From contig CAOKHZ010000007.1 of assembly GCA_948468385.1 (NCBI GenBank), positions 1 to 64,000 of the forward strand: 64,000 bases of DNA. The letters are read 5' to 3'. The notes beneath the pieces were generated by a model. The model saw only the letters and a program-made list of their open reading frames with translations, was not told the DNA's origin and did no database searches. Position numbers and translations under genes: made by a program. Below are positions 1 to 64,000 of the stretch, one piece after another; within the stretch, counting starts at the first letter, position 1, and each line of letters begins with the position of its first letter. Source of the stretch: an uncultured Faecalicatena sp. (GTDB lineage: Bacteria; Bacillota; Clostridia; Lachnospirales; Lachnospiraceae).

Positions 1-40
1 ATACGCTATTCAATTTTATGTACAAAGCAGTTTGCCGCTG

Positions 41-634
41 TTACGCCGCTTTCTGCTGGTGTCTCTGTGTTACATTACCATCGGCAAAAGGATGTATAAA
101 CACAAACTCATAGTGAAAGACAGCCGACAAAATCAACGGATGAACTTTGTCTTTATTATGTTTCATCCAATTAAATAGCTTATTCATAAGTTCAGAAACC
201 ATATGCGGAGGTGGTGCCACAAAAATACACTCATCTCCCGAAAAAACACCCTCATTGCCTCTTCGGAACTCTCCTGATTCCGTCATGGTTTTAAAGGTCA
301 TGATTCCATGAACCCGTTTTAAATCCGCCATGCTGTACGGCTTTATTTCTTCTATTTTTTCATAGGCGGCATATGCGTTCTTTACTTCTTGTATTTCCTT
401 TTGACTTCCTAATACAAGATGCCCGTCAATAACGTCTCTCACCTCCGATAAAGAAAGAGAGTTCGCTTCAATCTTTAGCGAAGAATGAATTGATTTTATT
501 CGATTGTTTCTTCTAAGATGCGGTTTCGATTCCAGTTCCTTGCGGCTACTTATTTTCCCCACCTTTTCTGATATCGAGGCCACAAGTTCCAACATTTTAT
601 CAGTTATTGTATAGGGCGGTCTATATTCTGGCAT
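41..634 (-). pseudogene. Fic family protein, truncated inside the active-site motif
   Basis: Fic proteins usually transfer AMP or a related group to target proteins. The reading frame has the N-terminal helical region and reaches the family signature as HPFADGN (bases 94 to 74), where a working Fic protein continues with G-R. Here the frame instead runs through about ten unrelated residues to a stop, so the second half of the motif and the C-terminal helices are missing. The start ATG at 634 follows GGGAGA. The break at base 73 looks like an insertion, deletion or recombination boundary. Family assignment is solid; loss of AMPylation activity is inferred. Confidence 0.75.
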
Positions 635-761
635 GGTATTCTCCCGACTTACTTATTATCTTGCTTATTATCTTACCATACTTATATCAAAAATAAAATC
701 CCAAAATAATTCTTTTCCCTCTTTTTGTCGTTACTTTTCCCTCCCCGTGAAAAGTAACTTT

Positions 762-1040
762 TTATCTGGCATGTTCCTCCAAAATATTTTTCAGCGCCGC
801 AATCGAACTGGTATGGGAGCGCACTACCCGCACGTCGCGCCCCTTGGCATCATTCAGTGCGCAACGCGCCATCTTGTGCGAAACCGTGCCGGTGAAAAGT
901 ACAAGCAAGTCGGGTTTTCCGATACTCCTCAATCCGTTTAATGCCTTTGGGTACACTTTCGCCTTACAGTTATATTCACTGCACAAATCCTTATACTGAC
1001 GAACCATGCATTCGTTTCCGCCTACGATTACCACGCTCAT
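762..1040 (-). CDS. DUF2325 family small protein
   Basis: A 92-residue protein beginning with a hydrophobic strand and GGNE (residues 4-10, VIVGGNE), then a central strand LLVLFTGTVSH and a C-terminal segment VRSHTSSIAALKNIL. This order and length match the DUF2325 family, small Rossmann-like proteins of unknown function in Firmicutes. An AAGGA sequence precedes the ATG. It lies downstream of the ketopantoate-reductase-like gene on the same strand with a 125-base gap, so co-transcription is possible but not shown. No catalytic role can be assigned. Confidence 0.7.
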   Translation of the reverse strand: MSVVIVGGNECMVRQYKDLCSEYNCKAKVYPKALNGLRSIGKPDLLVLFTGTVSHKMARCALNDAKGRDVRVVRSHTSSIAALKNILEEHAR

Positions 1041-1165
1041 ATGTCCTTCCTTTCTGATTGCATTTCACTGCAACCAACTGCTTTTCATTACTTTTTACTT
1101 GCATCTCATAGTATCCCATTGTATCTCGTCGTTTTTCGTCATCTTCATTTTCCACGATACGTCAC

Positions 1166-2155
1166 CTATTCTCCATAAGTCTGATGTATCGCGCTCCACG
1201 CCGGCATTTCTTTACGAAGTTCATCCCATGCCGGCATCGGAAACTCCATTTTTCTTTGCCGCATGTCAACCCACGCAGCGTCCAGGCCTTCCATCTCCGT
1301 AATGGCATGACGGCAATGATCCGATGCCGCCAACTCCCCCACCTTTGTTTTTGCCATGACAAATACCATGGCGGCCATCAACGTCCTTTTTAAGCCTGGT
1401 TGATAATATGCATCTTCCCCCTCTGGATAGATGGAATACCCCAGTTCCTTTAAAAGGCCGTAGGCCTCCCCTGCGGCATCCAACAACATTTTCCTCTGTT
1501 TTCGGCTCGCCTTGCGCAAGTTGCATCCTGTCGCATAGCATACATAACAAGCAGGTAAAATCAACGTGAGATGACAGCGGTACCACGCATCCATGTTCGG
1601 CACCCAGGTCAAACGATACTTTGTTCCTTGAAACAAAGCCCCAATCCGCTCCTTCGTTTCAGCATCCACTTCCCCGTGGAGCCCGCCCAGGCTCATGGAA
1701 CCGTCACCGAAACGAACACATTCCACCCTGCCGTTTTCTCTTCTCCCCCCGGTTCCTTGGAATCCAAACAACACCTTCTTCTCTTGTTTTGCTTGTTCTG
1801 CTTGTTTTGCCCGGGACAAAATCTCCCGTTCCATCCAGGACGCGGACATATTATTTCCAACGCAGATTAACAGTGTCGTATGAATTTCTGCCAATTTTGG
1901 CAAAGCCTCCGCCATCTGCTGGTGTTGCATGACTGCAAACGCTGCATCATACTGTTCATCCCCCGCCTCTTCCACAATCCGGGGATGATTGACCGTGGTT
2001 TTTTTCTGAAGGCTGTGCCGAATAACCAAACCATTTGTTTCCAGAGCCTTCCTCCAGGCCCCTCTGGCAAGGAGTGTCACTTCCTGCCCTGCCTCACATA
2101 AAGTATGGGCAAGAAAACACCCTATCACACCTGCCCCGTATACTAGAACTTTCAT
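1166..2155 (-). CDS. ketopantoate reductase family protein (PanE/ApbA-like)
   Basis: The N-terminus carries the Rossmann dinucleotide-binding motif GAGVIGCFLA (residues 7-16), and the C-terminal half is the helical domain seen in PanE/ApbA proteins. True PanE reduces 2-dehydropantoate with NADPH in coenzyme A synthesis, but many clostridial paralogues have other substrates, so a pantoate role is not certain. At 329 residues it is slightly longer than E. coli PanE (about 300). GGGGGGAT precedes the ATG. Upstream lies a near-consensus promoter and a leader with two mutually exclusive hairpins. Confidence 0.75.
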   Translation of the reverse strand: MKVLVYGAGVIGCFLAHTLCEAGQEVTLLARGAWRKALETNGLVIRHSLQKKTTVNHPRIVEEAGDEQYDAAFAVMQHQQMAEALPKLAEIHTTLLICVGNNMSASWMEREILSRAKQAEQAKQEKKVLFGFQGTGGRRENGRVECVRFGDGSMSLGGLHGEVDAETKERIGALFQGTKYRLTWVPNMDAWYRCHLTLILPACYVCYATGCNLRKASRKQRKMLLDAAGEAYGLLKELGYSIYPEGEDAYYQPGLKRTLMAAMVFVMAKTKVGELAASDHCRHAITEMEGLDAAWVDMRQRKMEFPMPAWDELRKEMPAWSAIHQTYGE

Positions 2156-2196
2156 TGAGCATCCCCCCTATCCCTTCACGCCATGGATTAGTCGAA

Positions 2197-2250
2197 GCTA
2201 ACCTGTGCTCTTAAAAAATGCGGCGGTTTGCATGTTAGCCGCCGCTAACC
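2197..2250 (-). promoter_or_regulatory. possible attenuator leader of the ketopantoate-reductase-like gene
   Basis: Read on the minus strand, the transcript from the promoter at 2259-2287 first passes a perfect palindrome GTTAGC-N4-GCTAAC (2234-2249). A terminator-like hairpin then follows, with a 7-bp GC stem (2239-2245 pairing with 2220-2226) and a run ATTTTTT (2219-2213). The palindrome shares bases with the 5' arm of the terminator, so the two folds exclude each other. A second GGTTAGC copy follows at 2203-2197. This is the geometry of an antiterminator/terminator pair. The same hairpin could simply end bioY transcription, and the palindrome could be a protein operator. Confidence 0.45.
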
Positions 2251-2258
2251 TCTTTTAC

Positions 2259-2287
2259 AGTATACTCGTATGACACTCTTTTGTCAA
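2259..2287 (-). promoter_or_regulatory. sigma-A promoter for the ketopantoate-reductase-like gene
   Basis: On the minus strand a perfect -35 TTGACA (2287-2282) is followed after 17 bases by -10 TATACT (2264-2259). It sits between the bioY stop codon and the ketopantoate-reductase-like gene and points at the latter. Confidence 0.7.
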
Positions 2288-2326
2288 GGTTTGAACGTAA
2301 AAAGGGTCATCCACATCCACTTGAGG

Positions 2327-2899
2327 TTACTTTTCACGGGATGCCTGAAGGGAAGAACTTGGTAACAAATCCGCTTTTGTCAGTGCATGACGAATCGTCT
2401 TCCCCAATGCGGTTGCAACCAGGATTTTCGCGATATCAACAAGAAGAAACGGAAACACACAAGTGGTCAAAGCATACCATACTTCACACTGCATCTGCCA
2501 AACAAACCATACCGTACCAAACAAGTAGGCCGCCACCATGGATACCATCATGCCAAGAATCGTGGCGACCGCATGCGCATGAAATCGCTCCAATACCATG
2601 CCGGAAATCAACGCCGTGAGAATAAATCCCACCAGATATCCGCCCGTAGGCCCCGCCAATTTTGCCAACCCTCCCTGGTAGCCGGAAAAAACCGGTAGTC
2701 CGACCGCACCCAGCAATAAATACACAAGGTAACTGATTGTGGCTCCCTTCACGCCGAGAAGGTAAACGGAAAGAAAAATCACAAAATTTGTAAAGGATAC
2801 CGGAATCGGGCCTATGGGAATGGACATGGGGCCTAGGATACACATCAAAGCCGCCATTAACGCGCAGGTAGTCAATTGATACATTTTTTGTTTTTTCAT
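2327..2899 (-). CDS. bioY: biotin transporter BioY (substrate-binding S component)
   Basis: A 190-residue hydrophobic protein with about six membrane segments. The IPIGPIPVSFTNF stretch near residues 27-39 and the GPTGGYLVGF segment near residues 83-92 are characteristic of BioY. BioY is the S component of the energy-coupling-factor biotin importer and works with shared EcfA/EcfT subunits, which are not encoded in this window. A strong Shine-Dalgarno GGAGGAACC precedes the ATG. The upstream promoter overlaps a BirA-like operator, so biotin repression is likely. Confidence 0.92.
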   Translation of the reverse strand: MKKQKMYQLTTCALMAALMCILGPMSIPIGPIPVSFTNFVIFLSVYLLGVKGATISYLVYLLLGAVGLPVFSGYQGGLAKLAGPTGGYLVGFILTALISGMVLERFHAHAVATILGMMVSMVAAYLFGTVWFVWQMQCEVWYALTTCVFPFLLVDIAKILVATALGKTIRHALTKADLLPSSSLQASREK

Positions 2900-2934
2900 A
2901 AGGTGGTTCCTCCATCATAAGTTTTCTACACCTT

Positions 2935-2987
2935 ACTATACCCATTTCAGTTCCAATTGTCAACTTATTTTTTATATTGGTTTACAA
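2935..2987 (-). promoter_or_regulatory. bioY promoter overlapped by a BirA-like operator
   Basis: On the minus strand the -35 is TTGACA (2963-2958), the spacer is 17 bases and the -10 is TATAGT (2940-2935). Half-sites TTGTAAAC(C) and GTTGACAA, separated by about 14-15 bases (2987-2957), form a nearly perfect inverted repeat of the kind bound by BirA in Firmicutes. The proximal half-site contains the -35 box, so bound BirA would block polymerase. Confidence 0.7.
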
Positions 2988-3249
2988 TCAAGCGAACATT
3001 TTAGTAGAAAAGCATTGCCATAAATCCATTTTATCTGAAGCCAATATACAATGGAATGACAGCATGGAGCATGCATATCGGCTATCGGATCCTCTGGATT
3101 GGGAGAAAAAAGCCCCCATCTTTCAATCTCCCATCGCCACCTATGTCCTGGAACTGACCATCCCCGACTATCTTCTCGTCGTGGAAAATGAGAACGATGT
3201 TCGCCTCCATAGTATTACCATATACTGTCTTCATCCTTTATACTTGTAA
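2977..3249 (+). pseudogene. unassigned open frame, possible gene remnant
   Basis: An 85-90 codon frame fills the gap between recQ and bioY on the opposite strand. It includes protein-like stretches such as YRLSDPLDWEKKAPIF and IATYVLELTIPDYLLVV. There is no Shine-Dalgarno sequence and its 5' end overlaps the bioY operator, while its 3' end runs into the end of recQ. I do not recognise the family. It may be a fragment of a lost gene, or chance. Confidence 0.2.
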
Positions 3250-5086
3250 CTGCCTCGCAATGTTCGTCCATAAAGGCTGTCACTGCCTCTATAAATCTCT
3301 CGCCATATTTTTCATACTTAGCTTCGCCGACACCAGATACATTAAGCATGGCCGCCTTGTCCCTCGGTGCTTTAACGCTCATATCTATCAGCGTTTTATC
3401 ATTGAAAACGATGTATGGCGGCATACCTTCTTCTCTGGCGATAGTAAGCCGAAGCTGACGAAGTGCCTCAAATAATTCGTATCCTGCTTTTGTAAGCGAA
3501 TCCGTACTTTTCCTGCTACGTCTCTTCGGCCGGCCTTCAGGTTCTCTGCCTTCATATGTTCTAATCAGAATATGCGTATTTGGATCTTTAAGCGGCTCTA
3601 TATCCCCGATTCGAATCATACTGTATTTATCCGCAGTCTGGTAAAGATAGCCATCCAAAATAAGCTGGCTGATAAGCAATCGGAGTTCTGATTCGGAGCG
3701 ACTTTTAAGAGCTCCATAGGTCTTATATTTTATGGTTCCCACCTCTTTTAACCTGGCCCTGTTTGCACCAAGAAGCGTGCCGAGGATTATATTAAGACCA
3801 TATCTGCCTTTTGTCTCCCAAACACAATTGATGACAAGCTTCGCATCCTCCGTCATATCAATCTCCGTATACTCTTTATGACAATTTCCACAGCTGTCAC
3901 ACGGCTCATCCCGTTTCTCACCAAAGTATTCGAGGATATAATTACGCAGGCATCCCGATGTTTTGCAATATCCTTCCATAACCTGAAGTCTTCTTGCATC
4001 CCGTTGTTTAATCAAATCTATATCTTCATCCGGGATATCCGTAAAGTCCTTGTGTTCCAGCAGGAACTTATTTATCATAACATCCTGCGCCGAGAACAGA
4101 AGTATACATTGCGATGGTTCGCCATCTCTTCCGGCACGTCCTGCTTCTTGATAATAATTCTCCATGCTCTGCGGCATATTATAATGAATGACAAATCTTA
4201 CATTGGATTTATCAATCCCCATGCCAAATGCGTTCGTTGCAACAATTACCGATACTCTGTCATAAATGAAATCATTCTGGCTTCCTTTGCGCTCTTCATT
4301 ATTCATTCCGGCATGATACCTAGCCGCCAAAACGCCCGCACCGGAAAGCAATTCATATAACGCATCAACATTTTTTCTCGTGGCACAATATATGATCCCG
4401 CTGTCATTCGGATGCTTCTGTACGTATTCCAGCACATAGTCGTCCTTCTTCTTGACCGTCTCTGCGTCGAAATAGAGATTCTCACGATCAAAGCCAGTGA
4501 CGACAATCTTCGGATCCACCAATTTTAGCACGCAGGATATGTCGTTTTTTACGTCTTCCGTAGCAGTCGCCGTAAATGCGCTTACAATGGGCCTCTTACG
4601 CAGACTATCTATAAAATCCACAATCTTCAGATAACTTAGTCTGAAGTCCTGCCCCCATTGGGATATACAATGTGCTTCATCTACCGTTACCATCGAAATA
4701 TCTATCTTCCTTACAAAATCAATAAACCCATGGTTTTCAAGTCTCTCCGGTGCAACATATAGAATCTTAAACGCTCCCGAAATCGTCCTGGAATACACCT
4801 TCGATATCTGCGTTTCCGTCAAAGACGAATTGATGTATCCTGCATGGATGCCCGCCCCGTTCAGTGCTTTAACCTGATCCTGCATAAGAGATATAAGCGG
4901 CGATATAACAATCGTAATGCCCGGCAACAGCATGGCCGGCACCTGATAACAGACAGACTTACCCGCTCCCGTCGGCATAATCGCCAACACGTCTTTTTCG
5001 GCAAGGATTGCGTCAATGATTTCTCTCTGTCCGAGCTTATAGGAGTCATATCCAAAATATACTTTTAATGCTTCTTTTGCGTCCAT
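3215..5086 (-). CDS. recQ: ATP-dependent DNA helicase RecQ
   Basis: This 3'-5' helicase acts in recombination and fork repair. From the chosen ATG the protein is 623 residues. It has Walker A TGAGKS near residue 40, the DEAH box in VTVDEAHCISQWG, helicase C-terminal motifs QEAGRAGRDG, a RecQ zinc-binding cysteine set (GCLRNY, then CDSCGNC), an RQC region and a C-terminal HRDC domain. A longer in-frame start exists 34 codons upstream, but GAGG sits 9 bases before the ATG at 5086 and the protein then starts like other RecQs. It shares strand with the two nucleotidyltransferases upstream and is separated from them by 37 bases. Confidence 0.93.
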   Translation of the reverse strand: MDAKEALKVYFGYDSYKLGQREIIDAILAEKDVLAIMPTGAGKSVCYQVPAMLLPGITIVISPLISLMQDQVKALNGAGIHAGYINSSLTETQISKVYSRTISGAFKILYVAPERLENHGFIDFVRKIDISMVTVDEAHCISQWGQDFRLSYLKIVDFIDSLRKRPIVSAFTATATEDVKNDISCVLKLVDPKIVVTGFDRENLYFDAETVKKKDDYVLEYVQKHPNDSGIIYCATRKNVDALYELLSGAGVLAARYHAGMNNEERKGSQNDFIYDRVSVIVATNAFGMGIDKSNVRFVIHYNMPQSMENYYQEAGRAGRDGEPSQCILLFSAQDVMINKFLLEHKDFTDIPDEDIDLIKQRDARRLQVMEGYCKTSGCLRNYILEYFGEKRDEPCDSCGNCHKEYTEIDMTEDAKLVINCVWETKGRYGLNIILGTLLGANRARLKEVGTIKYKTYGALKSRSESELRLLISQLILDGYLYQTADKYSMIRIGDIEPLKDPNTHILIRTYEGREPEGRPKRRSRKSTDSLTKAGYELFEALRQLRLTIAREEGMPPYIVFNDKTLIDMSVKAPRDKAAMLNVSGVGEAKYEKYGERFIEAVTAFMDEHCEAVTSIKDEDSIW

Positions 5087-5123
5087 ATTCACCAACCTCG
5101 TATCCCCATTTCGGAGCCAAATG

Positions 5124-5912
5124 TCAATTTCTTGCTTTCTTTTCCCGCCATACGCCAATTTCACTGCATATGGCGAGCATTTCGTCAACGACCAATTCCA
5201 CGCTCTTCGGTTTCACGTTATAAAGATAGGAGGTCATTCGTCTCATTGCCTTGGGGCTTCCGAGATTCCTTGCACACGCGTCTCCAAGCTCCTTTGGGAA
5301 TCCAAGTTGTACCAAAGAATCCAAAAGTTCACCTATCGCATCCCGAAGCTCCTGGGGCATCTCCATTTTCAACAACTCCTCGAACAATACCGGCGGAGCC
5401 ATGTGGTACGCTTCAATGTACCTCGCGGCAAGGAGCGGCCGCAACGCGTAAAAATATTTCTTATAACGCACGGTCTCACCGCGCAAATATTCCTGCAACG
5501 TGCTGTTTGCCGTCCCATAATAATGATAAACGGCAGATTTCTCGCTAAAATACTGCCTGGCAGTTTCCTGAATACGATTCCAGTCCTCTGTCGTGCGATA
5601 TACGATGGGGGAACCGCTCCACTCAAATAATGTGGCATTCCCCCTCGCAAACTGTTTCAAAGCCTTTTTCAAATCCCAACCATTGATATCCAGCACCTCG
5701 TCCAACTGCCATTCAATGACATCCCTCGGCTCGTCCAATCGAAGGTAATCTTCTTTCGGTCTGACATACACAAACCGCACGTCATAATCACTGTCCAAAG
5801 ATGCAAATCCCCATGCCCGGCTCCCAGACTCCACGGCATGTAAAATGCGCACGCCCTCTTTTTTCTCTATTTCATCCAACTTGTCACTGATTTCTTTCTC
5901 TATCTCTCTCAT
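5124..5912 (-). CDS. RlaP-type nucleotidyltransferase, short paralogue
   Basis: A 262-residue protein with the polymerase-beta-like nucleotidyltransferase signature near residues 29-46: ESGSRAWGF followed by SDYDVRFVY, which supplies the GS and DxD metal-binding elements. The rest of the length fits the RlaP-like group of DNA polymerase-beta superfamily proteins, suspected to act in RNA repair or modification; no substrate is known. Its ATG overlaps the stop of the upstream paralogue by 4 bases (ATGA), so the two are translationally coupled. recQ follows. Confidence 0.7.
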   Translation of the reverse strand: MREIEKEISDKLDEIEKKEGVRILHAVESGSRAWGFASLDSDYDVRFVYVRPKEDYLRLDEPRDVIEWQLDEVLDINGWDLKKALKQFARGNATLFEWSGSPIVYRTTEDWNRIQETARQYFSEKSAVYHYYGTANSTLQEYLRGETVRYKKYFYALRPLLAARYIEAYHMAPPVLFEELLKMEMPQELRDAIGELLDSLVQLGFPKELGDACARNLGSPKAMRRMTSYLYNVKPKSVELVVDEMLAICSEIGVWREKKARN

Positions 5913-6931
5913 ATCAACTCACCCGTAATCGCATATCTGTTAACCCGCTCTACAAACCGTTCCACGCCTGCCATGTCCGGATTGTCCGGCAAATCCGTTT
6001 TCTTTGCCGCCTCGTCCAGCCTATGTTCATACTCTTCCAACATTTCATAAAACTCCGGTGAAAATGTGCCATCCGATTGCATATAGTCCCCTCTTCGAAT
6101 CGCCAGAAGAGTTGGCAAATCGTCCCTGCGGCGAGTGATAATTCTGCCCTTTTCCAAAATGTCAATGGCCATCATGAACAACCGAATCAAATGCATGGCA
6201 TGCTTGTTCAAATGGTTGTCATCCTTCTTCTTGTTCCGCTTGCCAATTTTATCGTAATCCCGCACGACCGTACGCATCGTCCCCCACAAATCCGTGTAAT
6301 CCCGAAGCGGAAAATGCTGATACTTTGCATCGACAAAAATCTCCGTGTCAAGCTCCGGACTTTCCGCCTTGTCAATATAAAGCCGAATGCTCCCTGCATC
6401 CCGCCCGGAATATCGACGATTAAAATCATCCAAGGCGTTCAAAACCGACTTTAAAATATGCTTCTCCCTATCACCCTTGGGAAGCGTATCCCTTGCTATG
6501 GCATTTTGCAACCGGCGAAGCTGTGCATCCGCATACCCTCCAAATGACTTGATTGCCCGCTTCGATAAAAACAAGCCGCTGTTGTCAATCAACTCTTGTC
6601 CCAGTGCAGATTTTATCAAATACTGGTCTTCCTCAAGACCAAGCATCTCGCAGGTATTTGGATTGCATTCTAAAAGCAGTTTCACCAACTTGTTAAAACC
6701 ATAGATGACCGTATCCGTCCTCTCATCCTCATACTGCTCAAACTTTGAAAGCCCGATCAAATCGGACGGCAGCTGCAACGTGACACCCCTGAAGTCGATG
6801 TCACTGCTTTCATTGTTCGTCCCATAAGCATAGCTCCCACCGATGCCAAGAAGCAGGATGCGGTCGCCAAGACGCTCATTCGTCCTGATAAAATCATATT
6901 CCGTTGTCTGTAAAAGTGCCTTGAAGTCCAT
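5909..6931 (-). CDS. RlaP-type nucleotidyltransferase, long paralogue
   Basis: A 340-residue relative of the downstream gene, with the core motif GGSYAYGTNNESSDIDFRG near residues 30-48 giving the GS and DxD catalytic elements. The extra length is a C-terminal helical region rich in basic residues (KIGKRNKKKDDNH). The start was moved to the ATG at 6931 because GGAGGG lies 7 bases upstream, and the longer frame would begin inside that ribosome-binding site. It overlaps the shorter paralogue by 4 bases. Two different family members in tandem suggest a heteromeric or sequential activity, which is inference. Confidence 0.7.
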   Translation of the reverse strand: MDFKALLQTTEYDFIRTNERLGDRILLLGIGGSYAYGTNNESSDIDFRGVTLQLPSDLIGLSKFEQYEDERTDTVIYGFNKLVKLLLECNPNTCEMLGLEEDQYLIKSALGQELIDNSGLFLSKRAIKSFGGYADAQLRRLQNAIARDTLPKGDREKHILKSVLNALDDFNRRYSGRDAGSIRLYIDKAESPELDTEIFVDAKYQHFPLRDYTDLWGTMRTVVRDYDKIGKRNKKKDDNHLNKHAMHLIRLFMMAIDILEKGRIITRRRDDLPTLLAIRRGDYMQSDGTFSPEFYEMLEEYEHRLDEAAKKTDLPDNPDMAGVERFVERVNRYAITGELI

Positions 6932-7006
6932 ACCAAGTCCCTCCACGCTTGTGACCTTTAAACTACGGCAAATGCCTCCTTACCGCCAAAACATGCCTTT
7001 CCTCAC

Positions 7007-7030
7007 AAAAGGGTCGGATTTCTCCGACCC
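7007..7030 (-). terminator. terminator after xylB-like gene
   Basis: A perfect 8-bp hairpin with a 4-base loop (GGGTCGGA / TCCGACCC), followed on the minus strand by TTTTG. It ends the sugar-kinase transcript. Confidence 0.7.
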
Positions 7031-7065
7031 CTTCCTTCATCACGCCCACCATGCCTGACTTATAG

Positions 7066-8535
7066 TCACGCCAACTCTTTAAACAAGTCCTTAACCGTCG
7101 GGTAAATCTTCTTAAACTGCTGGTATCTTGCCTCGTACTTTGCCACCAACTCCGCATCCGGTTCCACCGTGTCAATCACCTTGACCAACTTTTCGGCCGC
7201 CGCCTCGACGCTTTCATACTCGCCGCAACCGACCGCAGCCAAAATCGCGCCGCCGTAACCCGGGCCTTCCTCGCTCTCAATCACGTCCACCTTCAGGTTC
7301 ATTACGTTGGCAATGATTTTTTTCCAAAGCGGACTCTTCGCGCCGCCGCCGCAAATCTTCGTCCTTTCAATCTTGATGCCAAGGCTCCTCGCCACCTCCA
7401 GCGAATCACGCAGCCCGAACGCCACGCCCTCTAACACCGCCTGCGTCATTTCCTCACGGGTCGTGTCCATCGTCATGCCGATGAACGTCGCCCTTGCCGC
7501 TGGGTCGTTGTGCGGGGAACGCTCACCCATCAAATACGGCAGGTAATACACGTGATTCTCACCCAGCTTGACGATTCCTTCCTGCTCCTTCGCGTACTCC
7601 TTTGTCTTTAAAATGTCATCCATCCACCATTTGTTACAAGATGCCGCGCTCAGCATACAGCCCATCAAATGATAGCAGCCGTCCGCATGGTCAAACGAAT
7701 GCAGCGCGTTGTTTTCATCCACGCCGAACGACTTGCTGGAAATGAAAATCGTTCCCGACGTTCCCAACGAAATGTTGCACCGTCCGTCCCCGACCGTTCC
7801 CGTGCCGACCGCGGCCGCCGCATTGTCCCCGGCTCCCGCTATAACCTTCACGTCCTTAGAAAGCCCCAACGTCTCCGCCAATTCCGGCTTCAACGTGCCG
7901 ACCACTTCATAGCTCTCAAACAGCTTTGGAAGCTGTGCTTCTTGCACGCCGCAAATCTCCATCATTTCCTTCGACCAACACTTGTTTTTCACGTCTAAAA
8001 GCAACATGCCAGACGCGTCCGAATAATCCGTGCAGTGAACGCCGCTTAAGCGATACGCCAGATAATCCTTCGGCAACATGATTTTCTCAATTCTGGCAAA
8101 TTTTTCCGGCTCGTTTTCCTTCATCCAGAGAATCTTCGGCGCGGTAAATCCGGCAAATGCAATATTGGCCGTATATTCGGACAATTTGTCCTTTCCGATG
8201 ACATTGTTCAGATAATCCGTCTCCTTCGTCGTCCTGCCGTCATTCCACAAGATTGCCGGGCGAATCACCTGGTCATTTTCATCAAGTACCACGAGTCCGT
8301 GCATCTGTCCGCCGAAACTGATGCCCGCCACCTGGGTTTTGTCACAATCCTTCGTTAACTCGATAATTCCCGCCACCGACTGCGCGTACCAGTCCTCCGG
8401 TGCCTGCTCCGACCAGCCCGGATGTGGAAAGCTCAGATCATATTCCTTCGACACGATATTGTGAATCTTGCCCGCTTCGTCCATCAAAAGCAACTTCACC
8501 GCCGACGTGCCAAGATCGACACCTATGTATAACAT
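7066..8535 (-). CDS. xylB: xylulokinase-like FGGY carbohydrate kinase
   Basis: A 489-residue FGGY kinase. The N-terminal phosphate-binding strand GVDLGTSAVK (residues 5-14), the segment GISFGGQMHGLVV near residue 76 and the C-terminal signature GGGAKSPLWKKI match xylulokinases, which phosphorylate D-xylulose. FGGY specificity is hard to read from sequence, and the neighbouring fucose/arabinose-isomerase-like protein means another ketose is possible. It is the last gene of a three-gene sugar cluster. A terminator-like hairpin separates it from the isomerase, so it may have its own promoter. TGGAGGAA precedes the ATG. Confidence 0.85.
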   Translation of the reverse strand: MLYIGVDLGTSAVKLLLMDEAGKIHNIVSKEYDLSFPHPGWSEQAPEDWYAQSVAGIIELTKDCDKTQVAGISFGGQMHGLVVLDENDQVIRPAILWNDGRTTKETDYLNNVIGKDKLSEYTANIAFAGFTAPKILWMKENEPEKFARIEKIMLPKDYLAYRLSGVHCTDYSDASGMLLLDVKNKCWSKEMMEICGVQEAQLPKLFESYEVVGTLKPELAETLGLSKDVKVIAGAGDNAAAAVGTGTVGDGRCNISLGTSGTIFISSKSFGVDENNALHSFDHADGCYHLMGCMLSAASCNKWWMDDILKTKEYAKEQEGIVKLGENHVYYLPYLMGERSPHNDPAARATFIGMTMDTTREEMTQAVLEGVAFGLRDSLEVARSLGIKIERTKICGGGAKSPLWKKIIANVMNLKVDVIESEEGPGYGGAILAAVGCGEYESVEAAAEKLVKVIDTVEPDAELVAKYEARYQQFKKIYPTVKDLFKELA

Positions 8536-8603
8536 AATTTTCTTCCTCCATAGTCATATTTCGCGTCCATGTGGCAATTACCCACCAACGGACGCGGCCA
8601 CGT

Positions 8604-8658
8604 AAAATCGGCAAACAGATTCATGAAATTTACTTATAAGAAACTGTCTGCCGATTTT
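8604..8658 (-). terminator. hairpin between isomerase-like gene and xylB
   Basis: A 15-bp inverted repeat with one mismatch (AAAATCGGCA / TGCCGATTTT arms) and a 25-base loop. T or A runs at both ends would let it work in either direction. It could be partial termination or a processing site. Confidence 0.5.
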
Positions 8659-8703
8659 CCCATGACCAATTCTCGTCACTTTACGTTATTTAGGAACTGT
8701 TCC

Positions 8704-10188
8704 TTACTTCCACGGATTCTCCGTCGGATATCTCACGCCGGCCGGCTGGTTGTAACCAATCTCCTCTACCGGAACTCCTACATACTTAAATACCTCGAAC
8801 AATGCCTTTCCGAAATTGCCGAATGCCACCGCGCCATGATGCGGGAAATTCTTCTCAATCAATACATGACGGTAGAAACGTCCCATCTCCGGAATCGCGA
8901 AGATACCGATTGCGCCAAAGGAACGTGTAGCTACCGGAAGAACCTCGCCCTGCGCGATGTAAGCGCGAAGCTTGCAGTCAGCCGTGCTCTGCAAACGGAA
9001 GAACGTGATGTCGCCCGGCTTGATGTCGCCTTCGAGCGTTCCCTGCGTCACTTCCTCCGGCAAAGAACGAGCCATGATCAACTGGTACTTCATCTCGCAG
9101 AAGGACAGCTTGCTGGAAGCGGTATTTCCACAGTGGAAGCCCATGAACGTATCCTTGTGCGCGTATGGGAACTTGCCCTCGATGTCTTCCTTGTACATGT
9201 CCGCCGGTACGCTGTTGTTGATGTCAAGCAACGTCACGACATCCTCGCTGACAACGGTTCCGATGAACTCGCTGAGTGCTCCGTAAATGTCCACCTCGCA
9301 GGAAACCGGGATGCCCTGGGCGGCCAGACGGCTGTTCACATAGCAAGGCACGAAGCCAAATTGCGTCTGGAATGCAGGCCAGCACTTTCCGGCGATGGTC
9401 ACGTACTTGCGGTATCCTCTGTGCTCCTCCACCCAATCCTTGAGCGTCAGCTCATACTGCGCCAACTTGGTAAGAATCTCCGGCTTCTTGTTGCCCGTTC
9501 CAAGTTCTTCTTCCATCTCTTTTACAAGTGCCGGAATCCTCTCATCGCCCGCATGCTTGTTGAACGCCTCAAACAAATCCAGTTCGGAGTTTTCTTCAAT
9601 CTCCACACCCAGGTTGTAAAGCTGCTGAATCGGTGCATTACAAGCCAAGAAGTTCAGCGGTCTCGGGCCAAAGCTGATAATCTTCAAGCTGTTAAGTCCA
9701 ACGATGGCTCTGGCAATCGGACGGAACTCATAAATCATGTCCGCACATTCCTCGGCGGTTCCCACCGGATACTCCGGAATGTAAGCCTTCACGCCGCGCA
9801 ATTTCAGGTTGTAGCTGGCATTGAGCATGCCGCAGTAAGCGTCTCCTCTTCCCTGAATCAGGTTGTCGCCGCTCTCCTCTGCCGCCGCCACGAACATCTT
9901 CGGTCCGTCAAAATGCTTTGCAAGCAACGTCTCGGAAATCTCCGGTCCAAAGTTTCCAAGGTATACGACCAACGCGTTACATCCTGCCGCCTTGATGTCC
10001 TCCAACGCTTGTACCATGTGGATTTCACTCTCCACGATACAAATCGGACACTCATAAATGCCCTCCTCGCCATATTTCTCCTTGTACGCCTTCATCAGAG
10101 CCTCGCGTCTGGAAACAGACAAGCTCTCCGGGAAGCAGTCTCTGCTGACCGCCACGACTCCGATTTTCAATTCTGGCATGTTACTCAT
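8704..10188 (-). CDS. L-fucose/L-arabinose isomerase superfamily protein
   Basis: A 494-residue protein with the fold pattern of the FucI/AraA ketol isomerases: an N-terminal alternating strand-helix domain (KIGVVAVSRDCFPES; NALVVYLGNFGPE) and a C-terminal domain carrying conserved acids and histidines (SCEVDIYGAL; GFHCGNTASSK; FFRLQSTADCK; FPHHGAVAFGNFG). These enzymes interconvert an aldose and a ketose with a divalent metal, often manganese. Together with the adjacent kinase this suggests isomerise-then-phosphorylate catabolism of a pentose or deoxyhexose. The actual sugar cannot be read from the sequence. AAAGGTGG precedes the ATG. Confidence 0.8.
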   Translation of the reverse strand: MSNMPELKIGVVAVSRDCFPESLSVSRREALMKAYKEKYGEEGIYECPICIVESEIHMVQALEDIKAAGCNALVVYLGNFGPEISETLLAKHFDGPKMFVAAAEESGDNLIQGRGDAYCGMLNASYNLKLRGVKAYIPEYPVGTAEECADMIYEFRPIARAIVGLNSLKIISFGPRPLNFLACNAPIQQLYNLGVEIEENSELDLFEAFNKHAGDERIPALVKEMEEELGTGNKKPEILTKLAQYELTLKDWVEEHRGYRKYVTIAGKCWPAFQTQFGFVPCYVNSRLAAQGIPVSCEVDIYGALSEFIGTVVSEDVVTLLDINNSVPADMYKEDIEGKFPYAHKDTFMGFHCGNTASSKLSFCEMKYQLIMARSLPEEVTQGTLEGDIKPGDITFFRLQSTADCKLRAYIAQGEVLPVATRSFGAIGIFAIPEMGRFYRHVLIEKNFPHHGAVAFGNFGKALFEVFKYVGVPVEEIGYNQPAGVRYPTENPWK

Positions 10189-10267
10189 GGTTATGTACCA
10201 CCTTTCTTTTTGATTACAGCCATCAGCTGCGATTTGTTATAATGTCATTTTTTTGATACCGACTGGA

Positions 10268-10882
10268 TTATACCGTTAAATTTTCACCCTTGAGCCCGCA
10301 GAACGCGCCCTCAATCTTCGCGTCCTCATGCGCGATCAACCATTTGTTCTTGGCAGTAATCAGACGATCCTCGCCATCCTCGCCAGGCGCGAACGTAAGC
10401 TCCGTGTTCGTCCCCGCCGGCAAAATCACCACGCAACGGAAACCACCTTCCGCAGCCGTACACGGCGCATAGTGAAGCGTCGTCGCATATACTTCAACCG
10501 CCGTCCCCGCCGGTACTAAAAATGCCTCCACACGGCCGGTATCATAACTATAATCCGCTTCGATATCCTGCTGCATTCCGATCAACAAAATCAAGTCTGT
10601 CACCGCCACGTTAATCTCCGACGAACGATGATACTCCAACGCGTTCAGCTTGTGGTTGTCCCCGTTGCAGTAACCAATCTGAATCGGCAGGCCGCCGTAC
10701 GCGCGCCGCTGAAAGTCCGCCGCCACCGGCAACGCCTCCAGTTCCTCCACCGACGGCACGTAAATCACGTCCTTCGGAAGCGGCGTATGTTCCATCTCCT
10801 TCAGCAGACGGCCAAGATCATAACCGTTCAAAACCTTGCCATACTTGCCGAAAGAAGCGTCAGTTACCTTTTGAATGTCCAT
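10268..10882 (-). CDS. DUF4867 family protein
   Basis: A 204-residue protein with a C-terminal cupin-like strand pattern (VEAFLVPAGTAVEVYATTLHYAPC, near residues 117-140, then CVVILPAGTNTEL). Length and sequence match the DUF4867 family, which occurs beside sugar isomerases and kinases in gut clostridia. A role as a sugar mutarotase, lyxose-isomerase-like enzyme or ligand sensor is possible but unproven. It is the promoter-proximal gene of the cluster, 80 bases ahead of the isomerase-like gene. TGGAGGTAT precedes the ATG. Confidence 0.75.
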   Translation of the reverse strand: MDIQKVTDASFGKYGKVLNGYDLGRLLKEMEHTPLPKDVIYVPSVEELEALPVAADFQRRAYGGLPIQIGYCNGDNHKLNALEYHRSSEINVAVTDLILLIGMQQDIEADYSYDTGRVEAFLVPAGTAVEVYATTLHYAPCTAAEGGFRCVVILPAGTNTELTFAPGEDGEDRLITAKNKWLIAHEDAKIEGAFCGLKGENLTV

Positions 10883-11046
10883 GCATATACCTCCATTCTA
10901 TTTTTTTATCCTTTTGATGTTTATCATAACACGATTCCTTTTTTTAATCGTCCAAAATTTCAACCTATCAATGGCATTTTTTTGTCTTTTTACTCATAGA
11001 CAACATTAAAAGACAAAACGGCTTGTCAAAGAAAAACATAAAACCT

Positions 11047-11083
11047 TAAAAAGGGGCGCGAGGTAATACGCACGCCCCTTTTT
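11047..11083 (-). terminator. bidirectional terminator
   Basis: A GC-rich hairpin (GGGGCG at 11053, CGCCCC ending at 11078) flanked by A/T runs on both sides. It would end the enoate-reductase transcript on the minus strand. Confidence 0.75.
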
Positions 11084-11092
11084 TAAAGCTTT

Positions 11093-11327
11093 TTCATGCT
11101 TGCATGAAGCGCATGGCTTTTCGTACTTTCCACGCCTATATGATTACCACGGATTGCTACGTGCTTCGTACTCTCCACGCCCATATGATTACCACGGATT
11201 GCTACGTGCTTCGCACTCCCGCAATCCTAAAAACATTCGGATTACGCCCTCTCGGGCTTCTTCCTCATGTTTTTTCGGCTCTCAAGGCCATGCCCTTTCA
11301 TGCTTGCATGAAGCGCATGGCTTTTCG
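11093..11327. repeat. short repeats downstream of the enoate reductase
   Basis: Two exact copies of a 31-base unit (11093-11123 and 11297-11327) each contain the palindrome TTCATGCTTGCATGAA. Between them lie two tandem 45-base units (11122-11166 and 11167-11211) that differ at only two positions. The stretch from 10883 to 11338 holds no gene; it contains the DUF4867 leader, the terminator above and these repeats. Open frames across them look like artefacts of the repeat. Confidence 0.7.
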
Positions 11328-11338
11328 AGCCTTGGTTA

Positions 11339-13399
11339 TCATATCTTCATCGCGGTCTCGTACGCGCCCCAGATTACGCTTCTTAGGTTTCCTATCTGTC
11401 GGCAGTCGCCAATCAGGTACACGTTCTTTTTCTTCTCATCCACCTTAATCGGATTTGAAATATATCCGGCAGAGGAAATCACGCTGTCACACTCGACGGT
11501 AACCTCTTTGCCGTTCTTGTCCGTGCATACCACGGCTCCTTCTTTGACTTCCTTCAGCATCGTCTCCAGATATACCGGAACCTTGTGCAACTCGAACCAC
11601 TCTCTCAAATAGGAGCTGTTCGCCAGACAGACGCCCTTCTGGGAAACCAGGTCGTCCTTCATCTCTATGATGATTGGCTCTTTGCCAAGCAATGCCAATT
11701 CGTAAGCAATCTCGCTTCCGGTCAAACCGCCGCCAATCACGGCCACTTTCTGACCCACTTCCGCGCCATTTAAGAACTCGCAGGCTTCCACCATCCGCTC
11801 ATGGCCGGGAACATTTCTCAAAATACGCGGTATAGACCCTGTCGCGACAATGATTGGCTCTTCACCGAAGCGCGCCAGGTCATTGACTTCCTCATTCAGA
11901 TGAATCTCAATCTGTAACTTCTCCATCTGCCGGCGATACCAGGCAAGAAGCTCTCGCAGCTTCCCTTTGTAAGACTCCGCACTGGCCGGAATAAAGGTGC
12001 CGCCCAGAACGTCGCTCTTCTCATAAATTACCGGCTTATGCCCCCGCAGCTTCAGTACGCGAGCCGCCTCCATACCGCCAATACCTCCGCCGATGATATG
12101 TACCCGCTTTGGTGTCGCCGTATGCTTAATCTTGTGCTTGTTCCACTGCATCGTCTCCGCATTGACCGCGCAACGAGCAAGATGTAAGCTGTCACTCAGT
12201 TCCTGGTCATTCGGAACACCCTTATAATGGCACATGTTGAAACATCCGTTATGGCACAAAATACATGGACGAATATCTTCCTCGCGGCCTTCCATCAGCT
12301 TGGTCACCCACTGCTGGTCAGCAAGGAACGGCCTCGCGAAACCGGCACCATCGAGCTTCCCTTCCTTGATGGAATCCGCCGCCGTGCCCGGATCCAGGCG
12401 GCCTGCGCAGACCACCGGAATGTTCACGAACTTCTTAATATGCTCCACGTCGGCAAGGTTACAGTTCTCCGGCATGTATACCGGCGGATGTGCCCAATAC
12501 CACGCATCATACGTTCCATTGTCACAGTTAAGCATGTCATAACCCGCATCCTGCAAATATTTTGCCGCGCGCTCCGACTCTTCCATGTCTCGCCCGACTT
12601 CCGTGTACTCTTCGCCCGGAAGCGCGCCCTGACGGAAGCCCTTGGTTTTCGATAATACGCTGTAACGCAAAGAAACCGGGAAATCATCACCGCATTCCCA
12701 CTTAATCGCCTTGACGATTTCCGTCGCGAAACGATAACGGTTTTCAAAAGATCCACCGTACTGGTCAGACCGGTGGTTGACGTATTTTAACGTAAACTGA
12801 TCCAACAAATACCCCTCGTGAACCGCGTGCACCTCCACTCCGTCCACGCCCGCGTCCTTCAACATCTTGGCACTCTTTGCAAAAGCCTCCACGAACTCGT
12901 GAATCTCGTCCACGGTCATCTCACGGGAAGGCACTTTATCCGACCAACGGTTGGGAGAAGGGCTGGCAGACGCGGTAATCTTATCCAAATCCATGAACGG
13001 TTTGGACAAAACGCGCAGGGCAGGATTCGTGTACAGCGTCTCCATCAGCTCGCTAATCGTAAAGGAACGCCCGAAGCCCGCCGTAAGCTGGACGAAAAGC
13101 TTCGCCCCGGTCTTGTGAAACTCCGGCATCCACTTTTTCAAATCCTGGTACATCTTCTGATTCTTGTGCAGCCACTGTCCAAACATCGGGTTATACACCG
13201 GCTGACAGCCCGGCAATACCAGGCCCGCGTTGTTTTTCGCCACTTCCATGATAAAGCGGGCTCCCGCCTTGTCAAAATGGTTCTTCTCCATCCATCCGAA
13301 CAAGTCCGTGCCGCCCATCGACGTGAGCACGATACGGTTCTTAATTTCACAATTTCCAATCTTCCACGGAGTAAACAACGGTTCCAGTCTTGCATCCAT
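11339..13399 (-). CDS. 2-enoate reductase-type flavoenzyme (FMN/FAD/4Fe-4S)
   Basis: A 686-residue member of the Old Yellow Enzyme family with a fused pyridine nucleotide-disulfide oxidoreductase domain, like clostridial 2-enoate reductases, FldZ and BaiCD. The N-terminal TIM barrel carries VEVHAVHEGYLLDQF. The iron-sulfur cysteines are in RPCILCHNGCFNMC (near 360-373) plus ARCAVN. Two dinucleotide motifs follow, IIGGGIGGMEAARVL and VIGGGLTGSEIAYEL. It reduces alpha,beta-unsaturated carboxylates with NAD(P)H. The start at 13399 follows AGGAGATGA. It is divergent from the dehydratase-type operon, so it could reduce an enoate related to that operon's product. Confidence 0.85.
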   Translation of the reverse strand: MDARLEPLFTPWKIGNCEIKNRIVLTSMGGTDLFGWMEKNHFDKAGARFIMEVAKNNAGLVLPGCQPVYNPMFGQWLHKNQKMYQDLKKWMPEFHKTGAKLFVQLTAGFGRSFTISELMETLYTNPALRVLSKPFMDLDKITASASPSPNRWSDKVPSREMTVDEIHEFVEAFAKSAKMLKDAGVDGVEVHAVHEGYLLDQFTLKYVNHRSDQYGGSFENRYRFATEIVKAIKWECGDDFPVSLRYSVLSKTKGFRQGALPGEEYTEVGRDMEESERAAKYLQDAGYDMLNCDNGTYDAWYWAHPPVYMPENCNLADVEHIKKFVNIPVVCAGRLDPGTAADSIKEGKLDGAGFARPFLADQQWVTKLMEGREEDIRPCILCHNGCFNMCHYKGVPNDQELSDSLHLARCAVNAETMQWNKHKIKHTATPKRVHIIGGGIGGMEAARVLKLRGHKPVIYEKSDVLGGTFIPASAESYKGKLRELLAWYRRQMEKLQIEIHLNEEVNDLARFGEEPIIVATGSIPRILRNVPGHERMVEACEFLNGAEVGQKVAVIGGGLTGSEIAYELALLGKEPIIIEMKDDLVSQKGVCLANSSYLREWFELHKVPVYLETMLKEVKEGAVVCTDKNGKEVTVECDSVISSAGYISNPIKVDEKKKNVYLIGDCRQIGNLRSVIWGAYETAMKI

Positions 13400-13551
13400 A
13401 AACAAATCATCTCCTTTTCTTATAATTTTCGCATTGTGCATGCCTGCGAACGCCTCCTCATAAACAATGCCGCATGCCAATACGACAAGTCAAAAGTTTT
13501 TTGACTCCCGTCTTGTTACCAGTACTGTCATTATAACAGCGTTTTGTTCAA

Positions 13552-13594
13552 GTTGCAATAAAAATGATAGTTTTTCCGATTATTTTGTTGCAAC
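13552..13594. promoter_or_regulatory. inverted repeat between enoate reductase and CooC-type operon
   Basis: Perfect arms GTTGCAA (13552-13558) and TTGCAAC (13588-13594) lie either side of an AT-rich 29-base spacer in the divergent intergenic region. This could be a binding site for a regulator controlling both operons; no regulator gene is adjacent. Confidence 0.4.
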
Positions 13595-13654
13595 CTGCCA
13601 ATGACTATGTTAAAATATTTTAAATCATTAAAATACGAAAAGGAGGCGGAGCCA

Positions 13655-14416
13655 TTGCACGAAACTACAATCATCGCTGCCGCCGGCAAGGGCGGCGTCG
13701 GGAAAACTTCCATCTGTGCGGCCATCGTCCGCCTGCTATGCCAATCCAAGCCAGATGCCAGAATTTTGGCCATTGACGCGGATCCTGCAGTGGGATTGGC
13801 CGCCGGGCTGGGCGTGGAGGCTGACTCCACGTTAGACGACATCCGCAAGCGCATCGTCGCCAGTGTGGAACAAGGCGAGCCCAAAGAGGCCATCGAACTT
13901 TTGGGGGAGGCACGGTTTCAGATTTTCGACACCATGGTGGAGAAGGAAGGATTTTCCTTCCTGGCCATTGGCAGACCCGAGAGCGCGGGATGCTACTGCA
14001 AGGTAAATGCTTATTTAAAGGAAGTCATTTCCTTGCTGGCACAAGATTTTGACTATGTGGTGATTGACGGGGAGGCAGGAATTGAACAAATCAACCGCCG
14101 GGTGATGGAGCAGGTGACGCACCTGATCCTGGTCACCGATCCTAGCCGGAAGGGGGTACAGGTAGTCAAGACGATTCAAAAAGTGGCACAGGAGCTTGTC
14201 ATGTACAAGCAATGCGGGGTCATCGTCAACCGGGTAAGCGATCCGTCCATGCTCGAACTGGTAGATCTCTCCCCGCTTGATTTGCTGACAAGCATTCCTG
14301 CCGACTCGCTTCACGCTTCCAACGAAGTGCGCGGACTGAGCGTATTTGAACTTGACGACGACGCGCTCTTATTAAAGGGGGCAAAAGAAGCTTTGGAGAA
14401 ATGGAATATTTTATAA
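13655..14416 (+). CDS. CooC-type nickel-insertion ATPase
   Basis: A 253-residue MinD/SIMIBI ATPase with the P-loop GKGGVGKT at residues 11-18 and a CYC pair at residues 113 and 115. In CooC proteins this Cys-X-Cys forms the metal site at the dimer interface, and CooC matures the nickel site of carbon monoxide dehydrogenase. A perfect AGGAGG lies 8 bases before a TTG at 13655, which is preferred over an ATG 18 codons upstream that has no ribosome-binding site. It is the first gene of an operon whose other members are dehydratase-type iron-sulfur enzymes, not a CO dehydrogenase. That makes its client unclear. Confidence 0.82.
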   Translation: MHETTIIAAAGKGGVGKTSICAAIVRLLCQSKPDARILAIDADPAVGLAAGLGVEADSTLDDIRKRIVASVEQGEPKEAIELLGEARFQIFDTMVEKEGFSFLAIGRPESAGCYCKVNAYLKEVISLLAQDFDYVVIDGEAGIEQINRRVMEQVTHLILVTDPSRKGVQVVKTIQKVAQELVMYKQCGVIVNRVSDPSMLELVDLSPLDLLTSIPADSLHASNEVRGLSVFELDDDALLLKGAKEALEKWNIL

Positions 14417-14441
14417 AAAAAGAAGAAAAGAGGTGTGACAC

Positions 14442-15644
14442 TTGAAAGACCTGAAGCATTTGATTTATTTTGAAGGCCTGCTGGAAAATGCGAACAATCC
14501 CTTGATTGAGCAGGCCAGAGCGGAGGGAAAGCTCGCCGTCGGCTATACTTGTTTCCACATGCCCGAAGTGCTTTTAAATCTTGACAATTGCTTTTCCGTC
14601 CGCCTGCGCGCGCCAAACACGGGATCCATGGACATCGCTACATACTATATGTCCAACTACACTTGTGAATTTTGCCGCGCGTTACTGGAGCGTTCCTTTG
14701 AAGGAGGCTTTAATTTCCTGGATGCCTTGGCCGGAGTGGACGCTTGCGCGGAAATGAATCGCTGTATGGAAAACATCGAGCTACAGAACCTGATTCCCAA
14801 CGAAAAGTTTTTCGTCACCCACGCGGACATCCCTTACAAGGTGGAAGACTTCACGATCGCCCACTATGTAAGACAGATAAAGAACCGCGTATTGAATCGC
14901 CTGAACGAGGTATACGGCGTGGACATCTCCGACGAGGCCGTCCGCAAGGCGGTGAAAGAACACAACGAGGTTTGTCGGATTATCACGGAAATCGGCAACT
15001 TGCGCAAACAGCCGAATCCCCCCATCACCGGTTACGAATTCCACGTACTCAACATGGTCACCTATTGCTGTCCGAAGTACCTGATTCTGGGCAAGTTAAA
15101 AGAAACCTTGACGGAAATCAAGAAGCGCAAGCCTGACGCGAAACCTTGGTATCGCGCCCGCGTCGCCCTGGTCGGCAGCGAAGTGGATGACTTGGGATTC
15201 ACGAAGCTGATTGAGGATTCCGGCGCGTTTATCGTGGCAGACCGTTTTTGTTTCGGTTCCACCCCGGGACGCGAGGAAATCATTCTAAACGACGAGGAGG
15301 ACGCGCTCACCCAGGTGTGCCGCCACTATCTGGAGGTATCCGAGTGCCCGCGCTTCATGAGCACTGAAAAAATCAGCCAGCGCCGCGAGACGGCAGACCG
15401 GCTGGCCCGCGAATACGGCGCGGAAGGCATTATATTTGAACAAATCAAGTTCTGTGACTTCTGGGCTTTCGAGAGGGCCTTGGCCAGCCATGTACAAGAG
15501 GCGGAATACGGCCATCCGGTGCTGTCCATCGACCGCCCGTACAACGCCCGCTCTTCGGGGCAGCTTCGTACCCGGATGCAGGCCTTCGTGGAGTCGCTGG
15601 AAATTAAACGTATCCAAAAGGGAGGAGGGAGCCCTCAATGCTGA
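14442..15644 (+). CDS. 2-hydroxyacyl-CoA dehydratase / benzoyl-CoA reductase family subunit, short type (copy 1)
   Basis: A 400-residue HgdB-like protein. Conserved cysteine-bearing segments are TCEFCRALLE near residue 72, ADRFCFGSTPG near residue 270 and EQIKFCDFWAFER near residue 344, the usual layout of iron-sulfur ligands in this family. Members carry out ATP-driven radical dehydrations or two-electron reductions, and some hold double-cubane clusters. It starts at a TTG 7 bases after AGAGGTG and overlaps the next gene by 7 bases. The paralogue at 21880-23079 is closely similar over its whole length. The substrate is unknown; a CoA ester is not assured. Confidence 0.8.
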   Translation: MKDLKHLIYFEGLLENANNPLIEQARAEGKLAVGYTCFHMPEVLLNLDNCFSVRLRAPNTGSMDIATYYMSNYTCEFCRALLERSFEGGFNFLDALAGVDACAEMNRCMENIELQNLIPNEKFFVTHADIPYKVEDFTIAHYVRQIKNRVLNRLNEVYGVDISDEAVRKAVKEHNEVCRIITEIGNLRKQPNPPITGYEFHVLNMVTYCCPKYLILGKLKETLTEIKKRKPDAKPWYRARVALVGSEVDDLGFTKLIEDSGAFIVADRFCFGSTPGREEIILNDEEDALTQVCRHYLEVSECPRFMSTEKISQRRETADRLAREYGAEGIIFEQIKFCDFWAFERALASHVQEAEYGHPVLSIDRPYNARSSGQLRTRMQAFVESLEIKRIQKGGGSPQC

Positions 15645-17377
15645 AAAACAATTTAAAATGGGCGAAGAAAAACATCCCCCAAGATTTAAAAATCTGGAAA
15701 GAATTGATTTCGGAAGTCGATTGGAAGGACGTGGGAAAGAAGCTTAAAAAGGACTTCGAAGCCACGAAGGAGCGAATCACGGACGAGGTAAAGACCGTGG
15801 CCGCCATGTCTGGTTCCGAACGTGTCGACTTGTTGATAAACGGTGAAAAGCATCTGGGACGCTTATACCAATCCGGGAAAATCGCCTTCACCAGACGTGA
15901 ATGGAAAGGCGTGGAGGGTACCGCCCGTGATTTCGTCGGTTGGCTGAAAATATGGGGCGCGATGTCCGCCATGGTCATGAAAGACCCCATTTCCATTGCC
16001 GAAGGCTTATTTGAATATCGATGGTTTAGTTCTTACCTGGCACTTCCCGCTTTTGCCGACCGCAACAACCTGGGACTTCGCGGCCCGCACGTCACCATGG
16101 CCAACGAACTGTTCCTACCCGTGTTCCGCTATGGTGCCGACATGATTGCCACGTTGCTTATGGCGGACGAGAGATTGGGCAACAACCCCAAAATCAGGGA
16201 AAAATTATTGCTCTTTGACGAAATGACGATGAGCCAGATGATGGCCGGCTTCCCGAACCTTGAGGGCGTGCCTTATCAATTGATGCCGGTATTTTTGGTA
16301 TCGGAAATTGACCAGTTGATTTGTATTCCTTATATTGATGCCGTGGAAAGCTTCGGGCTTCCTTCGGACACTTGTCCGGTGCCCACGTCCGAATGTGGTG
16401 CCGCCATCATGGACGCGCTTCCGCACTGTGGTCTGGGATTCATTTCCACGTCCACGCCGTGCGACGGCTCTGACATGGCAACCTCCTATCAGGACCGCCG
16501 TTTCAAGATGCCTACATACCCGCTGACGCTGCCGGTTCGCTACGATGACGAAGACACGGTAGACTGCGGTGCCGAGGACATGAAACGGTGTATCAAGTGG
16601 GTGGAAGACCTGACCGGTGAAAAATGGGATTGGGATCACTATTTCGAAGTCATCCGCCGTTTCAACGAGCAGACCAACTATGAGATGCACAAGTGGGAAA
16701 TCAACAAAACGCCATACCCGCAGGTAATCGGCCCGGCTTACGAGCTGTTCCGCAAATGGAGTTACGAGATGGACGGCGGCTTGTATCCCAGCACACACAA
16801 AACGTTCAAGAAGATTGACAAGATGATGGATCGCGCTTATGAAAAGCGCATGCAGCCTTACCGCGCGCCGATTCGCCACCGCGCCATCGTATGGAGCTGC
16901 CCGGCACACTATTACGCCAACTTTTCCAACTGGCTGCAAAACTGCTGGGGCATTGGCGTATTGGTAGAGATGGAAAGCCTGAACTTCACCAAGATGCTCA
17001 ACACCGACGACAAGGAAGAGGCCATCCGCGACCTGGCCAGGTTGTACGAACGCATGGTCATGCGCAAGCACACCAACGGCGGTCACGTCCACGTACTGGA
17101 AGAGTTGTGGAAGCAAGTGGAAGAATTTAACGTGGACATCGTAATCATGTACCAGCACGTATGTTGCAAGACCATGAGCGGCCTGCAGGGACTATTTGAC
17201 GAACAAGCGCGCGAACGCGGCATCCACCTTATCTGGGTGGAACACGACCTGATGGATCCACGTACGGTATCCCGCCGCGACATGCGCAGCAAGATTAACA
17301 ATTATATGGTAAATGTATTCCAGGAAGAACCGCTCGACCCATCCTTGGTAGAGTTCGAAGACGACGTGACCTGGTAA
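15638..17377 (+). CDS. 2-hydroxyacyl-CoA dehydratase family subunit, long type (copy 1)
   Basis: A 579-residue protein of the same superfamily, but with roughly 150 extra N-terminal residues beginning with a lysine-rich helical stretch. That is much longer than classic HgdA/HadC subunits of about 375-480. Cysteines cluster in LPSDTCPVPTSECG (near 238-251), STPCDGSD, and HVCCKTMSGL near residue 508. Gene overlap with the short subunit implies a two-subunit complex. The paralogue at 20096-21883 aligns without gaps around the point where that copy has a stop codon. The function is not established. Confidence 0.78.
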   Translation: MLKNNLKWAKKNIPQDLKIWKELISEVDWKDVGKKLKKDFEATKERITDEVKTVAAMSGSERVDLLINGEKHLGRLYQSGKIAFTRREWKGVEGTARDFVGWLKIWGAMSAMVMKDPISIAEGLFEYRWFSSYLALPAFADRNNLGLRGPHVTMANELFLPVFRYGADMIATLLMADERLGNNPKIREKLLLFDEMTMSQMMAGFPNLEGVPYQLMPVFLVSEIDQLICIPYIDAVESFGLPSDTCPVPTSECGAAIMDALPHCGLGFISTSTPCDGSDMATSYQDRRFKMPTYPLTLPVRYDDEDTVDCGAEDMKRCIKWVEDLTGEKWDWDHYFEVIRRFNEQTNYEMHKWEINKTPYPQVIGPAYELFRKWSYEMDGGLYPSTHKTFKKIDKMMDRAYEKRMQPYRAPIRHRAIVWSCPAHYYANFSNWLQNCWGIGVLVEMESLNFTKMLNTDDKEEAIRDLARLYERMVMRKHTNGGHVHVLEELWKQVEEFNVDIVIMYQHVCCKTMSGLQGLFDEQARERGIHLIWVEHDLMDPRTVSRRDMRSKINNYMVNVFQEEPLDPSLVEFEDDVTW

Positions 17378-17452
17378 ATTTTGCTACTATATATCCACGG
17401 CCATAGGCCACTCATAATAACAGTATTTCATTGTTAGAAAGGAGAAAATGTT

Positions 17453-18250
17453 ATGAAATATTATGGAGGATGTGACGTAGGTTCCACTTATACCAAAGCG
17501 GTTATCGTGGACGAAAACGGAAAAATAATGGCTCACACCACGATACGCAGCAAAATCAATTCGGAAGTATCGGCCCAGATTGCCATGGAAGAAGTCATCG
17601 GGCAGATTCCTGAGCTTGACAACGCGCAGAACCTGGCTTACCTTATCGGTACGGGTTACGGCCGCAACAAGGTTCCTTTTGCCGATGAAAACATTTCCGA
17701 GATTTCCTGCCACGCGATGGGCGTACATGTGACCGACCCGACGGTAAAGGCCATTATCGACATTGGCGGCCAGGACGTAAAAGGTATCAGCATCGACACG
17801 GATGGCACGGTGAAAAATTTCGCCATGAATGACAAGTGCGCCGCCGGAACCGGACGCTTCTTCGAAGCGATGGCCAGAAGTTTTGAGATGTCACTTACGG
17901 ACTTCTCAAATCTCTCCCTGACCGCGAAGAACGTGATTCCAATCACCGCCCAATGTACGGTGTTCGCCGAGAGCGAAGTCATCACCCTGGTGGGCGAGGG
18001 AAAACCGATGGACGAGATTGCCGCGGGTATTCAGATGGCCGTCGCGAAGCGGTGCTTCGTCATGGCGAAAAAGGCTGGAGCCACCACGGCCATTACCCTG
18101 ACCGGCGGCTGTGCCAAAAATGCCGGCCTGAAAAACGCAATCGAACATGTATTGAAGCTGAAGGTCATTGACCTGCCTATCGATCCCCAGCTGATGGGAG
18201 CCCTTGGCGCGGCGGAATACGCCAGGCAGAAAGGGCAGGCCAAATCATAA
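17453..18250 (+). CDS. ATP-dependent activase of the HgdC/BadF type
   Basis: A 265-residue ASKHA-fold protein: GGCDVGSTYTKAVIVD at residues 5-20, IDIGGQDVKG near 102, and LTGGCAKN in the C-terminal half. Two cysteines, C129 in NDKCAAGTGRF and C168 in AQCTVF, sit where HgdC ligates the [4Fe-4S] cluster at its dimer interface. Such activases inject electrons at low potential into dehydratase or reductase partners using ATP. AGAAAGGAGA precedes the ATG. This is the only activase in the region, so it probably serves both dehydratase pairs. Confidence 0.88.
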   Translation: MKYYGGCDVGSTYTKAVIVDENGKIMAHTTIRSKINSEVSAQIAMEEVIGQIPELDNAQNLAYLIGTGYGRNKVPFADENISEISCHAMGVHVTDPTVKAIIDIGGQDVKGISIDTDGTVKNFAMNDKCAAGTGRFFEAMARSFEMSLTDFSNLSLTAKNVIPITAQCTVFAESEVITLVGEGKPMDEIAAGIQMAVAKRCFVMAKKAGATTAITLTGGCAKNAGLKNAIEHVLKLKVIDLPIDPQLMGALGAAEYARQKGQAKS

Positions 18251-18271
18251 AGCCGGGAAAGGGAGTTTGCC

Positions 18272-18436
18272 ATGAAAAAACTGCTAAAATTATTGATTAA
18301 AATTTCCTGTATAACGTTAGGAGTACTATTTACGATTTATATGCTGAATCTGGATATGAAAGTCGTGGGATTTATCTATACCTGGCTCAACAAGTTCCAT
18401 GACAAGAAAGATTCCTTGCGGGATATCCAGTTCTAG
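18272..18436 (+). CDS. small single-helix membrane protein (copy 1)
   Basis: A 54-residue frame starting at an ATG 6 bases after GGGAG. It has a basic start (MKKLLKLLIK), one hydrophobic helix (ISCITLGVLFTIYMLNLD) and a charged tail. Its stop codon overlaps the GTG start of the next gene by one base. A similar protein lies in the opposite gene set at 19763-19978, sharing the pattern ILFTI-x3-NLD-x-K followed by LNK. Conservation of a tiny gene in both sets argues that it is real and part of the system, perhaps tethering the enzymes to the membrane. No known family is recognised. Confidence 0.7.
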   Translation: MKKLLKLLIKISCITLGVLFTIYMLNLDMKVVGFIYTWLNKFHDKKDSLRDIQF

Positions 18437-19164
18437 TGAAGCTGTTTGACTCCGTCATCACCGCCACGCAGACGCAACTTGATGCTTTTACGCCCCAAGT
18501 CTGGGACTACGAGGAACGTAAAGCCTGGCCGGACGTTGGCGTGAGTGAATTGGTACTGCAACGGGACGCGGCCTACGAGCTGGGAGGCAGCGGATTTCCC
18601 GCGGTAAACTTTACTTGTGTGACGACGGATAGCGATTTCATTGATCAAAATCAAGTACTGCTATATGGTTCGGATTTGGGGCGGCTGAAAAAAGACGCCC
18701 CTTACGCCAGAATCGCCTTGTTGCAGATAAAGCCTTTGGAAGGCGACGACGAGGCGGCCTATCGCGCCATCCGGGACATGGAATTCGTAAAATACCACGT
18801 ATTTCCCAAAGGATATATGTTTCGCATTTCCTCCGGGGACTTTCGGGAGCAGGTACGGGTGAGCAAAACCGCCTTGCGCAACGGAATTTCCTTCCAAGGC
18901 GTGGGTTTCGACTTTATCAGGCAATATTTAAAGAATCCAAACATCGTAAAGGTAAAACTCATCTTTGTCACGGAGCCGAAAGCTCCCTATAAACTGTTTC
19001 AGGACAGCGCGAAAAAGGCGAACGACATCACCAAGACACTGACGCACATCTTGGACGGGATGGCAACTGACTGTAGCGCTTGCAATTTGAAGCCCATATG
19101 CGACGAGGTGGAAGGCATGCGGGAATTACATTTCAAGCAGGCGAAAAAAGGAAAAGCACATTAA
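18436..19164 (+). CDS. protein related to the middle/A-cluster-proximal part of acetyl-CoA synthase beta
   Basis: A 242-residue soluble protein. From about residue 45 onward its order of motifs resembles the CdhC/AcsB region just before the A-cluster: YELGGSGFPAV, then NQVLLYGSDL, a conserved basic patch RVSKTALRNG, FVTEPK, and finally TDCSACNLKPIC with cysteines at 213, 216 and 222. AcsB has a comparable CxxC and a following Cys, but this protein ends before the remaining nickel ligands. So it resembles an isolated domain rather than an active synthase. The similarity is judged by eye from memory of AcsB. GTG start, overlapping the small membrane protein gene. Confidence 0.55.
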   Translation: MKLFDSVITATQTQLDAFTPQVWDYEERKAWPDVGVSELVLQRDAAYELGGSGFPAVNFTCVTTDSDFIDQNQVLLYGSDLGRLKKDAPYARIALLQIKPLEGDDEAAYRAIRDMEFVKYHVFPKGYMFRISSGDFREQVRVSKTALRNGISFQGVGFDFIRQYLKNPNIVKVKLIFVTEPKAPYKLFQDSAKKANDITKTLTHILDGMATDCSACNLKPICDEVEGMRELHFKQAKKGKAH

Positions 19165-19185
19165 TCTTTTCTTCATAACTACTCG

Positions 19186-19225
19186 CAAGGGAGGCCGTAA
19201 CCCCTACGGATTACGTCCTCCCTTG
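19186..19225. terminator. hairpin between convergent gene sets
   Basis: A 9-bp stem (CAAGGGAGG / CCTCCCTTG) is extended by CGTAA / TTACG around a small loop. It lies between the two convergent operons. It lacks a long T-run, so strength as an intrinsic terminator is uncertain. Confidence 0.55.
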
Positions 19226-19228
19226 TGA

Positions 19229-19426
19229 TTAACGCTCCACTGGCTCCACCAGAATCTTATTTTCCATCAAGTCCATGTTACGAAGCTTTCCCTCATATTC
19301 CGTGCGGATTCCCATGATATCAATAAACGTCAGCTTGTCTTGCTGAATCGAAACATTTGCCACGTTGCGGCACAAGAGTTCTTCCTCCCCTTGCGGCCGC
19401 CGCACGTACACGGCAGAAAGACACAT
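19229..19426 (-). CDS. CooT-like nickel-binding protein
   Basis: A 65-residue protein beginning MCLSAVY, with the cysteine at position 2 that defines CooT proteins, and the small beta-barrel pattern NVANVSIQQDKLTFIDI followed by GKLRNMDLMENKILVE. CooT from Rhodospirillum is 66 residues and helps deliver nickel to CO dehydrogenase. The ATG at 19426 places Cys at residue 2 and follows GGGGGAG. It lies 5 bases after the histidine-rich gene, so the two are surely co-transcribed. Together with CooC and the His-rich protein this recreates a cooC-T-J set without cooS. Confidence 0.75.
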   Translation of the reverse strand: MCLSAVYVRRPQGEEELLCRNVANVSIQQDKLTFIDIMGIRTEYEGKLRNMDLMENKILVEPVER

Positions 19427-19431
19427 GCTTC

Positions 19432-19728
19432 TCACTCCCCCTTCAACCCGGATAGCACCTGAGCGATTTTCTCATTGCCCCGTCCAAAATCTTCCACGGC
19501 GGCATAAATCAACTCTGCTTTCTCCTGCGGAAGGTTCGCCGCCAAGTCCTTCAACTCCTCGGCATGATGCCGGTTATGCCCCAACATGTACTCCAGCAAA
19601 GCCAGCACCTCCTTGTCGGAGACATCCTGAGCGTGGCCATGCAGATGTTCGTGCCCGTGATCGTGATGATGTCCGTGATCACCTGCGTGATTTTGCTCGT
19701 GTACGTTATCATGCCCATGCGTGTGCAT
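19432..19728 (-). CDS. histidine-rich CooJ-like metal-binding protein
   Basis: A 98-residue protein with 14 histidines in the first 32 residues (for example HGHHHDHGHEHLHGH at 18-32), then a helical domain with GHNRHHAEEL. CooJ has a comparable histidine-rich metal-storage segment, there at the C-terminus. Here it is N-terminal, so homology is not certain and the shared property may be only composition. AAAGGAGGGG lies 6 bases before the ATG at 19728. It sits between the small membrane protein and the CooT-like gene. Nickel storage or delivery is the natural inference; zinc or cobalt cannot be excluded. Confidence 0.65.
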   Translation of the reverse strand: MHTHGHDNVHEQNHAGDHGHHHDHGHEHLHGHAQDVSDKEVLALLEYMLGHNRHHAEELKDLAANLPQEKAELIYAAVEDFGRGNEKIAQVLSGLKGE

Positions 19729-19762
19729 GGCAATCCCCTCCTTTCTACTGTCAAAATACCCT

Positions 19763-19978
19763 TCACTGGTTCCGCCCTTTGATGGATTCCGCAAAATCCT
19801 TGCTCGGCATCACGTCGTAGTGGTACTTGTTCAAAATCGGCATAATCCGATAAAACAACTTGGTATCCAAATTAAAATAAAATATCGTAAAAAGTATCGC
19901 ATATGCCGCCAACGCGATTTTTACTATCAGCCAGACCAAACGCTTGATAGGACAACCGCAAGTTGTCTGCTTGCCCAT
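19763..19978 (-). CDS. small single-helix membrane protein (copy 2)
   Basis: A 71-residue protein: a short head with CGCP, one hydrophobic helix (LVWLIVKIALAAYAILFTIF) and a tail NLDTKLFYRIMPILNKYHYD. GGGAGG lies 7 bases before the chosen ATG at 19978. The helix end and following NLD-x-K and LNK elements match the 54-residue protein at 18272-18436, so these are paralogues, one in each dehydratase gene set. The extra N-terminal CxC could bind metal. No named family is recognised. Confidence 0.7.
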   Translation of the reverse strand: MGKQTTCGCPIKRLVWLIVKIALAAYAILFTIFYFNLDTKLFYRIMPILNKYHYDVMPSKDFAESIKGRNQ

Positions 19979-20095
19979 AGTCATTCCTCCCTTCATATTG
20001 CAATTAAGCACTCTGTAACCATACTCTGGTCACTTATATGGCCTCTACCCCGCACCTATTGGCAGGTATTCCGCGAGCCGTGCAAAGCCACATCT

Positions 20096-21883
20096 TTACC
20101 AGCCCCGACTATCATCAATCTCCAGAAGGGACGGATCCAGCGGTTCCTCGCCCATGACCGTGAACATGTAGTCGTTCACAATCTTGCGCATCTCGGCGCG
20201 CTCCACCGTCCGATGATCCAAAAGTTCGTGCGGCACCCAGATGGCGTGAATGTCCCTCTTACGATACTCGTCCTCGAACACGCCGTGAAGCTCCTGCGCT
20301 CCTTTGCAGGCCACCTGGTCGAACATGATGACCATGTCACAATTAAACTGCTCCATCGTGTCAAACACCTCGAGGAAATGCTCGTAACCGCCCACGGCGT
20401 GGGTACGCATCGCGCCCTTTTCATACATCTTGGCAAAATCAAGCAGGCACTGGTCACGATCCGAAGTGTCGATGATGTTGTGTCCCATCAACGAGTCCAT
20501 GTTAATCACCACGTTAATGCCCCAGCAATTGTACAGCCAGGTCGTCATGTAGGAATAATACAACGGCGCGCAAGACCATACCAGAGCGCGGTGGCGGGTC
20601 ATCGGAAACGTCACGATCTGTTTACTGACGCAACGATCCATGATCAGTTTGACCTTCCTGTCCGTCCTATGAAAGACCGGACGCTCGCCCACGTAAAAAT
20701 AGAAGATGCGGTAAAGCGCCTGCGCCACGGAGGACACCGGGCTATAAGGCGTTTTCGCCGCCACGTCCCACTTCTCCAGTTCAAAACGAGTCTGGTCATT
20801 AAACTTCTCAATTCGTTTATAGAACGTATCCCAATCCCACTTCATGTTCAAATGCGTTTCCATGAACTTGATGCACTCCAAAAACTCGTCAATCGTGTAC
20901 TGGTGCAATTCGTCCTCGTCATGCCGCATCGGCGCCGGGAAGGAATGGAACGGCTTGTTAAAGTAAAGTTCCTGCAAAATGGACGTTCCCACGGAACCGT
21001 CACAAGCCATGTTGTTGGCAATAAAACACGGGCTGAAATCCGGATAGTCATCCCGCACGCAGATTCCTGACTCGGCCGCGCACAAGGAACAAGCATCCGG
21101 CGGCAGCCCCACCGACTCCACCGCGTCGATGTACCACGGTATCGTCTGCTAGTTCACATGATTCTGCAAGAAACAAGTCGTCAACTGCACGCAGATGTCG
21201 TCCTTCAACTCAGGAAAGCCATAGGCAATATGCCCCGGAACCGTCTCGTCGTGTTGGAGCGTCTTGTACCAGCGTTCATTGCGCTTTCCGCCATGAAGCT
21301 TTGCATCGGCCAAAAACTGTGCATTAAGCTGACGGACGGAATCGTCAAACATGGCCAGGAAATGCAACGCGCTGGCTCGAAGCGCCGGCCCGCGCATTCC
21401 TTCATTTCCCCTGTCCACCCAGGAAATGCCGGAGAGATACGTCTCCATCCAGCGATAACGCCATAAGCCCTTGATAAAATAAATGTTCCCCTGGGCCAGA
21501 GTCCTTCCGATAAGCCCCAACATCCGAAGCCACACGGTAAAATAATAATTGGTGTCCACCACGCCGCGCCATTCTCGATGCTTGTAGACCCCCGTATCCC
21601 CGATGTACAACTCGCCCAGCCGACGCTCCCCGTGAGGAACGCCGTATAGAAAATCGCGAGCCAGCTTCAAGGCCTTCTCGCCGCTTACGGACACTTGTCC
21701 GTCCTTACGCACGATTGGCGTATATTCGTCAATAATTCGATCCGCGTGAGCCTTGGAGAAAAATTTTTCCCGGTCAGGTCCGTCATAAATCGGCGCGCAG
21801 AAATCTTTCACGATATTGCCGGCGGTATGTACCGTGCCCCTTACCGCTTTGGCGGCGGCGGCAATCTTCTTTACTGCTTTCAT
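20096..21883 (-). pseudogene. 2-hydroxyacyl-CoA dehydratase family subunit, long type (copy 2), interrupted by an in-frame TAG
   Basis: One continuous 596-codon frame is interrupted only by a TAG at 21151-21149 (codon 245). Both halves align to the 579-residue paralogue at 15638-17377 with no gap across the stop: VFLVSEIDQLIC there matches CFLQNHVN-stop-QTI here, so the TAG sits where the paralogue has Gln226 (CAG). The downstream part keeps cysteines in LPPDACSLCAAESG and ACDGSVG. Options are a recent nonsense mutation, a sequencing error, suppression or readthrough, or a pyrrolysine codon. I see no frameshift or other decay. If not read through, the product is a 244-residue fragment. Confidence 0.75.
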
Positions 21884-23079
21884 GATTCTCCAGCTCCCTT
21901 CTGTATTTTTTTAATCTCCAGGCTTTCGACAAAGGCCTGAAACCGCGTACGCAACTGTCCAAAGGCATTATTGTTATAATCCTTTTCTATCGAGCAACAC
22001 GGAATCCCATAGTCACCCGTCAAAATCAGGCTATCCGCCACGCGCTCGTACCCCCAGTATTCGCAGAACTTCATCTGTTCCAATATGACGCCGTCCGCAT
22101 GATATTCGTCATACAAATTCTTAAGGTAACGCTTCCTGCCATGAACCACCTCCGTGCCCATGTAACGCGGGCACTCGCTATGTTCCAAATAATGACGGGC
22201 AATAGATTTGAGCACCGGCTCCCCTTCTTTCAACACAATGGGCTCCCGTCCCGGCAGTGAACCGTAACAATGGCGATCCGCCACCACCAACGCGCCGCAG
22301 CTCTCAATCAGCTTGGTAAATTCAGGGTCGTCATTCTCGCTGCCGGCCAACACCACGCGCACTTTCCAGCCCGGCTTTTCATCCGGTTCCCGGGTCTTCA
22401 GCTCCTCCAACGTTTCCCGCAGCTTGTCAATGACGAGATATTTCGGGCAGACCAATGATACCAGGTTGATAACATGAAATTCATATCCGGTAATCGGCGG
22501 GTTGGGCAGTTTCCGCATTTCCCCGATTTCTGAAATAATCCCGCACAACTCATTATGCTCCTTGACGGCGGCAAGGACGGCCTCGTCCGAAATGTCGACT
22601 CCGAGCCTTTCATGTAACGGTTCCAGCACATAATTCCGAAGCTGCGTGGCGTAGTGGTCGACGTTGCTGCGCACCTCCTTCTTGTGCGGCACGTCAATGA
22701 ACGTCACGAAAAACTTTGGATTGTCCACCAACCCCAATATTTCAAGATGCTCTTGGAAACGATTGGTAGCGGTACAAGTCTCGGTAGCAAGCTGGGCGTC
22801 TAAAAAATGGTATCCGCCCTCAATGGCCCTCTCAAGCAAGGATCTGGCATACGGGCAACTACGGTTGGACATGTAATAACTGGCGATGTCCGGGGACGAA
22901 CTTCTCGGCGCCCTCAAGCGGACGCTAAAACATCCTGGCAAATCCAAAAGAACCTCCGGCATAAAATAGCAGGTATACCCCAAGGCCAGCCGCCCCTCCT
23001 CCTTGGCCTGCCGTACCAGCACGTTATTTGCTTCTTGCAGCAAATCTTCAAATTCGATTAAATACTTTAAGTCTCTCAC
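21880..23079 (-). CDS. 2-hydroxyacyl-CoA dehydratase / benzoyl-CoA reductase family subunit, short type (copy 2)
   Basis: A 399-residue paralogue of the protein at 14442-15644, similar from end to end. It opens with RDLKYLIEFEDLLQEANN and has cysteine segments CPYARSLLERAIEGG, DRHCYGSLPGRE and EQMKFCEYWGYERV in the same places. It overlaps the long-type gene by 4 bases (ATGA). This is the first gene of the minus-strand set, driven by the promoter at 23167-23194. The set has no activase of its own, so it presumably depends on the one at 17453-18250. Confidence 0.8.
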   Translation of the reverse strand: MRDLKYLIEFEDLLQEANNVLVRQAKEEGRLALGYTCYFMPEVLLDLPGCFSVRLRAPRSSSPDIASYYMSNRSCPYARSLLERAIEGGYHFLDAQLATETCTATNRFQEHLEILGLVDNPKFFVTFIDVPHKKEVRSNVDHYATQLRNYVLEPLHERLGVDISDEAVLAAVKEHNELCGIISEIGEMRKLPNPPITGYEFHVINLVSLVCPKYLVIDKLRETLEELKTREPDEKPGWKVRVVLAGSENDDPEFTKLIESCGALVVADRHCYGSLPGREPIVLKEGEPVLKSIARHYLEHSECPRYMGTEVVHGRKRYLKNLYDEYHADGVILEQMKFCEYWGYERVADSLILTGDYGIPCCSIEKDYNNNAFGQLRTRFQAFVESLEIKKIQKGAGES

Positions 23080-23166
23080 AGGGTCTCTTTCCCCCTTTCC
23101 TTCTTACTCTCACAAGCTAAAAAACTGTGAGGCCTTTATCAGTTTCGAACAATAACCATCATCTTT

Positions 23167-23194
23167 ATTATACATGTTTTACAAAAAAAGTCGA
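23167..23194 (-). promoter_or_regulatory. promoter of the second dehydratase-type operon
   Basis: On the minus strand TCGACT (23194-23189), a 16-base spacer and a perfect TATAAT (23172-23167), about 90 bases before the first start codon. Confidence 0.65.
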
Positions 23195-23241
23195 GCATTT
23201 CCAAATAAATTGTTTACTTTTCTCAAAAATTTTACCGGCGT

Positions 23242-23260
23242 AACAAAGAGTCCGGCTTGC
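23242..23260. repeat. 19-base interspersed repeat, copy A
   Basis: AACAAAGAGTCCGGCTTGC is identical to 39010-39028, inside the decayed pgi region. Two copies this long are unlikely by chance in 64 kb. Confidence 0.6.
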
Positions 23261-23262
23261 GC

Positions 23263-24096
23263 TCATCCTCTTAAAACCGTGCCTCCCTTTCGATACTCAC
23301 TCGGCAATATCCCATATTTTTTGCGAAACGCCTTGGCAAACGCCTTACTGTTTGGGAAACCATTGTCCAAGGCAATTTCCCCGATTGGGTGCTCCGTGTT
23401 CATCAGTTCTTTCGACGCATACTCCAACCGTACGTCTTGTAAATAAGACTTATAATTAATCCCGGCATATTTTTGGAACATCCGCGATAAATAAGCAGGG
23501 GCATAGCCGAAAATTTCCGAGAGTGTTTCCAGTGACAATTCCTCCGCATAATGCTCTTTGATATAAGTAGTGATGGAAGATAACTTAGATAGTTTTTTGT
23601 TTCTTTTGACCATGTCTTCGTTTACTTCCAACTCGCGATACTGCGTAACCAACAAATACAGAAACATAAAATATTGGCTTTTCACCTTCATTTCATATCC
23701 GCAACGTTTTTCCGTATAAAATTCGAACATCTCCCCAATCAGGCTCGCAGCCGCTCGGTCATGCTCCTTGGAATGATGCGCGAAACGAATAAATTGATCC
23801 CCGGTAAAATAATCCTCGAACGTCTTTAACGGAATCTGCAATACGACCGTCCGATTCGGCACCGGAGAATAAATCGAATGGATTTCATTGGAATTTACCA
23901 AGATAATGTCGCCCGCCCTCAGCGGATGCTCCTCCTCATTTATAAAAAACTGCAAACCGCCCTCGAGCACCGCAAAAATTTCAATCGAACGGTGCCAATG
24001 CTTTTCACGATAATAATTGCCCTCGCCGCCCTCGAACAGAAACATTTTAAACGGCAAATCCGCATTTGGCATGACTAATTCATGATGAAACTGCAT
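23263..24096 (-). CDS. AraC family transcriptional regulator with cupin sensor (A)
   Basis: A 277-residue regulator from the ATG at 24096, which follows GAGGAGA. The N-terminal cupin domain shows EKHWHRSIEIFAVLEGGLQF and GDIILVNSNEIHSI. The C-terminal half has two helix-turn-helix motifs, LSLETLSEIFGYAPAYLSRMF and IGEIALDNGFPNSKAFAKAF. Such proteins usually sense a sugar and activate adjacent genes. It forms a tandem pair with the regulator at 24156-25082, divergent from the GH31 glucosidase. It could equally control the dehydratase operon immediately downstream. Confidence 0.85.
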   Translation of the reverse strand: MQFHHELVMPNADLPFKMFLFEGGEGNYYREKHWHRSIEIFAVLEGGLQFFINEEEHPLRAGDIILVNSNEIHSIYSPVPNRTVVLQIPLKTFEDYFTGDQFIRFAHHSKEHDRAAASLIGEMFEFYTEKRCGYEMKVKSQYFMFLYLLVTQYRELEVNEDMVKRNKKLSKLSSITTYIKEHYAEELSLETLSEIFGYAPAYLSRMFQKYAGINYKSYLQDVRLEYASKELMNTEHPIGEIALDNGFPNSKAFAKAFRKKYGILPSEYRKGGTVLRG

Positions 24097-24155
24097 TGTC
24101 TCGTATCTCCTCGCTTTCCCCATTTTCCTTGCGCTTTGGCCACGTTGAATTGCCG

Positions 24156-25082
24156 TCATTTCGCCTTTGCGCCCAGGCCGCCGCGCTCCTGGATTTGTCT
24201 CCGGTATTCCCGCGGGGTCACCCCTTCCTCTTTCTTAAACTGGCGGATAAAATAACTCACATTGTCAAACCCGCAATCCAAACTAATTTCCAACACCGGC
24301 TTCGTCGTGTCACGAAGCATTTCCCTTGCCCGCTCCAGTCGGTACGAAATCAAATACTGTATTGGCGGCACTCCCGCAATTTCCTTGAAAAAATGACACA
24401 AATACTGCGGATTGCACCGTACTTGCACGGCCATGTCGTCCAACGTGACCTTTTCCGAAACATGTTCCCGCATATATGTGACAATTCGCTTATAACGGTC
24501 AATTTTCTCCTTCTCCGCCGCACTAAGTACGGTTTCGGTAGAAATTATTTTGTTTTTTTTCTTTAATAAAAATAGCAATTGATAAAGATTGAATTTCGCC
24601 TCTAAATATTCCGCGTCGTCAGGATAATAAGGAAAGCGGCAAAGCCGTTCAAAAACAACTCTTATTTCCTCATATCCGTCCTCTCCCGCCCTGATAATGT
24701 GCGGCAACGACTCCACTCCCGCCAAAATCGGCCCTATCAGCTTTTCTTCAATCACGTCATGATAGGCAAACTTCAAAATATGCGGATTAAAGATTACCGC
24801 GTCGTGCGCCGTCCCCGGATGGCACCCTTCCAACCGGTGCAGTTCCCCGCTATTGACAAAGCAAAAGTCACCCTCCCGCAACATTTCGTTTTCCAGATTC
24901 AACTCCATCCAAAGCGTCCCCTTGCGAATATACAACAACTCCACCTCGTGGTGCCAATGACGTTCCACCAGAAAGCCCTCGGCATACTGTGGCGTCTGCT
25001 CCGGTGAAAAATGTAGCCTTACCAACGGCTTTTCCGCCGTCCCGTGCCATGCGTCTTCCTCCAAAGAATTTTCTTTGTTCAT
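24156..25082 (-). CDS. AraC family transcriptional regulator with cupin sensor (B)
   Basis: A 308-residue regulator with a cupin sensor (ERHWHHEVELLYIRKGTLWM; GDFCFVNSGELHRL) and two C-terminal helix-turn-helix motifs (VTLDDMAVQVRCNPQYLCHFF; VLEISLDCGFDNVSYFIRQF). It is a paralogue of the next gene downstream, 59 bases away on the same transcript. The divergent GH31 gene is the most likely target. Ligand unknown. Confidence 0.85.
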   Translation of the reverse strand: MNKENSLEEDAWHGTAEKPLVRLHFSPEQTPQYAEGFLVERHWHHEVELLYIRKGTLWMELNLENEMLREGDFCFVNSGELHRLEGCHPGTAHDAVIFNPHILKFAYHDVIEEKLIGPILAGVESLPHIIRAGEDGYEEIRVVFERLCRFPYYPDDAEYLEAKFNLYQLLFLLKKKNKIISTETVLSAAEKEKIDRYKRIVTYMREHVSEKVTLDDMAVQVRCNPQYLCHFFKEIAGVPPIQYLISYRLERAREMLRDTTKPVLEISLDCGFDNVSYFIRQFKKEEGVTPREYRRQIQERGGLGAKAK

Positions 25083-25237
25083 AACGATCCCCCTCTTTGG
25101 CTTCTTCTCAAGGGCTTTTGTTTCCCGCTTTCACGCGGTCGCCCCTTTCTCCCCGCTTTTCACGATTCGACCGACTCGCAAGCCGCGAAACCACTCGCCT
25201 TTGGCGCGTACCGCCCTTTTCGCAATATTGTGTTATT

Positions 25238-25266
25238 ATTGTATGAAATAATGCAAGATATTTCAA
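25238..25266 (-). promoter_or_regulatory. promoter of the AraC pair
   Basis: On the minus strand TTGAAA (25266-25261), a 17-base spacer and TACAAT (25243-25238). The mRNA leader would be about 150 bases. The divergent glucosidase promoter must overlap this AT-rich stretch, but I see no clear -35 for it. Confidence 0.6.
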
Positions 25267-25337
25267 TCCCTTTATGATAAAAATATTATAAACACAAATC
25301 ACTGGACACTAAATGCTTTTCAAGGAGGTTATTTATC

Positions 25338-27293
25338 ATGATTACAAAACATACTTATGGAAACCCGTTTAACACCGAGGCCGTCGTAGAGGCCGTGCCG
25401 AACGCGGAGGACGCGCCCGCATACGGCAGCGTCTCCCTCGAAAAGGGATTCGCCTTTTCCTATACAATGGCCGCCCAGGACATCGTATACGGACTTGGCG
25501 AGGCGATACGCGGCATCAACAAGCGCGGACACCTTTACGTCAGCAACTGCTCTGACACGCCGGATCACCTCGAAGACATGGCATCCATGTACGGCGCCCA
25601 CAATTTTTTAATTATTGACGGCGAAGAAACCTTTGGCTTGTTCTTTGATTACCCAACGGCGATAACCTTTGACATCGGCTACACGTTGCAGGACAAACTG
25701 ACCGTCTCCTGTGAAGAGGCCGACTTGGATTTATACGTCATTGACGGGGAAAACGCTTACGACATCGTAAAGCAGTTCCGTAAAATCATCGGCCGCAGCT
25801 ACATCCCGCCGAAATTCGCTTTCGGCTTTGGCCAGAGCCGTTGGGGCTACACGACCGCCGACGACTTCAAAAACGTCGTAAAAGGATATCGCGAGAATCA
25901 TATTCCGATGGATATGCTCTATATGGACATTGATTATATGGAATCTTATAAGGATTTTACCGTAAACGAGAAAAATTTCCCGGACTTCAAGGCATTTGTT
26001 GACGAGATGAAAGCCCAGGACATTCACCTCGTTCCAATTATTGACGCGGGAGTCAAGATTGAAGAGGGATATGACGTTTATGAAGAGGGCGTAGAAAACA
26101 ATTACTTTTGCAAACGTGAAGACGGCAGCGACTTCGCGGCGGCCGTATGGCCGGGACGCACTCATTTCCCGGACGTGTTAAACAAGGAGGCTCGGGAATG
26201 GTTCGGCGGCAAGTACGAGACATTAATTTCTCAGGGCATCGACGGCTTCTGGAACGACATGAACGAACCCGCCATCTTCTATAGTGACGAAGGGTTGGCC
26301 AAATACAAGGAATTTTTACAAACTTATCAGAACGACAAAGACGACCAGATTCCGTTTTTCGCCGTTCAGTATCTGCCCAAAACATTGTCCAACAGCCCGG
26401 AGGATTATAAACGGTTCTACCACAACGTGGATGGCAAAATGGTTCGCCACGACAAGGTGCACAACCTTTTCGGCTACAACATGACCCGCGCGGCAGGCGA
26501 GGCGTTTGAAAAAATCAGCCCGGATAAGCGAATCCTGATGTTTTCCCGCTCCTCCTATATTGGAATGCACCGTTACGGCGGCATCTGGACGGGGGACAAC
26601 AAGTCCTGGTGGTCGCACCTTTTACTGAACCTGAAAATGATGCCGACGCTCAACATGTGTGGATTCCTTTACACGGGTGCCGACTTGGGCGGTTTTGGAG
26701 CCAACACGACCCGCGACCTTTTACTTCGCTGGCTGGCACTTGGCATATTCACCCCGTTGATGCGCAATCATTCAGCAATAAGGACGCGTGACCAGGAATG
26801 CTACCGATTTGAAAACGTGGAGGACTTCCGCCATGTGATTGGCATCCGCTACCGCCTGATTCCGTACCTCTACAGCGAATACATGAAAGCCGCGTTAAAC
26901 GACGACATGTATTTCAAGCCGTTGGCATTCGACTATCCAAAAGACGAGATGGCCCGTGAAATCGAAGACCAGTTGATGCTGGGAAATGAAGTCATGATTG
27001 CCCCGGTTTATACGCAGAATGCGTCCGGACGTTACGTTTATCTGCCGGAAGAAATGAAATTTGTCAAATTCATGCCGGACGGAAGCATTTACGAGGAAAC
27101 ATTGCCACAAGGCTCTCATTTTGTAAAAATCGCCTTGAACGAAGTTTCCATGTTTATCCGCAAGGGAAAATGCGTCCCCGTTGTGGACGTTGCAGAATCC
27201 GTGAACAAAATCGACATGGGCACGTTGCGTTACATTGGTTATGAAAACGCGGAATACGACTTGTACGAGGATGACGGAATCAGCCGGATTTAA
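25338..27293 (+). CDS. glycoside hydrolase family 31 alpha-glucosidase-type enzyme
   Basis: A 651-residue cytoplasmic GH31 enzyme with no signal peptide. The catalytic nucleophile region is GFWNDMNEPAIF (near residue 310), preceded by the substrate-site segment MDMLYMDIDYMESYKDF, and followed by the acid/base region GGIWTGDNKSWWSHL and GADLGGFGANTT. GH31 enzymes cleave alpha-linked glucosides or xylosides, and the exact linkage cannot be read. AAGGAGG precedes the ATG by 11 bases. Divergent AraC regulators suggest sugar induction. A strong bidirectional terminator follows. Confidence 0.88.
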   Translation: MITKHTYGNPFNTEAVVEAVPNAEDAPAYGSVSLEKGFAFSYTMAAQDIVYGLGEAIRGINKRGHLYVSNCSDTPDHLEDMASMYGAHNFLIIDGEETFGLFFDYPTAITFDIGYTLQDKLTVSCEEADLDLYVIDGENAYDIVKQFRKIIGRSYIPPKFAFGFGQSRWGYTTADDFKNVVKGYRENHIPMDMLYMDIDYMESYKDFTVNEKNFPDFKAFVDEMKAQDIHLVPIIDAGVKIEEGYDVYEEGVENNYFCKREDGSDFAAAVWPGRTHFPDVLNKEAREWFGGKYETLISQGIDGFWNDMNEPAIFYSDEGLAKYKEFLQTYQNDKDDQIPFFAVQYLPKTLSNSPEDYKRFYHNVDGKMVRHDKVHNLFGYNMTRAAGEAFEKISPDKRILMFSRSSYIGMHRYGGIWTGDNKSWWSHLLLNLKMMPTLNMCGFLYTGADLGGFGANTTRDLLLRWLALGIFTPLMRNHSAIRTRDQECYRFENVEDFRHVIGIRYRLIPYLYSEYMKAALNDDMYFKPLAFDYPKDEMAREIEDQLMLGNEVMIAPVYTQNASGRYVYLPEEMKFVKFMPDGSIYEETLPQGSHFVKIALNEVSMFIRKGKCVPVVDVAESVNKIDMGTLRYIGYENAEYDLYEDDGISRI

Positions 27294-27347
27294 TTCCAAC
27301 GAACGATACGGCATTCGCCGAAACGTGTGCCGCCAGGCACACCATCG

Positions 27348-27382
27348 AAAAGGGAAAGTCGCCAAAACCGACTTTCCCTTTT
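27348..27382. terminator. bidirectional terminator between GH31 gene and deoB
   Basis: A perfect 14-bp stem (AAAAGGGAAAGTCG / CGACTTTCCCTTTT) with a 7-base loop, A-run on one side and T-run on the other. It serves both convergent genes. Confidence 0.88.
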
Positions 27383-27386
27383 CATG

Positions 27387-28688
27387 CTATTTCAGCAAAT
27401 TCAAAATCGAAGTTCCAATCGTCCCCTCCGGCATCCCCACGCCGAAATTATCACAAACCGTCGCCCCTATTACCGCGAACGTGTCCTGCACGGGCAGCTT
27501 TCCGTCACACACGGCTTTGATTGTCACGGATGGATTTGTGTCAGAAACCATGCAATTTGAAGCGACCCGATTCGCACCGGACGCAATGTCGTTTTGCACG
27601 ATTTGTTCCGTGCCCAGCGAAAATCCCTTGCAATACGCCAAAAACGGCACGTTTTCCCGCGTATGGTCCGTCCCCCTATAAGTCGGGTCATTTCCATGAT
27701 CGGCAGTCAAGATAAGCAAATCATCATCACGCAATACCTCAATCAACGCCCCCAGCTTCTCATCAAATTTTTCTATCTCTCGCGCGTACCCATGCGGATC
27801 CCGCCGGTGTCCCCACAACGTGTCAAAATCCACCAGATTCACGAAACACAATCCGCAAAAATCCCGCGCTGCCAGTTCAATCGTCTGTTCCATCCCGTGC
27901 ACCGAACTCTTTGACAATATTTTTTCCGTGATTCCCGCACCCGAAAAAATATCATAAATCTTGCCGACCCCGATCACGTCATATCCAGAATCCGCCAATG
28001 CATTCAGTGCCGTGCGGCCAAATGGAGCCACCGCATAGTCGTGGCGATTCTTGGTTCGCACAAATTCACCCTTTCGCATCCCGACATACGGGCGGGCAAT
28101 CACGCGCCCCACCTTCCACTCCTCCTTCATCGTCAGTTCCCTGGCAATCTGACAGCAACGGTACAATTCTTCCAATCCGAACGTCTCCTCGTTTCCGCAA
28201 ATCTGCATGACGGAATCCGCGGACGTATAGACTATCATATTTCCGGTGGCGATTTCCTCTTCCCCGTACTCCTCGATAATATCCGTCCCGGCGGCACTCT
28301 TGTTCCCAATCACCTTATGTCCCGTCCGCCTCTCCAACTCCTCGACCAATTCCTTCGGAAATCCGTGCTCCGTAAACGTGATAAATGGTTTCGAAGTTTC
28401 CAGTCCCATCATTTCCCAGTGTCCGGTCATCGTGTCCTTTCCCCTGCTCCGCTCACGAAGTTCGCCAAAATAACCAAGCGGGCACTCCACCGTCCGCACT
28501 TGTTTCAGTTCCCGCAAATTGGCAAGTCCCAAACTCCGTAAATGAGGAATCCTAAAATCTTCCACGCTCCTTGAAATGTGTCCCAACGTGTCCGCTCCCG
28601 CGTCCCCATACTCCGACGCGTCCCCCGCGCCGCCAATTCCAAGAGAATCCAACACGATTACGAACACTCTGTTAAATCGTTTAACCAA
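27387..28688 (-). CDS. deoB: phosphopentomutase with a C-terminal insertion
   Basis: DeoB interconverts ribose-1-phosphate and ribose-5-phosphate in nucleoside salvage. Alkaline-phosphatase-fold motifs are present: [17 protein letters not shown] with the metal aspartate, [13 protein letters not shown] with the phosphorylated threonine, and [20 protein letters not shown]. The protein is 433 residues, about 35-40 more than usual. The excess is one block at residues 356-396 (bases 27623-27501) between YCKG and [13 protein letters not shown]. It keeps the frame and contains no stop. Start is a TTG after GGGAG. The promoter is at 28816-28845. Confidence 0.88.
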
Positions 28689-28815
28689 CTTTCATTCACT
28701 CCCTCTTCTAGCTTAATCAAATTTCCCATGCCGTTTTCTAAATGCCGGTTCTGCCCGTGAAACCCATACGTCCATCGCACGGCCACCACGCCCCGCCAGG
28801 CAATTCCATAAATAC

Positions 28816-28845
28816 AGTATATTGCCTTTCGTCTGAAAAATCCAA
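28816..28845 (-). promoter_or_regulatory. promoter of deoB
   Basis: On the minus strand TTGGAT (28845-28840), an 18-base spacer and TATACT (28821-28816). The leader is about 120 bases with no clear regulatory structure. Confidence 0.55.
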
Positions 28846-28928
28846 TAAAATTTTCTTATTTTACAAATTTTCTATTTCTCCAAAAAAACTCTTTCTTTTT
28901 TTGCCAAACTGTATTATAATGAGCACAT

Positions 28929-29001
28929 GGGGTATTAGCGCAGTTGGGAGCGCGCAACATTCGCATTGTTGAGGCCAGGGGTTCGAATCCCCTATACTCC
29001 A
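28929..29001 (+). tRNA. tRNA-Ala (anticodon CGC)
   Basis: A complete 73-base cloverleaf. The acceptor stem is GGGGTAT / ATACTCC with the G3-U70 pair that identifies alanine tRNAs. The D stem is GCGC/GCGC and the anticodon stem is CAACA/TGTTG around loop TTCGCAT. The T arm is AGGGG-TTCGAAT-CCCCT and the discriminator is A. CCA is not encoded. A TATAAT at 28915-28920 lies just upstream with a poor -35. Confidence 0.93.
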
Positions 29002-29008
29002 CTTACAG

Positions 29009-29032
29009 TGTCCTTTCGGGGACATTTTTTTT
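29009..29032 (+). terminator. terminator of the tRNA-Ala transcript
   Basis: A short hairpin TGTCC / GGACA followed by eight T residues, directly after the tRNA. Confidence 0.8.
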
Positions 29033-29106
29033 ATTTCCACAGCATAATTTGGGCACATTTTTCCGTCTTTCCCCATATACTGTCAATAAGAAATATTTTC
29101 CGCGTC

Positions 29107-29204
29107 CTCACAAGGTGAAAACCATGTAAAACGGAGATTCCGCTTTATGTAGGGCAAAAGCGCCACATGAAACGAAACTTCCACTTTATTTCGACGCTTG
29201 TGAG
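29107..29204 (+). promoter_or_regulatory. structured leader of the LysM gene
   Basis: Arms CTCACAAG (29107-29114) and CTTGTGAG (29197-29204) enclose about 80 bases that contain a small CGGA/TCCG hairpin and two imperfect copies of an ATG-AAAACG...TTCC-CTTTAT pattern. The closing arm ends 17 bases before the start codon. It matches no riboswitch I know. Confidence 0.35.
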
Positions 29205-29221
29205 AATGAAAGGAGCTCGAA

Positions 29222-29473
29222 ATGAAAACGCCCATTGATATCTTATCAGACAAAAAAGAACCGCCGGGAAAAGATTACCATGAAAGCATTCGTAAACAAA
29301 CCTATATCACTTACGTGATTCAATCGGGGGACACCTTGCAAGGCCTTGCCGAAAAATTTGACACCACTTGCCAAACCCTGCTCGCGCTCAATCGGCTTGC
29401 AGCCCCCGCCTGCCTTTATCGCGGCAATACCTTACGCATACCGGAAAACTGCGAAAAAATAATTTCTAAATAG
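29222..29473 (+). CDS. small LysM-domain protein
   Basis: An 83-residue protein consisting of a polar N-terminal 27 residues and one LysM domain (YVIQSGDTLQGLAEKF near residues 31-46, ending with LYRGNTLRIPE). LysM domains bind peptidoglycan or chitin sugars. There is no signal peptide or membrane helix, so the protein may act inside the cell, in the spore coat, or be released by other means. AAAGGAG precedes the ATG. No downstream partner on the strand. Confidence 0.75.
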   Translation: MKTPIDILSDKKEPPGKDYHESIRKQTYITYVIQSGDTLQGLAEKFDTTCQTLLALNRLAAPACLYRGNTLRIPENCEKIISK

Positions 29474-29558
29474 GTTTTTAAGAGTTTCGTAATAAATTTT
29501 CCTCTTCTTTTAGAGAATCAACATATTTTGGACACATTTTGTGAGTATACTAAATGAC

Positions 29559-29700
29559 AGATAGTTGATAAACAACTATCTCCCCCCTCATAAAGTTTAG
29601 ACATCTTGGGGGAAACCTCAGGATGTCGCACTTTACTCTCATTCCTTTAGATAACTATAAACAAGAAAAGCCGCCGGCCGAAAGGTCGGCGGCTTTTCTT
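29559..29700 (+). ncRNA. candidate small RNA with C-rich segment
   Basis: Within the 369-base gap between LysM and the antitoxin gene there are three consecutive strong hairpins. The first is 9 bp, AGATAGTTG / CAACTATCT (29559-29581). The second is 12 bp with GAAA tetraloop and G-U pairs (29600-29627). The third is a 10-bp GC terminator with GAAA loop and T-run (29667-29699). Between the first two is single-stranded CCCCCCTC. A TATACT lies at 29546-29551 but its -35 is poor. C-rich loops in Firmicute small RNAs can pair with Shine-Dalgarno sites. It could instead be the 3' end of the LysM mRNA. Confidence 0.45.
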
Positions 29701-29786
29701 TGTCGGCATGCCCCTTCATAAGTTTTACTCCATCTATCCGGATACATCACACCGTTTTTCTCGTTATAACACTTTCGTGCATCGTG

Positions 29787-29815
29787 TTGACAAATTACGA
29801 AAATTGCATTATTAT
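29787..29815 (+). promoter_or_regulatory. promoter of the toxin-antitoxin pair
   Basis: TTGACA (29787-29792), a 17-base spacer and TATTAT (29810-29815), 27 bases before the antitoxin ATG. Confidence 0.75.
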
Positions 29816-29842
29816 GGTTTTTATAGAAAGGAGTTGACATTT

Positions 29843-30100
29843 ATGGCAAACCTAAACATTCGTGTCGATGACGCGCTAAAACAACAAGCGGAACTTATCT
29901 TCTCCGACATCGGCATCAGCCTTTCCGCCGCAACCACGATATTTCTAAAACAAGTGGTCCGTTGTAACGGCATTCCGTTTGAACTTCGTGCAGATCCCTT
30001 CTACTCAGCCGAAAATCAAGCTCGCCTGCTAATTGCAAAAGAACGCATGGAGCAAACCGGCGGTACCGTTCACGAATTGATTGAGGTGGATAATGATTAA
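29843..30100 (+). CDS. RelB/DinJ family antitoxin
   Basis: An 85-residue protein with the ribbon-helix-helix N-terminus typical of RelB/DinJ: MANLNIRVDDALKQQAELIF, then GISLSAATTIFLKQVVRCNGIPF. The C-terminal part is the toxin-wrapping tail. AAAGGAG lies 9 bases before the ATG. It overlaps the toxin gene by 8 bases. The protein probably represses its own promoter with the toxin as co-repressor, as is usual for the family. Confidence 0.88.
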   Translation: MANLNIRVDDALKQQAELIFSDIGISLSAATTIFLKQVVRCNGIPFELRADPFYSAENQARLLIAKERMEQTGGTVHELIEVDND

Positions 30101-30356
30101 ATCATGGGATGATTTTGCTTGGGAAGATTACTTATACTGGCAAGGACAAGATAAAAAGACTCTAAAACGAATCAACCAACTGTTGTTGGATATTGATCGA
30201 AACGGAAATTCAGGAATCGGAAAGCCCGAACCCTTAAAGGGTAATCTACAAGGATACTGGAGTCGCCGAATAGACGATACGAATCGTCTTATCTATCGCA
30301 TTCATGATAATCGGATTGAGATTTTACAATGCCGCTCCCATTATGGGCAAAAATGA
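30093..30356 (+). CDS. Txe/YoeB family mRNA-interferase toxin
   Basis: An 87-residue toxin with the YoeB order of motifs: WEDYLYWQGQDKKTLKRINQLL, GKPEPLKGNLQGYWSRRIDDTNRLIYRI, and the C-terminal catalytic region LQCRSHYGQK with its histidine and tyrosine. YoeB-type toxins cut mRNA on the ribosome. All expected catalytic residues (Glu, Arg, His, Tyr) seem present, so the module looks intact. Start ATG at 30093 lies within the end of the antitoxin gene. Confidence 0.9.
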   Translation: MIKSWDDFAWEDYLYWQGQDKKTLKRINQLLLDIDRNGNSGIGKPEPLKGNLQGYWSRRIDDTNRLIYRIHDNRIEILQCRSHYGQK

Positions 30357-30362
30357 CAGCAG

Positions 30363-30408
30363 AAAAACCGCCCCCGCGGGAACGCCTCTTACATTCCCGC
30401 GGGGGCGG
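30363..30408 (-). terminator. terminator of yjfB-like gene
   Basis: A perfect 15-bp GC-rich stem (CCGCCCCCGCGGGAA and its complement) followed on the minus strand by TTTTT. It also insulates the convergent toxin gene. Confidence 0.88.
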
Positions 30409-30423
30409 CAAGCCTCCACTCCC

Positions 30424-30603
30424 TTATGCCCTCACGTCTATGTACTGTCCCAATCCCGGTGTGCTGGGAAGCATCTCGAACAGCTGCTGCGCGGCCATCT
30501 CCTGAGTGTCCATGGTTTCCTTCGCGACGGACAAGCTGACATTCATCTGCAGCTTCGCCTCACTCATCGCCATGCTAGTCAATGCGACATCTGAAACATC
30601 CAT
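30424..30603 (-). CDS. YjfB family protein (putative motility-associated)
   Basis: A 59-residue protein read directly from the sequence: MDVSDVALTSMAMSEAKLQM at the start and LFEMLPSTPGLGQYIDVRA at the end. Length and the repeated methionine/alanine helices fit the YjfB family, small proteins linked loosely with motility genes in Firmicutes. A very strong AGAAGGAGG precedes the ATG, suggesting high expression. It stands alone between ksgA and its own terminator. Confidence 0.75.
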   Translation of the reverse strand: MDVSDVALTSMAMSEAKLQMNVSLSVAKETMDTQEMAAQQLFEMLPSTPGLGQYIDVRA

Positions 30604-30669
30604 GCCGAAAACCTCCTTCTAAGGCACGCCCTTTTCAAGCGTCCCTTAAACTATATATCGACACTTCTC

Positions 30670-31623
30670 TTAATTTTCTAAACCATTTTCCACATTTCTG
30701 CCGACCATGGCATCACGCGTTTCCTCGGCATCGCGCCCCTCCCCGCTTCTTAAGCCAGCTTCTGCAAGCCAGTTCGACAGCCTGGTAAACTCTTCCAATG
30801 TCAAAGTTTCCCCGCGCACGCTCGCGCCCTTTCCAAGCGCGTCTATCGCCGCCTCAACCTCCTCCTTGGAAAAATTAAGCTCCGGCGAATTTTTCAACCC
30901 GTTGGCCAACGTCTTCCTCCTCTGCCCAAACGACGCGCGAATGACACGAAACAACAGTCCCTCGTCCGCCACTTGTACCGGCGGGATTTCATACCGCTCC
31001 AGGCGGATGACCGCCGATCCCACCTTCGGCCTCGGCATGAAGCAATTCGGCGGCACGTTTGCAGCCACATAAGGCTTCGCATAATATTGCACCGCCAGCG
31101 ACAAAGCTCCATAATCCTTCGTCCCCGGCTCCGCCTGCATCCGCTCCGCCACTTCCTTTTGCACCATGACGGTCACGCTCTTTAACGGCACATGTCCCTC
31201 AAACAGCCCCATGATAATCGGCGTCGTAATGTAATAAGGAAGATTCGCAACCACCTTGATGGGACGCCCCGCATTTTCCTCACGAACGAGTTTTGCGACG
31301 TCCACCTTCAACACGTCATCGTTGATAATCCGCACGTTTTCATATCCAGACAACGTGTCCTCAAGAACTGGTATCAAGTTTTTGTCAATCTCCACCGCCA
31401 CGACCTTTCCAGCCGCACACGCCAGATACTGCGTCATCGTGCCGATTCCCGGACCGATTTCCAACACCATGTCCTCCCTGGTAATCTCCGCCGCACGAAT
31501 AATCTTGTCCAGCACATGCGTGTCAATCAAAAAATTCTGCCCGAACTTCTTCTGAAAGCGAAATTGATACTTTTGCAAAATAGCAATCGTGTTCTGCGGA
31601 TTGCCAAGCGTCGGCTCCTTCAT
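30670..31623 (-). CDS. ksgA: 16S rRNA dimethyladenosine transferase KsgA/RsmA
   Basis: A 317-residue methyltransferase with FGQNFLID, the SAM-binding loop VLEIGPGIGTMTQYLA and the catalytic NLPYYITTPI motif. It dimethylates two adenines at the 3' end of 16S rRNA during 30S assembly. A C-terminal tail of about 25 residues extends beyond the usual length. The ATG at 31623 follows GGGAGG by 7 bases. It is downstream of tatD, 11 bases away, as in many Firmicutes. Confidence 0.95.
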   Translation of the reverse strand: MKEPTLGNPQNTIAILQKYQFRFQKKFGQNFLIDTHVLDKIIRAAEITREDMVLEIGPGIGTMTQYLACAAGKVVAVEIDKNLIPVLEDTLSGYENVRIINDDVLKVDVAKLVREENAGRPIKVVANLPYYITTPIIMGLFEGHVPLKSVTVMVQKEVAERMQAEPGTKDYGALSLAVQYYAKPYVAANVPPNCFMPRPKVGSAVIRLERYEIPPVQVADEGLLFRVIRASFGQRRKTLANGLKNSPELNFSKEEVEAAIDALGKGASVRGETLTLEEFTRLSNWLAEAGLRSGEGRDAEETRDAMVGRNVENGLEN

Positions 31624-31634
31624 GTCCAACCTCC

Positions 31635-32396
31635 CTATATCCCATAAAATTCCTTCGCGTTTTCTTCCGTCACCCTTATGACCTCCTCCTCACTGACGTT
31701 TTTAATTCCAGCAATCGCCCGCGCCACGTAAGGTAAATTTAGCGACGAATTTCTTTTTCCCCGGTACGGCTCCGGCGCCAGATACGGACAATCCGTCTCC
31801 AGCACGATGTTTGCAAGCGGGATCGCCGCCACCGTCTCTTTCAACCGTTTCCCGTTTTTGAACGTCACCACGCCGCCGACTCCGATTAAATACCCCATCC
31901 GCACATATTCCTCGGCCATTTCCCTCGAATAAGAATAGCAATGGATAATCGCCTTCATTCCCCGCCCGTGCACTTTCAAAATCTCCATCGTGTCGGCCGC
32001 CGCCTCGCGGCTGTGAATGTTGACCGGCACGTCAAGTTTCCTCGCCAACTCCAGTTGTCTGACAAACCAATACTTTTGCTCCTCATGGCTTTGCTTGTCC
32101 CAATAATAATCCAGACCAATCTCCCCGACCGCCACGATTTTTTCCCGCCGCAAAAGCCGCTCCATGCGTGCAAAACATTCCTCGTTCAGCGCCCCCACCT
32201 CATCCGGGTGCACGCCAACCATGCCATACACGTTCGAAAACCGTTCCGTCAATCCCAGCACCTTGTCCCATGAGGCGACAGTCGCGCTGGCGTTGACAAT
32301 CATGCCAACGCCAGCATCCTCCATGGAGCCAAGCAACGCCTCCCTGTCCGTGTCAAATTGTTTATCATCATAATGCGCATGCGTGTCAAAAATCAT
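31635..32396 (-). CDS. tatD: TatD family metal-dependent DNase
   Basis: A 253-residue TIM-barrel hydrolase. Metal ligands are visible: DTHAHYDD at residues 4-11, GEIGLDYYW, PVNIHSREA, IIHCYS and LETDCPYLAPEPYRGKRN. TatD proteins act as 3'-5' exonucleases in DNA repair or turnover. The gene overlaps no neighbour, precedes ksgA, and follows the beta-propeller gene by 23 bases. Confidence 0.92.
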   Translation of the reverse strand: MIFDTHAHYDDKQFDTDREALLGSMEDAGVGMIVNASATVASWDKVLGLTERFSNVYGMVGVHPDEVGALNEECFARMERLLRREKIVAVGEIGLDYYWDKQSHEEQKYWFVRQLELARKLDVPVNIHSREAAADTMEILKVHGRGMKAIIHCYSYSREMAEEYVRMGYLIGVGGVVTFKNGKRLKETVAAIPLANIVLETDCPYLAPEPYRGKRNSSLNLPYVARAIAGIKNVSEEEVIRVTEENAKEFYGI

Positions 32397-32419
32397 AGCC
32401 GCCTCCTAAAATCAGCGCG

Positions 32420-34678
32420 TCACTCGCCATCCAACTCAATATATCCATTTACCTCCGGCTCTTCTTCCGGCCTGATTATCTCAGACTCCTGCACCGGCCG
32501 CCCGTTCGACCCCAATACAATGTCGTCAATCTTTTCAAACGTCTTCAACCGGTACGAGACAATCGTGTTGCCCGCCACCAAATACAAGCGTTCTCCTGCG
32601 TACAAGGCACGAACGTCACTGGAAAGTCCTAGCAAATCCCGACTAAACAAACACTCGAACCCGTTTTCCCCATAGGCAAAGAAATAATAATTCGCCCCGT
32701 CGCCATAGGCGTTCAATCCAATCAAATTCTTTTTCACGTCCACGAACGCCGCCTTGTAATTATACGTGACGTCCGTCGAGTAGGTGCCTTCCAGCACGTA
32801 CTTGTGCGCTTCCTTCACGTTTGCCGGATCGGAGATGTCAAACATGGACAGCTTCACACCGTTCGTCGTCATGCCCTCCTCGTCCACGTCCATACCGATC
32901 CCCAAAAGTTTCCCATCCCCATACGGGTGCAGGTAATCCGAAAATCCAGGAATCTTCAGCTCGCCGATGATTTTGGGGTTCTCCGGGTCAGACAAGTCCA
33001 CCGAAAACAACGGATCCGTCTCACGGAATGTCACGAAATACCCCGCGTCACCCATGAACCGGGCAGAGTATACCCTCTCGTCCTCGGCCAGCCCTTCGAT
33101 TCGCGCCAGCTCTTTCAAATTCTCGTCCAACACGTAAAGCGAATTGCTGTCTTGCTCTTCCCGTGACGTTTCCGTATCTTCCGCAATCCTCGCCCCTTCC
33201 ATGGACCGCGGCATGATTCCCTGCCAAAGCGGCATGATGCCGTCATCGTCATATGACACGATTGGGCGCACCGTCGTCACCAGCCGCAGATTTCCCTCGT
33301 ACTCGTCAATGCAAAACGAGTCATTTATCGTTCCTTCCACGTCCGTCTGGCTTACCGCTGACAACTTTCCGTCCTTATAGGCAATCTTTCGCAGGTTCGT
33401 CTGCGACACGCGCACCTCGCCCCTCTTGGAATCCTCGCCGGAAGATTCCTTCTGTGTATAAGAATTTTCACAGACGTAAATATTTTCCCCGCTCACGTAG
33501 CACAAGTCCGTGTCACCAAAAATCGCCTTGTTATCCGTCACCTCGTCTGGATTTTCTAACGAAAAGGACGAAACCACCAAATACTTCCTCGCCGTGTCAA
33601 GCATCGGCAAATACACGTCCCCCGCGTCAATCTTCTGATTTTCCACCACCGGCACGAAGCCGTCCTCGTATGACCGCGCCACTTCGTAATCCGCATAATA
33701 ATTGCTGAACAAGTACACATATCCGTCCTTAATCCGGGTCGTATAATAGTGCCCGCTCTGGGTAATCTTTCCAATGCTTTTCGGACTGGACGCATCACCG
33801 ACGTCAAACGTCTCCGCAACCGCATACGTCCGATATCTGGCATATTCTCCCTCGCCTTCCTGGCGGCTTTCCGTGTAAGTCACGATCAAACGACCGTCCT
33901 GCAAATACATTTCTCCCACGCTCACCTCGTCGTCAAGCACGATTTCACCCAATTCCTCCATCTCGTCCTGCTCGATTCCGATGATTTCCACTCGTTTCCC
34001 ATTAAGAACGTACAAACGCTTCCCGTCCGTCTTCACGATGTCCGCTTCGGCCACGTCCTCCTCGCGGGTATTCGTGTCTGAATAATCAACCTCCGCGCTC
34101 TCCTGCCTCGCGCTATTGTTATCGACGTTTTGAAAGACCTCGCCGCCATCGGCCGACTTGGCATCATCCATCACGGACTCTTCCGTGAACATTTTCGCCC
34201 CGCCTGAGAATGCACCGTCTTCCGAGAACACGCCGCCAAGAAAGCCTGAATTTATCTCCAGATCCGTCTCGTAGCTTTGCCGTGCCTCTTGCTCCGCCTT
34301 GATATATTGATAAACCTCGTCATAATCTTCCGCCGTGCGAACGGCATTTTTGCTCCCGGACGCCTGAGCGGCCGTCTCCGCGCCCGCCGCGCCGCCTTCG
34401 GCCGACGACTCCTTCGTATCGCCATCGGCAACCACTCGCTCCGCATCATAATGTCCCGGGGTAAACGCATCGTAGATTATGCCGCCCGCGATTCCTATGA
34501 CCAAGACAAAGCACGCCGCTGCCGCGATTCTCATATAATGTATGGGTCTCATCCCCTTTTTCTTCTTCGCCTCGGACAACCTCTTCTCCACCGCCTCCGG
34601 CTTCAAAGACTCCGGTATTTCCAAATCCCTCGTCTGCTCTTGTATTTTATTCTTCAAATTGATCTCGTCAAAACTCAT
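32420..34678 (-). CDS. membrane-anchored beta-propeller protein, likely partner of the ECF sigma factor
   Basis: A 752-residue protein: about 47 cytoplasmic residues, one membrane helix (IAAAACFVLVIGIAGGIIY), a low-complexity Ala/Ser/Asp linker and a large C-terminal domain. The repeats of that domain (KSIGKITQSGHYYTTRIKDGYVYLFS; DGRLIVTY) belong to the secreted beta-propeller family distantly related to WD40. It directly follows an ECF sigma gene, so the cytoplasmic head plausibly holds the sigma factor while the propeller senses outside conditions. The ATG at 34678 follows AAGGAG. Confidence 0.75.
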   Translation of the reverse strand: MSFDEINLKNKIQEQTRDLEIPESLKPEAVEKRLSEAKKKKGMRPIHYMRIAAAACFVLVIGIAGGIIYDAFTPGHYDAERVVADGDTKESSAEGGAAGAETAAQASGSKNAVRTAEDYDEVYQYIKAEQEARQSYETDLEINSGFLGGVFSEDGAFSGGAKMFTEESVMDDAKSADGGEVFQNVDNNSARQESAEVDYSDTNTREEDVAEADIVKTDGKRLYVLNGKRVEIIGIEQDEMEELGEIVLDDEVSVGEMYLQDGRLIVTYTESRQEGEGEYARYRTYAVAETFDVGDASSPKSIGKITQSGHYYTTRIKDGYVYLFSNYYADYEVARSYEDGFVPVVENQKIDAGDVYLPMLDTARKYLVVSSFSLENPDEVTDNKAIFGDTDLCYVSGENIYVCENSYTQKESSGEDSKRGEVRVSQTNLRKIAYKDGKLSAVSQTDVEGTINDSFCIDEYEGNLRLVTTVRPIVSYDDDGIMPLWQGIMPRSMEGARIAEDTETSREEQDSNSLYVLDENLKELARIEGLAEDERVYSARFMGDAGYFVTFRETDPLFSVDLSDPENPKIIGELKIPGFSDYLHPYGDGKLLGIGMDVDEEGMTTNGVKLSMFDISDPANVKEAHKYVLEGTYSTDVTYNYKAAFVDVKKNLIGLNAYGDGANYYFFAYGENGFECLFSRDLLGLSSDVRALYAGERLYLVAGNTIVSYRLKTFEKIDDIVLGSNGRPVQESEIIRPEEEPEVNGYIELDGE

Positions 34679-34797
34679 AACATGCAACTCCTTTCCTTAC
34701 GTCATATGACTCCCCTGCCGAAACGGCCAACTTTCACTTGTCGCCATCCTCACGCATTTCGCCTCGCCGGCATGGCCAGCTTCCGCTTATCGCCATC

Positions 34798-35322
34798 TCA
34801 CGCCAGCATCTGCCGCAGCCGTCCCAACGCGCGGCTCTTGCGCGAACGCACGGTGGCCGCGTTCATGCCCAGCGCGTCGCTGATTTCATCGCTTGAATAG
34901 CCGCCCAGCACCGACCACCCGACAATCAGGCGATCCTTCGCCTCCAATGAAAGAAACGCTTCCCGCACGTCCTGCGTTCGCGCAAAATCCGGTTCCCCCG
35001 CCGTCAAATCTTCCGTCAAGTCTTCTGACAACTCCTCGTTATATTCACGCCCGCACAATCTCTTACGGCACTGGTTCGCCAATATCTTAAACATCCAACT
35101 GCGAAACGATTCCTCCTTCCGCAGTTTCCCGATGTTTTCAAAGGCAGCCACCACGGCATCCCCGACCGCGTCTTCCGCGTCCTGCTGCTGATTCATCATA
35201 TAATAAGCAAATTTGTACAAATCCTTGTAAATCTTCGCATACAATTCTGAAAACGCCTTCGTGTCTCCCCGTTTTGCTCGACGAATCAATGCCAATTCCG
35301 GTGTTCCCTCATAATTATACAT
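34798..35322 (-). CDS. ECF RNA polymerase sigma factor (A)
   Basis: A 174-residue sigma-70 family protein with region 2 (ELYAKIYKDLYKFAYYMMNQQQDAEDAVGDAVVAAF; SFRSWMFKILANQCR) and region 4 (LSLEAKDRLIVGWSVLGGYSSDEISDALGMNAATVRSRKSRALGRLR). No region 1 or 3, as expected for the extracytoplasmic-function group. The downstream membrane beta-propeller is the likely anti-sigma partner. An AAC/CGAC-type promoter upstream suggests autoregulation. Confidence 0.88.
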   Translation of the reverse strand: MYNYEGTPELALIRRAKRGDTKAFSELYAKIYKDLYKFAYYMMNQQQDAEDAVGDAVVAAFENIGKLRKEESFRSWMFKILANQCRKRLCGREYNEELSEDLTEDLTAGEPDFARTQDVREAFLSLEAKDRLIVGWSVLGGYSSDEISDALGMNAATVRSRKSRALGRLRQMLA

Positions 35323-35370
35323 CCGTGCTCACCACCTTTACGTTTCTTCTGAAAGCTTTCATACTTACTA

Positions 35371-35397
35371 GAGTCGCCGATTTATGATTTTGTTGCA
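35371..35397 (-). promoter_or_regulatory. candidate ECF-type autoregulated promoter
   Basis: On the minus strand TGCAAC (35397-35392), a 15-base spacer and CGACTC (35376-35371), about 48 bases before the sigma start. The AAC -35 and CGA-containing -10 are typical of ECF sigma promoters rather than sigma-A. Confidence 0.5.
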
Positions 35398-35492
35398 TGT
35401 CATTTAATTTTTTTAATTAAAAAGTTCATTTAACGCTATTATTCACGGAGCTGGCCGTGCGCCCGGTTAGGCCGTGAATTGCAACCATTTAA

Positions 35493-35531
35493 CCGTAAAA
35501 AAGGAAAGATTTCTCTTTCCTTTTTTTACGG
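35493..35531. terminator. bidirectional terminator after the aconitase-like gene
   Basis: A long hairpin CCGTAAAAAAGGAAAG / CTTTCCTTTTTTTACGG with a short loop, A and T runs built into the stem. Confidence 0.8.
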
Positions 35532-35539
35532 CGGTATAC

Positions 35540-37804
35540 CTATCCTCTATAATAATTAATCAGGCATCCTTTCAAAATAATCTCCCTCTCGGTATCGGTC
35601 ATCTCCCCAAGCTGCAATTCAATTTCGGTCAATCCCTCGCCGACCACGTAGGCCTTCACCTCGCTCGCCTTGCTTTCCACGGCCTTTTTCACGCCCGGCA
35701 CGAAAATATAATCCCCGTTCTTAAATGGCAACGCCGTATGCTCGGCTTTCGTCAAGAATGGCAGCATGCCCCAGTTAATCAAATTGGAACGATAACGCTT
35801 GGTCGCATATTCATTGGCAATGTTCGCCCAGCCTCCCAACACCTTCTGGCAAGAGGCCGCCTGCTCACGCGCTGAACCGTCACCCGGCTTCACCGCGAAA
35901 ATCGTGCTGCCAACACCAAGGTTGCCTTTTCCGACGTTCGGATACTCTTTTTGAATTTTCTCCATCACCGGCTTCAACTCCTCAAGCACATCTAATGGGC
36001 AGTTTCCCGCCTCGATGGCTTTCTGTGCCGCCTGCACCTCCTTCGCCCGCCCGACATAGGCCGGATCCTTTCTGGAAAGGGCGAATTCCGCCAGTCCCAA
36101 CGGATTTGAACGGTAAGAGGAAGTCTCGCCGGACGGAATCAGCTCGTCCGTCGTCGTCACCGGGTCATGAATCTCGGAAACTACCTTCAACACCAAATTC
36201 TCCGGCAACGCGCTCATCGCCGGCCAATCCTTGATGTTCGGCCCGAACTGGATTTTCACGGAGCTGTCGGCCACGCCCTTGCTGTCAAAGACACGGTTCG
36301 CGTAAATACTGCCGTCAAAATGATATTTCTTGCCAGTGTACTCCACGTCGACCGCCGTCGCTGGTGTCAAAAAGCCCTTATTCGCCGCCGTCGCCGCAAT
36401 GGAACGGGCATCCATCAACGCCACGGAAGAAATCTGGCCGCTCTGCAGCTTCGAACCCTCGCGGTTCGGGAAGTTCCGGGTGGAATGGCGAATCGAGAAC
36501 GCGTTGTTCGCCGGAGTGTCGCCTGCGCCGAAGCACGGCCCGCAAAACGCCGTCTTCACGATGGTTCCCGCCGCCAAAAGGTCGGCCACCGCTCCATTTT
36601 TCACCAGTTCCAGATAAATCGGCGTGCTCGCGGGATACACGCTGAACGTAAACGCGTCCGCGCCGATGTACTTGCCCTTGATAATGTCCGCCGCCGCGCA
36701 AATATTTTCAAAGCCGCCGCCCGCGCAACCGGCGATGATTCCCTGCTCCACATAAAATTTCCCGTCCACGACCTTGTCTTGCAAGGAATACTCCACCGCG
36801 CCGTCCAGGCTGACCAGTGCCTTTTGCTCCACGTCATGCAGTATGTCCTTCAAATTCGCGTTCAATTCATCAATCGTATATACATTTGAAGGATGGAACG
36901 GCATCGCGATCATCGGCTTGATTTCGCTCAAATTCACATAAACCATGCCGTCGTAATATGTACACTCGCCCGGCGCCAGTTCCTTGTAATCCTCGACACG
37001 TCCGTGAATCTCGTAAAATTCCTTGATTTTCTCGTCCGTCTTCCAGATGGAGGACAGACACGTCGTCTCCGTGGTCATCACGTCCACGCCAATCCGGAAG
37101 TCCGCACTTAGCTTCTCCACGCCTGGTCCTACGAACTCCATCACCTTGTTATTTACATAGCCGTTCTTAAAGGTCGCCCCGATAATCGCCAACGCCACGT
37201 CCTGGGGACCCACGCCCTTCATCGGCTCGCCGTCCAGATAAATGGCAATCACGCCCGGCATCTTGATATCATACGTCTTGTTCAAAAGCTGCTTCACCAG
37301 CTCGGGACCACCCTCGCCCATCGCCATCGTGCCAAGCGCGCCATAGCGCGTGTGGCTGTCCGAACCAAGGATCATCCTTCCGCCGCCCGCGAGCATCTCC
37401 CGCGCGTACTGGTGTATGACGGCCTGATGCGGCGGTACATAAACGCCGCCATATTTCTTCGCGCACGTCAGGCCAAACATGTGGTCATCCTCGTTAATCG
37501 TACCGCCCACCGCGCACAACGAATTGTGGCAGTTCGTCAGCACGTAAGGAATCGGGAACTTCTCAAGCCCAGAAGCCCGGGCCGTCTGGATGATGCCCAC
37601 GAACGTGATATCGTGCGACGTCAGCTTGTCAAACTTAATCTGCAATTTCTCCATGTTGCCGGAAGTATTGTGCGCTTCCAAAATACGGTACGCCATCGTA
37701 TTCTTGGCCGCCTCGGCCCTCTCAAGCGGCACTTGTACGCCGCCCTCCTCCACGATTTGCGTTCCATTCAACAAATAAACACCTTTTTCATATAATTTCA
37801 TCAT
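35540..37804 (-). CDS. aconitase-superfamily hydratase (YbhJ-like)
   Basis: A 754-residue protein with both aconitase halves. Three cluster cysteines are in place: IIAGCAGGG near residue 360 and [11 protein letters not shown] about 60 residues later. The C-terminal swivel domain contains [20 protein letters not shown] and [26 protein letters not shown]. Size and sequence resemble the YbhJ-type hydratase group more than classic AcnA. Citrate/isocitrate activity is therefore plausible but not certain. AAGGAGG lies 6 bases before the ATG. It is followed by a strong terminator and is preceded by the FHA gene. Confidence 0.78.
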
Positions 37805-37850
37805 CTAAATCCTCCTTGCTTCTAGCCTGGCTACATACAATATAACTTCC

Positions 37851-38525
37851 TTAATCTCTTTCCCGCAAAATCTTCTTCACCTCGATCTGCGTCTCACCAA
37901 TCCGAATCACGTCCTCCTTCTGAAGCAGAACCGCTTCGTTTAAACGTTCCTCGTTCAAAAACGTCCCGTTCGTCGACCCCAAATCCTCCAAATACAACTT
38001 GCCATCCTTATTGACAATCACACAATGATGCTTGGACACCTTTGGATCCCCCTCCACCGTCAGGAAATACTCGAACTCAGGATCATCCTTTGCCCGACCG
38101 ATTCCGACCGTGTCATAAAACTGGTACGTGTACTTCTCCCATGTATCCAAATTCTCCATGAGAATGCGCCACTGCCGTCGTACCGGCCTTGACGCGCGCC
38201 TTTGTTCCGGCTCGTCGTCATAATCGTAATCGTCACGCCGCCCTCTTCCCGGCTCGTCGTCATAGCCATCCCCGTAATCGTCACGTCGCCTTCTCCCCGG
38301 CCCGTCATCATAGTCATCATAGTCATCCTCGTAATCGTCGTCACGCCGCCTTCTTCCCGGCTCCCGTCCTTCCGGCCCATTCCTCCGCCGCGGCCGGTCA
38401 TAGTCATCCGAATCACGTCCTCCAATCCCATACTGGCTCTTCACCGCCAACACACACTGGAAAATCAAAAATGCCGAAGCCGCCAACAATACAATCATAA
38501 CAATCCAAAACAGCATAAATTTCAC
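37851..38525 (-). CDS. membrane-anchored FHA-domain protein with acidic/arginine repeats
   Basis: A 224-residue protein: an N-terminal membrane helix (MLFWIVMIVLLAASAFLIFQ), then a low-complexity region of imperfect 'RRRDDYxDxYDDEPGR' units (about residues 45-110), then an FHA domain. FHA hallmarks are VGIGRAKDDPEF, KVSKHHCVI and DLGSTNGTFLN, so it should bind phosphothreonine peptides. The kinase partner is not in the window. It sits 46 bases upstream of the aconitase gene on the same strand. Confidence 0.8.
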   Translation of the reverse strand: MKFMLFWIVMIVLLAASAFLIFQCVLAVKSQYGIGGRDSDDYDRPRRRNGPEGREPGRRRRDDDYEDDYDDYDDGPGRRRRDDYGDGYDDEPGRGRRDDYDYDDEPEQRRASRPVRRQWRILMENLDTWEKYTYQFYDTVGIGRAKDDPEFEYFLTVEGDPKVSKHHCVIVNKDGKLYLEDLGSTNGTFLNEERLNEAVLLQKEDVIRIGETQIEVKKILRERD

Positions 38526-38561
38526 TCCTTATGAAGCTTGTCTATCAAGCTTTTCATCTTA

Positions 38562-38659
38562 TGAAAAATTCTTCTTATAAGAAATTCTTCTTATGAGAAA
38601 TTCTTCTTAATGAGAAATTCTTCTTATCGAGAAATTCTTCTTATCGAGAAATTCTTCTA
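38562..38659. repeat. six tandem ~17-base AT-rich units
   Basis: Units of GAAATTCTTCTTATGA type are repeated head to tail upstream of the FHA gene, preceded by an AAGCTTG/CAAGCTT hairpin at about 38533-38552. The 38526-38851 gap contains these repeats and two terminators and no gene. Confidence 0.7.
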
Positions 38660-38731
38660 AAATAAAAAATTTCGCCTTTTGACCCTACATCATTTTATCA
38701 GACATGCCGCCAGATAACAACCCCAAATCAG

Positions 38732-38824
38732 AAAAAAGACGTTACAAGTCACACACCACGTTGGCGCGTGTGACTTGTAACAAAAAAGACACCTCGTGCA
38801 TCCTCTCTCGAAAATGCACGAGGT
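38732..38824 (-). terminator. two tandem terminators behind the pgi remnant
   Basis: On the minus strand, hairpin ACCTCGTGCA / TGCACGAGGT is followed by GTCTTTTTT. Immediately after comes a 14-bp hairpin GTTACAAGTCACAC / GTGTGACTTGTAAC, also followed by GTCTTTTTT. Intact terminators behind a broken gene are relics of the original pgi unit. Confidence 0.75.
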
Positions 38825-38851
38825 ATCCTCATGATTAAGTCATGCTTACCA

Positions 38852-39610
38852 TCATTCCAGACGTTTCTGAAGCTCTTCCCGCTTCGCTTCATATTCCGGC
38901 TTGCCGAGTAAGACGAACATGTTCTTCTTGTAGCTCTCCACTCCTGGCTGATTGAACGGGTTCACGCCGAGCAAATGCCCGCTCGCACCACAAGCAAACT
39001 CAAAGAAAGAACAAAGAGTCCGGCTTGCCGGACTCTCGCGCCGGAGCGCGGCTGCGTGAGCAGCCATTTTCCTTAGGCGCGAAGTGCGCATCCCCCGGAG
39101 GTTTTTTTGTCATGGGGAACGAAGTTTCCTATGACACAAAAAATTGTCCCAGACAATACGTGTTCCGCCCTAAAATCTTCACCATCAGATTCAGCACGCT
39201 GCCGTACGTACCAACATCGTGGCATTCATGACACTCTCATTTATAAAATCAACGGTCTTTCTGGTTCTTTCTCTCGCTCTCCCCGTACAACTGTTTTCAC
39301 CATTCCGACACGTAATGTAAACTTGGCTCATAATTAGCCAGCACTTCAATGGTGTTTCCCTTACGGATGAGAATATTGCGCACAGCCACATGCTTTAGCG
39401 CGTCATTTTCTGCGAACTCATTTTCCAAAGGCCGCCCCTCTTCCTGCCATACTTCCTCTCCAAACTCCCTTTAAACACACGGAAGGCAATGGCCGGTTCC
39501 GACATCGTTCCCCGACTTGGAAATCATATTGATGGAGAAGTCCCGCTCTCCTACCATCCTTGCCCCCAGGTGGGAACCGCCGATGCCGCCCTGCTTCCAT
39601 GATACCAAAT
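38852..39610 (-). pseudogene. pgi: decayed glucose-6-phosphate isomerase gene
   Basis: Pgi pieces are scattered over all frames on the minus strand. They include GGIGGSHLGAR with RDFSINMISKSG (around 39600-39500), [17 protein letters not shown] after a frameshift, [14 protein letters not shown]-stop-KQLYGESE (around 39330-39270), and the intact C-terminus [22 protein letters not shown] (39008-38852). The N-terminal part and a large internal section are gone. About 150 bases of unrelated, hairpin-rich DNA (39009-39160) lie between the last two pieces. A functional pgi must be elsewhere if glycolysis is intact. Confidence 0.8.
39010..39036. repeat. 19-base interspersed repeat, copy B, with hairpin
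   Basis: AACAAAGAGTCCGGCTTGC matches 23242-23260 exactly. Here it continues into a perfect inverted repeat, AGAGTCCGG-CTTG-CCGGACTCT (39015-39036). Confidence 0.6.
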
Positions 39611-39623
39611 TGCCACCCGACTA

Positions 39624-40625
39624 TTAAGCAAGAAATTCCTCTAAAATCTGGCGCAATTGTTCTTCCCTCACGGAGGGCTGCTCCTCCTTATATGTAGGCC
39701 GATCCGCGCGATACAATTCGTCGCCCTCCCCACGGTAGCCCTGGCGCGCACTCTGGCTTTTCCTATTCGCCTCCGCCTGGTACGACCGTTGGGAGCTTAA
39801 GACCCTTCCGGCAACACTTTCCTCCCCCTCGCCCGGATGGGACGCCCCCCTTCCCTCGGCCGACGATTCTGCCTGTGCGGTTTTTCCCTTGACCGCCTTT
39901 CGAAACACCGGGCTCACCGTACCGCCCTTTGCACTCTTACGCGGTTCTCCTTCTATATTAATAGAAAGTTCTGGAGACGCTGTTTCCTGATTTACCCCGT
40001 CCGGCCTGACCGCTTGTATGGGACTGTCGCTTTTAACGGCTTGCAGGGCACTCTCACCTCCGGCAGTACGAATCACGTCAATCTGTTCCCGTTCGGACGA
40101 ACGATTCTTGCGATAACGCAACATGCTGGTATTTTCCAGATAATCCACCATATAGTTTTTCACGGCTTCAATCTTATAAGGCTCGTCCGACAACTGGCTG
40201 ATGACGTACAACGCGATCATTTCGCCCGCACCCACCATCAGGTATTGGTACACTTCCTCGCAGATTCCATTCGTGACGTACCAGAAAAACGCCCCTATCA
40301 CCGCCAAGATTCCCGCAAACCAAACCGATTGGAGTTCCAATTGCCTCCATGTATGGATGCGGAACAGAAAGCTTCGGTATTCATATATGTATTTCTCCAC
40401 AAAAACCCGTGTATTTTCCACTTTATCATGCAGCATACAAGCATGCTCGTATTTTGCCCGCACCAGCTTTATCAATTTATGCGTACTCTTTGACATACTG
40501 GACGCAGCCGTAAGAAGACGGCGCAAAGTAAGATGATTGGCCACTTTCGCCATCACGCCGATGACACCGACGAATACCATCATATAGTAAACGATGTTGG
40601 TGCCGGTCACTACTTCTTGAATCAT
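39624..40625 (-). CDS. membrane protein of unknown function
   Basis: A 333-residue protein I do not recognise. It has an N-terminal membrane helix (YYMMVFVGVIGVMAKVA), a central helical cytoplasmic region, two more membrane helices (VWFAGILAVIGAFFWYVTN; YQYLMVGAGEMIALYVISQ) and a C-terminal low-complexity tail rich in Ser, Glu, Arg and Gln (about residues 190-333). The ATG at 40625 follows GAGGAGG by 9 bases and is preferred over a start 42 codons upstream. A TATAAT (40690-40685, minus strand) lies about 60 bases upstream. Confidence 0.65.
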   Translation of the reverse strand: MIQEVVTGTNIVYYMMVFVGVIGVMAKVANHLTLRRLLTAASSMSKSTHKLIKLVRAKYEHACMLHDKVENTRVFVEKYIYEYRSFLFRIHTWRQLELQSVWFAGILAVIGAFFWYVTNGICEEVYQYLMVGAGEMIALYVISQLSDEPYKIEAVKNYMVDYLENTSMLRYRKNRSSEREQIDVIRTAGGESALQAVKSDSPIQAVRPDGVNQETASPELSINIEGEPRKSAKGGTVSPVFRKAVKGKTAQAESSAEGRGASHPGEGEESVAGRVLSSQRSYQAEANRKSQSARQGYRGEGDELYRADRPTYKEEQPSVREEQLRQILEEFLA

Positions 40626-41194
40626 AACGAAATCCTCCTCGCTTTGAGTTGTTACACAATAATCCGGATTGTGTTGAGCCCTATTATAGCCCAAACTTTG
40701 GCAAATGTCCTCAAAAACCGTTCTACAAATTTCTACAGCCAGGGCAAACAAACGCCTTGTCCGCCTTACTTAAAAAAGCTTAAAACACCGCGTATATCCA
40801 AGGTTTTTCCCCTCAACCTAAAGCCACGAAATCACTTTAACCCACCTTGTAAAAGCCCGCCCTCGACATGTCATGTCGAGGAACCTTTTGTCGAAAAATT
40901 CATGCCGATAAATCCAGCAAATTATTGGTTGCCATTCCCTCCATTTTGTGCTACTATACCCTCAAAGCATATTTTCGTTTGTGAACCATTCCAAGGCTCT
41001 TGGCCTTCCGTAATTCAGAAAATCAGAAAATCCATGCTTTTCATCACACCATTTTAACAAAAGCAGGAGGTTCTGAACGCCTGAACGGACGAATTCTCCT
41101 GCCATAGGCAAGCCGGTCACGTTCGCTCGGATGAAAAAGATTTCACCAAGCCGCACGTGACCATGCTCGCACCAAAAAACAAGGAGGATAATGA
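40626..41194. other. intergenic region with palindrome, promoter and structured leader
   Basis: No gene is supported here. A perfect palindrome CCTCGACATG-T-CATGTCGAGG lies at 40861-40881. A sigma-A promoter TTGCCA (40929-40934)-17-TACTAT (40952-40957) points at the nuclease gene. The 230-base leader contains GGTCACGT / ACGTGACC arms at about 41116-41162, just before the ribosome-binding site. Confidence 0.5.
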
Positions 41195-42217
41195 ATGGGA
41201 AAGAAAAAGAGGACACCGCAAACGCAAAAAGTACCGCAAGCACAACCACCGAAAAGGGCAAGACAACAGAAACAATTACGCAAACTAAAAAGAACCTACA
41301 AGGATTCGATGTTTCGGGCAATCTTCAAGGAAAAGAAAAATCTTTTAAGTTTGTACAATGCGGTGAACGGAACAAACCACACGAATGAAGACGACTTGGA
41401 GATAAACACGTTGGAAAACGTCATCTACATGAATTATAAGAATGACATTTCGTTCGTAATCAACCTTCACCTATACTTGTATGAACATCAGTCCAGCATC
41501 AATCCAAACATGCCGCTTCGTGATTTGTTTTATGTCACGAAAATCTTACAAGAAATCATGAAAGACGAAGACATTTACAGTTCCACGTTGAAGACCTTCC
41601 CCACGCCGAGGTTCGTGGTTTTCTATAACGGCGTGGAGGAAAAGCCAGATCAATGGGAAGTTCGCTTGTCCGATGCGTTTGCGCAACCAACAAATAATCC
41701 AGAGTTGGAACTGATCGTGACGGTTTTAAACATTAACCTGGGAAAGAGCAAGAAATTAATGGAAGCATGCAAGGTTCTGTACGATTACGCCGTTTTTATT
41801 CAACGGATGCGTGAACGTTCAAAAACCATGACACCTGAAGAGGCGGCAGAACGAACCATTGAGGAATGTATCAAGGAAGACATCCTTGCGGACTTCCTAA
41901 AAGAGCATAAGGCGGAGGCGAAAGACATGTGTCAATGTTTATATGAGTATGATGAAGAAAAACATATAAGGGAAGAGTGCAAAATCGCCAGAGAGACCGG
42001 ATGGAAAGAAGGTTGGTATGGCGGCTGGAAGGGCGGGGAACAACACAAATTAGTGTCTCTTGTATCCAAAAAACTAAGAAAGAACCATACCGTCTCGGAA
42101 ATCGCGGACATGTTGGAAGAAGACACGAACGTCATCCAGCAGATTTACAACATCGCTCGGGAGTTCGCTCCAGATTATGACGAAGAAAAAATAACGAAAC
42201 GGTTAGATGAGTACTAA
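41195..42217 (+). CDS. PD-(D/E)XK nuclease family transposase-type (Rpn-like) protein
   Basis: A 340-residue protein. After a basic tail it has KDSMFRAIFKEKKNLLSLYNAVNGT (residues 36-60), IYMNYKNDISFVI with the acidic residue, and LYEHQSSINPNMPLRDL with the E-x-Q element. These are hallmarks of the PD-(D/E)XK 'transposase' group common in Lachnospiraceae and related to Rpn nucleases. Whether it moves DNA or only cuts it is unknown. AAGGAGG precedes the ATG by 7 bases. Its 3' half is duplicated in tandem; the first copy ends KRLDEY and the second KRLSE, suggesting that the original C-terminus is in the second copy. Confidence 0.78.
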   Translation: MGKKKRTPQTQKVPQAQPPKRARQQKQLRKLKRTYKDSMFRAIFKEKKNLLSLYNAVNGTNHTNEDDLEINTLENVIYMNYKNDISFVINLHLYLYEHQSSINPNMPLRDLFYVTKILQEIMKDEDIYSSTLKTFPTPRFVVFYNGVEEKPDQWEVRLSDAFAQPTNNPELELIVTVLNINLGKSKKLMEACKVLYDYAVFIQRMRERSKTMTPEEAAERTIEECIKEDILADFLKEHKAEAKDMCQCLYEYDEEKHIREECKIARETGWKEGWYGGWKGGEQHKLVSLVSKKLRKNHTVSEIADMLEEDTNVIQQIYNIAREFAPDYDEEKITKRLDEY

Positions 42218-42736
42218 AAATAATCCAGAGTTGGAACTGATCGTGACGGTTTTAAACATTAACCTGGGAAAGAGCAAGAAATTAATGGAAGCATGCAAGG
42301 TTCTGTACGATTACGCCGTTTTTATTCAACGGATGCGTGAACGTTCAAAAACCATGACACCTGAAGAGGCGGCAGAACGAACCATTGAGGAATGTATCAA
42401 GGAAGACATCCTTGCGGACTTCCTAAAAGAGCATAAGGCGGAGGCGAAAGACATGTGTCAATGTTTATATGAGTATGATGAAGAAAAACATATAAGGGAA
42501 GAGTGCAAAATCGCCAGAGAGACCGGATGGAAAGAAGGTTGGTATGGCGGCTGGAAGGGCGGGGAACAACACAAATTAGTGTCTCTTGTATCCAAAAAAC
42601 TAAGAAAGAACCATACCGTCTCGGAAATCGCGGACATGTTGGAAGAAGACACGAACGTCATCCAGCAGATTTACAACATCGCTCGGGAGTTCGCTCCAGA
42701 TTATGACGAAGAGAAAATAACGAAACGCTTAAGCGA
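41692..42736 (+). repeat. tandem duplication, 526-base period
   Basis: Bases 41692 to about 42206 recur at 42218 to about 42732, apparently identical apart from one change near the end, before the copies diverge after ACGAAACG. The period is 526 bases, not a multiple of three, so the second copy is out of frame with the first. Confidence 0.9.
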
Positions 42737-42740
42737 ATAG
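42207..42740 (+). pseudogene. truncated second copy of the nuclease gene (C-terminal half)
   Basis: A 177-codon frame that begins at a fortuitous ATG formed at the duplication junction, overlapping the stop of the first copy (ATGAGTACTAA). It repeats the C-terminal region from NNPELELIVTVLNINLGKSK onward. It lacks the PD-(D/E)XK catalytic part and has no ribosome-binding site of its own, so a functional product is doubtful, although translational coupling is possible. Confidence 0.75.
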
Positions 42741-42800
42741 CCTTCCATCTTCTCCCGGCAAAATGAAATTTTTGAAATGAAATTGACCAGTGCAATTTCA

Positions 42801-42830
42801 TTGACATCTACTTTCCCACTTTGTTATAAT
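42801..42830 (+). promoter_or_regulatory. promoter of the TSCPD gene
   Basis: TTGACA (42801-42806), an 18-base spacer and TATAAT (42825-42830), 31 bases before the start codon. Confidence 0.75.
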
Positions 42831-42861
42831 AATGGCATTAACGTTGAGGAGGAATTATGAC

Positions 42862-43104
42862 ATGCAATACAAGCCAACGGGAGTTTGCTCCCAGATGATA
42901 CACTTTGACATCGAAGACCACAAGGTAAAGAACGTCTTGTTCAACGGCGGTTGTAACGGAAACACACAAGGTCTTTCCCGCCTGATTGAGGGGATGGACG
43001 TGGATGAAGCGATTTCACGTCTTGAAGGGATTCGTTGCGGCTTTAAGGCCACGTCTTGCCCCGACCAGCTCGCCAAAGCATTAAAACAAGCAGTCGGCAA
43101 TTGA
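42862..43104 (+). CDS. TSCPD-domain protein (TIGR03905 type)
   Basis: An 80-residue protein with KPTGVCSQMIHF, FNGGCNGNTQGLSRLIEG and the family signature TSCPDQLAKAL. These small cysteine-bearing proteins resemble the C-terminal extension of vitamin B12-dependent ribonucleotide reductases; their stand-alone function is unknown. The ATG at 42862 follows GAGGAGGAAT and is preferred to one 10 codons upstream that overlaps the ribosome-binding site. Confidence 0.8.
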   Translation: MQYKPTGVCSQMIHFDIEDHKVKNVLFNGGCNGNTQGLSRLIEGMDVDEAISRLEGIRCGFKATSCPDQLAKALKQAVGN

Positions 43105-43116
43105 TTTGCCGACTGC
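43090..43116 (+). terminator. hairpin after the TSCPD gene
   Basis: An 11-bp stem GCAGTCGGCAA / TTGCCGACTGC spans the stop codon. No T-run follows, so it may be a stability hairpin rather than a full terminator. Confidence 0.45.
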
Positions 43117-43158
43117 TCGTCATGCGTTCCATATTTTGTTACTCGTGCTTTTCTTCGT

Positions 43159-43316
43159 CATGAACGGTGAAAGCAACCACTGATATGTTCAACAGTTGGT
43201 GGCGTTTCTTAGTGTAGGAATTTTCTCTTTAATATTTTTTATTGTTTATAGTTTCAATATCCCATATTAAGTTGTAATTCCCGCACCCATATCAGTGGCT
43301 GCTTTCACCGCTCATG
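43159..43316. mobile_element. 158-base inverted-repeat element (MITE-like)
   Basis: Terminal 29-base inverted repeats (43159-43187 and 43288-43316) match at 27 of 29 positions, beginning CATGAACGGTGAAAGC. The inside is AT-rich and noncoding. A small non-autonomous transposable element or a large folded RNA are the main options. Confidence 0.5.
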
Positions 43317-43338
43317 TTAAGAACCCCATATCTTTTCC

Positions 43339-43653
43339 TCACGTCGCCCGAAATGTCTCACTTAAGGAAAACACCGACTCATAAGGATAATCGTCACCTG
43401 CCAGATGTTCACAATGAATCCGATAAGACTGACCACTCTCTATCGGCATGATTTTTCTCCAATCCAAGTATTCCGTCTCGTATGTATCTTTTCTCCAAGC
43501 ATTTACTGATACCCAACGTCCGGTTTCTTCGTCATACCGTTCCACGTATGCGATGATGGATAAGAAATCGACCTTTCTCTCGGCTATCGTCATGCCATAC
43601 ACATAAATCCTTCCTGGTCCCGCTCCTGAAATCTTGCAGATTCCCTCTATCAT
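43339..43653 (-). CDS. DUF6147-like protein lacking a signal peptide
   Basis: A 104-residue protein similar to residues 60-165 of the secreted-type neighbour at 43693-44193: GRIYVYGMTIAERKVDFLSIIAYVERYDEETGRWVSVNAW matches GKIYAYGATTANHTVDYVGLVVYVERFNPQTGQWHQVNAW. It has no signal peptide or membrane helix and starts directly in the domain. It may be a duplicated fragment of its neighbour, 40 bases upstream. The only ribosome-binding candidate is AAGAGG 9 bases before the ATG. Function unknown. Confidence 0.5.
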   Translation of the reverse strand: MIEGICKISGAGPGRIYVYGMTIAERKVDFLSIIAYVERYDEETGRWVSVNAWRKDTYETEYLDWRKIMPIESGQSYRIHCEHLAGDDYPYESVFSLSETFRAT

Positions 43654-43692
43654 TTGTTACCTCTTGCCCCTTTACCATTTCTTCTAAAGTGC

Positions 43693-44193
43693 CTAACCTA
43701 TCCAGATACCATCGGTAAAGGAAATATTCATATCATATGGAAGCTCCGAATTATTCCCAGCATAATGGTTACAACGCACACGATAATAATACCCACGCTC
43801 TACCACCAATGTCTTTCCTGATGAAAGATAATAGTCATTATATTTTTCTACCGTCCATGCATTTACTTGATGCCACTGCCCTGTCTGTGGATTAAATCGT
43901 TCTACATATACAACTAGCCCCACATAATCTACCGTATGATTTGCTGTTGTCGCCCCATATGCGTAAATCTTTCCCGTAGCTGGATTACTGATGATACTAT
44001 CCCCATCCATCAAATGCTTTCCCCGCTCCAAACCAGAAGAAGTACTTCCTGATGAACTACTTTCCATCGTCAGGTAAGAGCCATCCACACACTTCAACGA
44101 ATCTTCTGAAGCTTTCGCAACATCTGCCGTTCCAAGAACCATCCCGCATAACAATACCAAAGAACAAACCAATGCCCAAAATTGCTTTTTCAT
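43693..44193 (-). CDS. secreted DUF6147-like protein
   Basis: A 166-residue protein with a clear signal peptide (MKKQFWALVCSLVLLCGMVLGTADVAKASE), a Ser-rich linker and a domain with KIYAYGATTAN, VVYVERFNPQTGQWHQV and YYYRVRCNHYAGN. I believe this is the DUF6147 family of Lachnospiraceae, an extracellular domain of unknown role. The ATG at 44193 follows AGAAAGGG and places the signal at the N-terminus; a longer frame would bury it. It is followed by the shorter paralogue. Confidence 0.6.
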   Translation of the reverse strand: MKKQFWALVCSLVLLCGMVLGTADVAKASEDSLKCVDGSYLTMESSSSGSTSSGLERGKHLMDGDSIISNPATGKIYAYGATTANHTVDYVGLVVYVERFNPQTGQWHQVNAWTVEKYNDYYLSSGKTLVVERGYYYRVRCNHYAGNNSELPYDMNISFTDGIWIG

Positions 44194-44264
44194 TATGAAA
44201 CCCTTTCTCTTTTGTATCCCTCTATTATATAGACAACTGAACTCAAAAAAACTTACGCATATTT

Positions 44265-45137
44265 TCAAAAAAAATGTAAATTTTTTAAAATTAATTCAAA
44301 TCCCTCTTTTTCAATAATCCCTTTCAACTGATAATGCACTCCCCTATAAGTAAATTCCGCAATGCGTCGATACGTCTCATGGTCTTCTACTTCGTATTCC
44401 CTCACTATGATATTCACATCATTTACGACAATTGTATATTCCCTTATTTCTTTATCTTCTTCTAACTCCCCCCATGAAGAATCCTCATCATTCAAATAGA
44501 TGGTATACCTAACAACCTCCTCCCCGTATCGATAATTCAACCTCGCTTGTGCCAAGATTTCATCTACATATACCCCATCCAAAAACATGTCCTCTGGTCT
44601 TGTCATAATTTCGACTGCATTGATTTGAAGTTTTTCTCCTATCTCTCTATACGCTACTGCTTCGTCTATACTATCCGAGTTCATCGTATCCATATCTTCA
44701 ACATTCAAGATTTTCATCGGGTTTTCGTCCTCACCCGCAAAACGTTCCAACAGAACTTTCAAATACGACTTGCTCCCAACGCTGGTCATGCTCAATCCCA
44801 TCACCAACACGAGGACTGCCACCAATGCCACAAGCATTGTCCTTTTCTTCCGTCTCCTGCGATATACCACCACGGGCTCGACCCGGGATCCATGCGCGCT
44901 GGCACCAAAAACCGTCGGGTTCGAAGTTGACGAAATGGATGCCTCTGACGTTTCTTCGTTTAGCCGCTCTCCTTTCAGTTCTGCTTCCAAAGCGCAGGCA
45001 CGTTCAAAAAACTCAGCGTCCTTTTCCTCGCTCACTTCCATCTGCGCAAGTTCAGGATGACGCTCTAGTTCTTTCTTAATTTCTTCTGTTTCTCGCTTAA
45101 GCTCTTTTTGTAATGACAGTTTTATTATCTCTTTCAT
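44265..45137 (-). CDS. membrane protein with DUF4367-like sensor domain, possible anti-sigma partner
   Basis: A 290-residue protein with about 100 cytoplasmic residues rich in Glu and Lys, a basic stop (YRRRRKKR), one membrane helix (TMLVALVAVLVLVMGLSM) and a C-terminal extracellular domain. That domain (MFLDGVYVDEILAQARLNYRYGEEVVRYTIYLND) resembles DUF4367 regions attached to anti-sigma factors. The start at 45137 follows AGAGGC. The nearest sigma factor lies at 46685-47233 on the same strand, with murG on the other strand between them. Confidence 0.55.
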   Translation of the reverse strand: MKEIIKLSLQKELKRETEEIKKELERHPELAQMEVSEEKDAEFFERACALEAELKGERLNEETSEASISSTSNPTVFGASAHGSRVEPVVVYRRRRKKRTMLVALVAVLVLVMGLSMTSVGSKSYLKVLLERFAGEDENPMKILNVEDMDTMNSDSIDEAVAYREIGEKLQINAVEIMTRPEDMFLDGVYVDEILAQARLNYRYGEEVVRYTIYLNDEDSSWGELEEDKEIREYTIVVNDVNIIVREYEVEDHETYRRIAEFTYRGVHYQLKGIIEKEGFELILKNLHFF

Positions 45138-45464
45138 ACCGTTGCCTCTCATTATGACCGTAAGCTTATTTTTCCTGTGTAAATATCGTGTGTCGATGTT
45201 CACAGTCATCATTATTGACGGTGTTACCATTCACGAAGGTGCATGTTTCACCACACGGCATCCGACCTGCGCATCCCCGTAAGCTACGTGACATCATAGC
45301 TTGAACGGCTCGTTGCTCGCTGGAATACAGCGCTGATGCCGATTGGCATCAGCCCCATTGCCATAGACAATTTTAAATAAACGGATGCCATTACTATGCA
45401 CGCCCCATGGGCATGAATGGGTAACTTGGCGATAACCGCGTCGTCATTTGACGTTTTCTTATTC
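45138..45464. other. noncoding stretch upstream of murG
   Basis: No gene is supported. The only structure seen is a perfect 9-bp hairpin GCTGATGCC-GATT-GGCATCAGC at 45332-45353 and a smaller one, CCCCATGGG, near 45405. Neither is followed by a T-run. Confidence 0.4.
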
Positions 45465-45492
45465 TTGACATTTTCTAAAATATGGTTATTAT
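45465..45492 (+). promoter_or_regulatory. promoter of murG
   Basis: TTGACA (45465-45470), a 16-base spacer and TATTAT (45487-45492), 35 bases before the start codon. Confidence 0.7.
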
Positions 45493-45527
45493 GGACATAT
45501 GACTAATCACACTCGGAGGTTATCCTT

Positions 45528-46601
45528 ATGAAACGTATCATACTTACCGGCGGTGGTTCTGCCGGACACGTTACTCCCAACATTGCCCTTATCCCCCAAT
45601 TAAAGGAAAAAGGGTACGAAATTCATTATGCAGGCTCTTACCAAGGTATAGAGAAAGACCTCATCGAGCCTTTTGGAATTCCCTATCACGGAATTTCCTC
45701 CGGCAAGCTGCGCCGCTATTTCAGCCTTCAGAACTTCTCGGATCCGTTTCGGGTTCTCAAGGGACTTGGGCAGGCACGCAAGCTGATTCGTGACCTAAAA
45801 CCAGACGTCATCTTTTCCAAAGGTGGCTTTGTTTCAGTTCCCATCGTACTTGCCGGAAAGCAAAACCATGTTCCCGTCATCATCCACGAATCCGACATGA
45901 CGCCCGGACTGGCCAACAAAATCGCCATTCCCTGCGCCAGCAAGGTTTGCTGTAACTTTCCCGAGACATTAGAGCACTTGCCAAAAGAAAAAGCAGTACT
46001 CACCGGCTCCCCCATTCGCCAGGAACTTCTGTCCGGCAATAGGCTGGCCGCCCTTGATTTTTGCGGTTTCACGCCGGACAAACCAGTCATCCTGGTCATA
46101 GGCGGAAGCCTTGGTGCCGTGGCCGTCAACAACGCGGTACGCGCCGCCCTCCCGAAACTGCTCGAACGCTTTCAGGTCATCCACCTCTGCGGAAAAGGCA
46201 AGACGGACGAAGCTTTGGCGAACACGAAAGGTTACCGCCAATTCGAATACATCAAGGACGAACTGCGCGACCTCTTCGCACTGGCCGACCTTGTGATTTC
46301 CCGCGCGGGAGCAAACGCCATCTGCGAACTACTGGCACTCCACAAGCCCAACTTGCTGATTCCGCTTTCAGCGAACGCCAGCCGCGGCGACCAGATTTTG
46401 AACGCCCGTTCATTTGAACGACAAGGCTTCAGCATCGTACTGGAGGAAGAAGAAACAAACAACGAGACATTACTTGCCGCCGTTCAACAATTATACGAAC
46501 AACGTGACACCTATATAAATGCCATGCGCAACTCTTCCATGCAGGACTCCATCAGTACAATTGTAAATCTAATAGAAGAAACCGCACTAAAAACATATTA
46601 A
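45528..46601 (+). CDS. murG: UDP-N-acetylglucosamine--undecaprenyl-PP-MurNAc-pentapeptide transferase MurG
   Basis: A 357-residue GT28 glycosyltransferase that turns lipid I into lipid II at the inner membrane face. Motifs are ILTGGGSAGHVTPNIALI (residues 4-21), FSKGGFVSVPI, HESDMTPGLANK, VIGGSLGA, and the UDP-binding RAGANAICELLALHKPNLLIPL. It stands alone with its own promoter and terminator, not in a mur/fts cluster, so it may be a second, specialised copy. CGGAGG precedes the ATG. Confidence 0.92.
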   Translation: MKRIILTGGGSAGHVTPNIALIPQLKEKGYEIHYAGSYQGIEKDLIEPFGIPYHGISSGKLRRYFSLQNFSDPFRVLKGLGQARKLIRDLKPDVIFSKGGFVSVPIVLAGKQNHVPVIIHESDMTPGLANKIAIPCASKVCCNFPETLEHLPKEKAVLTGSPIRQELLSGNRLAALDFCGFTPDKPVILVIGGSLGAVAVNNAVRAALPKLLERFQVIHLCGKGKTDEALANTKGYRQFEYIKDELRDLFALADLVISRAGANAICELLALHKPNLLIPLSANASRGDQILNARSFERQGFSIVLEEEETNNETLLAAVQQLYEQRDTYINAMRNSSMQDSISTIVNLIEETALKTY

Positions 46602-46613
46602 ATTATCCAAACG

Positions 46614-46636
46614 GGGTGAAAGCTTTTCTTTCACCC
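46614..46636 (+). terminator. terminator of murG
   Basis: A 9-bp hairpin GGGTGAAAG / CTTTCACCC with a short loop, followed by CTCTTCCCTTTTT. Confidence 0.7.
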
Positions 46637-46684
46637 TCTTCCCTTTTTCTTATGAGAAAGCCCTCGCTTGCGTTGACATCCAGT

Positions 46685-47233
46685 TCATTTCCGCTTCAAT
46701 TCTTCATACTCCGCACCAAACTTTTCTCTAATCCATGCCCTTGCCCGATGCAGCATCACTTGATATGCGTTCAAACTAATTCCCATCACCTTTGCGGCTT
46801 CTTTCTGCGGAAGTTCCATATGCGCTTCAAGCAAAATGGCTTCGTACCAACGCTCGTTCTTCTCCAGCAATTCCGACATAATACGATCATGAAGTTCTGC
46901 CCACTTCTCGTTCGTATGCATTTCCAGATACTCGTCTTCCGTACTTTCCCTGAAAGGTTCGCCACTTGGTGCACCCGTTTCTTCTTGAACGAGCGGAACT
47001 TCCCACTTCACCCGTTTACGATAATTAAGTGCCGCATTCCTCGCGGTTATGTAAAGCCACGACTCAACATTACTGGCCGATTTCCTGCATTCCATCAGCC
47101 TTAGAAGTTTCAGAAATGTCTCTTGTCTGATATCTTCCGCTATGTCAGGATCTTTTACATACAAATATGCCGCACGCAAAACAGCGTTCTTGTACTTCTC
47201 ATAAATCTCATTAAATTCATGATTCTCCGTCAC
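46685..47233 (-). CDS. ECF RNA polymerase sigma factor (B)
   Basis: A 182-residue sigma factor with region 2 (DIAEDIRQETFLKLLRLMECRKSASNVESWLYITARNAALNY) and region 4 (ERWYEAILLEAHMELPQKEAAKVMGISLNAYQVMLHRARAWIREKF). Region 4 is somewhat degenerate compared with sigma factor A. The likely membrane partner is the DUF4367-like protein at 44265-45137. The HIT gene lies 16 bases upstream on the same strand. Confidence 0.82.
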   Translation of the reverse strand: MTENHEFNEIYEKYKNAVLRAAYLYVKDPDIAEDIRQETFLKLLRLMECRKSASNVESWLYITARNAALNYRKRVKWEVPLVQEETGAPSGEPFRESTEDEYLEMHTNEKWAELHDRIMSELLEKNERWYEAILLEAHMELPQKEAAKVMGISLNAYQVMLHRARAWIREKFGAEYEELKRK

Positions 47234-47249
47234 AATTCTGACCCCGGCT

Positions 47250-47657
47250 TTATTTTATCTTGTTTAACAGTTCCTCTTTGTCTTCCTCCGTCAACGTACC
47301 CATATGCCATCCAAGACCGACCTTGTCGTCTTTATACCGGGGAATCATGTGCACATGGAAATGAAACACGCTCTGTCCCGCCACCTCCTCGTTATTTTGT
47401 ACGATATTATACCCGTCACATCCCAGCGCGTCTTTCAACTTGCAGACCATCCTCTTGGCAAGCACCATGGCTTTCGCCGCCAAAGCTTCATCCAAATCGT
47501 ACAAATTACGATAATGCTCTTTTGGCAAAATCAGCGCATGACCTTTGGACGCTGGGTTCAAGTCCAGAATCACCCTGAAGTCTTCGTCCTCGAACAGTGT
47601 TGCAGATGATACTTCTCCTGCCGCTATTTTACAAAAAATACAGTTCTCATCTTTCAT
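47250..47657 (-). CDS. HIT family nucleotide hydrolase (HinT-like)
   Basis: A 135-residue histidine-triad protein: CIFCKIAAGEVSSATLFED at the start, and the triad HFHVHMIPRYKDD near residue 97. Two cysteines in CIFC suggest the zinc-binding form common in bacteria. HinT-type enzymes split AMP-lysine or AMP-N-linked compounds. ATG at 47657 was chosen because the protein then begins MKDENCIFCKI as in other members; GAGAGGG lies upstream. Confidence 0.88.
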   Translation of the reverse strand: MKDENCIFCKIAAGEVSSATLFEDEDFRVILDLNPASKGHALILPKEHYRNLYDLDEALAAKAMVLAKRMVCKLKDALGCDGYNIVQNNEEVAGQSVFHFHVHMIPRYKDDKVGLGWHMGTLTEEDKEELLNKIK

Positions 47658-47799
47658 TCTTATCAGCCCTCTCCTCTTTTTATTATTTACAACTGCCATT
47701 AGTATATCCTACTTTTTGCAAAAAGAGAAGTTCTTTTCAATTTTTTATTTACGCATTATGGTGGTGGGAAATTACTCGCTATATTTGTAAACATTTTTG

Positions 47800-47828
47800 T
47801 TGAACCTCACCCTTTTCCGTGTTAGACT
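47800..47828 (+). promoter_or_regulatory. promoter of the orphan histidine kinase
   Basis: TTGAAC (47800-47805), a 17-base spacer and TAGACT (47823-47828), 63 bases before the start. Confidence 0.6.
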
Positions 47829-47891
47829 ACATACACGAATTGTGATTTACATAGAAAAAATTATATTTATTGAAAGGAGCAAGTCATTACA

Positions 47892-48620
47892 ATGTTACGC
47901 AATATTGATACCCATAAAATGAATATCCTGATGGAAAAGAATGAAGATGTAAGGCAAATCATCAATCAGCTACTTGAAAACCATCAAACCATTGTCTCCA
48001 CGATTTCGCACGAAGTCCGCAATCCACTCGCGCTAATCTCCTCCTCCCTACAGTTGCTAGAAACCCAGCACCCGGAGGTAAAAGACTTTTATGGCTGGAC
48101 GCAAACAATGGAGGACGTTGATTTCATGCGCCAGCTTTTGGACGAGCTTTCCTTATTTAATAATGGAAGTACTATACGGCCGACCGTTTTTTCTATGGAA
48201 CGGCTATTGAAGAACATTTCCATCTCCTTCGCAATTTCATTAAACGAACAAGACGGCATTGAATTTACTTCGAAAATCCCTTCAGACATGGGAGATTTTA
48301 CCGGCGACAAGTTAAAATTGGAACAAGTCATCCTCAACCTTCTTCGCAATGCAAAGGATGCCGTCGGCGAATCTGGCTCCATCATGCTCTCCGCCACGCG
48401 TCATACAGATTCTATACATATTGCCGTAAAGGACTCTGGCTGCGGAATTCCTCATGAACGGCTGGAATCCATTTTTGAACCGTTCCGAACATACAAGTCG
48501 GGCGGCACCGGACTCGGACTGGCATTGTCACGTCAAATCATCACCGCGCACGGTGGTACGATTTCCGTGGACTCCAAAGAAGGAGACGGCAGTGTCTTTT
48601 CCATTGTATTACCAGTTTAG
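47892..48620 (+). CDS. soluble orphan sensor histidine kinase
   Basis: A 242-residue protein with no membrane helix and almost no sensor region. The phospho-acceptor box is STISHEVRNPLALISSS near residues 36-52. The ATPase has LEQVILNLLRNAKDAV (N box), VKDSGCGIP (G1), IFEPFRTYKSGGTGLGLAL (F/G2). No response regulator is adjacent. Small kinases of this kind resemble the KinB/KinD-like cores that feed Spo0A in clostridia, which is only a suggestion here. Its stop codon overlaps the stop of the convergent DUF6382 gene. Confidence 0.85.
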   Translation: MLRNIDTHKMNILMEKNEDVRQIINQLLENHQTIVSTISHEVRNPLALISSSLQLLETQHPEVKDFYGWTQTMEDVDFMRQLLDELSLFNNGSTIRPTVFSMERLLKNISISFAISLNEQDGIEFTSKIPSDMGDFTGDKLKLEQVILNLLRNAKDAVGESGSIMLSATRHTDSIHIAVKDSGCGIPHERLESIFEPFRTYKSGGTGLGLALSRQIITAHGGTISVDSKEGDGSVFSIVLPV

Positions 48621-49441
48621 AACCACTCTCTTCCCGTCGTTTTATCCGATTCCAGAATCAGGTCATCCCAACTCCCCCAACGTCTGCCTCGTATTTTTTT
48701 GGCAGACGTTTTTAACGCCCCCCACCAACCACTCTCTTCGCGAAGCACGTCAACCGTGGGAGCACCCCGATATTCCATATAATCATCTTCCTTCTCTGCT
48801 TCTCGGCCTCCATCATCCATCAGGTAAAACACATTGCCCAACTCCTGCCCTCTGCCCGTTCCTTCCCCTTCGGCAGCCCTTCTTTCCAATTCATGCTTTT
48901 CATAATCCTCCATGATTTGTCTCAAATCATAATGTTCCTGCAATGTCGCCTTATGCAATTCATATGCCAGAAAAATTCCTTCCGTGTCCCCATAATCCAG
49001 TGTCCTTACAAAATATTCCGTCAATTGATGGAAGGATTTTCCCAAATCCAACTCCATTTCTGGAAAATAACAAAAATACCACTGTCCGTCCCGGTAAAAT
49101 ATGTACTCCGGTTCTAAGAGAAGGCAATTGGGATTTAGCAGATACTCTTGTAAACTTTCCGTCACCGCCAACAAGCCGGACACCACGTCCCGTATCGTCC
49201 CCTCTTTCATGGCAGTCTTCTCATGCATGGCTTTCATGGATGAAAACCCTCCAACCTCATAGGTATACCTTGACTTTCCTTCAACAAAGCATCCTTCCGC
49301 CGCCAGTACCCCCGCTATTTGATTTTGCCGTAACATTGGCATCTGGTAGTCTTCTTGATACTCCTTGTCCACCACAAGATGCAAATATACCTTATTTAAT
49401 TTTGTCTCATATTCCGCTTGAAACAAACCATCGTCCTTCAC
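48617..49441 (-). CDS. DUF6382-type protein, last gene of the Tad operon
   Basis: A 274-residue protein with the DUF6382 pattern (YLHLVVDKEYQEDYQMPMLRQNQI; LLNPNCLLLEPEYIFYRDGQWYFCYFPE). In relatives this domain is often joined to a C-terminal FHA domain; here the C-terminal part is charged and has no FHA motif. It overlaps the upstream TadE-like gene by 4 bases. A role in pilus regulation or assembly is inferred from position only. Confidence 0.7.
   Translation of the reverse strand: MKDDGLFQAEYETKLNKVYLHLVVDKEYQEDYQMPMLRQNQIAGVLAAEGCFVEGKSRYTYEVGGFSSMKAMHEKTAMKEGTIRDVVSGLLAVTESLQEYLLNPNCLLLEPEYIFYRDGQWYFCYFPEMELDLGKSFHQLTEYFVRTLDYGDTEGIFLAYELHKATLQEHYDLRQIMEDYEKHELERRAAEGEGTGRGQELGNVFYLMDDGGREAEKEDDYMEYRGAPTVDVLREESGWWGALKTSAKKIRGRRWGSWDDLILESDKTTGREWF
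48679..48715 (+). terminator. terminator for the kinase gene, embedded in the convergent gene
   Basis: A 10-bp stem AACGTCTGCC / GGCAGACGTT followed by TTT lies 60 bases past the kinase stop, inside the coding region of the opposite-strand DUF6382 gene. Confidence 0.6.
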
Positions 49442-49893
49442 TCTTCTCCTCCATTCGATAAAAGCTCATTAAAAACACTCATCCTGCGAATCTCCTTCTC
49501 CGGTTTTGAAACTACGGCACTCTGCATCACAGAAAGGCGCATCTCGCCTTTTTGCGCGGATACCGTAAGTGTTACTTCATCATCCGTTTTCTCCGCATCC
49601 ACCATCGTCCCGGAAAACAAAATCAATTTTCCGTCAATCTGCTCCCGAAAAAATGCCTCCAAGTCCATCTCCCCTTGAAGCCCTTCCCGTCGCTCATAGC
49701 GAGCCGCCATGACGACAGCTTCACCTGCTGCCGCCAACAAAATGATTTTATCATGATAATAGAATGTACTATATATAATCAATTGAAACACCAATATGAG
49801 AACCGGCATCAAACACGCCAACTCTATAGTCATGATTCCTGACACTCCCTTTTTCATTCTCCTCTTTATTCTTCCCCTTATTCTCTTTTTCAT
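49438..49893 (-). CDS. TadE-like minor pseudopilin (short)
   Basis: A 151-residue protein with a basic head, then the pilin-like segment MTIELACLMPVLILVFQLIIYSTFYY with the conserved Glu at position 5 of the hydrophobic stretch, and a soluble C-terminus. This is the TadE/pseudopilin layout. The ATG at 49893 overlaps the stop of the prepilin peptidase gene (ATGA). It is presumably processed by that peptidase. Confidence 0.7.
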   Translation of the reverse strand: MKKRIRGRIKRRMKKGVSGIMTIELACLMPVLILVFQLIIYSTFYYHDKIILLAAAGEAVVMAARYERREGLQGEMDLEAFFREQIDGKLILFSGTMVDAEKTDDEVTLTVSAQKGEMRLSVMQSAVVSKPEKEIRRMSVFNELLSNGGEE

Positions 49894-50333
49894 CCCGCTC
49901 CCCCTGCTGCCAGCATAATCACATATGACATTCCCAAAAACGGAACGAACGGAAACGAACGCTTTCTTCGAAACCTGCAAATCACCAACGCCACTACGGC
50001 ATACGTTGCCGCCATAAAAAACGCCGTGACCAATACTCCAAGCAAATCCCAAATTCCAAGGTAAATCCCCAATGTGCCAATCACCACGCCATCACCATAT
50101 CCCAACGCCTCCTCCGTCACCCTGCCAATGACCAAGAATAAAAAGCCAACCACGGCTCCCGATGCCCATATGGCAATCGGCTGCCCTCTCCAGACCACCT
50201 GATACACCAACGCCAGCATGACACCCAATCCTAGCAGCCATACCGAAAGCCGCCTTGTTTTGACATCCATCACGGACAAGGCCAACAGATAGCATACGCA
50301 TGCCACCTTGCCAATCAGACTTATCCAGCACAT
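49890..50333 (-). CDS. A24-type prepilin peptidase (TadV/CpaA-like)
   Basis: A 147-residue polytopic membrane protease that cleaves the Flp prepilin leader. The two catalytic aspartates are visible in SVMDVKTRRL (near residue 23) and GYGDGVVIG (near residue 79). The N-methylation domain of longer PilD enzymes is absent, as in other TadV proteins. It overlaps the TadE-like gene upstream by 13 bases, a tight operon. Confidence 0.85.
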   Translation of the reverse strand: MCWISLIGKVACVCYLLALSVMDVKTRRLSVWLLGLGVMLALVYQVVWRGQPIAIWASGAVVGFLFLVIGRVTEEALGYGDGVVIGTLGIYLGIWDLLGVLVTAFFMAATYAVVALVICRFRRKRSFPFVPFLGMSYVIMLAAGGAG

Positions 50334-51181
50334 TTACCACATGCCCCCTTTCCCATCACTTCCGACTTTTTGACAGCCCGAACGGAACGTTTCAATCCAC
50401 TGCACTCCAACGAATTGTGATATTTATTTCCATATTCCGTGACGTAAACTCCCGCCATCGTATCCGCATGTACGCATTTTTCACAAGGATAATAGATTCC
50501 CCCGTCTTGGTTTCTTAACCCTGACAATCTTGACTCTGGTAGGTAACGAATTGTCAACTGCAAGTATCTACAATGATAATCCTCATGGTACACGCTTCCA
50601 TAATCCGTAACATAAACGATGTCCTTCTCCCCTTCTTCCATTCCAAGAGGCTGATAACCCGTCCACGCCCGAATTTGAAACGTTTCCTTCAAGTCCAGTG
50701 ACAAATTCAAAAACCTCGGAAACGGTAGACGCACCTTATAACGCACATCCACGAAAATCATCCCGACCGTTTCCAGATAGTAAGATCTCCAACAACTTAA
50801 TCCACCGCTGCCTCCCTCTATCACGCTTCGTTCCATCCGCTCCGCGCCAATCAAATTTACAATGTCCGCCTCCAGCTTCCACGAGTTTAGAATCGGCAGC
50901 ATCGTCACATCCACCGCCGCCTTCTCAGCGGCATTCTGCGCCGCATTGCGGACACTAAATCGCACCGACTGAATTTCCAATAGGTAAACCAGACACAATG
51001 CGGCGAAGAAAAATATAGGCAATACTAACGCTGCCTCCACCGTCAAACTTCCTCCCAAGCCTGATGCGGATACCCTTTCTTTTATGATTTTGGATGAATT
51101 TTTCTTTTCCGTCAAACGCCCTCTTTCCGACGTTCTTAGGGTGGACGAATGTCTTTCGCCCTTTGATTTCACTACAAACAT
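50321..51181 (-). CDS. TadE-like pseudopilin with duplicated cysteine modules
   Basis: A 286-residue protein from the ATG at 51181 (AAAGGAGAGG upstream). Residues near 45-70 form the pilin-like stretch GGSLTVEAALVLPIFFFAAL. The C-terminal 100 residues contain two related modules: VYVTDYGSVYHEDYHCRYL with YYPCEKC, and VYVTEYGNKYHNSLECSGL with GACGKC. Each has a YH-x-C then CxxC, suggesting a metal- or disulfide-stabilised extracellular domain. Such modules are not part of standard TadE. Confidence 0.7.
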   Translation of the reverse strand: MFVVKSKGERHSSTLRTSERGRLTEKKNSSKIIKERVSASGLGGSLTVEAALVLPIFFFAALCLVYLLEIQSVRFSVRNAAQNAAEKAAVDVTMLPILNSWKLEADIVNLIGAERMERSVIEGGSGGLSCWRSYYLETVGMIFVDVRYKVRLPFPRFLNLSLDLKETFQIRAWTGYQPLGMEEGEKDIVYVTDYGSVYHEDYHCRYLQLTIRYLPESRLSGLRNQDGGIYYPCEKCVHADTMAGVYVTEYGNKYHNSLECSGLKRSVRAVKKSEVMGKGACGKCAG

Positions 51182-51310
51182 GTAACAAGCCTCTCCTTTC
51201 TGCATTTTTAGGTTTGAATGGAGTCAACGATTCGTGGGACTACGAATCTTGGACAAAACTCAATTCGAGAAGAAAGGGCATCCGTATCAGGCTCAAAAGC
51301 AAGCTTACAG

Positions 51311-51388
51311 ATAACCATAATTACAAATAACCATAATCACAAATAACTATAATTATAAATAGCCATAATTACAAATAGCCGTAATATG
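51311..51388. repeat. five tandem 16-base units inside the Tad operon
   Basis: Units ATAACCATAATTACAA and close variants run from 51311 to 51388. They cover the last codons and stop of the DUF5702 gene and part of the 190-base gap before the next gene. Confidence 0.8.
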
Positions 51389-52718
51389 TAGGAAATGTGT
51401 AGGTATACCCATTCCATATTTCTGCCACGTTCTTTAATTTTATTTTTGTCACGCAGGCATCGGCCCGAAAATTTGAATAACCGTTTTCTTGCTGCAAGTT
51501 CTGCTCCACCCTGTCCAACACCCGCATCGTCAACTGCCCGTCATTTTCCAAAAAAAGCAAAATCTGCAAATATTCCGTATAAGATAGGCCTTCCTCGGCA
51601 TCCATCCCGTCCCTTTGATCCTCCTGCGTACCAAGCCGGAACAAAGAAGACACTTGCATCTGCCAGGTTTCCTTTGTTTTTACCAAGACGGTACGCCCGC
51701 CGCCAAGCAACGATCGTAAATCCATCACGCTCTCCCCGAACGCCCACAAAACCAACAAGATTTGTTTTACCACTTCCACGGCCTCTGGTACTAGCAATAC
51801 GATTGACAAGGCCGCCGCAAAGATTTCGGCTTCCGACTGTTTTTCGCTGTCCGTCTGCAAATAAAGATAGTTTGACGCAAAGCGGAAGAACAACAATCGG
51901 CTTACTACCATGTTTAAATTTTCGGAATCGCTTTTCTTCCCACAGAGAAGGTATTCCAGTTCGTAATCCAACGACCGATCCTCCCCCTTTATCCCCGTGG
52001 CACACCCAAAATGCTCTACGATATACTGTTCAAATAAAAGCCGTTCCTCCATCCGTCCAATCCCTTCATGAGCCGGGAAGCTGCCGCGCCCGGTATCCCG
52101 GGCGCGTACGGACACTTGGCCGTCAAGAGACACCGACTTTCCCGACAGCACGAAATCTTTAGGCAAAACCAGTGACAACAACTGATTTTTTCTCGCCCAC
52201 AAAAGCGTTTCCGCCTCCTCCGGCAACAACGCGCCGTTTTCCGCCAATGCCGCATCCAAATCCCCTGAAATTTCCTTCCCTTGTATTTCCTGCTCTTTCC
52301 ACCCTGCAGCCATTCCCGTCAAGTCACGCACCAATGAAATTCCCGTGCGTTCTTCCATATAAGCCAACGCTTGCTCTCGAAACGCCTGCCCGTCATTATC
52401 CGTAAGCAGTTGTATCTCCGCAATTTCTTGTTCAATTCCCATCGCCCCATAATAAGAGAAACGATTTAGCACACGGCTTTCATCATATTGTCCGTTTCCA
52501 TAAGTACCATCCAACGCGAATACGCCATACTCTTCCCATAGCCCTCGATGATATTCTCCGAACACCGAAAACACCGCACGCTCGACATCCAGCCTTTTCT
52601 GGTTTTTCGTCATTTGTATGGAAGCGCTTTCCATCATCGCCAGAATAAAAGAAACAAGCAACACAAAAATCAAACTCAAAAACGCCGTGACTTCCCCCTT
52701 TTTCCGCTTCAAAATCAA
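51369..52718 (-). CDS. DUF5702-type Tad-associated protein (TadG-like)
   Basis: A 449-residue protein with an N-terminal membrane segment right after a short basic start (GEVTAFLSLIFVLLVSFILAMMESASIQ), as in TadG-like proteins, and a long soluble region. I assign it to DUF5702, which occurs in Tad loci of clostridia. It overlaps the Flp pilin gene by 4 bases. A role at the pilus base or tip is plausible but not proven. Confidence 0.7.
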   Translation of the reverse strand: MILKRKKGEVTAFLSLIFVLLVSFILAMMESASIQMTKNQKRLDVERAVFSVFGEYHRGLWEEYGVFALDGTYGNGQYDESRVLNRFSYYGAMGIEQEIAEIQLLTDNDGQAFREQALAYMEERTGISLVRDLTGMAAGWKEQEIQGKEISGDLDAALAENGALLPEEAETLLWARKNQLLSLVLPKDFVLSGKSVSLDGQVSVRARDTGRGSFPAHEGIGRMEERLLFEQYIVEHFGCATGIKGEDRSLDYELEYLLCGKKSDSENLNMVVSRLLFFRFASNYLYLQTDSEKQSEAEIFAAALSIVLLVPEAVEVVKQILLVLWAFGESVMDLRSLLGGGRTVLVKTKETWQMQVSSLFRLGTQEDQRDGMDAEEGLSYTEYLQILLFLENDGQLTMRVLDRVEQNLQQENGYSNFRADACVTKIKLKNVAEIWNGYTYTFPTYYGYL

Positions 52719-52924
52719 ATCCCCGAACTTTGACTTGTAATCTTACGAAAGATGGTATTTACCAGATTGGTCATCTGATTCTTAAAAATCAATACCAACG
52801 CTATCAGCACGACCAAAATCAACAGCAATTCCACGACGGACATTCCCGCCCTTTCCTGCAGCTTCCAAATCACCCTCTGCCTCATCCACAAAATTTTATT
52901 CAATATTCTTTTTAAATGTCTCAT
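52715..52924 (-). CDS. Flp-type IVb major pilin
   Basis: A 69-residue pilin precursor: a 27-residue basic leader, processing region ERAGMSVVELLLILVVLIALVLIF with Glu at position 5 after the likely cleavage point, and a short polar tail (KNQMTNLVNTIFRKITSQ). Its small size fits Flp pilins. It lies between tadC and DUF5702 in the operon. TATGAG and GGAAAAAA precede the ATG, so the ribosome-binding site is weak for an expected abundant protein. Confidence 0.8.
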   Translation of the reverse strand: MRHLKRILNKILWMRQRVIWKLQERAGMSVVELLLILVVLIALVLIFKNQMTNLVNTIFRKITSQSSGI

Positions 52925-52965
52925 ATGTTTTTTCCTTTCTTCTTTTTATTTTAATTCTCGCATTT

Positions 52966-54213
52966 TTAAAACTGCATGCTCATAAATGCCGGAACCACGA
53001 TGATGACCAACACCACGGCCAACATCAGAAACATGGGAAGCAACACCTTCGTCCCTGCCTCCTCACCTAGCTTTTTAGCCAGACTTTTTCGTTCCTCGAA
53101 CGCATTATCTGCCTCTTGCTTTAATATGAACGCCAAGCCCTTTGTACCTTTGCGCAGATTCTGTGAAAGCAACGCGGCAAATTTTCGATATATTGGCAAC
53201 CCGCAGCGTTCTCCAAACCTCTCATAGCATTCGCCCTCGTTTGCCCCACCTTTCATCTCATACATGGAGCGTACCATTTCCTCGTACACCTCCCGCCGGC
53301 CTTTCTCGCCTTTTTGCCGTTCATAATGTTCCGCCATCTGATACCAAACGCCGCGTGCAGGCATCCCCGCCCCCAAGAACAAGGTAAACGTACTGACCAA
53401 CTGCGGGTAATCCAGCGTCATCTGCATGTCTCGCCGCTTCTTTTCCTCTTTCTCCTTTTCCTTCTGTGAAATGTATAGGAGTAATGACAATACGATTCCC
53501 AACAGCATCACGCCCGCCGCACGAAGATTTCGCAACTGCCCCCACCTTACCGGTCGCCCATCCACGTTATCCGGCAGCTTCATGACGGCATCCGTCTGTG
53601 TCTGAGCATCCAAACGACGCACTTCTTTTTCCAGCTCCGCAAGCAGGCGCTCACCGGAAGTCAACTTGGGCGGATAAATTTTCACATAAAAGGAATGTTC
53701 GATCTTTTCCTCCCCGTACGTCATCAGCGCCTTAAGTTGTACCAACGTCCCTTCCTCCGTCAAGACATCTTTCTTTATCGCGCCCTGCAAATCCAGCACC
53801 TCATAATTGTCAAGCTCCCAAGAGACGCGGATGCCGGTCTCTGGAATCATGCTCACCAGATCCAGATTTTTCCTCACCTCGTCCAAACTCTCGTTTTCTC
53901 CCAACACCAGCCGTTCCAACGTATCTGAAGCCTCATCAAACACTTTTTGGAGTTCTTCGTCCGAATATTTACGTTCTCCGATTGTCACCGTATACTTCTC
54001 GCTTTGATTCCCGATTTGCACTTGCAACTCTTCCGTCCGTTCTCCCTCTCCATACCCATTCCTCTTCACGACGCTTGCTCCGTCCTCATCGGAAGGCAGC
54101 ACTTGAATTCCATCCGCGAAAAAGACCAATGCCGATACCGCTCCGGCAGAAAACATTACCATTCCCATCCTTTTATACACTGCTTTCCATCCTGGCTTGT
54201 TCCCATATTTCAA
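52966..54213 (-). CDS. tadC: TadC-like pilus assembly platform protein
   Basis: A 415-residue protein with an N-terminal membrane helix, a soluble region of about 190 residues, and a T2SSF-type C-terminal module: MLLGIVLSLLLYISQ, LPIYRKFAALLSQNLRKGTKGLAFIL, and VLLPMFLMLAVVLVIIVVPAF. Start is a TTG at 54213, 6 bases after GGAGGGAGG, rather than an upstream ATG inside a repeat. The soluble insert near the N-terminus is larger than in proteobacterial TadC. Confidence 0.8.
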   Translation of the reverse strand: MKYGNKPGWKAVYKRMGMVMFSAGAVSALVFFADGIQVLPSDEDGASVVKRNGYGEGERTEELQVQIGNQSEKYTVTIGERKYSDEELQKVFDEASDTLERLVLGENESLDEVRKNLDLVSMIPETGIRVSWELDNYEVLDLQGAIKKDVLTEEGTLVQLKALMTYGEEKIEHSFYVKIYPPKLTSGERLLAELEKEVRRLDAQTQTDAVMKLPDNVDGRPVRWGQLRNLRAAGVMLLGIVLSLLLYISQKEKEKEEKKRRDMQMTLDYPQLVSTFTLFLGAGMPARGVWYQMAEHYERQKGEKGRREVYEEMVRSMYEMKGGANEGECYERFGERCGLPIYRKFAALLSQNLRKGTKGLAFILKQEADNAFEERKSLAKKLGEEAGTKVLLPMFLMLAVVLVIIVVPAFMSMQF

Positions 54214-54224
54214 GTCGCGCCTCC

Positions 54225-54292
54225 CTCCTCTTCTCAAACCTCGCACTTCAAACCGCCCCCTCTCCTCTTCTCAAGCCTCGCACTTCAAGCCG
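54225..54292. repeat. 37-base tandem repeat between tadB and tadC
   Basis: Two copies of CTCCTCTTCTCAAACCTCGC-type sequence (54225-54255 and 54262-54292) differ at two positions. On the minus strand each copy contains GAAGAGGAG, so the ribosome-binding site of tadC is duplicated. Confidence 0.65.
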
Positions 54293-54307
54293 TTCCCCCT
54301 TTCTTGC

Positions 54308-55003
54308 TCATATTTCAATCCGTATCATTCTCTTTCCCAACCAATATGCAAAGATATAAATTACAAGACAAACACTCATCAATAAAACTCCTGGTAACGT
54401 TCCATAAAGCACCGCCAGAAATTCAGGAAAGGCAACACGCATGTAAAGAACCATTCCCAAGGGAATCACGCACATAATTTTGAATTCCAGGTTTTTGGCC
54501 GCCAACATCGTCTGAATCTGCCGTTCCACCTCTATCTTGTCCCCGATTGTCCTAACGGAGGATTTCAAAATGCTGATACTATCCCCGCCAGTTCTTTTCG
54601 CTATGGAAAACACCTCCGCAAAATGCTTTGCGTCCTCTTGGTTTACCCGTCTGGCAAAATCTCTCATGACTTGCTCCACCGTCATGTTCATGTCCAATCG
54701 ATGTACCATTCGTTCAAATTCTTCCCGAATCCGACAACACTGCGGATATACCGGGCGCAGTTCCTTTTCCGCCTCTCGAATCGCGTTCTCCACGGAATAT
54801 CCCGTCCGCAGCGAAGATGCCAACATCTGCATCGCGTCCTTGAACTGCTCGCGAAACTGCATTTCCTTTTCCCGGCATCGCTCCTTTCGCCATTGGTACA
54901 AATAGGCCGCCGCCAACGGGATTAACGCGAAAACCGCTAACAAGCTGTCATAAAAAAGATATGCCAAAGCCACCACCAATCCCGTCGCCTGCAGAAACGC
55001 CAT
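54308..55003 (-). CDS. tadB: TadB-like pilus assembly platform protein
   Basis: A 231-residue T2SSF-type inner-membrane protein. Two N-terminal helices (TGLVVALAYLFYDSLLAVFALIPLAAAYLY) precede the cytoplasmic region QMLASSLRTGYSVENAIREA and FAEVFSIAKRTGGDSISILK, followed by two C-terminal helices. The ATG at 55003 follows AAGGAG by 7 bases and overlaps no coding sequence except the last bases of tadA. With TadC it forms the platform driven by TadA. Confidence 0.85.
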   Translation of the reverse strand: MAFLQATGLVVALAYLFYDSLLAVFALIPLAAAYLYQWRKERCREKEMQFREQFKDAMQMLASSLRTGYSVENAIREAEKELRPVYPQCCRIREEFERMVHRLDMNMTVEQVMRDFARRVNQEDAKHFAEVFSIAKRTGGDSISILKSSVRTIGDKIEVERQIQTMLAAKNLEFKIMCVIPLGMVLYMRVAFPEFLAVLYGTLPGVLLMSVCLVIYIFAYWLGKRMIRIEI

Positions 55004-55013
55004 CCCATACTCC

Positions 55014-56222
55014 TTACGCTGAATATCCTGCTGCCAACAGCTTGTCCCGACGAACAAGTTCCTCCACCTTCATAAGTGATCCTTTAATTTTTCCATTTTC
55101 CATACCCTCCTCCTGATATTGATATAACGTCCTCAACTGTATTTTCCCTTCTTCATACCCCGCTACTTCCGCTATCTCGAACACTTTTCGGCTTTTATCC
55201 CGCAAACGCCCAAGATGAATGATGACGTCCAGGGCAGACGCGATCTGCCTCTGAATCGCCGTCAACGGCAAGTCAATCCCCATCATCATCATGGTCTCCA
55301 GACGATTTAGCATGTCCGTCGCATTATTGGCATGGCCGGTCGACATGGAACCGCTATGGCCGTTGAGCATGGCTGACGAAATCATGTCCACGGTTTCGTC
55401 ACCGCGCACCTCGCCCACGATGATGCGATCCGGCCGCATCCTCAACGCCGACTTAATCAAGTCGCGAATCGTCACTGCGCCTTCTCCCTCCAAATTCGCG
55501 TTACGCGTTTCCAGACGCACCATGTTCGGCACTCCCTTGATTTGCAATTCCGCGTTATCCTCGATCGTAATGATTCGCTCGTCTTTTGGAATATAATCAG
55601 ACAATGCGTTTAAAAACGTCGTCTTGCCCGATCCGGTTCCGCCGCTGACAAAAATATTGTACTTCGCCTTCACAAGCATTTTTAAAAATTCCGCCGCCTC
55701 CTTGCTCACGCTTCCCCACGCAATCAACTGTTCCATCGTGACCTTCTCCTTCGGAAACTTTCGGATGGTCATGATCGGGCCATTCAACGCTACCGGCTTT
55801 AACACCACGTTGACACGTGATCCATCCTCCAGCCTGGCATCCACGATTGGCGAAAGTTCGTTTACATAACGGTTGGTGCCTGACACGATTTGCTGTATTA
55901 CGTCTCCCAGTTTTTCCTCTGACATAAAGCGCTTGTTTGAACGGCAAATTCGCCCGTTCTTTTCCACGAAAATATCTTCCACTCCGTTAATCATGATTTC
56001 TGTCACGGACTCGTCCTCAATCAACTCTTGGAGAACGTCCAGCTTACGAAACGAATGGAACAAGCGTCGGCTTAGGTACACCTGCTCTTTCAACGGCAGA
56101 TATTCTTCTTTTGCCGCCTCCCTTAGTACCTCGTGTATCAGTTCGGCTACTTCCTCGTCCTCCAACTCACGGCTCATGTCCATTCGTTCAAGCACTCGCT
56201 CATGCAGTTCTTCCTCCCTCAT
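55014..56222 (-). CDS. tadA: TadA/CpaF-type secretion ATPase
   Basis: A 402-residue hexameric ATPase of the VirB11/GspE family, which powers Flp pilus assembly. Motifs are SGGTGSGKTTFLNAL (Walker A, near residue 193-207), the Asp box RIITIEDNAELQI, Walker B region RPDRIIVGEVRGDE and the His box SMSTGHANN. An N-terminal domain of about 180 residues is typical of CpaF. It overlaps tadZ by 4 bases. Confidence 0.95.
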   Translation of the reverse strand: MREEELHERVLERMDMSRELEDEEVAELIHEVLREAAKEEYLPLKEQVYLSRRLFHSFRKLDVLQELIEDESVTEIMINGVEDIFVEKNGRICRSNKRFMSEEKLGDVIQQIVSGTNRYVNELSPIVDARLEDGSRVNVVLKPVALNGPIMTIRKFPKEKVTMEQLIAWGSVSKEAAEFLKMLVKAKYNIFVSGGTGSGKTTFLNALSDYIPKDERIITIEDNAELQIKGVPNMVRLETRNANLEGEGAVTIRDLIKSALRMRPDRIIVGEVRGDETVDMISSAMLNGHSGSMSTGHANNATDMLNRLETMMMMGIDLPLTAIQRQIASALDVIIHLGRLRDKSRKVFEIAEVAGYEEGKIQLRTLYQYQEEGMENGKIKGSLMKVEELVRRDKLLAAGYSA

Positions 56223-57196
56223 CTCTCACTCCCCATCTTTTTCTGAATGGTCTTTTCCAAAATGTTTTCCCTCCCCGTCTTTCTCAAGTTTTCAAAATAC
56301 TGACCCAGCTTCGCCTTGGCGGCAGGTTCCTCGACATAAGGGGTGTACACTGTCGCACATTGCTCCAGTATCTCCCAAAGGCCGTCCACGGTGTCTCCCA
56401 AATCCAATATCACCTTCTCATAAATGCACTCCTCGAGAATTTTCGTAAACAGTCCGAGCCACTCTTCCTTTTTCACGGCTTGCATATCCTGCACGTACGG
56501 CATCGGTAAAACGTAATCCAACTTGTCCGCTTGTCCTGCCAACATGCTCATGCAAACCGCAAAATTTCCCTTTCCCTGCCGAAAATGGTAAAGCAAATCG
56601 GTCAGATTCCGCTCCGGCTTGTCCGAAAAATAGAACGCGTCACCTGAGTATTCCTCCAAATCCAAATACAATACCGGCTCCTTCTGCGCCAGTTTTTTTC
56701 CCAGTTCCAGTGCAAACAACGTTTTTCCAATGCGATGGACGGGCGAGTATACCGCGATAAGTTCTCCCTTCGTCCTCGCCATCTGTCGTGAAATCATCAC
56801 TTCGTCTTTTGTACGTCCATGAACCGTACGTCCCTTGTCCAAATCGCGTCCTTTTTGCCTCGTCGAACGCCCCGAGGATTCGAAAATTTTCCTCCATATC
56901 TGGGACGCGCCCTGATAGCGGTAAACCTCCCGCTCCGTCCCCGACGGCATCTCCGACATGTTTTTTACCAACACGTACCGTCTTTTTGCCTGAATCCGCC
57001 GTCTCTTCTCCTGCGGAAATTCCTCGTCAATTAGTAGGACGTGTATGGTCTTTTGCCCGGCAAAGCGTTCCACTTCCTCTAACGTGTGAAACAAAAACAG
57101 TTCGATGCCCGCTGCTTTTTTTTGCTGAAACATCTGCAAGAGGTTTCTGGAATAGCGTTGTTCTTGATCACAAATCACGAAATTTCTGACATGCAA
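56219..57196 (-). CDS. TadZ/CpaE-like localisation ATPase
   Basis: A 325-residue protein with a receiver-like N-terminus (ICDQEQRYSRNLLQMFQ; HVLLIDEEFP) and a MinD/ParA-like C-terminus. The P-loop is unusual, AVYSPVHRIGKTLFALELG (near residue 150), lacking the GG of standard Walker A motifs. TadZ proteins place the pilus machine at the pole and often have degenerate ATPase sites. It is the first gene of the Tad operon. Confidence 0.78.
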   Translation of the reverse strand: MHVRNFVICDQEQRYSRNLLQMFQQKKAAGIELFLFHTLEEVERFAGQKTIHVLLIDEEFPQEKRRRIQAKRRYVLVKNMSEMPSGTEREVYRYQGASQIWRKIFESSGRSTRQKGRDLDKGRTVHGRTKDEVMISRQMARTKGELIAVYSPVHRIGKTLFALELGKKLAQKEPVLYLDLEEYSGDAFYFSDKPERNLTDLLYHFRQGKGNFAVCMSMLAGQADKLDYVLPMPYVQDMQAVKKEEWLGLFTKILEECIYEKVILDLGDTVDGLWEILEQCATVYTPYVEEPAAKAKLGQYFENLRKTGRENILEKTIQKKMGSER

Positions 57197-57430
57197 CCTA
57201 TCCCTCCTATTCTTTTGCCATAATTCACGACCGTGAATAACAACATTTTTTCAAAGTACTTCTCATATTTCACCATTGTTTTGCAAAACGTTTGAAAATA
57301 GTGCTGCGATACATGCAGCTTGATAATCCTATCGAGTTGTTGAATCTTGATTCATCCAATCTCAAGACACATCCCCCTTGTCCCATGTCAGGGGATGAAA
57401 CAGCAGACTCGATATCTGCTGTGTGACTCG
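57197..57430 (-). promoter_or_regulatory. long 5' leader of the Tad operon
   Basis: The 230-base leader from the promoter to tadZ can form several hairpins, for example CATCCCC / GGGGGATG (around 57366-57393, minus strand) and GCAGATATCGAGTCTGC (around 57404-57420). No match to the c-di-GMP riboswitch consensus is seen. A frame crossing this region (57270-57536) has no recognisable product. Confidence 0.35.
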
Positions 57431-57431
57431 T

Positions 57432-57460
57432 ATTATAAACGCGTATTTTTGATTTGTCCA
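57432..57460 (-). promoter_or_regulatory. promoter of the Tad operon
   Basis: On the minus strand TGGACA (57460-57455), a 17-base spacer and a perfect TATAAT (57437-57432). Confidence 0.75.
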
Positions 57461-57496
57461 GACCCCAAATTAACATTTCCGATTTTTGTGAAATAC

Positions 57497-57706
57497 TCAC
57501 AAACTTTGAAACACGAGAATGCCATAAAGCAAACAAACCCCAGGTATTCCAAGGCCCCCGCTTGTCAAAAAGGACACCACGTTAAGCCCGACATGCCAGC
57601 CCGTCTGCCCCGGAATGACGTATTGATTAATAAAAAAAATCACGGCCATGCCAATGACGGCCCTCACCAAAAAATTTACAAAAAAAGATGTCAGCTTGTT
57701 TTCCAT
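57497..57706 (-). CDS. bofA: pro-sigma-K processing inhibitor BofA family protein
   Basis: A 69-residue membrane protein with VRAVIGMAVIFFINQYVI and the family hallmark NVVSFLTSGGLGIPGVCLLYGI. BofA holds the SpoIVFB protease inactive in the forespore outer membrane until sigma-K is needed. Start ATG at 57706 follows GAGGGAG. Its presence supports a spore-forming host. Confidence 0.82.
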   Translation of the reverse strand: MENKLTSFFVNFLVRAVIGMAVIFFINQYVIPGQTGWHVGLNVVSFLTSGGLGIPGVCLLYGILVFQSL

Positions 57707-57865
57707 GCCATGCTCCCTCACCCGAAAGTCTCTTGACGCACTACGTGCTTTTGCAATCACATAACATATATATTCCACCGACATCCTTTTTATCACTTTT
57801 ATCCAATTAGTTTTTTACACGCGCGTCCTCGCACGCTCATTCATTTGCCGCTATTCCTTATCTCG

Positions 57866-58360
57866 TCACAGCCGTATCTTTAATTCCCTTTCCGTCCTTT
57901 CATATTGACGGTATCTGACGCCTGCTGCCTCCATCATTTTCTTCGAGGCAATCACGCTCGGCGTCCCCGCATATTTATCGCTGTCATAGATGACCTCCGT
58001 AATCCCGCACTGTATAATTGCTTTCGCGCACTCGTTACACGGAAACAACGTCACGTACATCGTCGCTCCAGTCAGGCTTGTCCCCTTATAATTCAAAATC
58101 GCGTTCAACTCACTGTGCGTGGAATAAAAGTATTTTACCTCCAGCGGATCCTCCCCCTCCCTTTCCCACGGAAAGTCATCATCCGAACATCCTGACGGAA
58201 AACCATTGTATCCCATAGACAGAATCCGGTTATCCGGGCTAACGATGCAACACCCGACCTGCGTGTTGGGATCCTTCGAGCGCATGCTAGAAAGCAATGC
58301 CACACCCATAAAGTACTCGTCCCATGACAAGTAGTCGCTACGTTTTCCACTCACCTTCAA
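57866..58360 (-). CDS. dCMP/cytidine deaminase family protein (ComEB-like)
   Basis: A 164-residue zinc deaminase with the HSELNAI (His and catalytic Glu) and PCNECAKAII (two Cys) signatures near residues 82 and 107. It converts dCMP to dUMP, supplying thymidylate synthesis. The segment between CSDDDFPWERE and the zinc site is typical of dCMP deaminases. It overlaps the upstream Sua5 fusion gene by 4 bases, so the two are coupled. Confidence 0.9.
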   Translation of the reverse strand: MKVSGKRSDYLSWDEYFMGVALLSSMRSKDPNTQVGCCIVSPDNRILSMGYNGFPSGCSDDDFPWEREGEDPLEVKYFYSTHSELNAILNYKGTSLTGATMYVTLFPCNECAKAIIQCGITEVIYDSDKYAGTPSVIASKKMMEAAGVRYRQYERTERELKIRL

Positions 58361-59883
58361 CCCTCTCCTTCCACATATGAATTTAGTTTCTCAGTCAACT
58401 TATCCATTAACTTGGAAATATTTTCATAACATAAACCATAAACATTTAAAGGCTTCCCATAAGGATTCAAAACCTCTTCGTCTTCTCCGACAAATTCGTT
58501 GACCGTATAAATGCTGACCGCCTCCTCGTACTCTGCAAGTATTTTGTTTTTCTGCGCCTCATCCATCGTCAAAACCAAGATGTCATCCGCAACCTCCGTC
58601 TCCGAAAACGGAATCGACTTATACTCGCCCAACGACATGCCGTTACTTCTCATGACAGCCTCGGCCTTGGGATTTATCGGTTCCGGGAACAAAACAATTA
58701 TCCCCCGAGAATCAATGACATATTCCTGCCGAAGATGCCGCTGCCGTAATATTTCCGCAGCCATGGGCCCCCTGCACGTATCCGACTGGCTGACAAACAC
58801 GATTCGCCTATACCTCTGCCTGCGCACGATTTCGACGGCCGGAATGCGCAAATGCCCGGCAGCCTTGTCCAACCTGTTCATAATGGCATTGCCAATCCCC
58901 CGCATGGCAAAGGACTCGCTATAAATTTCATCCACGCCCTCGCCGTCAAACTCCCGTAAGACCGCAAAAAGATTTTTTGCGATGGTCCTCTCGTCTTCCC
59001 GGCTTCCCACATTTTTTATAATACCTTTGGAATAATAATGGATCGTCTCGTCCGTCGCGATAATCCCGGTCTTTTTTCCATTGTTCACGGCATCATAAAC
59101 CAATTGGCGAATCGCCAGCACTTCCTCACGGATATTGCCTTCCACGATTGTCAATTTCGCGTTTGGCGCGTAATGGCGATATTTCATTCCCGGCGCCTTC
59201 GGTGCCTTCTCACTCTCCGGCCCAAGAATTGTCTCGTCGATGCCCACCATGCCAACAACCTTCTCCAACATACCCGCCGTGATGGCTCCTGGACGCAAAA
59301 TCACGGGCGGCTCCACCGTCATGTCCAGAACCGTCGATTCCAGTCCAATCTCCACGCTTCCGCCGTCGAGTATCATGTCAATCTTCCCCGACAAATCCTC
59401 CTCGACATGCTCCGCCTTGGTCGGGCTGGGCCGTCCCGACGTATTGGCACTCGGCGCCGACACGTAACCGCCGGATGCCAAAATCAATTCCCGGGCGATC
59501 CCATCGCTCGGCATCCGCACGGCAACCGTGTCAAGCCCTCCCGTCGTCCCATAAGGCACTTTCTCGGCCTTCTTAAAAATCATCGTCAGCGGCCCCGGCC
59601 AAAACCGCCTCGCAAGTGCCACCGCACTCTCCGGAACGTCTACCGCGATTTCCTTCAATGCCTCATATTCCGCGATGTGTACGATTAACGGGTTATCCGA
59701 GGGTCTTCCTTTTGCCGCATAGGTCTTCTTTGCCGCCTCCTCATCCAGCGCATTGGCTCCCAAGCCATACACGGTCTCCGTCGGAAATGCCACCAGGCCG
59801 CCTTGCCTTATAATCTCGCCCGCCCTTTGTATCACCTGCATGTCGATTCTGTTCTTATTTACTTTCTCAATCATCGTATTCAT
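58357..59883 (-). CDS. Sua5/TsaC threonylcarbamoyl-AMP synthase fused to a degenerate LMW phosphatase domain
   Basis: Residues 15-340 are a complete Sua5: GGLVAFPTETVYGLGANA, KGRPSDNPL, SAPSANTSGRPSPT, then the Sua5 C-terminal domain with YRHYAPNAKLTIVEG. It makes threonylcarbamoyl-AMP for the t6A modification of tRNA. Residues 355-508 resemble low-molecular-weight protein phosphatases, but the nucleophile cysteine of the C-x5-R loop is Ser365 (SQSDTCRGP, Arg at 371). The general acid Asp of the usual DPY/DPF motif is Asn473 (NPYG). The phosphatase half is thus probably inactive. No ribosome-binding site is visible before the ATG. Confidence 0.9.
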   Translation of the reverse strand: MNTMIEKVNKNRIDMQVIQRAGEIIRQGGLVAFPTETVYGLGANALDEEAAKKTYAAKGRPSDNPLIVHIAEYEALKEIAVDVPESAVALARRFWPGPLTMIFKKAEKVPYGTTGGLDTVAVRMPSDGIARELILASGGYVSAPSANTSGRPSPTKAEHVEEDLSGKIDMILDGGSVEIGLESTVLDMTVEPPVILRPGAITAGMLEKVVGMVGIDETILGPESEKAPKAPGMKYRHYAPNAKLTIVEGNIREEVLAIRQLVYDAVNNGKKTGIIATDETIHYYSKGIIKNVGSREDERTIAKNLFAVLREFDGEGVDEIYSESFAMRGIGNAIMNRLDKAAGHLRIPAVEIVRRQRYRRIVFVSQSDTCRGPMAAEILRQRHLRQEYVIDSRGIIVLFPEPINPKAEAVMRSNGMSLGEYKSIPFSETEVADDILVLTMDEAQKNKILAEYEEAVSIYTVNEFVGEDEEVLNPYGKPLNVYGLCYENISKLMDKLTEKLNSYVEGEG

Positions 59884-59896
59884 AATTTTGATTATA
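59881..59896 (-). promoter_or_regulatory. -10 box placed for a leaderless mRNA of the Sua5 fusion gene
   Basis: On the minus strand TATAAT (59896-59891) lies only 7 bases before the ATG (59883), about where transcription should begin. The -35 is weak (TTTTCA 17 bases further). No Shine-Dalgarno sequence exists. Confidence 0.45.
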
Positions 59897-59983
59897 CCAT
59901 CATTCCAAACAAATGAAAACCATTATTTCCATCCATTTTTCTGATTCGTCTCTCTTTATCCGCATCTTTCTGATTCATTTTGC

Positions 59984-60724
59984 TCATTCATTTTTCTTAT
60001 CCGCATCTTCCTTATCCGTCTCCTCTTGCATGTCGCCTCCTATATATCTCATAATCCCCTTGGCAATCGCTTCCGCGAGCTGATCCTGATACTCTTCCGT
60101 CACAAGCAAATCCGCCTCGTCGGGATTACTTAAAAAACCGCATTCCACAATGATGACCGGCACGTCTGTCCGCTTGAGCATGTAATATGTATCATTAGCC
60201 TTTTCCTTGCGCTTGTTGTCGGCATCCACGTCAAGCAGGGCGTTTTGCATAATTTGGGCCGCTTTTTCCCCATCTGTGGAGTTGGTATAATAAAACACCT
60301 GAGCCCCATGCACTTCCGCGGACGAATAGCTGTTTTGGTGTACGCTGACCGCCAACGCCGGCTTTTTTTCATTAATAATTGCCACGCGTTTCTGCATATC
60401 CTCGCTTTTTGAATCCGCAAGACTTCCCTCGTCTTCCCTCGTCATGATTACCGTCACGCCCTGATCTTCCAGTATTTTTTTTAATTTTTGTGCAATCTTC
60501 AAGTTCACGTCCGACTCATTTACCCCGTTTACGCCCACCTTTCCGGGATCTTTCCCTCCATGGCCGCTGTCTATGACGACAAGGTTGTTCGCGCCCGCCT
60601 TACCCGACACTTGCTCGTACAATCTTTCCCCGGCCGTCTGGCTCAAAAAAATAATACCAGCCAAAGCCGCCATCAGTACGACAATTCCCAGTTTTTTTCG
60701 CAAAAAAACATCCCCTTTCAGCAT
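59984..60724 (-). CDS. N-acetylmuramoyl-L-alanine amidase, CwlD-like
   Basis: A 246-residue amidase_3 enzyme with an N-terminal membrane anchor (LGIVVLMAALAGIIFLSQ) and zinc ligands in VVIDSGHGGKDPG, NESDVNLKI and SVHQNS, plus the catalytic Glu in VIIVECGFLSNPDEADLL. CwlD makes muramic lactam in the spore cortex. The C-terminal tail is acidic and lysine-rich. Start ATG at 60724 follows AAGGGG; a TTG at 60703 is also possible. Confidence 0.85.
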   Translation of the reverse strand: MLKGDVFLRKKLGIVVLMAALAGIIFLSQTAGERLYEQVSGKAGANNLVVIDSGHGGKDPGKVGVNGVNESDVNLKIAQKLKKILEDQGVTVIMTREDEGSLADSKSEDMQKRVAIINEKKPALAVSVHQNSYSSAEVHGAQVFYYTNSTDGEKAAQIMQNALLDVDADNKRKEKANDTYYMLKRTDVPVIIVECGFLSNPDEADLLVTEEYQDQLAEAIAKGIMRYIGGDMQEETDKEDADKKNE

Positions 60725-60861
60725 ACCGCCCCTTGCCAGGCCGATTACCGCCCGCATAGGTAACGTTCTTATCAAATATATGCCAAAAGGAGACGTTTCT
60801 TTCTTTGTTTTTCAATAACTTTTCACGGGAAACCACTCTTTCAGGGTATGAAAGGCAGCCT

Positions 60862-62688
60862 TTAATTCACGTATTGAAGAATCAAGTCCCAGACGGCGGA
60901 ATCCTCCTGCCCGAGTTTCCACTCTGCCACCCCGGCCAGCTTTTCGCCCCGAATCAGCTTCAGCCTTTCCTCCAAGGATGACAAGTCCTCGAGCCAAATC
61001 TTATAGGTTCCCCCATCCGCATCCCACTGGGCATAATTTTGCTTCGTCTCTTCGTCCCACTGGGCAGAAACACCGGCCATTTCCAAAGTGCTCCTCGCGT
61101 CATACATCGTCAACGCCGTACTGGTGACGGCCGTCTGAAACTCGGCCGCTTCAGTTCCTTCCTGTTCGGCCAGTTCTTCCTCCGTCTTCGGCCGCTCAAA
61201 CCAAAGCCTTGTGTAAAACGGAACGGCTACCACCAATTTCTGGTTTGGTACGCTTTTCAAGGCATCCTCGATGCCTTGTTTTACGTAATTGTACGATGCC
61301 ACCGAACCAGCCGTATAAGAACCGGCCGTATGCTCGTCATACCCCATGATGATGACGTAATCCGCCACGATTCCCTGTTCTTCCAAATCATAATGCTCGT
61401 TATAAACTTGCGGAACATAATTATCTATCGAAAGCACGAGTCCGTTTTGCCTGCACTTCACCGATAACTCCCGCACGAATTGAATATAATGCTCTCCGCA
61501 CTGTGGGGACACCAGTTCAAAATCCAGATTTACGCCGTCAATGCCTGACTGCAAGGCCTGCGCAATTACCTGATTTACCAAACGCTCCCTATGGGAAGTG
61601 TAACTAAGTAACTGGTATGTCTCGTCATAAGAACTGATGCCGCCGTCAAAGTCCCTAAGGGTCGCCCACACGTCCAGGTTAGACTGGTGTGCATAGTTGA
61701 CATAAGAGGAGCTTGCAATCGAATTGATATTGCCCTCCGTGTCCGCGACGGAAAACCACGTCGGTGCAATCGTCGTCAGTCCTTTCGTGCCGGCAATCGT
61801 CTCCAACACGAAATTATTCGAATAATCACTGGTCACGTTATGCCACGCCATGTTAATCGTATAATCAACCGAGATATTCGTATACTGTGGTTCCACAAAC
61901 GCCCGATCCACGATTACCTGCCGCATGTTCTTCAACGAGCTCGAAGGAACGTATCCGATAAATCCGTCAGCAGTTGCTATCTTCTGCCAATCGTCCTCGT
62001 CTTCCAAAACCGTCACGATATCCGCCTTTTTGGCAGTCGTCAAAATAGGGCTCTTTACACCGCCCAAGCAACGCACCGCCGTGTCACGCTTCAAATCCGC
62101 CACCGTCTTTTCATGAAAATCATTCGTGATAACCACCCGGTTCGGGTTCTCATACGCATTATAATCCATATCCGTATACTGCAAAATAAACGGCACCGCG
62201 ATATAAGCGGTCTTGCCTTCTGTTTTAAGAATCACATAATCTTCGCTCTTCTTTTCCATAATTTCCGTATAATCCTTGCTTCCAACCGCGACCGACACGT
62301 TGCCAGTGGGAAGGGTATAGAGCAAGACGTTCTCATTGGAATCCCAATAAAACCTCTTGTTTACATAATCCCTGATGACGGAATACTCCAAATAAACCTG
62401 CCCGTCTATGTTTCTGCAGGAAGAAATGCCATCCTCTCTCTCGATGAGCTGATTATTAATCACCACCGCATAATCTTCGTCGTTCACCAAACCATAATAT
62501 TCTTTCAAATCCGCTTTCTCATTTGATGGACTATACCTGTTCCAAATGAAACTCCCTCCGATTGCGGCAACGATAAGGACGACCGCCATCACCGCGACAA
62601 GCCTCATGTTCCTCTGCCGTCTTCTCGCGCGGCGGTACATCTGCCTTTTCTTCGCCTGCGCCCTACTGCGTTTTTCTCTTTCGTCCAT
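60862..62688 (-). CDS. membrane-anchored GH18 glycosidase with SH3-like region
   Basis: A 608-residue protein with a basic cytoplasmic head (AQAKKRQMYRRARRRQRN), one membrane helix (LVAVMAVVLIVAAIGGSF), a copper-amine-oxidase-like/SH3 region (KADIVTVLEDEDDWQKIATADGFIGYVPSSSL) and a C-terminal GH18 barrel. Its catalytic motif is SGIDGVNLDFEL with Glu as acid, and MGYDEHTAGSY lies further on. Relatives (YaaH, YdhD) act on spore cortex or wall glycan. The ATG at 62688 follows AGGAGG by 6 bases. cwlD is directly downstream. Confidence 0.85.
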   Translation of the reverse strand: MDEREKRSRAQAKKRQMYRRARRRQRNMRLVAVMAVVLIVAAIGGSFIWNRYSPSNEKADLKEYYGLVNDEDYAVVINNQLIEREDGISSCRNIDGQVYLEYSVIRDYVNKRFYWDSNENVLLYTLPTGNVSVAVGSKDYTEIMEKKSEDYVILKTEGKTAYIAVPFILQYTDMDYNAYENPNRVVITNDFHEKTVADLKRDTAVRCLGGVKSPILTTAKKADIVTVLEDEDDWQKIATADGFIGYVPSSSLKNMRQVIVDRAFVEPQYTNISVDYTINMAWHNVTSDYSNNFVLETIAGTKGLTTIAPTWFSVADTEGNINSIASSSYVNYAHQSNLDVWATLRDFDGGISSYDETYQLLSYTSHRERLVNQVIAQALQSGIDGVNLDFELVSPQCGEHYIQFVRELSVKCRQNGLVLSIDNYVPQVYNEHYDLEEQGIVADYVIIMGYDEHTAGSYTAGSVASYNYVKQGIEDALKSVPNQKLVVAVPFYTRLWFERPKTEEELAEQEGTEAAEFQTAVTSTALTMYDARSTLEMAGVSAQWDEETKQNYAQWDADGGTYKIWLEDLSSLEERLKLIRGEKLAGVAEWKLGQEDSAVWDLILQYVN

Positions 62689-62764
62689 ACCATACCTCCT
62701 ACTGGTCGCTTCAAACGTTATCAAGTATGATTATACCAGTATTCTTTACGGTTTTCTACAAAAG

Positions 62765-63034
62765 TTATACATTTTTTTGATAATCTGACATAAGGGGGTA
62801 GTACAGATCATCTTTTATGTCCGAATTTACGTTTACAAAAGAAAGAGATTCCACATGACCTTCCGGATTCCATTCATAGTCCCGCATGTAACTGCCAGTC
62901 TCCCTGGCCATCAGTTCACTCACCACCTGCATCGGGCTTGCATGGTTTCCATCAATCAAAATACAAACTCCGCTTTTTTCATAATCTTCCAATTCCGTAT
63001 ACAGAGTATCGTAGGTCGTGTCTTTTTTATCCAT
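62765..63034 (-). CDS. small acidic protein of unknown function
   Basis: An 89-residue soluble protein I do not recognise. It is acidic, with YDTLYTELEDYEKSGVCILIDG, SPMQVVSELMARETGSYMRDYEW and a C-terminal SFVNVNSDIKDDLYYP. No membrane segment or metal motif. ATG at 63034 follows GAGAGGAG; a longer frame starts 17 codons earlier without a ribosome-binding site. It is 77 bases upstream of the GH18 gene, perhaps co-transcribed. Confidence 0.6.
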   Translation of the reverse strand: MDKKDTTYDTLYTELEDYEKSGVCILIDGNHASPMQVVSELMARETGSYMRDYEWNPEGHVESLSFVNVNSDIKDDLYYPLMSDYQKNV

Positions 63035-63107
63035 TATGTTCCGCTCCTCTCTTTGCCGGTTCTGATAAATATGACTGCCGCGCATTCTTAATAAAACCGG
63101 AGGTATC

Positions 63108-63224
63108 GTGACATGCCCAAGAATGCTACGACAGGAAGACCGCCTGAACCTGACGCAAAATGATTCATCCTTTTTAGAGTTCGTCCCGGATGCCGGGATG
63201 CCTGAGTATCTGAAAAAATCTTAG
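63108..63224 (+). CDS. possible 38-codon small open reading frame
   Basis: A GTG at 63108 follows GGAGG by 4 bases. The product would contain LRQEDRLNLTQNDSSFLEFV and end in DAGMPEYLKKS. No homologue is known to me and the short spacer between ribosome-binding site and start weakens the call. The remaining DNA to 63458 is AT-rich and shows nothing I can name. Confidence 0.25.
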   Translation: MTCPRMLRQEDRLNLTQNDSSFLEFVPDAGMPEYLKKS

Positions 63225-63458
63225 AATCCTTTTTGAATTTTTTTCATTCAAACTGTACCATTTTGTTTAAACAGTACGATTCCCCATAAATAATGAGAAT
63301 AAACAAGCCTCCTTTCGCATATATTTATTTACCACGGCTGCATCTTCTGTATCTGCCATTATAGGAACCCATCTAGCAAATTTCAATGTGTTTTTTGTTG
63401 ATAACTACTACTTTTTTGTTAATAAAATGTGAATATTGAAAGGAATTGCAGCTTTTTC

Positions 63459-63487
63459 TTTACATTATGGCAGTTTTTGTTTATACT
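63459..63487 (+). promoter_or_regulatory. promoter of mecA
   Basis: TTTACA (63459-63464), a 17-base spacer and TATACT (63482-63487), about 49 bases before the ATG. Confidence 0.65.
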
Positions 63488-63535
63488 AATAGTGACTTTT
63501 TTTACTTTAAATTAAATTCAGAAGGATGTGATTCT

Positions 63536-64000
63536 ATGAAAATTGAAAAACTGAATGAAAATCAAATCCGTTGCACGTTGACGCGTGCGGATTTGGCGGC
63601 ACGTCATCTGAAATTAAGTGAACTTGCGTATGGTACGGAAAAAGCCAAGTCCTTATTCCGCGACATGATGCAACAAGCATCTTTTGACTTTGGTTTTGAA
63701 GCTGAAGATATTCCTTTGATGATAGAGGCGATTCCTGTTTCCGCCGATTCCATTGTGTTAATCATCACCAAAGTAGAGGATCCGGAAGAATTGGACACCC
63801 GTTTTTCCAAATTTACGTCAGGCAACGACACGTTCCATGGACTGCCTGAGCCGTTTAACAAATTGGAAGGCGCGGAAGGCTTCCTCGACCTGCTTAACAA
63901 AGTCAAAGAGGCCGCGGCCAGTGTCACGAGAGAACAGCAACAAACGGAATCTCCAGACGTAAAACTTTTTTCCTTCGACGGAATTGACCGCGTCATACAA
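63536..64000 (+). CDS. mecA: adaptor protein MecA, N-terminal part (runs off the window)
   Basis: The frame stays open to the last base (155 codons). It begins MKIEKLNENQIRCTLTRADL, then FRDMMQQASFDFGFEAEDIPLMIEAIPVS, as in MecA of Firmicutes. MecA delivers substrates to the ClpC protease and controls competence or sporulation factors. In the visible part the N-terminal substrate-binding domain and the start of the linker are complete; the ClpC-binding C-terminal domain lies beyond 64000. AGAAGGATG precedes the ATG. Confidence 0.85.
   Translation, partial: MKIEKLNENQIRCTLTRADLAARHLKLSELAYGTEKAKSLFRDMMQQASFDFGFEAEDIPLMIEAIPVSADSIVLIITKVEDPEELDTRFSKFTSGNDTFHGLPEPFNKLEGAEGFLDLLNKVKEAAASVTREQQQTESPDVKLFSFDGIDRVIQ

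What the first reader, a model, noticed from the sequence alone, without database searches (positions are those of the whole stretch)
11339..23079. Nickel-maturation genes combined with two dehydratase/benzoyl-CoA-reductase-type enzyme sets and no CO dehydrogenase
Seen: two convergent operons each encode a ~400-residue and a ~580-residue member of the HgdB/BcrB superfamily and a one-helix membrane protein. Between and around them are an HgdC-type activase, a CooC ATPase with the CYC metal pair, a CooT-like protein, a His-rich protein, an acetyl-CoA-synthase-beta-like domain and a divergent 2-enoate reductase. Known: CooC, CooT and CooJ mature nickel sites in CO dehydrogenase; HgdC-type activases drive iron-sulfur dehydratases and double-cubane proteins. 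Inference: this is a reductase system that may use nickel, or double-cubane clusters needing a nickel-type ATPase, with an unknown small-molecule or acyl substrate. The 580-residue subunit is much larger than any characterised family member I know of.
Basis: partly seen in the sequence, partly recalled or inferred. Interest (0 to 1): 0.92.

Follow-up and report, generated by a model that had tools for sequence, protein, structure and literature searches.

The report
Nickel-chaperone-linked ATP-driven iron-sulfur reductase operon
A gut bacterium carries a conserved gene set that couples an ATP-powered iron-sulfur reductase to helper proteins otherwise known from nickel-dependent carbon monoxide dehydrogenase, although no such dehydrogenase was found in its genome, which points to an undescribed and possibly nickel-using enzyme.

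Summary
In detail: window 11339-23079 has two convergent sets, each with a ~400-residue and a ~580-residue HGD-D subunit and a one-helix protein, around one HgdC-type activase, with CooC-like ATPase, CooT, His-rich protein, ACS-like domain and FMN/FeS reductase.

The neighbourhood is conserved: 56 of 61 loci with room on both sides hold CooC, both subunits, activase and ACS-like protein. CO dehydrogenase (CooS) was not found in this genome; it is over cut-off in 4 of 42 carrier genomes, but in 5 of 11 near-complete carriers, so the cassette does not need it.

Most likely: an ATP-driven double-cubane reductase, probably membrane-tethered, whose maturation uses nickel-type chaperones. Nickel is inferred from gene association only, and the substrate is unknown. 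HypA beside a third pair mostly follows a flavoprotein.

The parts
11339..13480 (-). FMN/FeS/NAD(P)H reductase of the 2-enoate reductase / BaiCD / bilirubin reductase type (OYE), divergent to the CooC gene
   Evidence: Pfam Oxidored_FMN and Pyr_redox_2; best NCBIfam BaiCD 336.6 bits, far under its cut-off of 825; within reach of LARGE in 16 of 79 loci
13601..14416 (+). CooC-like ATPase with CYC motif
   Evidence: best solved relative CooC 3kje, E 4.2e-16; CYC in 64 of 66 and GKGGVGKT in 66 of 66 orthologues
14442..15644 (+). SMALL, double-cubane-type subunit, first set
15638..17377 (+). LARGE, catalytic-type subunit with N-terminal extension, first set
17453..18250 (+). HgdC-type activase (ATPase, electron donor)
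   Evidence: TIGR00241 208.7 bits, cut-off 125.4; the two cysteine motifs in 66 and 67 of 67 orthologues
18272..18436 (+). one-helix membrane protein, first set
   Evidence: peak 19-residue hydropathy 2.1; 43 of 44 clustered homologues over 1.6; in 71 of 79 loci
18436..19164 (+). ACS-like protein (ACSL): middle domain of acetyl-CoA synthase followed by CxxCx5C
   Evidence: CxxCx5CDE in 62 of 65 orthologues
19229..19426 (-). CooT with Cys2
   Evidence: Pfam CooT 63.2 bits, cut-off 27
19432..19728 (-). His-rich small protein (CooJ-like in composition only)
   Evidence: no Pfam family; homologues in 12 of 79 loci, all 12 with CooT
19763..20011 (-). one-helix membrane protein, second set
   Evidence: peak hydropathy 2.4; read
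20096..21883 (-). LARGE, second set, interrupted by an in-frame TAG at 21149-21151
   Evidence: intact relatives of the second set exist in L024, L025 and G285
21880..23079 (-). SMALL, second set
   Evidence: HGD-D 309.9 bits; groups with the second-set SMALL of L024, 100/98

Best explanation
The block encodes an ATP-driven low-potential reductase of the benzoyl-CoA-reductase / 2-hydroxyacyl-CoA-dehydratase superfamily, probably held at the membrane by a one-helix protein. The activase hydrolyses ATP and passes electrons to a double-cubane cluster in the 400-residue subunit; from there they go to an open [4Fe-4S] site in the 579-residue subunit, where the substrate is reduced, perhaps under the lineage-specific N-terminal extension. 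CooC, and where present CooT and the His-rich protein, load nickel, most likely into this enzyme, with the ACS-like protein as carrier, scaffold or partner. The flavin reductase probably supplies electrons or acts on the product. Shown by computation: gene content, conservation, folds, cluster ligands, presence without CODH. Inferred: electron path, membrane tether, nickel insertion and its target. The substrate is unknown.
Against: No metal data. 5 of 11 carriers at least 90% complete do have CooS, so CooC and CooT could serve CODH in those. CooT and the His-rich protein are missing from most loci (15 and 12 of 79). CooT without CooS also occurs in 7 genomes without LARGE. The two further SMALL-LARGE pairs of this genome have no CooC gene beside them, so the fold as such may not need CooC there. 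Extra conserved cysteines do not clearly track CooC. HypA follows a flavoprotein more than this enzyme.
Confidence: 0.5

Rival explanations
1. The CooC-like ATPase and CooT do not handle nickel here. They assemble an iron-only or other-metal cluster (the double cubane, or an enlarged one using extra cysteines) of an otherwise known type of reductase.
For: SMALL has extra conserved cysteines (C50 46 of 46, C178 and C210 45 of 46 rows). CooC belongs to the MinD/ParA-type ATPases, and the generic matches are of that kind. No metal data exist.
Against: BzdNO with its double cubane was made in E. coli from a plasmid described as encoding BzdNO (passages of PMC11971306), so CooC is not needed for that cluster there. 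CooT binds nickel in R. rubrum (passages of PMC6006190). The extra cysteines also occur in pairs without CooC.
Confidence: 0.25
2. The pair is not the final enzyme but an ATP-driven reductive activator of a nickel site in a partner, possibly ACSL, in the way the MCR activation complex reduces nickel in F430.
For: ATP-driven Fe-S electron transfer to nickel is known from the MCR activation complex (passages of PMC12176620). ACSL is an ACS middle domain with a conserved CxxCx5C and sits in the operon.
Against: ACSL has 242 residues and ends soon after CxxCx5C, so it has no complete A-cluster domain. LARGE keeps the three ligands of an open catalytic cluster.
Confidence: 0.12
3. An ordinary 2-hydroxyacyl-CoA dehydratase or benzoyl-CoA reductase with coincidental neighbours.
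For: Same superfamily and fold.
Against: Conserved neighbourhood; separate clades; far below the NCBIfam cut-offs for HadBC, Bzd and Bcr models; the BCR catalytic histidine is not matched.
Confidence: 0.08
4. The Coo genes serve a CO dehydrogenase that lies elsewhere in these genomes or in the missing part of this one.
For: This genome is 94.4% complete in 62 contigs. CooS is present in 5 of 11 carriers at least 90% complete.
Against: No Prismane or TIGR01702 match here; 6 of the 11 near-complete carriers have no CooS over cut-off, while CooC sits in the cassette in 71 of 79 loci.
Confidence: 0.05

Closest known systems
Class I benzoyl-CoA reductase BzdNO / MbdNO
   Different: Catalytic His131 not matched, N-terminal extension on LARGE, one-helix protein, CooC/ACSL in the operon, single activase gene instead of two
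2-hydroxyisocaproyl-CoA dehydratase HadBC with HadI
   Different: HadC lacks a cysteine at the C270 position (alignment); neither subunit nests with HadBC
Double-cubane cluster protein DCCP with DCCP-R
   Same: All six cluster ligands in SMALL; double_cubane is the best NCBIfam model for SMALL, 127.9 bits, but under its cut-off of 350
   Different: DCCP is described as homodimeric (passages of PMC11971306); here two different subunits, LARGE with three ligands only
CODH/ACS maturation set CooC-CooT-CooJ and acetyl-CoA synthase
   Same: CooC and CooT homologues, a His-rich protein and an ACS middle domain
   Different: No CooS in this genome; ACSL is a fragment-sized protein
Methyl-coenzyme M reductase activation complex
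   Same: Works like, at most: ATP-driven electrons through complex Fe-S clusters towards nickel (passages of PMC12176620)
   Different: The activase scores 89 bits with methan_mark_15 against 208.7 with the acyl-CoA dehydratase activase model; no Mcr protein was seen among the genes read or scanned in the block

Membership tests
HGD-D superfamily (PF06050) | Match over the curated cut-off | tested here: met
   290.7, 133.7, 309.9 and 91.9 bits against 28.4
Double-cubane subunit (BzdN/DCCP type) | Six cysteine ligands of the [8Fe-9S] cluster | tested here: met
   BzdN C36/73/100/263/293/327 align with C37/75/102/270/302/338, present in 46 of 46 rows
Double-cubane subunit (BzdN/DCCP type) | Presence of the [8Fe-9S] cluster itself | not testable with these tools
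   needs purified protein
Double-cubane-cluster anaerobic reductase (NF040772) | Score over the equivalog cut-off | tested here: not met
   127.9 (SMALL), 144.7 (SMALL2), 47.2 (LARGE) bits against 350
Class I benzoyl-CoA reductase (Bzd/Mbd/Bcr) | Three cysteine ligands of the catalytic [4Fe-4S] cluster | tested here: met
   C246, C275, C510 in 51 of 51 rows; alignment to MbdO, HadB, BzdO, C275 within one residue of BzdO C128
Class I benzoyl-CoA reductase (Bzd/Mbd/Bcr) | Catalytic His131 of BzdO | tested here: not met
   falls on Gly277 or Ser278, depending on a one-residue register
Class I benzoyl-CoA reductase (Bzd/Mbd/Bcr) | Catalytic Glu65 of BzdO | tested here: inconclusive
   extrapolated four residues beyond the printed alignment to about Pro217 (47 of 51 rows)
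2-hydroxyacyl-CoA dehydratase (HadBC/FldBC) | Nesting with HadBC/FldBC in a tree | tested here: not met
   LARGE 17 of 17 and SMALL 16 of 16 sampled rows form their own clades beside HadB and HadC; FldBC not included; long branches
Acyl-CoA dehydratase activase (TIGR00241) | Score over cut-off and both cluster cysteine motifs | tested here: met
   208.7 bits against 125.4; motifs in 66 and 67 of 67
CooC nickel ATPase | Deviant Walker A and CxC metal motif | tested here: met
   66 of 66 and 64 of 66 orthologues; closest solved structure CooC
CooC nickel ATPase | Nickel binding | not testable with these tools
   needs purified protein
CooT (PF10133) | Score over cut-off and Cys2 | tested here: met
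   63.2 bits against 27; MCLS start when read from the internal ATG
CooJ | Sequence relationship to CooJ | not tested
   only the His-rich composition was seen; no CooJ model or sequence was compared
Acetyl-CoA synthase | Middle (CdhC) domain | tested here: met
   profile match to ACS structures, E 1e-8; CdhC in 22 of 23 orthologues at E<=0.1, window copy under the cut-off
Acetyl-CoA synthase | Complete A-cluster domain behind the middle domain | tested here: not met
   the protein has 242 residues and ends 20 residues after the third cysteine of CxxCx5C

The most novel reading that the evidence does not exclude
This is the first nickel-dependent member of the benzoyl-CoA-reductase / hydroxyacyl-CoA-dehydratase superfamily: an ATP-driven reductase that combines a double-cubane cluster with a nickel-containing catalytic site in an enlarged subunit, matured by CooC/CooT-type proteins shared with the CODH/ACS world, and found mainly in gut Clostridia. 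(Probability lowered from 0.40 to 0.37 after the recount showed CooS in 5 of 11 near-complete carriers.)
Probability: 0.37. Interest if true: 0.92.

Novelty: new variant of a known kind. Interest (0 to 1): 0.75.

Why it matters
Few enzymes are known to use nickel (recalled), and the CooC ATPase is discussed in the papers seen here as a CO dehydrogenase maturase. A conserved operon that pairs CooC with a double-cubane reductase, also in genomes where no CO dehydrogenase was found, either adds a nickel enzyme to the superfamily that performs some of the hardest ATP-driven reductions or shows another job for CooC; both can be tested directly. Most carriers found are gut or rumen Clostridia, so the missing substrate may be a diet-, host- or microbe-derived compound. 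The one-helix partner and the N-terminal extension of the large subunit are further features without a counterpart in the solved relatives.

Tried and rejected
HypA as a second nickel witness: not used as strong evidence. HypA lies behind the third pair (contig C12), but of 30 HypA loci (1.5 kb flanks) 22 have a GltD-like Fe-S flavoprotein and 2 have LARGE in view. HypA is over cut-off in 28 of 42 carriers, [NiFe] hydrogenase in 7 of 42.

Extra cysteines as a cassette-specific nickel site: not supported. LARGE C421 34 of 39 rows with a full cassette against 8 of 12 others, C436 37 of 39 against 12 of 12; SMALL C50, C178, C210 nearly everywhere. The 'others' include loci cut by contig ends, so the contrast is weak.

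TAG in the second large subunit as recoding: not favoured. TAG ends the first-set one-helix gene in the same block, and of 10 other large-subunit loci checked none has a stop at that place (L103 shows one only upstream of its start).

A fully fixed gene order: mended. CooC lies upstream of SMALL in most loci but downstream, behind CooT, in L077, L082, L088, L089 and L091, and downstream in L085.

Apparent loss of SMALL in several loci was an artefact of my ORF picker: tblastn found SMALL in 79 of 79, 77 of 79 with a 40% length filter.

Plasmids: SMALL has no tblastn match at E 1e-30 in 72,556 plasmid records. No match outside the superfamily stood clear of the background rows; the N-terminal extension was not folded alone.

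Literature: searches (open-licence PMC texts; listings only) showed no description of this operon. Passages were read from PMC11971306 (one section in full), PMC13056359, PMC12176620, PMC6006190, PMC12289521 and PMC7306483.

Sampling limits: of 336 relatives the best 80 (79 loci) were kept. Of these, 36 went into the whole-genome search and 35 into, chosen by hand for contig length and spread, plus 7 genomes. Carriers were chosen by LARGE, not by a checked cassette: in G020 only the pair, a one-helix and a His-rich gene are in view. G008 and G061 have identical CooS coordinates and were counted once. Most carriers are metagenome assemblies of undisclosed completeness. The Fisher test ignores relatedness, and its two groups were drawn differently.
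Full report
What is there. Window 11339-23079 (contig C7 of a 4.25 Mb genome, 94.4% complete) holds a plus-strand operon: CooC-like ATPase, 400-residue subunit (SMALL), 579-residue subunit (LARGE), HgdC-type activase, one-helix protein, ACS-like protein (ACSL). Convergent to it lies a minus-strand set: SMALL2, LARGE2, one-helix protein, His-rich protein, CooT. A minus-strand FMN/FeS reductase (OYE) lies upstream of the CooC gene. LARGE2 is interrupted by one in-frame TAG. Two more SMALL-LARGE pairs lie on contigs C35 and C12. They have no CooC or ACSL gene in the 18 kb read around each, but a 910- or 933-residue GltD-like Fe-S flavoprotein, and on C12 also a HypA.

Conservation. A scan of genome contigs (84,980 species genomes) gave 336 relatives of LARGE; the best 80 were kept as 79 loci. 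Most are labelled Clostridia or its families, many from gut or rumen; single records are labelled Solobacterium, Erysipelotrichaceae, Christensenella, Spirochaetaceae, Bacteroides, Vallitalea, Clostridium algidicarnis and Blautia parvula. In most loci the order is CooC-SMALL-LARGE-activase-TM-ACSL; in L077, L082, L085, L088, L089 and L091 CooC lies downstream. By tblastn, of 79 loci: SMALL 77 (79 without a length filter), activase 72, CooC 71, one-helix 71, ACSL 68, OYE 16, CooT 15, methyltransferase/ECF 14, His-rich 12. Of the 61 loci with at least 2.4 kb upstream and 2.3 kb downstream of LARGE, 56 hold CooC, SMALL, LARGE, activase and ACSL. The 12 loci with the His-rich protein all have CooT. 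Solobacterium L025 repeats the whole content in another order, second pair included; Butyrivibrio L024 also carries two pairs, OYE, CooT and the His-rich protein. In a broad sample LARGE is rare: 7 of 393 genomes of the class.

Relation to CO dehydrogenase. This genome has no Prismane-family and no TIGR01702 match. Of 42 distinct LARGE-bearing genomes 4 have CooS over cut-off, 7 have [NiFe] hydrogenase, and urease gives only two weak, stop-interrupted matches over cut-off. Against a simple picture: of the 7 LARGE genomes in the class sample, all in a set filtered for 90% completeness, 4 do have CooS (G253, G347, G362, G437), and of the 11 distinct carriers known to be at least 90% complete 5 have CooS and 6 do not. 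So the cassette occurs with and without CODH. CooT is over cut-off in 46 and CooS in 80 of 393. CooT occurs in 35 of 76 genomes with CooS and no LARGE, in 11 of 38 LARGE-bearing genomes without CooS, and in 7 of 310 with neither; the last two differ at p 1.2e-7, with the caveats of relatedness and different sampling. In 8 of those 11 (G000, G001, G020, G064, G065, G066, G085, G093) CooT lies near LARGE; in 3 it was not seen there.

Accessory proteins. Activase motifs in 66 and 67 of 67; CYC in 64 of 66 CooC-like proteins, whose nearest solved structure is CooC. CooT has Cys2; in R. rubrum Cys2 of CooT binds nickel, and mutants in CooC, CooT or CooJ need added nickel; 85 of 111 CooT-bearing proteomes held CODH, so CooT without CODH was already on record (passages of PMC6006190). 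ACSL matches ACS residues about 336-484 followed by CxxCx5CDE in 62 of 65. Its first two cysteines follow the domain at about the spacing of the first two A-cluster cysteines of ACS, whose numbers I recall and could not confirm in the library.

Mechanism. By analogy with BzdNO and DCCP (passages of PMC11971306) the activase should inject electrons into the SMALL double cubane and from there into the LARGE [4Fe-4S] site; as a class of mechanism I hold this at about 0.9. That CooC and CooT supply nickel to it is the best reading of the linkage but has no metal evidence; I hold it at about 0.4 to 0.5. A double cubane formed in E. coli from a plasmid described as encoding BzdNO, which weakens the idea that CooC is there for the double cubane. 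The extra cysteines do not clearly track CooC, and HypA goes with a flavoprotein more than with this enzyme.

Novelty. Known kind: activase-driven double-cubane / [4Fe-4S] reductases. New in combination: enlarged catalytic subunit, one-helix partner, and conserved coupling with CooC, an ACS-domain protein and in part CooT, also where no CODH was found. No description was found in the open-licence library; subscription literature was not searched, and the double-cubane review PMC7317905 is not held.

Noticed in passing
window 20096-21883 (-): The second-set large subunit gene is interrupted by one in-frame TAG. In L022, a close relative with 99.7% identical LARGE, SMALL2 and LARGE2 have no match of their own and the AraC-type gene follows soon after CooT and the His-rich gene, so the second set is recently gained or lost.
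   Followed up: partly
L014:7973-14313 (contig C12): A third SMALL-LARGE pair is followed by a one-helix protein, a HypA nickel chaperone (102 bits) and a 933-residue GltD-like Fe-S flavoprotein.
   Followed up: partly
L013:4389-11491 (contig C35): A fourth SMALL-LARGE pair lies beside a 910-residue GltD-like flavoprotein and a DUF5692 membrane protein (474.6 bits).
   Followed up: partly
L107-L136: HypA genes in these Clostridia mostly sit beside the GltD-like Fe-S flavoprotein (22 of 30 loci), while [NiFe] hydrogenase is found in only 7 of 42 genomes: an unexplained HypA-flavoprotein link.
   Followed up: partly
L035:3798-5054: An ECF transporter S component fused to a SAM-dependent methyltransferase; the two families, fused or separate, occur near the cassette in 14 of 79 loci.
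   Followed up: no
L025:16545-18401: An HtpG/Hsp90-like gene (named by eye) lies inside the second-set cluster of Solobacterium, between the one-helix gene and the His-rich/CooT/OYE genes.
   Followed up: no
window 7066-10882 (-): Sugar kinase, sugar isomerase-like gene and a small protein gene form a probable sugar operon next to the block; named by eye, not scanned.
   Followed up: no
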